Of a stretch of 19,218 bases of DNA, positions 1-19,218 are shown piece by piece. A model generated the notes under the pieces. The model ran no database searches. It was given only the letters and a program-made list of their open reading frames with translations, and was not told the DNA's origin. Position numbers and translations under genes: made by a program. The first letter of the stretch is position 1; every line of letters starts with the position of its first letter. Location: the NCBI GenBank assembly GCA_900766795.1, contig CAAFWX010000015.1, positions 1 through 19,218 on the forward strand, in the 5' to 3' direction. The DNA is from Oscillospiraceae bacterium. Its GTDB lineage: Bacteria; Bacillota_A; Clostridia; Oscillospirales; Ruminococcaceae.

Positions 1-22
1 CAGTATGACGAAAAAATGATTT

Positions 23-45
23 CCGTGCAGTTCTGCGCGGTTTTT
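23..45 (+). terminator. Probable intrinsic terminator of an off-window plus-strand gene
   Basis: A 7-bp stem (CCGTGCA / TGCGCGG, one G-U pair) with a GTTC tetraloop is followed directly by TTTTTG on the plus strand. It would end a convergent transcript entering from the left. On the minus strand the same stem has a C-A mismatch and its T-run (complement of 11-16) lies 6 nt away, so it may also act weakly for the hydrolase operon that ends at 74. Confidence 0.5.
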
Positions 46-49
46 GCTG

Positions 50-71
50 TAGTTATGCGGTGCTGCCTTTA
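50..71 (+). repeat. 22-nt dispersed repeat, copy A
   Basis: This 22-mer matches copy C (19100-19121, minus strand) at 18 of 22 positions and resembles copy B (6096-6117). The shared core is TTAYGCGGTGYTGYCTT. It sits 2 nt from the stop codon of the leftmost hydrolase gene. The family is not recognised; it may be an end of a small mobile element or a REP-like repeat. Confidence 0.6.
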
Positions 72-73
72 TC

Positions 74-1246
74 CTATTTCCCCCCGTCCAGTACTCCGAT
101 ACCAAGCTCAAAAAACAAAGCCGACATCTTGTACAGCAGGCTGTCGTCTACCATGAAATGCGGGTTGTGATTAGGGAATACCTCGCAGCCCTTGGGGTTC
201 GTGGAAAAAAAGAAATAGCAGCCCTTTGCCCTTTGAAGATAGTATCCCGCGTCCTCGCTGGACATAAGCGGCTTGCATAGCGAAGTCACCGCCTGCTTTC
301 CGAACATACGTTCTGCCGTTTGTCTGACATAAGCTGTCATGCCCTTGTCGCAATCCGTCACGGGCATTCCCTCGTCCCATTCTATCTGCGCCTTTGCGCC
401 CATTAAAGCCGCGATACCGCACGCAAGCTCCTCCAATCGGCGCACGAACTGCTGCCTTATTCTGCTGTTCAGCGTTCTGATTGACCCTGTCATCACAGCC
501 GCGTCGGGAATGACGTTGTAGGCGTCGCCGCTGTGGATTGAGGCTATAGTAAGCACGGCGCTGTCGGTTCCGTCTATCTCGCGGCTGACCATAGTCTGGA
601 GCGCGGTGATGATATAAGCCGAGACGACAATCGGGTCTTTTCCCTCGGCGGGCGTTGCGCCGTGGCAGCCTTTTCCCGTGACGGTGATGGTAAAGCTGTC
701 GCGCGACGCCATGACCGCGCCTTCGGTAATAATCAGCCTGCCGCTTTCTTCCTTGACCATGTTCCCAACGTGCACCGCAAAAAATGCGTCCGCGTTGTTC
801 ATTGCGCCGTCCTCGCACATTCTCCGTGCTGCTCCGACGGTTTCCTCAGCGGGCTGAAAAATCATCCTTACAGTACCGCTAAAGCTTTCGTCCTCCGAAA
901 ACATCCTTGCCGCTCCAAGAAGAATCGCTGCATGGCAGTCGTGACCGCAGGCGTGCATTGCGCCGTTGGCGGCGGCGAAATCCAGCCCCGTCTGTTCGAC
1001 GATAGGCAGACCGTCAATGTCCGCGCGGAACACCACCGTTTTGCCCTTGCCGCGGCTTATCTCCGCCACGATTCCGTCATAGCTGTCGTTTATTTTCCGC
1101 CACGGAATGCCAAGCCTGTCAAGCTCCATGGTTATTATCCTCGCGGTCTGCGGCAGCCGTAGTCCTATCTCCGGAACCTGATGAAGTCTGCGGCGGAGTG
1201 CGATAATGTCGCCTGAAATCGTTTCTGCTTTCTTAAGTGTATCCAT
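74..1246 (-). CDS. M20D-family metal-dependent amidohydrolase (hippurate / N-acyl amino acid hydrolase type)
   Basis: This 390-residue cytoplasmic protein has the M20D fold signatures in order: RADIDGLPI at about 74-82, HACGHD at 98-103, FQPAEE at 130-135, HVG at 159-161, SSEDAGYYL at 329-337 and NHNPHF at 359-364. The expected metal ligands are present (Cys100, His102, Glu135, His159, His360). Enzymes of this family remove acyl or carbamoyl-like groups from amino acids, such as hippurate hydrolase, IAA-amino acid hydrolase and N-acetyldiaminopimelate deacetylase. Length is normal for the family. The ATG lies 1 nt after the stop of the upstream gene, and its GGAGG (complement of 1253-1257) is inside that gene, so translation is probably coupled. 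It is the last gene of the three-gene minus-strand operon. The substrate cannot be read from the sequence; an N-carbamoyl or N-acyl intermediate of the same pathway is an inference. Confidence 0.9.
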   Translation of the reverse strand: MDTLKKAETISGDIIALRRRLHQVPEIGLRLPQTARIITMELDRLGIPWRKINDSYDGIVAEISRGKGKTVVFRADIDGLPIVEQTGLDFAAANGAMHACGHDCHAAILLGAARMFSEDESFSGTVRMIFQPAEETVGAARRMCEDGAMNNADAFFAVHVGNMVKEESGRLIITEGAVMASRDSFTITVTGKGCHGATPAEGKDPIVVSAYIITALQTMVSREIDGTDSAVLTIASIHSGDAYNVIPDAAVMTGSIRTLNSRIRQQFVRRLEELACGIAALMGAKAQIEWDEGMPVTDCDKGMTAYVRQTAERMFGKQAVTSLCKPLMSSEDAGYYLQRAKGCYFFFSTNPKGCEVFPNHNPHFMVDDSLLYKMSALFFELGIGVLDGGK

Positions 1247-1247
1247 A

Positions 1248-1982
1248 TCAATCCTCCATTATAAGCTTCAGAATATTCTGCCCGAAAATCATTTGCTTTT
1301 GTTCCTCGGGAATCTGAGCGGCAATTATGCGCTCTATCTCCAGATGCATATCCATATACGGCGAGCAGGAGCCGAAAACAATATGCTCCGATCCCGCGGC
1401 GGCAATCAGATTTTCTATGAAATCCCGACGGTAAATCCCGCTCAGGTCAAAATACAGATTACGCGCTCTTGCGGCAAGCGTCGCGTCGTCAAAGCTCATT
1501 CCGCTCATGTCAAGCTGCGCGCCGTGGGTTGCGATAAAGGTCACTTCGGGATTCACCTTTGCACACTCGTACATCTGCAATGGCTCGGACACGCGCGGGT
1601 AGCCCGCCGAAACATAAATCGGCAGCTTAAGCTCCCCTGCGGCGGAAAAGAAGTCCCGAAAGCGCGGCGAGTTCACCGCGAAATTGTCTTCCCACGGGTG
1701 AATGTGAACCCCGTAAAGCCCCATGTTCCTTATGTCGAAAAGCTGGTCGCAGGCGCTTTTTTCCAAGGGGTTTATTCGCCCGAAACCGATAAGCCGCGGG
1801 TAACGCAGCTGGAGTTCAGCGGTAAGCTCGTTTGCCCTGCGATAGCAGTAGTCCTCGGGCTTGTTCGGACGGATAATAGCTTTGTCAACGCCGTTCCTGT
1901 CCATCTGCCGCAAAATCTCCTCGGGACTTACGCTGTTGGAATAGAGAGAGTTCCCCGCGAATACGCAAGCGTCAATTTTCAT
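1248..1982 (-). CDS. Amidohydro_2-like TIM-barrel protein lacking most metal ligands (possible pseudoenzyme)
   Basis: The fold and motif spacing follow the neighbouring gene at 1997-2755: IDAxxxA start, INP at about 70-72, H-I-H-P at 93-96, a 'HGA' motif at 153-155 and IVFGSxSP at 201-208. The catalytic residues do not. The HxH pair is Cys6/Phe8, the third histidine is Ser125 and the terminal aspartate is Cys206; only His153 is kept. It is therefore probably not a conventional metal-dependent hydrolase and could be a regulatory or structural partner of its paralogue. I chose ATG 1982 (244 aa) over the GTG at 1991 because the GTG overlaps the edge of the AGGCGG Shine-Dalgarno (complement of 1991-1996), which is 8 nt from the ATG. 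The gene is in frame with normal codon use, so decay to a pseudogene is not evident. Confidence 0.8.
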   Translation of the reverse strand: MKIDACVFAGNSLYSNSVSPEEILRQMDRNGVDKAIIRPNKPEDYCYRRANELTAELQLRYPRLIGFGRINPLEKSACDQLFDIRNMGLYGVHIHPWEDNFAVNSPRFRDFFSAAGELKLPIYVSAGYPRVSEPLQMYECAKVNPEVTFIATHGAQLDMSGMSFDDATLAARARNLYFDLSGIYRRDFIENLIAAAGSEHIVFGSCSPYMDMHLEIERIIAAQIPEEQKQMIFGQNILKLIMED

Positions 1983-1996
1983 TCTTCTCACCGCCT

Positions 1997-2755
1997 TTAC
2001 AAAATGTTTCCTCTGATTTCAGTAAGCCTAAGGATTCTTGCCATGTTTCGCCACATGATGTTCTCTTCGTCCCGCGCACCGAAACCTATGTTTTGTATTT
2101 TCTTCACCTCGGAGATAGGGTCGCCCGCCGGGTTGTCCGTTGCGAAAACCACCCTTTCGCTGCCAAGCTCGCTTACGGCAAGCTTTATTATTTCGGGGTA
2201 GGGAACAGAGGAAGTGTCAAGAATGACGTTCGGGTTTTTCGCCGCCATTCTGATTGCCTCCTCTCCGTGGAAAAATCCGCCCATGTGGCAGATTATCGTT
2301 GTTTCCGGGCAGAGCGCGGCTCCCTCGCCTATCTCGAGCGGCAGGGCGGCAATTTCGTCGCCGCAGTGGAAAAACACAGGCAGCGAAAGCTCGGCAGCCC
2401 TGCGCATCAGCGCCGTTGTAAACTTAGAATAGGGCTTTATCAGATTGGTGACAGGGTGGAGTTTTACTCCCTTTATTCCTTTTATAGACGCTGCTCTTTC
2501 AAGCGCCTCCATCGCGCCGTCGCCTGCGGGATTGATTCTGACAAATCCAATCAGCCTGTCGGGATACGCTTCGGTGTATTCCCTAAGGTTCGTTATTGCT
2601 TTTTCGTAGACGGGCGCCTCTCCGTAGGTGGTCACGCAGGTTATGTCAATGCCCGCCTTGTCCATCAGCGTCACCACTCTCTCGGGAGGGTCAATCCAGC
2701 TGTAGGATTCAAAGCAATCCGCGTGTCCGTGTGCGTCAATTATAAATCTGCTCAT
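1997..2755 (-). CDS. Amidohydrolase family 2 (ACMSD-like) TIM-barrel metal-dependent hydrolase
   Basis: The 252-residue protein has the full Amidohydro_2 ligand set: IDAHGHA (His9, His11), VKLHP (97-101), PVFFHCGD (His130), IICHMGG (His157) and FATDNP (Asp207). Family members are decarboxylases or hydrolases of small carboxylated or amide compounds. The start is fixed by AAGGAGG (complement of 2761-2767) placed 6 nt before the ATG. It is the first gene of the minus-strand operon and is transcribed divergently from the ABC importer, sharing the control region 2756-3185. The gene downstream, 14 nt away, is a paralogue with lost ligands. The reaction cannot be predicted; a role in decarboxylating or hydrolysing an imported ureide or hydantoin product is inference from context. 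Confidence 0.87.
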   Translation of the reverse strand: MSRFIIDAHGHADCFESYSWIDPPERVVTLMDKAGIDITCVTTYGEAPVYEKAITNLREYTEAYPDRLIGFVRINPAGDGAMEALERAASIKGIKGVKLHPVTNLIKPYSKFTTALMRRAAELSLPVFFHCGDEIAALPLEIGEGAALCPETTIICHMGGFFHGEEAIRMAAKNPNVILDTSSVPYPEIIKLAVSELGSERVVFATDNPAGDPISEVKKIQNIGFGARDEENIMWRNMARILRLTEIRGNIL

Positions 2756-2802
2756 TGTTTTCCTCCTTTTTTGTTCGGAGTTCCCCTCCGTTTCTTTATT
2801 GT

Positions 2803-2811
2803 ATTATATCA
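2803..2811 (-). promoter_or_regulatory. Extended -10 promoter of the leftward hydrolase operon
   Basis: Read on the minus strand the sequence is TGATATAAT: a consensus TATAAT (2808 to 2803) preceded by the TGn extension. No good -35 hexamer lies 16-18 nt upstream, which fits a promoter depending on the extended -10 or on an activator. The start of transcription would be near 2796, about 40 nt before the ATG at 2755. Confidence 0.5.
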
Positions 2812-2866
2812 CCTTGATTGCAGCAAAAGCCATAGGCAGAATGACACGTTTGCTTACTATTTCGGT

Positions 2867-2879
2867 GTGCATTGTGCAC
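2867..2879. promoter_or_regulatory. Operator candidate, palindrome copy 1
   Basis: GTGCATTGTGCAC is a perfect 5-bp inverted repeat with a 3-nt spacer. It is identical to copy 2 (3043-3055) in 12 of 13 bases and lies about 77 nt upstream of the predicted start of the leftward transcript. The binding protein is unknown. The PucR-family protein in the window is one candidate, but this is not the motif known for Bacillus PucR. Confidence 0.55.
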
Positions 2880-3042
2880 TTTTGCAAGACGTGCCGTTAT
2901 TTTTGTCAAAAGAGGTATACTTAAATTGGAAATAATGACAAAATCACTGCTGCTTTTGCTCTGAATATTAAAAGAGAATGAAAGTTTCTCACACTAAAAA
3001 TGCAAGAAATGGCGTTGCGCACATAGAATTTTTGCTTAAACA

Positions 3043-3055
3043 GTGCAATGTGCAC
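3043..3055. promoter_or_regulatory. Operator candidate, palindrome copy 2
   Basis: GTGCAATGTGCAC has the same 5-3-5 inverted repeat as copy 1. It ends 1 nt before the -35 hexamer of the importer promoter, so its centre is near -43 relative to the predicted start. That is the usual position of an activator touching RNA polymerase; repression by contact with the -35 region is also possible. Confidence 0.6.
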
Positions 3056-3056
3056 A

Positions 3057-3085
3057 TTGAAAAAACTTCCCGCATGGATTATAAT
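3057..3085 (+). promoter_or_regulatory. Sigma-A promoter of the importer / hydantoinase operon
   Basis: TTGAAA (3057-3062) and TATAAT (3080-3085) are separated by exactly 17 nt. The predicted start near 3092 gives a leader of about 94 nt before the ATPase start codon at 3186. The palindrome at 3043-3055 abuts the -35. Confidence 0.75.
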
Positions 3086-3121
3086 AAGCACATAACAAAA
3101 CACAAACAAAACAGATTTTGC

Positions 3122-3158
3122 AATGGGGCAGGTCAATGAGGACGATGCCCCATTTTTT
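3122..3158 (+). terminator. Leader terminator / attenuator upstream of the ABC importer
   Basis: A perfect 9-bp stem (AATGGGGCA at 3122-3130, TGCCCCATT at 3146-3154) with a 15-nt loop ends in a run of six T (3153-3158). It lies about 30 nt after the predicted transcription start and about 28 nt before the first start codon, so it would stop transcription inside the leader unless overcome. The RNA just before it (3092-3115) is CA-rich and unstructured. No alternative pairing competing with the stem is visible by eye, so a protein or RNA-binding anti-terminator, or a fixed read-through level, is more likely than a classical riboswitch. Confidence 0.65.
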
Positions 3159-3185
3159 ATTCAGAAAAGGAAGAAGGAAACTGAT

Positions 3186-3953
3186 ATGTCGGGAGTATTG
3201 ATACATAACCTGTATAAGTCATTCGACGGCGACGCAAAGAGCGATGAGAAGCGCTATGTCATCAAAAACCTTGACCTGGAGATTGCCGACCACGAGTTCA
3301 TTTGCGTGCTTGGCAAATCGGGCTGCGGAAAATCAACGCTGCTGAATCTGGTGGCAGGGTACCTGAAACCCGATTACGGAATGATTATTGTTGACGGCGT
3401 TCCGGTGAACGGACCCTCGTCAAAGGTCGGAGTGGTTTTTCAGGAGCACGCGCTGTTCCCGTGGTACACCGTTTCGCAGAATATCCAGTTCGGCTTAAAA
3501 ATCCGCAAGGACAAAAGGGCAAAGGAAATCGCGAACGATTTTATTGAGAAAGTAGGCTTAAAGGATTACGCCGACAAATACCCGTCTGAGCTTTCGGGCG
3601 GCATGGCACAGCGAGTAGGCATTGCAAGAGCGCTTGCAAACAACCCCGACCTGCTGCTTATGGACGAGCCTCTCGGCGCGCTGGACGCGCTGACAAGAGA
3701 GAATATGCGTCTGGAGCTAATCAAAATCTGGGAGCAGACCAAAAAGACGATTCTCTTTATCACGCACAGCGTTCCCGAGGCGGTGTATCTCGCCGACCGC
3801 GTGATACTGCTCAAGGAAGGCTCGGTTGAGATGGACGTGAGAATTGAAATGGAGCGTCCGCGCAGCCCTAAATCCGAGGAGTTTCTTAAATACGTTTCGT
3901 TGTTTGAGGAGGGCTTGTCGGACGGCTCTGACAAGACCATAATCGGCGAATGA
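3186..3953 (+). CDS. ABC transporter ATPase, NitT/TauT (SsuB-like) family
   Basis: This 255-residue ATPase powers the import system encoded by the next two genes. It has Walker [10 protein letters not shown] (43-51), Q-loop Gln86, the signature LSGGMAQR (136-143), Walker B LLLMDEP (157-162), a D-loop GALD and the H-loop His194. The sequence [12 protein letters not shown] is typical of nitrate/sulfonate/taurine/pyrimidine-precursor importers. An open frame extends upstream to 3123, but that start lies in the terminator stem; ATG 3186 has AAGGA about 8 nt upstream and begins the conserved domain directly. It is first in the rightward operon; the permease follows after 17 nt. Confidence 0.93.
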
Positions 3954-3970
3954 AGCGGAGGTGACGGAAT

Positions 3971-4864
3971 ATGAAAGAAAAGCAACCCAAAACCTATACG
4001 GTTTATGAGAAGATTGAAGCCGAACAACAGGCGGCAGAAGCAAAGCGCAAGAAGCGCCTCGCCCGATTCAGAAACTCTCCCATGGCGTCAAAGATTGCAA
4101 GGGCGGTGTCGCTGGTGGGCTTCTTTGTCGGCTGGCAGCTTATCACAGTCTTTAATGACATGAACGGCTGGTTCAACCCGAAGTTTCTTCCCTCGCCGCT
4201 GAGCGTAATAAGCACCTTTATCGGCTATGTGCAAAACGGTACTATCTGGGAGCACATCTGGGTCAGCTTCTACCGAACGATGCTTGGCTTCGCGCTGGGC
4301 GTTGCGGTGGCGCTCATTCTCGGAATACTGATAAGCTCGGTGAAATGGTTCGACAACCTTGTGTCGCCGGTGCTGAATATGATAGGTCCGATTCCCGTCT
4401 TTGCGTTTCTGCCGATGTTTATTATCTGGTTCGGCATTGGTGAAAGCTCGAAAATCGTGCTTATCGCCTACGCGACGTTCATGCCGCTGCTGACCTACAC
4501 CATCGACGGAATAAAGAACACAAATCCCGTTTTGATTCGCTCGGCAAAAAGTCTTGGCGCAAACGAATTTCAGGTATTCACTAAGGTTATTCTCAAATCC
4601 GCTTTGCCGAACATCTTCACAGGTATGAAAGTCAGCCTTGCGCTCACGTTTTCGGCGCTGGTCGTTGCGGAGCTGATGGGTGCTTCTTCGGGACTTGGAT
4701 TCATGATTCAGAACGCGAGAAACTGGTTCAAGCTTTCGGATATGTTCCTTGCTGCGGCTCTTATAGGAGTTGAATACAGCATTTTCTTCGCCATACTCTC
4801 CGCCATTGAAAAGGTTCTTTTCAAGTGGAAGAAAAACGGTCTGGATAAGGCAATCGAAAAATAA
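3971..4864 (+). CDS. ABC transporter permease, NitT/TauT (SsuC-like) family
   Basis: This 297-residue inner-membrane protein forms the import channel. The first 40 residues are charged and cytoplasmic (Lys/Arg/Glu-rich). Hydrophobic segments lie at about 45-61, 103-123, 132-153, 160-178, 222-243 and 256-281, giving six helices. The EAA-type coupling loop that contacts the ATPase is visible at about 192-215 (SAKSLGANEFQVF, then LPNI). The start is supported by GGAGG 9 nt before the ATG. Length and topology are normal for binding-protein-dependent permeases. The substrate class follows the operon: a small anionic or ureide-like nitrogen compound (inference). Confidence 0.93.
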   Translation: MKEKQPKTYTVYEKIEAEQQAAEAKRKKRLARFRNSPMASKIARAVSLVGFFVGWQLITVFNDMNGWFNPKFLPSPLSVISTFIGYVQNGTIWEHIWVSFYRTMLGFALGVAVALILGILISSVKWFDNLVSPVLNMIGPIPVFAFLPMFIIWFGIGESSKIVLIAYATFMPLLTYTIDGIKNTNPVLIRSAKSLGANEFQVFTKVILKSALPNIFTGMKVSLALTFSALVVAELMGASSGLGFMIQNARNWFKLSDMFLAAALIGVEYSIFFAILSAIEKVLFKWKKNGLDKAIEK

Positions 4865-4904
4865 CCCGGTTCATTGTGCCGCTAAGGCATGATAAATAGA
4901 AAAA

Positions 4905-4918
4905 GCGGGGTAACCCGC
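4905..4918 (+). other. GNRA-tetraloop hairpin before the binding-protein gene
   Basis: GCGGG-GTAA-CCCGC forms a 5-bp G/C-rich stem with a GNRA-class loop in the 79-nt gap between permease and binding protein. It has no T-run and so is not a terminator. Such a hairpin could block decay or mark a cleavage point, raising binding-protein mRNA over permease mRNA (inference). Confidence 0.5.
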
Positions 4919-4943
4919 CGGACAAATGAAAGGAAAGAAAACT

Positions 4944-6095
4944 ATGAAAACAAGAATGAAATCACTGGTAAGCATTCTTACCGCGGGCATTATGTCCACC
5001 GCACTTCTCGCCGGCTGCTCCTCAGGCACATCAAGCTCCTCGAGCACCTCAAGCACCGATTCGAGCAGCACAACCGCCGGCACCACCACTGCTTCTCAGG
5101 CAGAGAGCGGCGCAGAGTCTGACGCTTCTTCGGCAGCCGAAACTCCCACCGTATCCGACGAGCTTATCACGGTTTACGGCGTAATCGACCCTCAGATTTC
5201 CGCGCAGAAGATTATTGCCGACAAGATGGGCTACTACGAGGAGTTCGGTCTGAATGTAAAGAACGAGTTCCTTTCTCAGGGCGGCGACATGACTTCCTAT
5301 ATTGCGAGCGGCACGGCGCAGGTTTCCTTTGAAACCTCCTACACCACCACTCCCGCAAAGGCAAGCGGCGTAGGCGTAAAGATGCTGGCGACCGTCAACA
5401 ACATCGGCGCAACTCAGGCAGTCATCGCTGCAAAGGACAGCGGCATTGTAACTCCTAAGGACATGGAAGGCAAGAAAATCGGCATGGGCGCAGGCTCGGG
5501 CGTACTGATTGCAATTCAGAAGTGCTGCGAGGAGTTCGGCGTTGACTTCGACTCCATCGAGTTTGTAACAATTGGCCCCTCCGACCAGCTTGCTGCAATG
5601 GAGAACGGCTCTATTGACATGATGGCTTGCTGGGAGCCTTGGGTATCCAACGCACAGACCGACCTCGGCGGTTATCTCCTCTTCACCGGCACACACTGCT
5701 ACTTTGAGGGTAACGACAAGGACGTTCCGTGGCTCAACTTCTACACCACCTTCCAGGTAACAGACGAGTTCCTTGCAAGCCACCCCGCAGAGTGCGAGGC
5801 ACTGCTTAAGGCTTACGCAAAGGCAACCGACTACATCAACAGCAACATGTCCGACGCAGCTGCAATCATTGCAGAGCAGCTCAACCTCGAGGCAGACCAG
5901 GTTCTCGGCATTATGCAGAAGAACGTATACGACATGGCTTGGACAGACGACTTTAAGGAAGCAACCGATTCTATCGCACAGAACCAGCTTGACAACGGCA
6001 ACATCGAGTTCATTCCCGAGTTCTCTGACTACGCAGACCCCACTCCCCTGAAGAACGCTTGTCCCGAGCTTTTCCGGGCAACCAACATCGGTTGA
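4944..6095 (+). CDS. Lipoprotein substrate-binding protein of the ABC importer (NMT1/SsuA-like)
   Basis: The 383-residue precursor has a basic n-region, a hydrophobic core and the lipobox LLAGC with the lipidated cysteine at 25, so the mature protein is anchored on the outer face of the membrane. Residues 26-70 are a Ser/Thr/Ala-rich flexible linker. From about 74 the NMT1/SsuA-like periplasmic-binding fold follows (IDPQISAQKI, MGYYEEFGL, a SGTAQVSFE region, then MMACWEPWVS). This subfamily includes binders of sulfonates, nitrate, thiamine-pyrimidine precursors and purine-related ligands. The ATG at 4944 is preferred over 4926, which lacks a ribosome binding site; AGGA ends 9 nt before 4944. 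Codon choice is visibly more uniform than in the neighbours (AAG, AAC, CTC, GAG), suggesting high expression. Hairpins flank the gene on both sides. Confidence 0.92.
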   Translation: MKTRMKSLVSILTAGIMSTALLAGCSSGTSSSSSTSSTDSSSTTAGTTTASQAESGAESDASSAAETPTVSDELITVYGVIDPQISAQKIIADKMGYYEEFGLNVKNEFLSQGGDMTSYIASGTAQVSFETSYTTTPAKASGVGVKMLATVNNIGATQAVIAAKDSGIVTPKDMEGKKIGMGAGSGVLIAIQKCCEEFGVDFDSIEFVTIGPSDQLAAMENGSIDMMACWEPWVSNAQTDLGGYLLFTGTHCYFEGNDKDVPWLNFYTTFQVTDEFLASHPAECEALLKAYAKATDYINSNMSDAAAIIAEQLNLEADQVLGIMQKNVYDMAWTDDFKEATDSIAQNQLDNGNIEFIPEFSDYADPTPLKNACPELFRATNIG

Positions 6096-6117
6096 TAATT
6101 ACGCGGTGTTGTCTTAA
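6096..6117 (+). repeat. 22-nt dispersed repeat, copy B
   Basis: It begins immediately after the TGA of the binding-protein gene and matches copy C (19100-19121, minus strand) at 19 of 22 positions. It is unlike the surrounding sequence and not part of a recognisable gene. With the hairpin at 6150-6180 it could be a remnant of a small inserted element. Confidence 0.55.
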
Positions 6118-6149
6118 GCTTATTCCAATTTCTTCATAGTTCCTGTTTG

Positions 6150-6180
6150 ATCCGGTCGGCTGAATTTTGGCCGACCGGAT
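6150..6180 (+). other. Stable 11-bp hairpin between binding protein and hydantoinase genes
   Basis: ATCCGGTCGGC (6150-6160) pairs perfectly with GCCGACCGGAT (6170-6180) around a 9-nt loop. No T-run follows on either strand, so full termination is unlikely. A stem of this strength just after a binding-protein gene usually protects its mRNA from 3' decay or partly blocks polymerase, lowering expression of the downstream enzymes (inference). Confidence 0.6.
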
Positions 6181-6221
6181 AACAGCAGAAAGGGATAAAA
6201 AACTGAAAAGAGGTTAGGCAT

Positions 6222-7652
6222 ATGTATGATTTGATTTTGAAAAACGGCTGTGTTGTGACGTCAAAGGAAACCATCAGAGCCGATGTTGCCGTATCGGGCG
6301 AAAAAATCGCCAGAATCGACGAGAGTATCGACGAGGAAGCCGCAAGGGTCATCGACCTCAAGGGAAAGTACATTCTTCCCGGAGTGATTGACGCTCATAT
6401 TCACTGTATGTGTCCTTTTATGGGCTGCACAGGTCCGAACGATTTTTTCAAGACCTCGGTTGCGGGAGCATACGGCGGTGTTACCATGATAATCGACTTT
6501 TCCAACAGCAAGAAAGGCAAGCCCATGGTTGAGGCTGTTAAGGAAAAGCTGGAGCAGATGTCAAACAGCGCTGTTGATTATTCCGTTCACGGAAAGCTGG
6601 TTGACGGCGACGATTTTGCCATCGACGAAATCAAGACGCTGGTTGACATGGGAATCCCAACGTTTAAGATGTTTATGACCTACCGCAAGGACGGCATCAT
6701 GTGCGAGGACGACACCCTGATGAAAGCGTTCAAGAAGGCTGCCGAGGTTGGCGCAATTCCTCTGCTTCACTGCGAAAGCAACGCAATGGCAGAAGCCGCA
6801 ATGGACGAGAAAATAAAGCTCGGAAAGGTCACATGGAAGGACTTCGCCGAAGCAAAGCCCCCCGTATGCGAAACGGAAGCCTTTTCGAGAGCCTATTATT
6901 TCGCGAAGTCCGTCGGCTGCGCGATAATGGCGGTGCACACCACCGTAAAGCCCGCGCTTGATATTGCGCGCAGCGCGCATTCCGAGGACTATCCCCTCTA
7001 TGTTGAAACCTGCCCGCACTATCTGACGCTGTTCAAGGATAAGCTGGAGCGTCCTGACGGCAACCTGTGGCTGTGTTCGCCTCCTCTGAGAACTCCCGAC
7101 CAGGCGGAAAGCCTTTGGGACGGAATAGGGGACGGAACCATCGTAATCACAGGCTCCGACGACGGCGCCTACACCGCAGAGGAGAAGAACCGCTTCCTCG
7201 AAAGAAATGCGGACGGCAGCTATGTTCAGGACTTCACAAAGGTTGTAAACGGCATGGCGGGCATTGAAACGAGAATGCCTATCCTGCTTTCGGAGGGCGT
7301 TTCCAAAAACAGGGTTACGCTCAACAAGATTGCGGAGATAACCTCCACGAACATTGCGAAGATTTATGGAATGTACCCTCAAAAGGGCGAGATTGCGGTT
7401 GGCAGCGACGCGGATTTTGCGATTGTTGACATGAGCATGACCGACACCATTCATTATGAAACCCAGCACAACAACCTTGACTACAACCCCTATGAGGGAA
7501 TCAAGACCACAGGCGGCGTAGCAATGACCATTGCCCGCGGCAAGGTTATCATGGAGGACGGAAAGTTTGTTGGCGCAGAGGGCGCAGGCAAGCAGGTAAA
7601 GAGGTCCATCAGCAAGGACATTCTCGCCCGCTTCTCCGCTCTTAACGAGTAA
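6222..7652 (+). CDS. hyuA: Hydantoinase / dihydropyrimidinase-family cyclic amidohydrolase
   Basis: This 476-residue TIM-barrel enzyme hydrolyses cyclic ureides (hydantoins, dihydropyrimidines or allantoin) to N-carbamoyl amino acids. Metal-site motifs: DAHIH (His59, His61), the carbamylated lysine in FKMF (Lys149), His183 in LLHCES, His239 in AVHTT and Asp313 in GSDDG. Regions LPGVIDAH, YVETCPHYL and SPPLR are typical of D-hydantoinase/dihydropyrimidinase rather than classical AllB. Departures from the usual pattern are Cys-rich metal-loop sequence (HCMCPFMGC) and GSDDG where most members have GTDHC. The ATG has AGAGG 8 nt upstream. It is followed 2 nt later by a racemase gene, the classic pair for using both enantiomers. 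The symbol reflects similarity to E. coli HyuA (YgeZ) and is tentative; allantoin or a reduced urate product are possible substrates. Confidence 0.88.
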   Translation: MYDLILKNGCVVTSKETIRADVAVSGEKIARIDESIDEEAARVIDLKGKYILPGVIDAHIHCMCPFMGCTGPNDFFKTSVAGAYGGVTMIIDFSNSKKGKPMVEAVKEKLEQMSNSAVDYSVHGKLVDGDDFAIDEIKTLVDMGIPTFKMFMTYRKDGIMCEDDTLMKAFKKAAEVGAIPLLHCESNAMAEAAMDEKIKLGKVTWKDFAEAKPPVCETEAFSRAYYFAKSVGCAIMAVHTTVKPALDIARSAHSEDYPLYVETCPHYLTLFKDKLERPDGNLWLCSPPLRTPDQAESLWDGIGDGTIVITGSDDGAYTAEEKNRFLERNADGSYVQDFTKVVNGMAGIETRMPILLSEGVSKNRVTLNKIAEITSTNIAKIYGMYPQKGEIAVGSDADFAIVDMSMTDTIHYETQHNNLDYNPYEGIKTTGGVAMTIARGKVIMEDGKFVGAEGAGKQVKRSISKDILARFSALNE

Positions 7653-7654
7653 TT

Positions 7655-8386
7655 ATGAAAAGAATACTGATAATCAACCCGAACACCTCCGCCGAGATGA
7701 CGGAGCAGTGTCGGCTCACCGCGCAGCGCGTCAAATCCGACGATGTGGAGCTTGCTGTGATAAGCCCGTCCTTCGGTCCGAGGTCGCTTGAAAGCTTCTA
7801 CGAATACACGCTTGCGGGCTTTGCCAGCATACGGGAATATCTCCGTCTTGAAAAGGAATATGACGGAATCCTGCTTGCCTGCTTTGGCGACCCCTGCCTT
7901 TACGGGCTGAAAAACGTGAGCAAATGCCCCGCCATAGGCATTGCGGAGGCGAGCTTTTCGCTCTCCTGCGTTCTGGGTCAGCGGTTTGGGCTGCTGGTGA
8001 CAACGCCGTCTGCGGTGCCGATGATGTTCGACCTTATCAGGCAGTACGGCTTTGAAAGCCGCTGCGCCGCGATAGAAACAATAAACACCTCGGTGCTGGA
8101 CACCGAGGCGTTTAAGGATGAATCTGTCAGAAAGCTGATTGAAGCGGGCAAAGCCGCAATAAGCAGGGGCGCGGAGGTTCTTATCCTCGGCTGCGCGGGA
8201 ATGACGGGCATGAAAGCCGAAATAGAATCCGCGCTCCATGTTCCGGTGATTGACCCCGTGGAAGCGGGCTATATCATGCTTGAGGGCATGGTGAGGTGCG
8301 GAATCGACATTTCGCGAATCGGAATATATTCGCCGCCGCCCGCAAAGGAAATTATCGGCGGAGAATTACCGATAGGGATAAGCTGA
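7655..8386 (+). CDS. Hydantoin / allantoin racemase (Asp/Glu racemase superfamily)
   Basis: The 243-residue protein starts with the family signature IINPNTS (6-12) and carries the two catalytic cysteines in ACFGDP (Cys76) and GCAGMTGM (Cys180), which act as base and acid to invert the C5 centre of 5-substituted hydantoins or allantoin. Length fits HyuE/HpxA-type racemases. The ATG follows the hydantoinase stop by 2 nt with no strong ribosome binding site, so it is probably translated by coupling. It ends the rightward importer operon; the regulator gene on the other strand ends 4 nt further on with no clear terminator between, so the two transcripts probably overlap at their ends. Confidence 0.88.
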   Translation: MKRILIINPNTSAEMTEQCRLTAQRVKSDDVELAVISPSFGPRSLESFYEYTLAGFASIREYLRLEKEYDGILLACFGDPCLYGLKNVSKCPAIGIAEASFSLSCVLGQRFGLLVTTPSAVPMMFDLIRQYGFESRCAAIETINTSVLDTEAFKDESVRKLIEAGKAAISRGAEVLILGCAGMTGMKAEIESALHVPVIDPVEAGYIMLEGMVRCGIDISRIGIYSPPPAKEIIGGELPIGIS

Positions 8387-8390
8387 AGGC

Positions 8391-10001
8391 TCAATCCTTT
8401 TTCAGCAGGTCCATGGCGCACAAAGCAAGCCGCAGCGCGAAGATTTCCTCCGAATCATTCATGTCAACGCAGAGAATGGTCTTGATTTTGTTCAGACGGT
8501 TCGCGAGCGTGTTGCGGTGGAGGAAAAGCTTCTTGGCGGTTTCGGTGGTGTTGCAGCTGCAGCTGAGATACGCTCTTAGCGTTGGGATAAGCTCGCTTTC
8601 GTTCTCCGCGTCGTATTCTGCAAGCTGCTTTATGCTGTCGTCGTAGATTTTCTTCACTTCCTCGGGGTCAAGCCCGAGCAGAACGTGGTAGGAGGTCTGC
8701 GAGAAATAGGTGTACACCTTTTTGGGAGTTGTGCTGAACACGCTGAGTCTAATAGTCTGCATACTGTCCTGAAAAGCCGCAGAGACGGTGTTTATCCGCT
8801 TGTGGCAGCGCCCCACGCCGACAATGCAGGCGGAGCTGTTCGGCTTGTGACCAAGATAATCGTTGACCGCCTCGTACAGCTCTTTGCCGATTTCAATGCA
8901 GCTTGAAACCGCGACCGCAACGGAGGTTTCCACCGGGAAAAGCACGAAGATGTTGATAAAATTCAGATGGAAGCACATGAAGAAATTTGTTTTCATCTCT
9001 GTAAGCTTCTGCGAAAGCTCCTTTGTGAGAGCGGAAACCCTGTCGGCGTACTCGTCGTTTAGCTGAATGGTTATGCACACGCGCTTTTTCCTGAAGTCGA
9101 AGCCGTAGTAGTCGTAGATGTTCTGCAGACTTCCCGAGTTCCTGTTCTGCTCGTCCATCAGCATACTGTAGAACAAATCGAAGTGGCTCTGCGCCATTGC
9201 TTTAGGAACGGTTTTGCCGCCGTTTTCGAGAGCAAGCGAGAGGATACCCGCGCAGTATTCCGCTGCGTCTTTTTTCTCCTGCGCAGCCTCCGACGGAAGC
9301 AGCAGAACCGCATTTCTGTTCGGCAGGGCAATCGGCGCGAAGGCGAGCGTCTTGCCGTTTATGCTGAAATAGTTCTGCTCCCCCTTGCTGCGGCTCACCT
9401 CAATGATTTCGGTGGAGCCGGAAGACGGGATAAACTCCTTAAGCCGCCCGTCGGGGATATGGTACACCGAAACGTCCATAAGCTGCGTCAGAATAACGAT
9501 TTCTCCGAGGGCTTCCGAAAGGGCGGAAATCAAGGCTTTGATATCCGGGTCGGAATTGTATAGTTCGGTCAGGCGGCGGAAGATATCGGGAGCGAAAGTT
9601 TCCTTGTTGGCAGCGTCCGCGCTGATTGCTCTGTCCACCAAAGTGACGATTTCCGTGAAACGGTAGTAGTACGGAATTTCCACCAGCGGCAGACCGACCT
9701 CATTTGCGGCGTCTATCATACATTGCGGCAGGCGCTCAAAGAAACGGTTGACCTTTACGCCAAGACAGGAGCACCTTGCCTGCTTTAGGTTCTTGATTAT
9801 CTGAACCTGCGCGTTTTCGTCATCCTTGAAACAGAATCCCGAAGTGATGATAATCTCGTCCATCGCGGTCCATCTGAGAACATCGCAGTTGTCGATAACA
9901 TTGACGCCTGAGATGTGATTGGACAAATGCTCCTGTCCCGCAACGCAGACAATATCATGCAGCCCGCTGTCATTTATAAACCAGTTTACATCAAAATTCA
10001 T
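8391..10001 (-). CDS. PucR-family transcriptional regulator
   Basis: About 535 residues. The N-terminal PucR domain spans about 12-125 (VNVIDN, IIITSGFCF, CLGVKV, PLVEIPYYYRF), the middle has a weak GGDEF-like/CdaR-type region (about 300-430), and the C-terminal HTH_30 domain lies at about 470-530 (TLRAYLSCSCNTTETAKKL, then HRNTLANRLNKI). Members sense purine-derived or related metabolites and usually activate catabolic operons. It lies head-to-head with the AllC operon and tail-to-tail with the racemase gene, so it is the obvious local regulator of the whole island. The ATG at 10001 has GAGGG 8 nt upstream. N-terminal sensing in this family is poorly defined, so the inducer cannot be named. 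Confidence 0.9.
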   Translation of the reverse strand: MNFDVNWFINDSGLHDIVCVAGQEHLSNHISGVNVIDNCDVLRWTAMDEIIITSGFCFKDDENAQVQIIKNLKQARCSCLGVKVNRFFERLPQCMIDAANEVGLPLVEIPYYYRFTEIVTLVDRAISADAANKETFAPDIFRRLTELYNSDPDIKALISALSEALGEIVILTQLMDVSVYHIPDGRLKEFIPSSGSTEIIEVSRSKGEQNYFSINGKTLAFAPIALPNRNAVLLLPSEAAQEKKDAAEYCAGILSLALENGGKTVPKAMAQSHFDLFYSMLMDEQNRNSGSLQNIYDYYGFDFRKKRVCITIQLNDEYADRVSALTKELSQKLTEMKTNFFMCFHLNFINIFVLFPVETSVAVAVSSCIEIGKELYEAVNDYLGHKPNSSACIVGVGRCHKRINTVSAAFQDSMQTIRLSVFSTTPKKVYTYFSQTSYHVLLGLDPEEVKKIYDDSIKQLAEYDAENESELIPTLRAYLSCSCNTTETAKKLFLHRNTLANRLNKIKTILCVDMNDSEEIFALRLALCAMDLLKKD

Positions 10002-10028
10002 TTACATCACCCTCAATCAGTATATCAT

Positions 10029-10057
10029 ATTTTATCATGTTTTTGGCTGATTGACAA
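10029..10057 (-). promoter_or_regulatory. Probable promoter of the PucR-family gene
   Basis: On the minus strand TTGTCA (10057-10052) and TAAAAT (10034-10029) are 17 nt apart. A second candidate -10, TATACT (10024-10019), has no matching -35. For the divergent gene on the plus strand the best candidate is TTTACA (10001-10006), 16 nt from TATCAT (10023-10028), which would overlap this region; that one is weaker. Confidence 0.4.
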
Positions 10058-10070
10058 GTGTTTTTCACTT
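10056..10070. promoter_or_regulatory. Inverted repeat AAGTG-TTTTT-CACTT, possible operator
   Basis: A perfect 5-bp inverted repeat with a T5 spacer overlaps the -35 of the regulator promoter and lies just upstream of the AllC ribosome binding site. It could be an operator for local control of the divergent pair. It differs from the GTGCA palindromes at 2867 and 3043. Confidence 0.35.
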
Positions 10071-10093
10071 TTTTCAGAAAGGAAATGATATAT

Positions 10094-11326
10094 GTGACAG
10101 ACATGAACGCAAAACTAACGCACCGGATTGAGAAGCATCTTGTGAAAATTGCTCAGTTCAATTCCACGCCCGACGAGGGAATAACCCGTTTCCCGTTCAC
10201 CACGTCCGCGAAAGCTTGCGTGGAATATCTCGTGCAGACAATGCGCAATGCGGGTCTGGAAACCCGAATAGACGGAAGCGGAGCGGTCATCGGACGGCTT
10301 CGGGGGCTTTCGGACAAGACGATAGCAGTCGGAAGCCATTATGATTCGGTGCAGCACGGCGGCAGGTTTGACGGAATTGCGGGAGTTGTCTGCGGAATTG
10401 TTCTCGCGGAGTACCTAAAGGAGCAGGGCATAACGCCTGCTTATTCCCTTGAAATAATCGCAATGAACGACGAGGAGGGCGCTCGGTTCAAGGGCGGATT
10501 TTTCTCCTCAAAGGCAATGCTGGGTCAGCTTTCAGCCGAGGATTTGTACAATACCCTTGACGCGGACGGGATTTCCGTTGTGCAGGCAATGGCAGAGTGG
10601 GGACTGACGCCGCAGGAGCTTTTAGCTTCAAAGCGCGACATGACAAAGCTTAAGGCGTTCTTAGAGGTTCATATCGAGCAGGGTCCGCTGCTGGAGGCAG
10701 CCTCGAAGGAGATAGGCATAGTAAAGACGATTGTCGGGATGGAGCGCTTTCTGTGCGAGGTTAAGGGCAGGGCAGACCACGCGGGCACTACGCCGATGAA
10801 TATGCGAAAGGACGCGCTGCTGGCGGCGGCGAAAATCATATCCGCTGTGAACGAATATGCGCTTGCGGAAAGCGACTCGGTCGCCACGGTTGGCTATATC
10901 AGCGTGCTGCCGAACGAAATAAACACTATTGCGCAGAAGGTCACGTTCACGCTGGATATCCGCTCGGTGTCCGAGGAAAAGGTAAAGCGTATCACGGGCA
11001 ATTGCCTTGACCGCATAAAGAGCATCTGTACCGAGCAGGACATGGAGTTCTCCGTCGCGAACACCCTGTCGGTAAAGCCCACGGACATGGACGCGCAGCT
11101 AAAGCAGATGATTGCGCATTCCTGCGAGCAGCGCGGCTATTCCTTTATGGAAATGAACAGCGGCGCGGGGCATGATTCCCTGCCGATAGGAAAGGTAATT
11201 CCCACGGCGATGATATTCGTTCCCACGAAGGACGGCAGAAGCCACTGCCCCGAGGAGTGGTGCGAGTATTCGGATTTGGCAAAGGCAGTTGTAATACTGT
11301 CAGATATAATCAGCAGCATGAAATGA
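10094..11326 (+). CDS. allC: M20 Zn-dependent amidohydrolase, AllC / N-carbamoyl-amino-acid hydrolase type
   Basis: This 410-residue enzyme belongs to the family that converts allantoate to ureidoglycine, CO2 and ammonia, or removes the carbamoyl group from N-carbamoyl-L-amino acids. Metal ligands: GSHYD (His82), GRFDG (Asp93), NDEEG (Glu127/128), EVHIEQG (His193) and DGRSH (His384). The dimerisation/substrate region has DHAGTTPMNMRKDA (229-241). The frame is open from 10058, but AAAGGA (10078-10083) best serves the GTG at 10094, and this gives a family-normal length; ATG 10103 is the alternative. It is the first gene of a seven-gene operon and is followed after 12 nt by AllE, which consumes the product of AllC. 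That supports the allantoate assignment over a generic carbamoylase. Confidence 0.83.
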   Translation: MTDMNAKLTHRIEKHLVKIAQFNSTPDEGITRFPFTTSAKACVEYLVQTMRNAGLETRIDGSGAVIGRLRGLSDKTIAVGSHYDSVQHGGRFDGIAGVVCGIVLAEYLKEQGITPAYSLEIIAMNDEEGARFKGGFFSSKAMLGQLSAEDLYNTLDADGISVVQAMAEWGLTPQELLASKRDMTKLKAFLEVHIEQGPLLEAASKEIGIVKTIVGMERFLCEVKGRADHAGTTPMNMRKDALLAAAKIISAVNEYALAESDSVATVGYISVLPNEINTIAQKVTFTLDIRSVSEEKVKRITGNCLDRIKSICTEQDMEFSVANTLSVKPTDMDAQLKQMIAHSCEQRGYSFMEMNSGAGHDSLPIGKVIPTAMIFVPTKDGRSHCPEEWCEYSDLAKAVVILSDIISSMK

Positions 11327-11338
11327 GAGGTAAGAAAA

Positions 11339-12106
11339 ATGAGCTATCCTAAAGAACCGTTATCAACAAGGGCTGTCGTAAAGCCCGGACTTTATTCCGT
11401 TATCCCCGAAACAGGTCTTGTCAACAATGTTATCCCGAACATCAAGGGCTGCAAGGTCAGCATTGTATGCTCTCCGAAGATAGGCGCAAGCTTCGTGCAG
11501 TATGTAATCGAGGCGACCGAGAGCGGTCACACCGAATCCCCTATGGCGGCGCAGGAGGGCGTAGAGAGCTTTATCTACGTTGTCGAGGGCGCTGTGGAAG
11601 CGGTTGTGGGCGGCAAAAGCGTTTCGCTTACCGCGGGCGGCTACGGCTTTGCTCCCGCCGGCACGGGAATAAGCTTCGCAAACAAATCGGGCGCGCCCGC
11701 AAAGCTGCTTTTCTACAAGCAGAGATATGTTCCGCTTGAGGGTCACACGCCCTATGTTGTCACCGGCAACATAAACGACGTTGAGTACCGCATTTACGAC
11801 GAGATGGAGAACGTATTCATCAAGGATTTCCTGCCGACGGACGACCTAGCTTTTGATATGAATATGCACATTCTGGCATTCGCGCCCGGCGGCTGTCACC
11901 CGTTTGTGGAAACCCACGTTCAGGAGCACGGCGCGTATATGCTTAGCGGCGAGGGAATGTATCTTCTTGAGGATGTCTGGATGCCGATTAAGAAGAATGA
12001 TTTCATCTGGTTCGGTCCTTACGTTCAGCAGGGAGCCTACGGCACGGGCAGAGAGCTGTTTTCCTACATTTATTCCAAGGACTGCAACAGAGACGCAGAG
12101 ATATAA
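11339..12106 (+). CDS. allE: (S)-ureidoglycine aminohydrolase, bicupin
   Basis: The enzyme removes ammonia from (S)-ureidoglycine to give (S)-ureidoglycolate. The 255-residue protein closely resembles E. coli AllE (YlbA) along its length as I recall that sequence: the RAVVKPG start, PKIGASFV, KQRYVPLEGHTP, FDMNMHILAFAPG, ETHVQEHGAYMLSG and the C-terminal FSYIYSKDCNRDAEI. Two cupin domains lie at about 45-130 and 170-245. The Mn-binding residues of the second cupin are present (Glu191, His193, His197, Gln231, with the same 40-residue spacing as in the plant enzyme). GAGAGG lies 8 nt before the ATG. It follows AllC by 12 nt. This is the most diagnostic evidence that the operon handles allantoin-derived ureides. 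Confidence 0.92.
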   Translation: MSYPKEPLSTRAVVKPGLYSVIPETGLVNNVIPNIKGCKVSIVCSPKIGASFVQYVIEATESGHTESPMAAQEGVESFIYVVEGAVEAVVGGKSVSLTAGGYGFAPAGTGISFANKSGAPAKLLFYKQRYVPLEGHTPYVVTGNINDVEYRIYDEMENVFIKDFLPTDDLAFDMNMHILAFAPGGCHPFVETHVQEHGAYMLSGEGMYLLEDVWMPIKKNDFIWFGPYVQQGAYGTGRELFSYIYSKDCNRDAEI

Positions 12107-12116
12107 GGAGAGAAAT

Positions 12117-13055
12117 ATGAAAATCGTTGTACTTGAACCTATCGGCGTACCCTCCGAAAGAATCATGGAGGCGGCAAGGATTCTCGGCGAGCAGGCAGAG
12201 GTCGTTTGCTATGACAGCAAAATCACCGACACCGAGGGACTTATTGAGCGCGCAAAGGACTGCGACGTGCTTGTCCTTGCCAACATGAAGCTGGAGCAGG
12301 CGGTGCTTGAGGGCTGCCCGAACATTAAGCTTATCTCCGTGGCATTCACGGGAGTTGACCACATTCCGATGGCATACTGCCGCGAAAAGGGGATAATGGT
12401 GTGCAACTGCGCGGGCTATTCCAACACCGCTGTTTCCGAGCTTGTGTTCGGCATGGCGATAGCGCTTTACAGACGGCTTCTTCCCTGCGACAGCGCTGTG
12501 CGCGGCGGCGGAACAAGGGCAGGGCTTATCGGCTTTGAGCTGCGCAAAAAGAAGTTCGGCATAATCGGCACGGGCGCAATAGGGCTTAGAACCGCCGAGC
12601 TTGCAAAGGCGTTCGGCTGCGAGGTTTACGCCTATTCCCGAACCAAAAAGAGCATTGACGGCATAACCTATCTTGAACTGAACGAGCTTATGAAAACCTG
12701 CGACATTATCTCGGTGCACGTTCCTCTGAACGACAGCACGCGCGGTCTTGTCGGAAAGGAGCAGATTGCTTTGATGAAGCCCTCTGCGATACTGATTAAC
12801 ACCGCGCGCGGTCCTGTTGTGGACGCGCAGGCGCTTGCAGACGCGCTTAACAGCGGAGCGATTGCGGGCGCGGGTATTGACGTGTTCGACACCGAGCCGC
12901 CCATCAGCGCGGACAATCCCCTGCTGAATGTGCCTAACACCGTTCTGGCGCCGCATATCGGCTTTGCTACGCACGAGGCGCTTGAACTCCGCGCAGACAT
13001 GGTGTTTGAGAACATCAACGCATGGCTTGACGGCGCGCCGATAAACGTAATGTAA
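12117..13055 (+). CDS. D-2-hydroxyacid dehydrogenase (SerA/GhrB type), possible glyoxylate or ureidoglycolate oxidoreductase
   Basis: The 312-residue protein has the complete catalytic set Arg231 (NTARGP), Glu260 (DTEPP) and His280 (APHIGFA), and the Rossmann motif GTGAIG (151-156). After the second strand, where NAD-specific members carry an acidic residue, it reads YSRTKK (173-178), a Ser/Arg/Lys pattern expected for NADPH. It starts 10 nt after allE with AAGGAGAG before the ATG; the longer upstream frame overlaps allE and is rejected. It is not related to AllD, the usual ureidoglycolate dehydrogenase, yet takes that place in the operon. The two readings are reduction of glyoxylate to glycolate (favoured by the NADPH-like pocket) or a non-orthologous ureidoglycolate dehydrogenase. 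D-3-phosphoglycerate dehydrogenase is less likely given the short single-domain form. Confidence 0.85.
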   Translation: MKIVVLEPIGVPSERIMEAARILGEQAEVVCYDSKITDTEGLIERAKDCDVLVLANMKLEQAVLEGCPNIKLISVAFTGVDHIPMAYCREKGIMVCNCAGYSNTAVSELVFGMAIALYRRLLPCDSAVRGGGTRAGLIGFELRKKKFGIIGTGAIGLRTAELAKAFGCEVYAYSRTKKSIDGITYLELNELMKTCDIISVHVPLNDSTRGLVGKEQIALMKPSAILINTARGPVVDAQALADALNSGAIAGAGIDVFDTEPPISADNPLLNVPNTVLAPHIGFATHEALELRADMVFENINAWLDGAPINVM

Positions 13056-13073
13056 TAACCGGAGGATAAAGGT

Positions 13074-14321
13074 ATGTTCCAAGCAGACGCCAAAAGAATA
13101 GAAACTCATCTAAGACGGCTGAACGAGTATAACTCAACGCCCGAATTCGGCACGACAAGAGTGCTTTTCACCGAACCCGAGCTTGAAGGGCGCAGCTATA
13201 TCATCGGTCTGATGAAGGAACTCGGGCTGGAGGTTACGCAGGACAACATCGGAAACATTTTCGGCGTGCTTAAAGGAACGGACAGCGCTCTTGCTCCCGT
13301 CTGGACAGGCTCGCACTGCGACACGGTGCTAAATGCGGGAATGTTTGACGGAATGGCAGGAGTTATCGGCGGAATTGAGGCGCTGCGGCAGATAAAGGAG
13401 AGCGGCTTAGAGCATAAGCGCGATATCGCGGTGGTAATGTACACCTCGGAAGAGCCAACCCGTTTCGGGCTTTCCTGCCTCGGCAGCAGGGCGCTGTGCG
13501 GAAAGCTCACCGCAAAGGACGCAAAGGAGCTTTTCGATAAGGACGGAAAGACGCTCTGGCAGGTGCTGAAAGACCTCGGCTGCGACGCGGACAACATCGG
13601 GCAGGTGCAGAAGAAAAAGGGCGACGTTTTCGCCGCTGTGGAACTGCACATTGAGCAAAGCTCCTCTCTTGAAAAGGCGGGGAAAACCATCGGCGCGGTA
13701 AAGACGATTTGCGCGCCCGCAAACTACGAGATAACCATAAAAGGCGTGCAGTCTCATGCGGGCGGCACCTCAATGGCTGACCGCCGCGACGCGTTCACGG
13801 CAGGCTGCGCGCTTGCGCTGGAGCTTGAGCGGCTTGCGCGGCAAAGCAGCGCGGAATACGTTACCGCAACGGTTGGCAGGGTGAATGTTGTTCCCGGCGC
13901 GGTGAACGTAATCCCCGGCGAGGTGCAGATGTCCGTGGATATCAGATACACCGATATTGAGGCGCTAGACGAGATAATGTATTCAATCAACGAAGCCATT
14001 GCCCGCACCGAAAAGGAGCGCGGAGTATCCGTCACGGTAAACTGCCTTAACAGGGATATTCCCGCGCACTGCGACAAGGGGATTATTTCCTCTATAAAAG
14101 CCAACTGCGAGCGGTATGGCTATTCGTATAAGGATTGCATCAGCGGAGCGTACCACGATTCTCTCATGGTGAACGCATTCGCACCGGTGGCAATGATTTT
14201 TGTTCCAAGCAGAAACGGTATCAGCCACAGTCCCGAGGAATGGACGGATTTTGAGGATATCGCAAAGGGCACGAATATCCTTGCGGAGGTGCTTCTCGAA
14301 ACCGCCAACGGGGAGGCGTAA
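13074..14321 (+). CDS. Second, divergent AllC/UAH-type M20 amidohydrolase
   Basis: The 415-residue protein is a paralogue of the gene at 10094, with ligands His81 (SHCD), Asp92 (FDG), Glu126/127 (TSEEP), His192 (LHIEQ) and His386 (ISHSPEEW). Active-site surroundings differ: HIEQSSSLE replaces HIEQGPxLE, HAGGTSMADRRDA replaces HAGTTPMxxRKDA and SGAYHDS replaces SGAGHDS. This suggests a different substrate. Plant ureidoglycolate amidohydrolase belongs to the same family, so conversion of ureidoglycolate to glyoxylate, CO2 and ammonia is a reasonable guess; N-carbamoyl-amino acid hydrolysis is the alternative. GGAGG lies 8 nt before the ATG. The end of this gene contains the ribosome binding site of the lyase gene, which starts 2 nt later. 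Confidence 0.85.
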   Translation: MFQADAKRIETHLRRLNEYNSTPEFGTTRVLFTEPELEGRSYIIGLMKELGLEVTQDNIGNIFGVLKGTDSALAPVWTGSHCDTVLNAGMFDGMAGVIGGIEALRQIKESGLEHKRDIAVVMYTSEEPTRFGLSCLGSRALCGKLTAKDAKELFDKDGKTLWQVLKDLGCDADNIGQVQKKKGDVFAAVELHIEQSSSLEKAGKTIGAVKTICAPANYEITIKGVQSHAGGTSMADRRDAFTAGCALALELERLARQSSAEYVTATVGRVNVVPGAVNVIPGEVQMSVDIRYTDIEALDEIMYSINEAIARTEKERGVSVTVNCLNRDIPAHCDKGIISSIKANCERYGYSYKDCISGAYHDSLMVNAFAPVAMIFVPSRNGISHSPEEWTDFEDIAKGTNILAEVLLETANGEA

Positions 14322-14323
14322 TT

Positions 14324-15484
14324 ATGATAGCTTATTCTATGAACACAATGCCCCCTGCTGCGGCTGCCGCCGAAATTACAATGGAAAACGTAAAGCGTGC
14401 GCGTGCGTTTCACCAAAGCTTTCCCGAATATTTCCCCACGCCGCTTGTGGACATGGCGGCGCTTGCAAAGGCGCTGGGCTTAGGCGAGGTGCGCGTTAAG
14501 GACGAAAGCAAACGTTTCGGGCTGAACGCGTTCAAGGTGCTGGGCGCGTCCTACGCAATGGGAAAATACCTTGCGAAAAGCTATGGCATACTCGACGACG
14601 CCCTGCGACTTGATACGATAAAAGCGGCGCAGGCAGCAGGAAAGCCGGTTCATTTCTATGCGGCGACGGACGGAAACCACGGCAGGGCGGTTGCATGGAC
14701 TGCGGCAAAGCTGGGTCAGCCGGCAAGCATTTTTATGCCCGAAGGGTCATCCGAGGAGCGGCTGAACAATATAAAAGCCACCGGCGCATACGCCGAAATC
14801 ACGGATATGAACTACGACGACGCGGTGCGGTTTGCGGCGGCGCAGGCGGAGAAAACGGGCGGAGTAATAATTCAGGACACGGCGTGGGAGGGCTATGAGG
14901 AAATCCCGCTGAACATCATGGCAGGCTACGGCGTTATTGCCGACGAGGCGCTGGAATGCGGCTTCATGCCGACGCACGTTTTTTTGCAGGCGGGTGTAGG
15001 CTCTTTCGCGGGCGGAATTGCGGGCGCGTTCAGAGCTTACTGTAAAACAAGCGGCAGACAAATGCCGAAGATCATCGTCGCCGAATCCGACCGTGCGGAC
15101 TGCTATTACCGCAGCGCGCTGGCGGCGGACGGAAAGCCGCGCTTTGTGGGCGGCGAGATGAGAACGCTTATGGCAGGACTTGCCTGCGGCGAGCCGAATC
15201 CGATTGCTTTTGACATACTGAGAAACGAGGTGTCTTGCTTTGTTTCCTGCGGCGACAAGGTTGCCGCTGACGGCATGAGGATTTTGTCATCTATGGGAGT
15301 TACCTCGGGCGAAAGCGGCGCGGTCACCTGCGGACTTCTTGCGCATATCTGCATGGAACTGCCCGAACTGAAAAAAGAACTGGGATTGAATGAACTTTCT
15401 CGAGTGCTGCTTATCAGCACCGAGGGCGACACGGACAAGCAGCGCTATCAGGATATCGTATGGTTCGGGCGCAGCAATTTGTAA
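14324..15484 (+). CDS. dpaL: 2,3-diaminopropionate ammonia-lyase
   Basis: This 386-residue PLP enzyme (fold type II) cleaves 2,3-diaminopropionate to pyruvate and two ammonia. It matches E. coli YgeX/DpaL through its length as I recall it: KDESKRFGLNAFKVLG with the PLP lysine at 71, ATDGNHGRAVAW (Asp116), EITDMNYDDAVR, QDTAWEGY (Asp185), THVFLQAGVG, MAGLACGEPNP and LLISTEGDTD near the end. Both aspartates reported as catalytic in the E. coli enzyme are kept. GGGGAGG inside the end of the previous gene is its ribosome binding site. In E. coli the gene sits with ygeW, ygeY and hyuA; here two of those partners are also present but interleaved with allantoin-pathway genes. Confidence 0.93.
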   Translation: MIAYSMNTMPPAAAAAEITMENVKRARAFHQSFPEYFPTPLVDMAALAKALGLGEVRVKDESKRFGLNAFKVLGASYAMGKYLAKSYGILDDALRLDTIKAAQAAGKPVHFYAATDGNHGRAVAWTAAKLGQPASIFMPEGSSEERLNNIKATGAYAEITDMNYDDAVRFAAAQAEKTGGVIIQDTAWEGYEEIPLNIMAGYGVIADEALECGFMPTHVFLQAGVGSFAGGIAGAFRAYCKTSGRQMPKIIVAESDRADCYYRSALAADGKPRFVGGEMRTLMAGLACGEPNPIAFDILRNEVSCFVSCGDKVAADGMRILSSMGVTSGESGAVTCGLLAHICMELPELKKELGLNELSRVLLISTEGDTDKQRYQDIVWFGRSNL

Positions 15485-15496
15485 AGGAGTGTTTTC

Positions 15497-17080
15497 ATGA
15501 GAACACTGATAAAAAACGGCTTCGTCATAGACGGAAGCGGCAGCGAGGGCTTCTATGGAAGCGTTGTTATCGACGGCGAGCGCATTTCGTATGTGGGAAA
15601 ATCCGCTGCCGTCTGCTACGAGAGAGTGATTGACGCGAAGGGGAAGGTCGTTTGTCCCGGCTTTATCGACACTCACAGCCACAGCGACCTGAAGCTGCTT
15701 GAACAGCCGTTTCAGGCGCCTAAGATTTGTCAGGGAATAACCACCGAGGTGCTGGGTCAGGACGGAATATCAATGGCGCCGCTGCCGAAAAAATATACCG
15801 CGGAGTGGAAGAAAAACCTCGCGGGGCTTGACGGCGAAAGCGACAGGATAAGCTGGGAATACCCCGACACGGCAAGCTATCTGAGCGGGCTTGAGAACGC
15901 GGGAATATGCACAAACGCGGCGTATCTCATTCCGCACGGAAACGTCCGGCTTGAGGTTATGGGGCTTACCGACAGGAAAGCCACCCGCGAAGAATTGGAC
16001 GAGATGAAGCGCGTTGTGAAACGCGAGATGGAGGCGGGCGCGCTTGGTCTTTCCTCGGGGCTTATATACATTCCCTGCGCCTACGGTGATGTTGATGAAC
16101 TAACCGCGCTGTGCAGCGTGGTTGCGGAGTATGACGGAGTGTTTGTGGTGCACCAGCGCAGCGAAGCGGAGCTTATCCTCTCCTCAATGGACGAAATTCT
16201 CGAGGTTGCAAGAAGAAGCGGAGTAAGAATCCACTTCTCGCACTTCAAGGCTTGCGGCAAAAAGACGTGGGCGCTTGTTCCGCAGATGCTGGAAAAGCTG
16301 GACAAGGCGCGGGAGCAGGGAATCCGCATAAGCTTTGACCAGTACCCTTACGTTGCGGGCAGCACGACGCTTTCTGTCGTTATGCCGCCTTGGGTGCAGG
16401 CAGACGGAATGAACAGAATGCTAGAGATTCTTTCCGATGAAACGCAGCTTCAGAAAATCGAAAAGGAGATACTGAGCGAAAACTGCGGCTGGGACAATTT
16501 CTTTGATTTTGCAGGCGCGGAGAATATCTACATAACCTATGTAGGCAGCGAGAAAAACGCCGACCTTATCGGAAAGAGCATTGCGGAAATTGCGCAGCTT
16601 TGGGGAATGACCCCCGTCCGCGCGGCGGCGAAGCTACTGGTTGACGAAAAGAACGCCGTTTCGATGGTGGACTTCTATGGCACTGAGGAGCACGTCAAGC
16701 TGTTCCTTTCCCGACCCGAGCAGAACGTCTGCACCGACGGACTTCTTTCGGGAAAGCCGCACCCGAGAGTGTACGGCGCGTTCGCGCGAGTGCTTGGAAA
16801 ATACGTCAGGGAAGAAAGGCTTATGCCGCTTCACACTGCGGTTTACAAGATGACGGGCAAGGCGGCGCAGGCAATGTCGATAAAGGAACGGGGTCTGCTG
16901 AAAGAGGGGTTCTTTGCGGACGTTGTGATATTCGACAAGGACAAAATTATTGATAAGGGCGACTATAAGGACCCGTGCCATCACCCCGACGGAGTTGATA
17001 CCGTGATAGTAAACGGCAAAATCGTCTTTGCGCAGGGACAGAAATTCCGTATGTGCTCGGGCAAGGTTATTAGGAGATAA
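15497..17080 (+). CDS. N-acyl-D-amino-acid deacylase / D-aminoacylase-family amidohydrolase
   Basis: The 527-residue protein has the D-aminoacylase layout: a small N-terminal beta domain, then TIM barrel with DTHSHSD (His60, His62), the metal-binding cysteine in CQGITTEV (Cys78), SSGLIYIP, VVHQRSE (His219), FSHFK (His249), CTDGLLSG (Asp414) and the signature HPRVYGAFARVLGKYVRE. Family members deacylate N-acyl-D-amino acids or related N-substituted compounds, including dihydroorotase-like or N-carbamoyl substrates. Length is slightly above the usual 480-500. AAAGGAG lies 9 nt before the ATG and 4 nt after the lyase stop begins the gap. Linkage to dpaL and ygeY suggests it prepares a D-configured or N-substituted diamino acid for cleavage (inference). 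Confidence 0.9.
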   Translation: MRTLIKNGFVIDGSGSEGFYGSVVIDGERISYVGKSAAVCYERVIDAKGKVVCPGFIDTHSHSDLKLLEQPFQAPKICQGITTEVLGQDGISMAPLPKKYTAEWKKNLAGLDGESDRISWEYPDTASYLSGLENAGICTNAAYLIPHGNVRLEVMGLTDRKATREELDEMKRVVKREMEAGALGLSSGLIYIPCAYGDVDELTALCSVVAEYDGVFVVHQRSEAELILSSMDEILEVARRSGVRIHFSHFKACGKKTWALVPQMLEKLDKAREQGIRISFDQYPYVAGSTTLSVVMPPWVQADGMNRMLEILSDETQLQKIEKEILSENCGWDNFFDFAGAENIYITYVGSEKNADLIGKSIAEIAQLWGMTPVRAAAKLLVDEKNAVSMVDFYGTEEHVKLFLSRPEQNVCTDGLLSGKPHPRVYGAFARVLGKYVREERLMPLHTAVYKMTGKAAQAMSIKERGLLKEGFFADVVIFDKDKIIDKGDYKDPCHHPDGVDTVIVNGKIVFAQGQKFRMCSGKVIRR

Positions 17081-17084
17081 TTAC

Positions 17085-18242
17085 ATGGATGTAAAATCGA
17101 TACTCAAAAGGCTTATCAGAGCAAAAAGCATATCGGGCGAGGAGCAGAACGTTGTCGGCGAGATAAAAAGCATAATGCGGGAAGCAGGCTTTGACAAAAT
17201 CGAAACCGACAAGTACGGCAACGTTATCGGAACGATAAACGGCTCTCGCGAGGGAAAAACAATCCTGTTTGACGCGCACATAGACACCGTTCCCGTAAGC
17301 GATGCGCAGGAATGGGAGCATGACCCTTTCGCCGCCGAGGAAGCGGACGGCAAAATCTACGGCAGAGGCGCAAGCGATATGAAGGGAGCGCTCGCCGCAA
17401 TGCTTTATGCGGGCAGCATTCTGGCAAAGAAACGCGATTTTGCGGGGAAATTCCTTGTCAGCGGAGTTGTCCACGAGGAATGTTTTGAGGGAATTGCCGC
17501 GCGGGAAATCTCCTCTGTATACAAACCCGATTATGTTGTAATCGGCGAAGCGAGCGAGCTTAGAGTTAACATAGGTCAGCGCGGCAGAGCGGAGGTTGTA
17601 GTGGAAACCTACGGCAAATGCGCTCATTCCTCAAACCCGAAGGCAGGAGTGAATGCGGTGCTGTGCTGCTTTAAGCTGTGCGGCGAAATCGAAAAGCTGC
17701 CCGTTGTCTGTCATGAGCGGCTCGGGCAGGGAATCCTAGCACTGACGGATATCATTTCCTCTCCATACCCCGGCGCGTCGGTTATCCCGAACAAATGCCG
17801 TGTGACCTATGACAGGAGAACCGTTGCCGGCGAAACCCCCGAAAGCGTTCTCGCGCCGATAAAGAGCATAATAGAAAAGCTCTCCGCCGAGGACGAAAGC
17901 TTTTCTGCCCGCGCGTATATTGCGCATGGCAGCGAAACCTGCTATACGGGGGAAGAAATCAGCGGCGAGCGGTTTTTCCCGTCATGGCTTATGGACGAGG
18001 ACAGCGATTTCGTTAAAGCCGCCGTTGCGGGCGTTGAAAAATACGGAATCAAGACCGCTCTTGGCAGCTACTCTTTCTGTACGAACGGCAGCCATTACGC
18101 AGGAGAAGCGGGAATCGAAACCATCGGTTTCGGTCCGTCACAGGAGAACCTTGCTCATGTAAAGGACGAATACATCGATATAAGCAGCCTTGAGGCAGCC
18201 GCAAAGGGGTATGTCGGAATCGTCGAGGAGGTTCTGAAATAA
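17085..18242 (+). CDS. ygeY: M20 hydrolase, YgeY / ArgE-DapE type
   Basis: The 385-residue enzyme has FDAHIDTVPV (His65, Asp67), GRGASDMKG (Asp98), HEECFEG (Glu131/132), GEAS (Glu155) and ENLAHVKDEY (His358). Its similarity to E. coli YgeY is clear in NIGQRGRAEV, CAHSS, FPSWLMDEDSDFV and SFCTNG, then IETIGFGP. YgeY is annotated as a selenium-metabolism-linked hydrolase and is part of the set linked to anaerobic urate catabolism; its substrate is not settled to my knowledge. The ATG at 17085 has AGGAG 9 nt upstream, overlapping the previous stop; the longer frame from 17028 lies in the deacylase gene and is rejected. It is the last gene before the terminator at 18274. A dipeptidase or ArgE-like deacetylase function is the alternative. 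Confidence 0.85.
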   Translation: MDVKSILKRLIRAKSISGEEQNVVGEIKSIMREAGFDKIETDKYGNVIGTINGSREGKTILFDAHIDTVPVSDAQEWEHDPFAAEEADGKIYGRGASDMKGALAAMLYAGSILAKKRDFAGKFLVSGVVHEECFEGIAAREISSVYKPDYVVIGEASELRVNIGQRGRAEVVVETYGKCAHSSNPKAGVNAVLCCFKLCGEIEKLPVVCHERLGQGILALTDIISSPYPGASVIPNKCRVTYDRRTVAGETPESVLAPIKSIIEKLSAEDESFSARAYIAHGSETCYTGEEISGERFFPSWLMDEDSDFVKAAVAGVEKYGIKTALGSYSFCTNGSHYAGEAGIETIGFGPSQENLAHVKDEYIDISSLEAAAKGYVGIVEEVLK

Positions 18243-18273
18243 GGCTGCGCAGCGGCACAACAACAGGATAATT

Positions 18274-18303
18274 AACCGCCCGGGCTTATGTTCGGGCGGT
18301 TTT
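18274..18303 (+). terminator. Intrinsic terminator of the AllC-YgeY operon
   Basis: AACCGCCCG (18274-18282) and CGGGCGGTT (18293-18301) form a perfect 9-bp stem with a 10-nt loop, ending in TTTTGTCTGT. It lies 31 nt after the YgeY stop codon. Confidence 0.85.
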
Positions 18304-18567
18304 GTCTGTCGGAAGAAGTTCCGTCATCAGTCCGATATACAATTCTCCCTTGTTTTTTCGCAAAATAGGGGCATAATGTTCTCGGGCGAGGCACAGTATT
18401 CAATTGCCGAAATGCCGTCAAACCGCATCACAGCGTTGTTTGATTAACTCTTGAGTGTTCTTCTGCTGAAACTTCGTGGGAAGAAAGTTTCATCTGTTTT
18501 GCCGGAATGCTGCCCGCCCGAAAAGGGCATAACAAAGCCAAGCGTTGCTATTGACGGGGCAGCCTGC
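18304..18567. other. Non-coding gap between two convergent terminators
   Basis: No open frame here has a ribosome binding site or recognisable protein. The one notable structure is an 8-bp inverted repeat, TGAAACTT (18467-18474) and AAGTTTCA (18485-18492), with a 10-nt loop followed by TCTGTTTT; it could be a weak plus-strand terminator of a short or lost transcript. A small GCCC/GGGC stem follows near 18526-18538. Confidence 0.5.
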
Positions 18568-18600
18568 AAAAAAAGCGGGGCGCCCCTTTGGACGCTCCGC
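18568..18600 (-). terminator. Intrinsic terminator of the minus-strand surface-protein gene
   Basis: On the minus strand GCGGAGCGTCC (18600-18590) pairs with GGGCGCCCCGC (18585-18575) around a 4-nt loop, with one A-C mismatch and one U-G pair, followed by seven T (18574-18568). It lies 16 nt after the TAA at 18617. Confidence 0.75.
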
Positions 18601-18616
18601 ATAGTATCTGCCGGAA

Positions 18617-19104
18617 TTAGTCGGCAAAGTATTCTGCCGCTGCGCAGCCGTATTCGTAGAGCGCTGCAACAACATCGGAAAGGCCCTCGGTTGTGCTGTC
18701 AATCGCGCCCAGAACATAGCTGTATACGCTGTAATTGCTGATTGTTACGCCGCCGACAGTTACCTCGAACAAATTAGCCATCTCGTTTGCGGCAATGCCG
18801 GAGATTGCAAGATATGTGCCGTTGTTGTCGCTGTCTATTGTCAGGCGGGAAGCGTCAACTGCCTTGCCGTTTTCCGTTACGGTAAAGTCGCTTAATGCGA
18901 ACTCCTTGCCGCTGAAGTAGAGCTTTGCGGTCACCTTGCTTTTCAGCGAGATAACCTGACCCGCAAAGTCGATTTCGGAATCGTTGTCGGTCGCGGTGTG
19001 CTCATACTGCGCGAGGGCGGCAGCGGATACATCGGGCTTTGTAAAGCTCATATCCGTCTTGCCGCGGAAAACTTCTCTGCTGCTGCTGCTGCGCCGTAGT
19101 TAAG
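18617..19104 (-). pseudogene. 3' remnant of a secreted or surface protein gene, truncated and frameshifted
   Basis: An ATG at 19051 gives a 144-residue product, but it has no ribosome binding site. Its end, NYSVYSYVLGAI then VVAALYEYGCAAAEYF, is the C-terminal signature of modular Ruminococcus-type surface proteins. Just upstream, in another frame, the DNA reads LNYGAAAAAEKF, the equivalent repeat motif of these proteins, then runs to a stop. The two frames join at the TTTT run (19068-19071): one missing T would restore EKFFRGKTDMSF. The gene therefore appears shifted by 1 nt and has no 5' part, its left flank being the 22-nt repeat. A sequencing error at the T-run could explain the shift but not the missing beginning. 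It is unrelated in function to the catabolic island. Confidence 0.6.
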
Positions 19105-19121
19105 GCAACACCGCATAATTT
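19100..19121 (-). repeat. 22-nt dispersed repeat, copy C
   Basis: On the minus strand it carries the core TTATGCGGTGTTGCCTT and overlaps by a few bases the first surviving codons (Leu-Asn) of the broken surface-protein gene. It looks like the edge of an inserted or recombined segment. The remaining 97 nt to the window end (19122-19218) hold no recognised gene; a 64-codon minus-strand frame (19002-19196) runs through them but crosses into the pseudogene in the wrong frame. Confidence 0.6.
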
Positions 19122-19218
19122 ATCAAAAAATACGCCCGCTGTCTGAAACAAGCAGTAGATGTCTGTGCACTGCTTAAATTTTTCACCGAGGCGCACTGAA
19201 TCAAGCTGCCAGACAAGG

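What the first reader, a model, noticed from the sequence alone, without database searches (positions are those of the whole stretch)
6222..18242. Two purine-degradation gene sets merged: allantoin-type (AllC, AllE) and anaerobic urate-type (HyuA, DpaL, YgeY)
AllE is diagnostic for the ureidoglycine step, while DpaL, a YgeY-like hydrolase and a HyuA-like hydantoinase belong to the E. coli ygeW-ygeX-ygeY-hyuA set linked to anaerobic urate use. AllD, YgeW carbamoyltransferase and carbamate kinase are absent here. A locus holding both halves suggests either two parallel routes or one pathway not described as such. Basis: gene identities are read from motifs; the pathway is inferred.
Basis: partly seen in the sequence, partly recalled or inferred. 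Interest (0 to 1): 0.75.

Follow-up and report, generated by a model that had tools for sequence, protein, structure and literature searches.

The report
Two-arm ureide and hydantoin degradation operon
A probably anaerobic bacterium carries, in one operon, the enzymes to break down both the classical purine waste allantoin and a chemical cousin from the newly found oxygen-free urate pathway, possibly sharing one ring-opening enzyme between them.

Summary
Genes 10103-18242 form one tight operon joining an allantoate arm to a 2,3-diaminopropionate arm. So allantoate can go to glyoxylate, and 2,3-diureidopropionate (DUPA) to pyruvate. The "HyuA" (6222-7652) is not HyuA but a separate hydantoinase clade that elsewhere sits with UacY and YgeY. 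The composite recurs, rearranged, in an Intestinimonas metagenome assembly (14 of the window's genes), where no allantoinase or SsnA passed its cut-off. Allantoin and ureidomethylhydantoin (UMH) differ by one CH2, and a published D-hydantoinase opens allantoin. My reading: one importer and one hydantoinase feed two homologous arms. Gene families, operon layout and recurrence are shown; substrates and the shared step are inferred. The host genome is not held, so upstream urate steps could not be checked.

The parts
10103..11326 (+). AllC1: allantoate amidohydrolase (allantoate -> ureidoglycine)
   Evidence: NF006771 456 bits over cut-off 399 (scanned from the alternative GTG at 10058; the ATG is at 10103); keeps the HAGTTPM and GAGHD motifs of E. 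coli AllC; PDB best 3n5f L-carbamoylase 268, AllC 1z2l 236, UAH 188 bits
11339..12106 (+). AllE: (S)-ureidoglycine aminohydrolase
   Evidence: TIGR03214 328 bits, cut-off 200; E191, H193, H197 and the conserved Gln after residue 230 match E. coli AllE; 47% to E. coli AllE
12117..13055 (+). D-2-hydroxyacid dehydrogenase, probably NADPH glyoxylate reductase (glyoxylate -> glycolate)
   Evidence: PF02826/PF00389; R231, E260, H280 and the YSRT motif conserved in window, L071 and L040; lies between AllE and UAH in L040 and L071 too
13074..14321 (+). UAH: ureidoglycolate amidohydrolase (replaces AllD), called AllC2 in the calls
   Evidence: PDB best hit Arabidopsis UAH 4pxe 279 bits; clade with it 100/98; SEEPTRFG and AYHDS motifs
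14324..15484 (+). DpaL/YgeX: 2,3-diaminopropionate ammonia-lyase
   Evidence: NF006058 477 bits over cut-off 276; PDB 4d9g 344 bits; K71, D116, D185 equal E. coli K77, D120, D189
15497..17080 (+). UacY-type D-aminoacylase (2-ureido group of DUPA)
   Evidence: 53-55% to the D-aminoacylases of Cetobacterium (SsnA-linked), Rhodovastum, G956 and C. difficile; in a tree without outgroup its group is a sister to theirs
17085..18242 (+). UacY-linked YgeY (3-ureido group)
   Evidence: NF009555 454 bits; 56-58% to YgeY beside UacY in Cetobacterium and Rhodovastum, 32-36% to Veillonella and E. coli YgeY
18274..18301 (+). intrinsic terminator ending the operon
   Evidence: 12-pair stem with T-rich tail, consensus match only
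6222..7652 (+). Hyd: hydantoinase of a separate clade, proposed shared ring opener for allantoin and UMH
   Evidence: TIGR02033 414 bits over cut-off 393; tree; Tyr154, Ser286, Asn343 as in HyuA, not as in AllB
7655..8386 (+). hydantoin/allantoin racemase family
   Evidence: PF01177 170 bits; PDB 3qvj 132 and allantoin racemase 5lfd 128 bits
8391..10001 (-). PucR-type purine regulator
   Evidence: PF07905 and PF13556
3186..3953 (+). ABC importer, ATPase
   Evidence: 62% and 58% in allantoin loci L040 and L071, 69% in composite L072
3971..4864 (+). ABC importer, permease
   Evidence: 59%, 52%, 63% in L040, L071, L072
4926..6095 (+). ABC importer, substrate-binding protein (NMT1-like)
   Evidence: PF09084; 47% in L040, 56% in L072
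1997..2755 (-). small amidohydrolase (PF04909), associated, role unknown
   Evidence: 63% in L078
1248..1991 (-). second small PF04909 amidohydrolase, associated, role unknown
   Evidence: 59% in L078
74..1246 (-). M20 aminoacylase/CpsA-like hydrolase, associated, role unknown
   Evidence: TIGR01891 317 bits over cut-off 154; 46% in L078

Best explanation
This is a two-arm catabolic locus for ureido-substituted hydantoins. Proposed mechanism: the ABC importer brings in the ureides; the hydantoinase Hyd opens the ring of allantoin (5-ureidohydantoin) and of its one-carbon-longer homologue UMH (5-ureidomethylhydantoin); the racemase supplies the hydrolysable enantiomer. Allantoate then goes AllC1 -> ureidoglycine, AllE -> ureidoglycolate, UAH -> glyoxylate + CO2 + NH3, dehydrogenase -> glycolate. 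DUPA goes UacY -> albizziin, UacY-linked YgeY -> 2,3-diaminopropionate, DpaL -> pyruvate + NH3. PucR controls it. Shown here: gene identities at family or subfamily level, single-operon layout, recurrence in another genome. Inferred: substrates, shared ring opening, glyoxylate reduction, regulation.
For: Operon spacing and terminator-like hairpin. UAH by tree and motifs. The DpaL-YgeY-UacY trio sits inside an SsnA/molybdoenzyme urate cluster in Cetobacterium; biochemistry of UacY, HyuA, YgeY and YgeX in Li et al. 2025 (PMC12507026). The composite recurs in G956 in another gene order: AH2-AH1-M20D-DpaL-YgeY-UacY-ABC(3)-Hyd-PucR(-)-AllC1-AllE-UAH. High-ranking hits share longest-contig lengths (20401 for AllE, UacY and Hyd; 9332, 14729, 9269 for AllE and UacY; 9160 for AllE and Hyd). 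G956 has no TIGR03178 allantoinase over cut-off, while the 4 other AllE genomes in that call do. A Geobacillus D-hydantoinase opens allantoin at 3.6 U/mg, like hydantoin (3.5) and dihydrouracil (4.0) (PMC7175128 Table 3); the NCBIfam model that Hyd passes is also named D-hydantoinase.
Against: No substrate was tested. G956 is a metagenome assembly whose completeness is not told, so a missing allantoinase or SsnA may be a gap; the window's own genome is not held. Only 1 of 31 AllE loci examined also has Hyd and UacY in the fetched stretch. Hyd kin of G1365 and G1285 sit in stretches without AllE, so Hyd may serve only the DUPA arm. G956 shows neither the dehydrogenase nor the racemase in this cluster. 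The window's UacY is in a sister group of the SsnA-linked ones. Hyd keeps HyuA-like, not AllB-like, active-site residues.
Confidence: 0.5

Rival explanations
1. Two nitrogen-scavenging modules are co-transcribed but chemically separate: Hyd, UacY, YgeY and DpaL handle UMH (or 5-ureidodihydrouracil) only, and allantoate is imported as such or made by an allantoinase elsewhere.
For: Hyd kin travel with UacY-YgeY(-DpaL) and an NCS1-like permease without AllE (L130, L131). The same ABC importer occurs in an allantoin cluster with its own AllB (L040). G778 keeps AllB on another contig from its AllE locus.
Against: G956, with the same fused set, shows no AllB over cut-off in what is held of it; only one hydantoinase lies in each of the two fused loci.
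Confidence: 0.27
2. The DUPA-type arm acts on something other than purine products, for example plant albizziin, other diaminopropionate derivatives or N-carbamoyl-D-amino acids from hydantoins.
For: No SsnA, YgfK or XdhD in the window; no SsnA over cut-off in G956 or G1285; G1365 carries both a full urate cluster with a HyuA-type enzyme and a second Hyd-UacY-YgeY-DpaL-permease set, so the second set may have another substrate. D-aminoacylases are broad (own knowledge).
Against: DpaL needs a 2,3-diaminopropionate-level product (own knowledge); the trio is homologous at 53-56% to that of the SsnA-linked Cetobacterium cluster. In G1314 the SsnA stretch shows no HyuA, while a Hyd relative (44%) lies elsewhere in the genome, so Hyd kin may well act on UMH.
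Confidence: 0.13
3. The host is an ordinary urate degrader whose SsnA, UacX/YgfK and XdhD lie elsewhere, and this locus is just its lower pathway next to an allantoin operon.
For: In G1365 an SsnA cluster and a Hyd module coexist at separate loci; G778 has AllE and SsnA on separate contigs.
Against: The SsnA loci of G1365 and (cut by the contig end) G778 carry their own HyuA-type hydantoinase, unlike Hyd; G956 shows no SsnA over cut-off.
Confidence: 0.1

Closest known systems
Reductive urate pathway, C. difficile variant (Li et al. 2025, PMC12507026); Cetobacterium somerae plasmid cluster NZ_CP092520
   Same: DpaL, UacY-type D-aminoacylase and UacY-linked YgeY, 53-56% identical
   Different: No SsnA, YgfK or XdhD in the window (UacX not queried); the hydantoinase is another clade; fused with the ureide arm
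E. coli allantoin regulon (allB, allC, allE, allD, allFGH)
   Same: AllE and an AllC-type allantoate amidohydrolase
   Different: No AllD, FdrA (AllF), YlbE (AllG) or YbcF in the window (AllH not queried); Hyd is not AllB; AllC1 is another lineage than E. coli AllC
Plant ureide pathway (AAH, UGlyAH, UAH)
   Same: The same three successive reactions by homologues, UAH included
   Different: Bacterial operon, followed by a glyoxylate-reductase-like enzyme; AllC1 was not compared with plant AAH
Hydantoinase / racemase / carbamoylase (hyu) clusters
   Same: Hydantoinase next to a hydantoin-racemase family gene; also adjacent in L133 and L134
   Different: Downstream enzymes are AllC1, AllE, UAH, DpaL, UacY and YgeY instead of one carbamoylase

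Membership tests
Reductive urate pathway (Li et al. 2025) | SsnA, the marker gene | tested here: not met
   no tblastn hit in the window; the rest of the host genome is not held
Reductive urate pathway (Li et al. 2025) | XdhD and YgfK (or UacX) | tested here: not met
   no XdhD or YgfK hit in the window; UacX was not available as a query
Reductive urate pathway (Li et al. 2025) | HyuA orthologue | tested here: not met
   Hyd lies outside the HyuA clade; 32% identity to E. coli and Cetobacterium HyuA; C. difficile HyuA was not available
Reductive urate pathway (Li et al. 2025) | UacY or YgeW for the 2-ureido group | tested here: met
   UacY-type, 54-55% to Cetobacterium and C. difficile, but in a sister group of them; the C. 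difficile protein P0112 was not matched to accession Q181U6; activity not tested
Reductive urate pathway (Li et al. 2025) | YgeY and DpaL | tested here: met
E. coli-type allantoin pathway | AllB allantoinase | tested here: not met
   Hyd 286 bits vs cut-off 358, outside the AllB clade
E. coli-type allantoin pathway | AllD plus AllFGH/AllK | tested here: not met
   no hits for AllD, FdrA, YlbE, YbcF; YlbF (AllH) was not queried
Plant-type ureide pathway | allantoate amidohydrolase | tested here: met
   NF006771 over cut-off, AllC motifs; L-carbamoylase 3n5f scores higher than AllC in the PDB; activity not tested
Plant-type ureide pathway | ureidoglycine aminohydrolase | tested here: met
   TIGR03214 over cut-off, metal residues kept
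Plant-type ureide pathway | ureidoglycolate amidohydrolase | tested here: met
   clade with Arabidopsis UAH 100/98, shared motifs (the Arabidopsis row is a long branch); activity not tested
Shared hydantoinase hub | one enzyme opens both allantoin and UMH | not testable with these tools
   needs enzyme assay

The most novel reading that the evidence does not exclude
One hydantoinase of a clade that I found no description of joins the classical (oxidative) ureide pathway and the reductive urate pathway: it opens both 5-ureidohydantoin (allantoin) and 5-ureidomethylhydantoin, and the products are sorted into two parallel, homologous arms encoded in one PucR-linked operon. This would qualify the view in Percudani's 2025 commentary that intermediates of the aerobic pathway cannot enter the anaerobic one and that allantoin has a dedicated route. 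It would also define SsnA-less scavengers of UMH released by urate-reducing neighbours.
Probability: 0.42. Interest if true: 0.72.

Novelty: new variant of a known kind. Interest (0 to 1): 0.6.

Why it matters
The reductive urate pathway was resolved only in 2025. The survey in Li et al. was anchored on SsnA, so lower pathways away from SsnA, such as this one and those in L130, L131 and Rhodovastum, could be missed. If the two arms share a hydantoinase, gut anaerobes could feed on both the allantoin that most mammals excrete and intermediates leaked by urate reducers, with a bearing on purine cross-feeding and host urate balance. It also gives a testable, plant-type ureidoglycolate amidohydrolase in a bacterial operon and a hydantoinase clade to characterise.

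Tried and rejected
AllD replacement by the D-2-hydroxyacid dehydrogenase: considered, because (S)-ureidoglycolate has the spatial arrangement of a D-2-hydroxy acid (own reasoning). Put second because a UAH sits beside it, making glyoxylate, and the YSRT motif suggests NADPH (motif meaning recalled). Not excluded.

Hyd as HyuA or AllB: rejected by the tree and NCBIfam cut-offs.

Carbamoylase role for 13074-14321: L-carbamoylase 3n5f scores close (264 vs 279 bits), but tree and motifs favour UAH. For 10103-11326 the carbamoylase is the best PDB hit (268 vs 236 for AllC); I keep allantoate amidohydrolase because of the NCBIfam cut-off, motifs and neighbours.

Shared promoter motif between 2756-3185 and 10002-10102: best match 13 of 16; 14 of 40 mononucleotide shuffles reached 13, so no signal.

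Mutual exclusion of UAH and AllD: 3 UAH, 14 AllD, 0 both among 31 AllE loci. My hand calculation for a random zero overlap is about 0.15, so suggestive only.

DpaL scan of genome contigs: 32 loci, none with the composite. Hyd search in 391 genomes of one class: 0 at E 1e-110. Viral contigs gave no confirmed relative for Hyd or UacY; plasmids none for Hyd at E 1e-110. Contig-length coincidences are indirect: those among lower-ranked hits (28932, 21163, 22383) may be chance. Structure prediction was not used: the folds are not in doubt, and ligand choice would not follow from it.
Full report
What is there. The window holds 16 intact genes with family matches and one further ORF without any. On the plus strand, AllC1 (10103-11326), AllE, a D-2-hydroxyacid dehydrogenase, a second M20 amidohydrolase, DpaL, a D-aminoacylase and a YgeY-type hydrolase (to 18242) are spaced 12, 10, 18, 2, 12 and 4 bp apart. 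A 12-pair terminator-like hairpin follows at 18274-18301. The boundary between the two supposed halves is the 2-bp gap between the second amidohydrolase and DpaL, so they are one transcription unit by layout. Upstream lie an ABC importer (3186-6095), hydantoinase Hyd (6222-7652), a racemase, and PucR on the minus strand.

The ureide arm is complete from allantoate. The second 'AllC' scores best against Arabidopsis ureidoglycolate amidohydrolase in the PDB (279 bits; L-carbamoylase 264; E. coli AllC 205). In a tree of 18 proteins it forms, with three relatives (L040, L071, L072), a clade with that enzyme supported 100/98; 5 of 18 rows, these, carry SEEPTRFG and AYHDS, and the other 13 do not (the tree tool flags the Arabidopsis row, the carbamoylase and one L040 row as long branches). 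AllC1 keeps the AllC motifs GAGHD and HAGTTPM, though its best PDB hit is the carbamoylase. AllE keeps the metal residues. So AllD is not needed: ureidoglycolate is hydrolysed to glyoxylate, and the dehydrogenase, with Arg-Glu-His and a YSRT motif conserved in three loci, is best read as a glyoxylate reductase (inference; the meaning of the motif is recalled). AllC1-AllE-dehydrogenase-UAH occurs in the same order in L071, and AllE-dehydrogenase-UAH in L040, beside the same ABC importer genes.

The diaminopropionate arm is the UacY type. Li et al. 2025 (PMC12507026; outline and abstract, the first of three parts of section 4, sections 13 and 29, and passages) showed UMH -> DUPA by HyuA, DUPA -> albizziin by UacY or YgeW, and albizziin -> pyruvate by YgeY plus YgeX (DpaL). 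In C. difficile UacY replaces YgeW and YqeA. The window's D-aminoacylase is 54% identical to the one in a cluster on a Cetobacterium somerae plasmid (dpaL, YgeY, D-aminoacylase, SsnA, permease, guanine deaminase, molybdoenzyme, hydantoinase) and 55% to a C. difficile D-aminoacylase. Its YgeY is 55-58% identical to YgeYs beside UacY (G956, Cetobacterium, Rhodovastum) but 32-36% to the Veillonella and E. coli YgeYs beside YgeW. DpaL keeps the lysine and both aspartates of E. coli YgeX (roles recalled). A caution: in a tree of 15 D-aminoacylases without outgroup, the window's group (8 rows) is parted from the group of 7 that holds the Cetobacterium, C. difficile and G956 proteins, each at 100/100.

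The hydantoinase is neither HyuA nor AllB. In a tree of 34 proteins Hyd belongs to a clade of 16 (100/100) that includes G956, Tepidanaerobacter, Desulforamulus and Treponema primitia proteins. The HyuA clade (E. coli, two Desulfosporosinus, an Oscillospiraceae bacterium, G305) and the AllB clade are separate (the tool warns of several long branches outside Hyd's own clade, which make the deeper joins less sure). In 289 genomes of one phylum, 5 have Hyd kin at E 1e-110. The two closest (53-54%) lie in DpaL-YgeY-Hyd-NCS1-like permease-UacY (L131) and YgeY-Hyd-permease-UacY (L130). A third (45%) lies beside a YgeW-type cluster that has a HyuA of its own, and two (40 and 44%) are adjacent to a racemase homologue. 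G1365 carries L131 in addition to an SsnA cluster with its own HyuA-type enzyme and its own DpaL-YgeY-UacY; the two sets are 60-67% identical in the shared enzymes but 30% in the hydantoinase. Hyd therefore marks a second module that fits uptake of an external hydantoin. This also counts against a simple 'lower urate pathway' reading. In G1314, by contrast, the stretch around SsnA shows no HyuA and a Hyd relative lies elsewhere, so there Hyd kin may serve the urate route.

The composite is conserved. AllE was sought in 391, 58, 188, 394 and 247 genomes, with 7, 1, 3, 9 and 14 carriers (E 1e-20 in the first, 1e-40 in the rest); three repeats removed, 31 carriers. Around all 31 I fetched stretches of 6.8 to 19.9 kb, many cut by contig ends. 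By the rule, 3 of 31 have UAH, 14 of 31 AllD, 0 both, and 1 of 31 has Hyd and UacY. That one, G956 (its Hyd is identical to P0245, named Intestinimonas sp. MAG), holds AH2-AH1-M20D-DpaL-YgeY-UacY-ABC(3)-Hyd-PucR(minus)-AllC1-AllE-UAH, at 46-69% identity apart from PucR (31%). It shows neither the dehydrogenase nor the racemase there. An IS110-type transposase gene and a serine recombinase flank it. Identical longest-contig lengths among high-ranking hits point to further composites in metagenomes: 20401 (AllE, UacY, Hyd), 9332, 14729, 9269 (AllE, UacY), 9160 (AllE, Hyd); no DNA of these contigs was read. In the UacY tree, G956 groups with the G1365 second module (99/97), apart from the window's group, while Hyd of window and G956 group together (99/95). 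This may mean that the arms were joined or exchanged more than once; not tested further.

Why one hydantoinase may serve both arms. The four other AllE genomes put to the test have an allantoinase TIGR03178 over cut-off (best 420-437 bits each). G956 has none: its best hits are C20 at 263 bits, which in the tree groups away from AllB and Hyd, and Hyd itself at 254. It has no SsnA over cut-off either (183 vs 455). Allantoin and UMH differ by one methylene (chemistry, own knowledge). A Geobacillus D-hydantoinase hydrolyses allantoin at 3.6 U/mg, beside 3.5 for hydantoin and 4.0 for dihydrouracil (PMC7175128, passages and the tables section read). Against it: genome completeness is untold, Hyd kin occur without AllE, Hyd's active-site residues follow HyuA and not AllB, and the importer also occurs with AllB (L040). 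Percudani's commentary (PMC12990295, whole text) states that intermediates of the aerobic pathway cannot enter the anaerobic one. Liu et al. 2025 (Nat Microbiol) is not held and was not read.

Novelty. No paper in the held library has 'ureidoglycine aminohydrolase' with 'diaminopropionate'. Three have 'diaminopropionate ammonia' with 'allantoin': I looked up 'allantoin' passages in one, read one whole (PMC12990295), and saw only the listing of the third (a Salmonella model paper). A search for hydantoinase, allantoin, D-aminoacylase and gene cluster (12 of 14 papers listed) was read as a listing, apart from PMC7175128, PMC12507026 and the outline of PMC4016543. Each reaction is known; the fusion, the UacY modules away from SsnA and the Hyd clade were not found described in these searches. 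I rate it a new variant of a known kind.

Noticed in passing
window 3046-3059: The only perfect 14-bp palindrome of the window (CAATGTGCACATTG; mean 1.1 in 20 mononucleotide shuffles of the whole window, so notable by place and not by number) overlaps the -35 box of the promoter-like site at 3057-3085 before the ABC genes; a similar GTGCATTGTGCAC lies at 2867, and G956 has TTGTGCCATATGCACAA before its ABC genes. Possible operator.
   Followed up: partly
window 74-2755 (-): Two small PF04909 amidohydrolases and an M20 hydrolase travel with the locus in G956 as well (46-63%); their substrate is unknown.
   Followed up: partly
L131 (G1365:C21) and L157 (G1365:C13): One genome holds two paralogous DpaL-YgeY-UacY sets: one with SsnA and a HyuA-type enzyme, one with Hyd and an NCS1-like permease next to a sigma-54 regulator (best NCBIfam match PrdR, below cut-off).
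   Followed up: partly
L078:13035-14312 and L072:12800-14428: In G956 the composite cluster is flanked by an IS110-type transposase ORF that also holds an acetyltransferase domain and by a serine recombinase, so it may have moved as a block.
   Followed up: no
L121 (Rhodovastum plasmid NZ_OW485603): dpaL-YgeY-D-aminoacylase-MFS transporter next to a sigma-54 regulator, with no SsnA annotated in the stretch, between transposases: another free-standing lower module.
   Followed up: no
window 6222-7652: The 4 Hyd-clade sequences compared have SDD where the 4 HyuA and AllB sequences have (S/T)DH at the metal aspartate, a clade signature of unknown effect.
   Followed up: no
window 18617-19051 (-): ORF of 144 aa with no Pfam or NCBIfam match beyond the operon terminator.
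   Followed up: no
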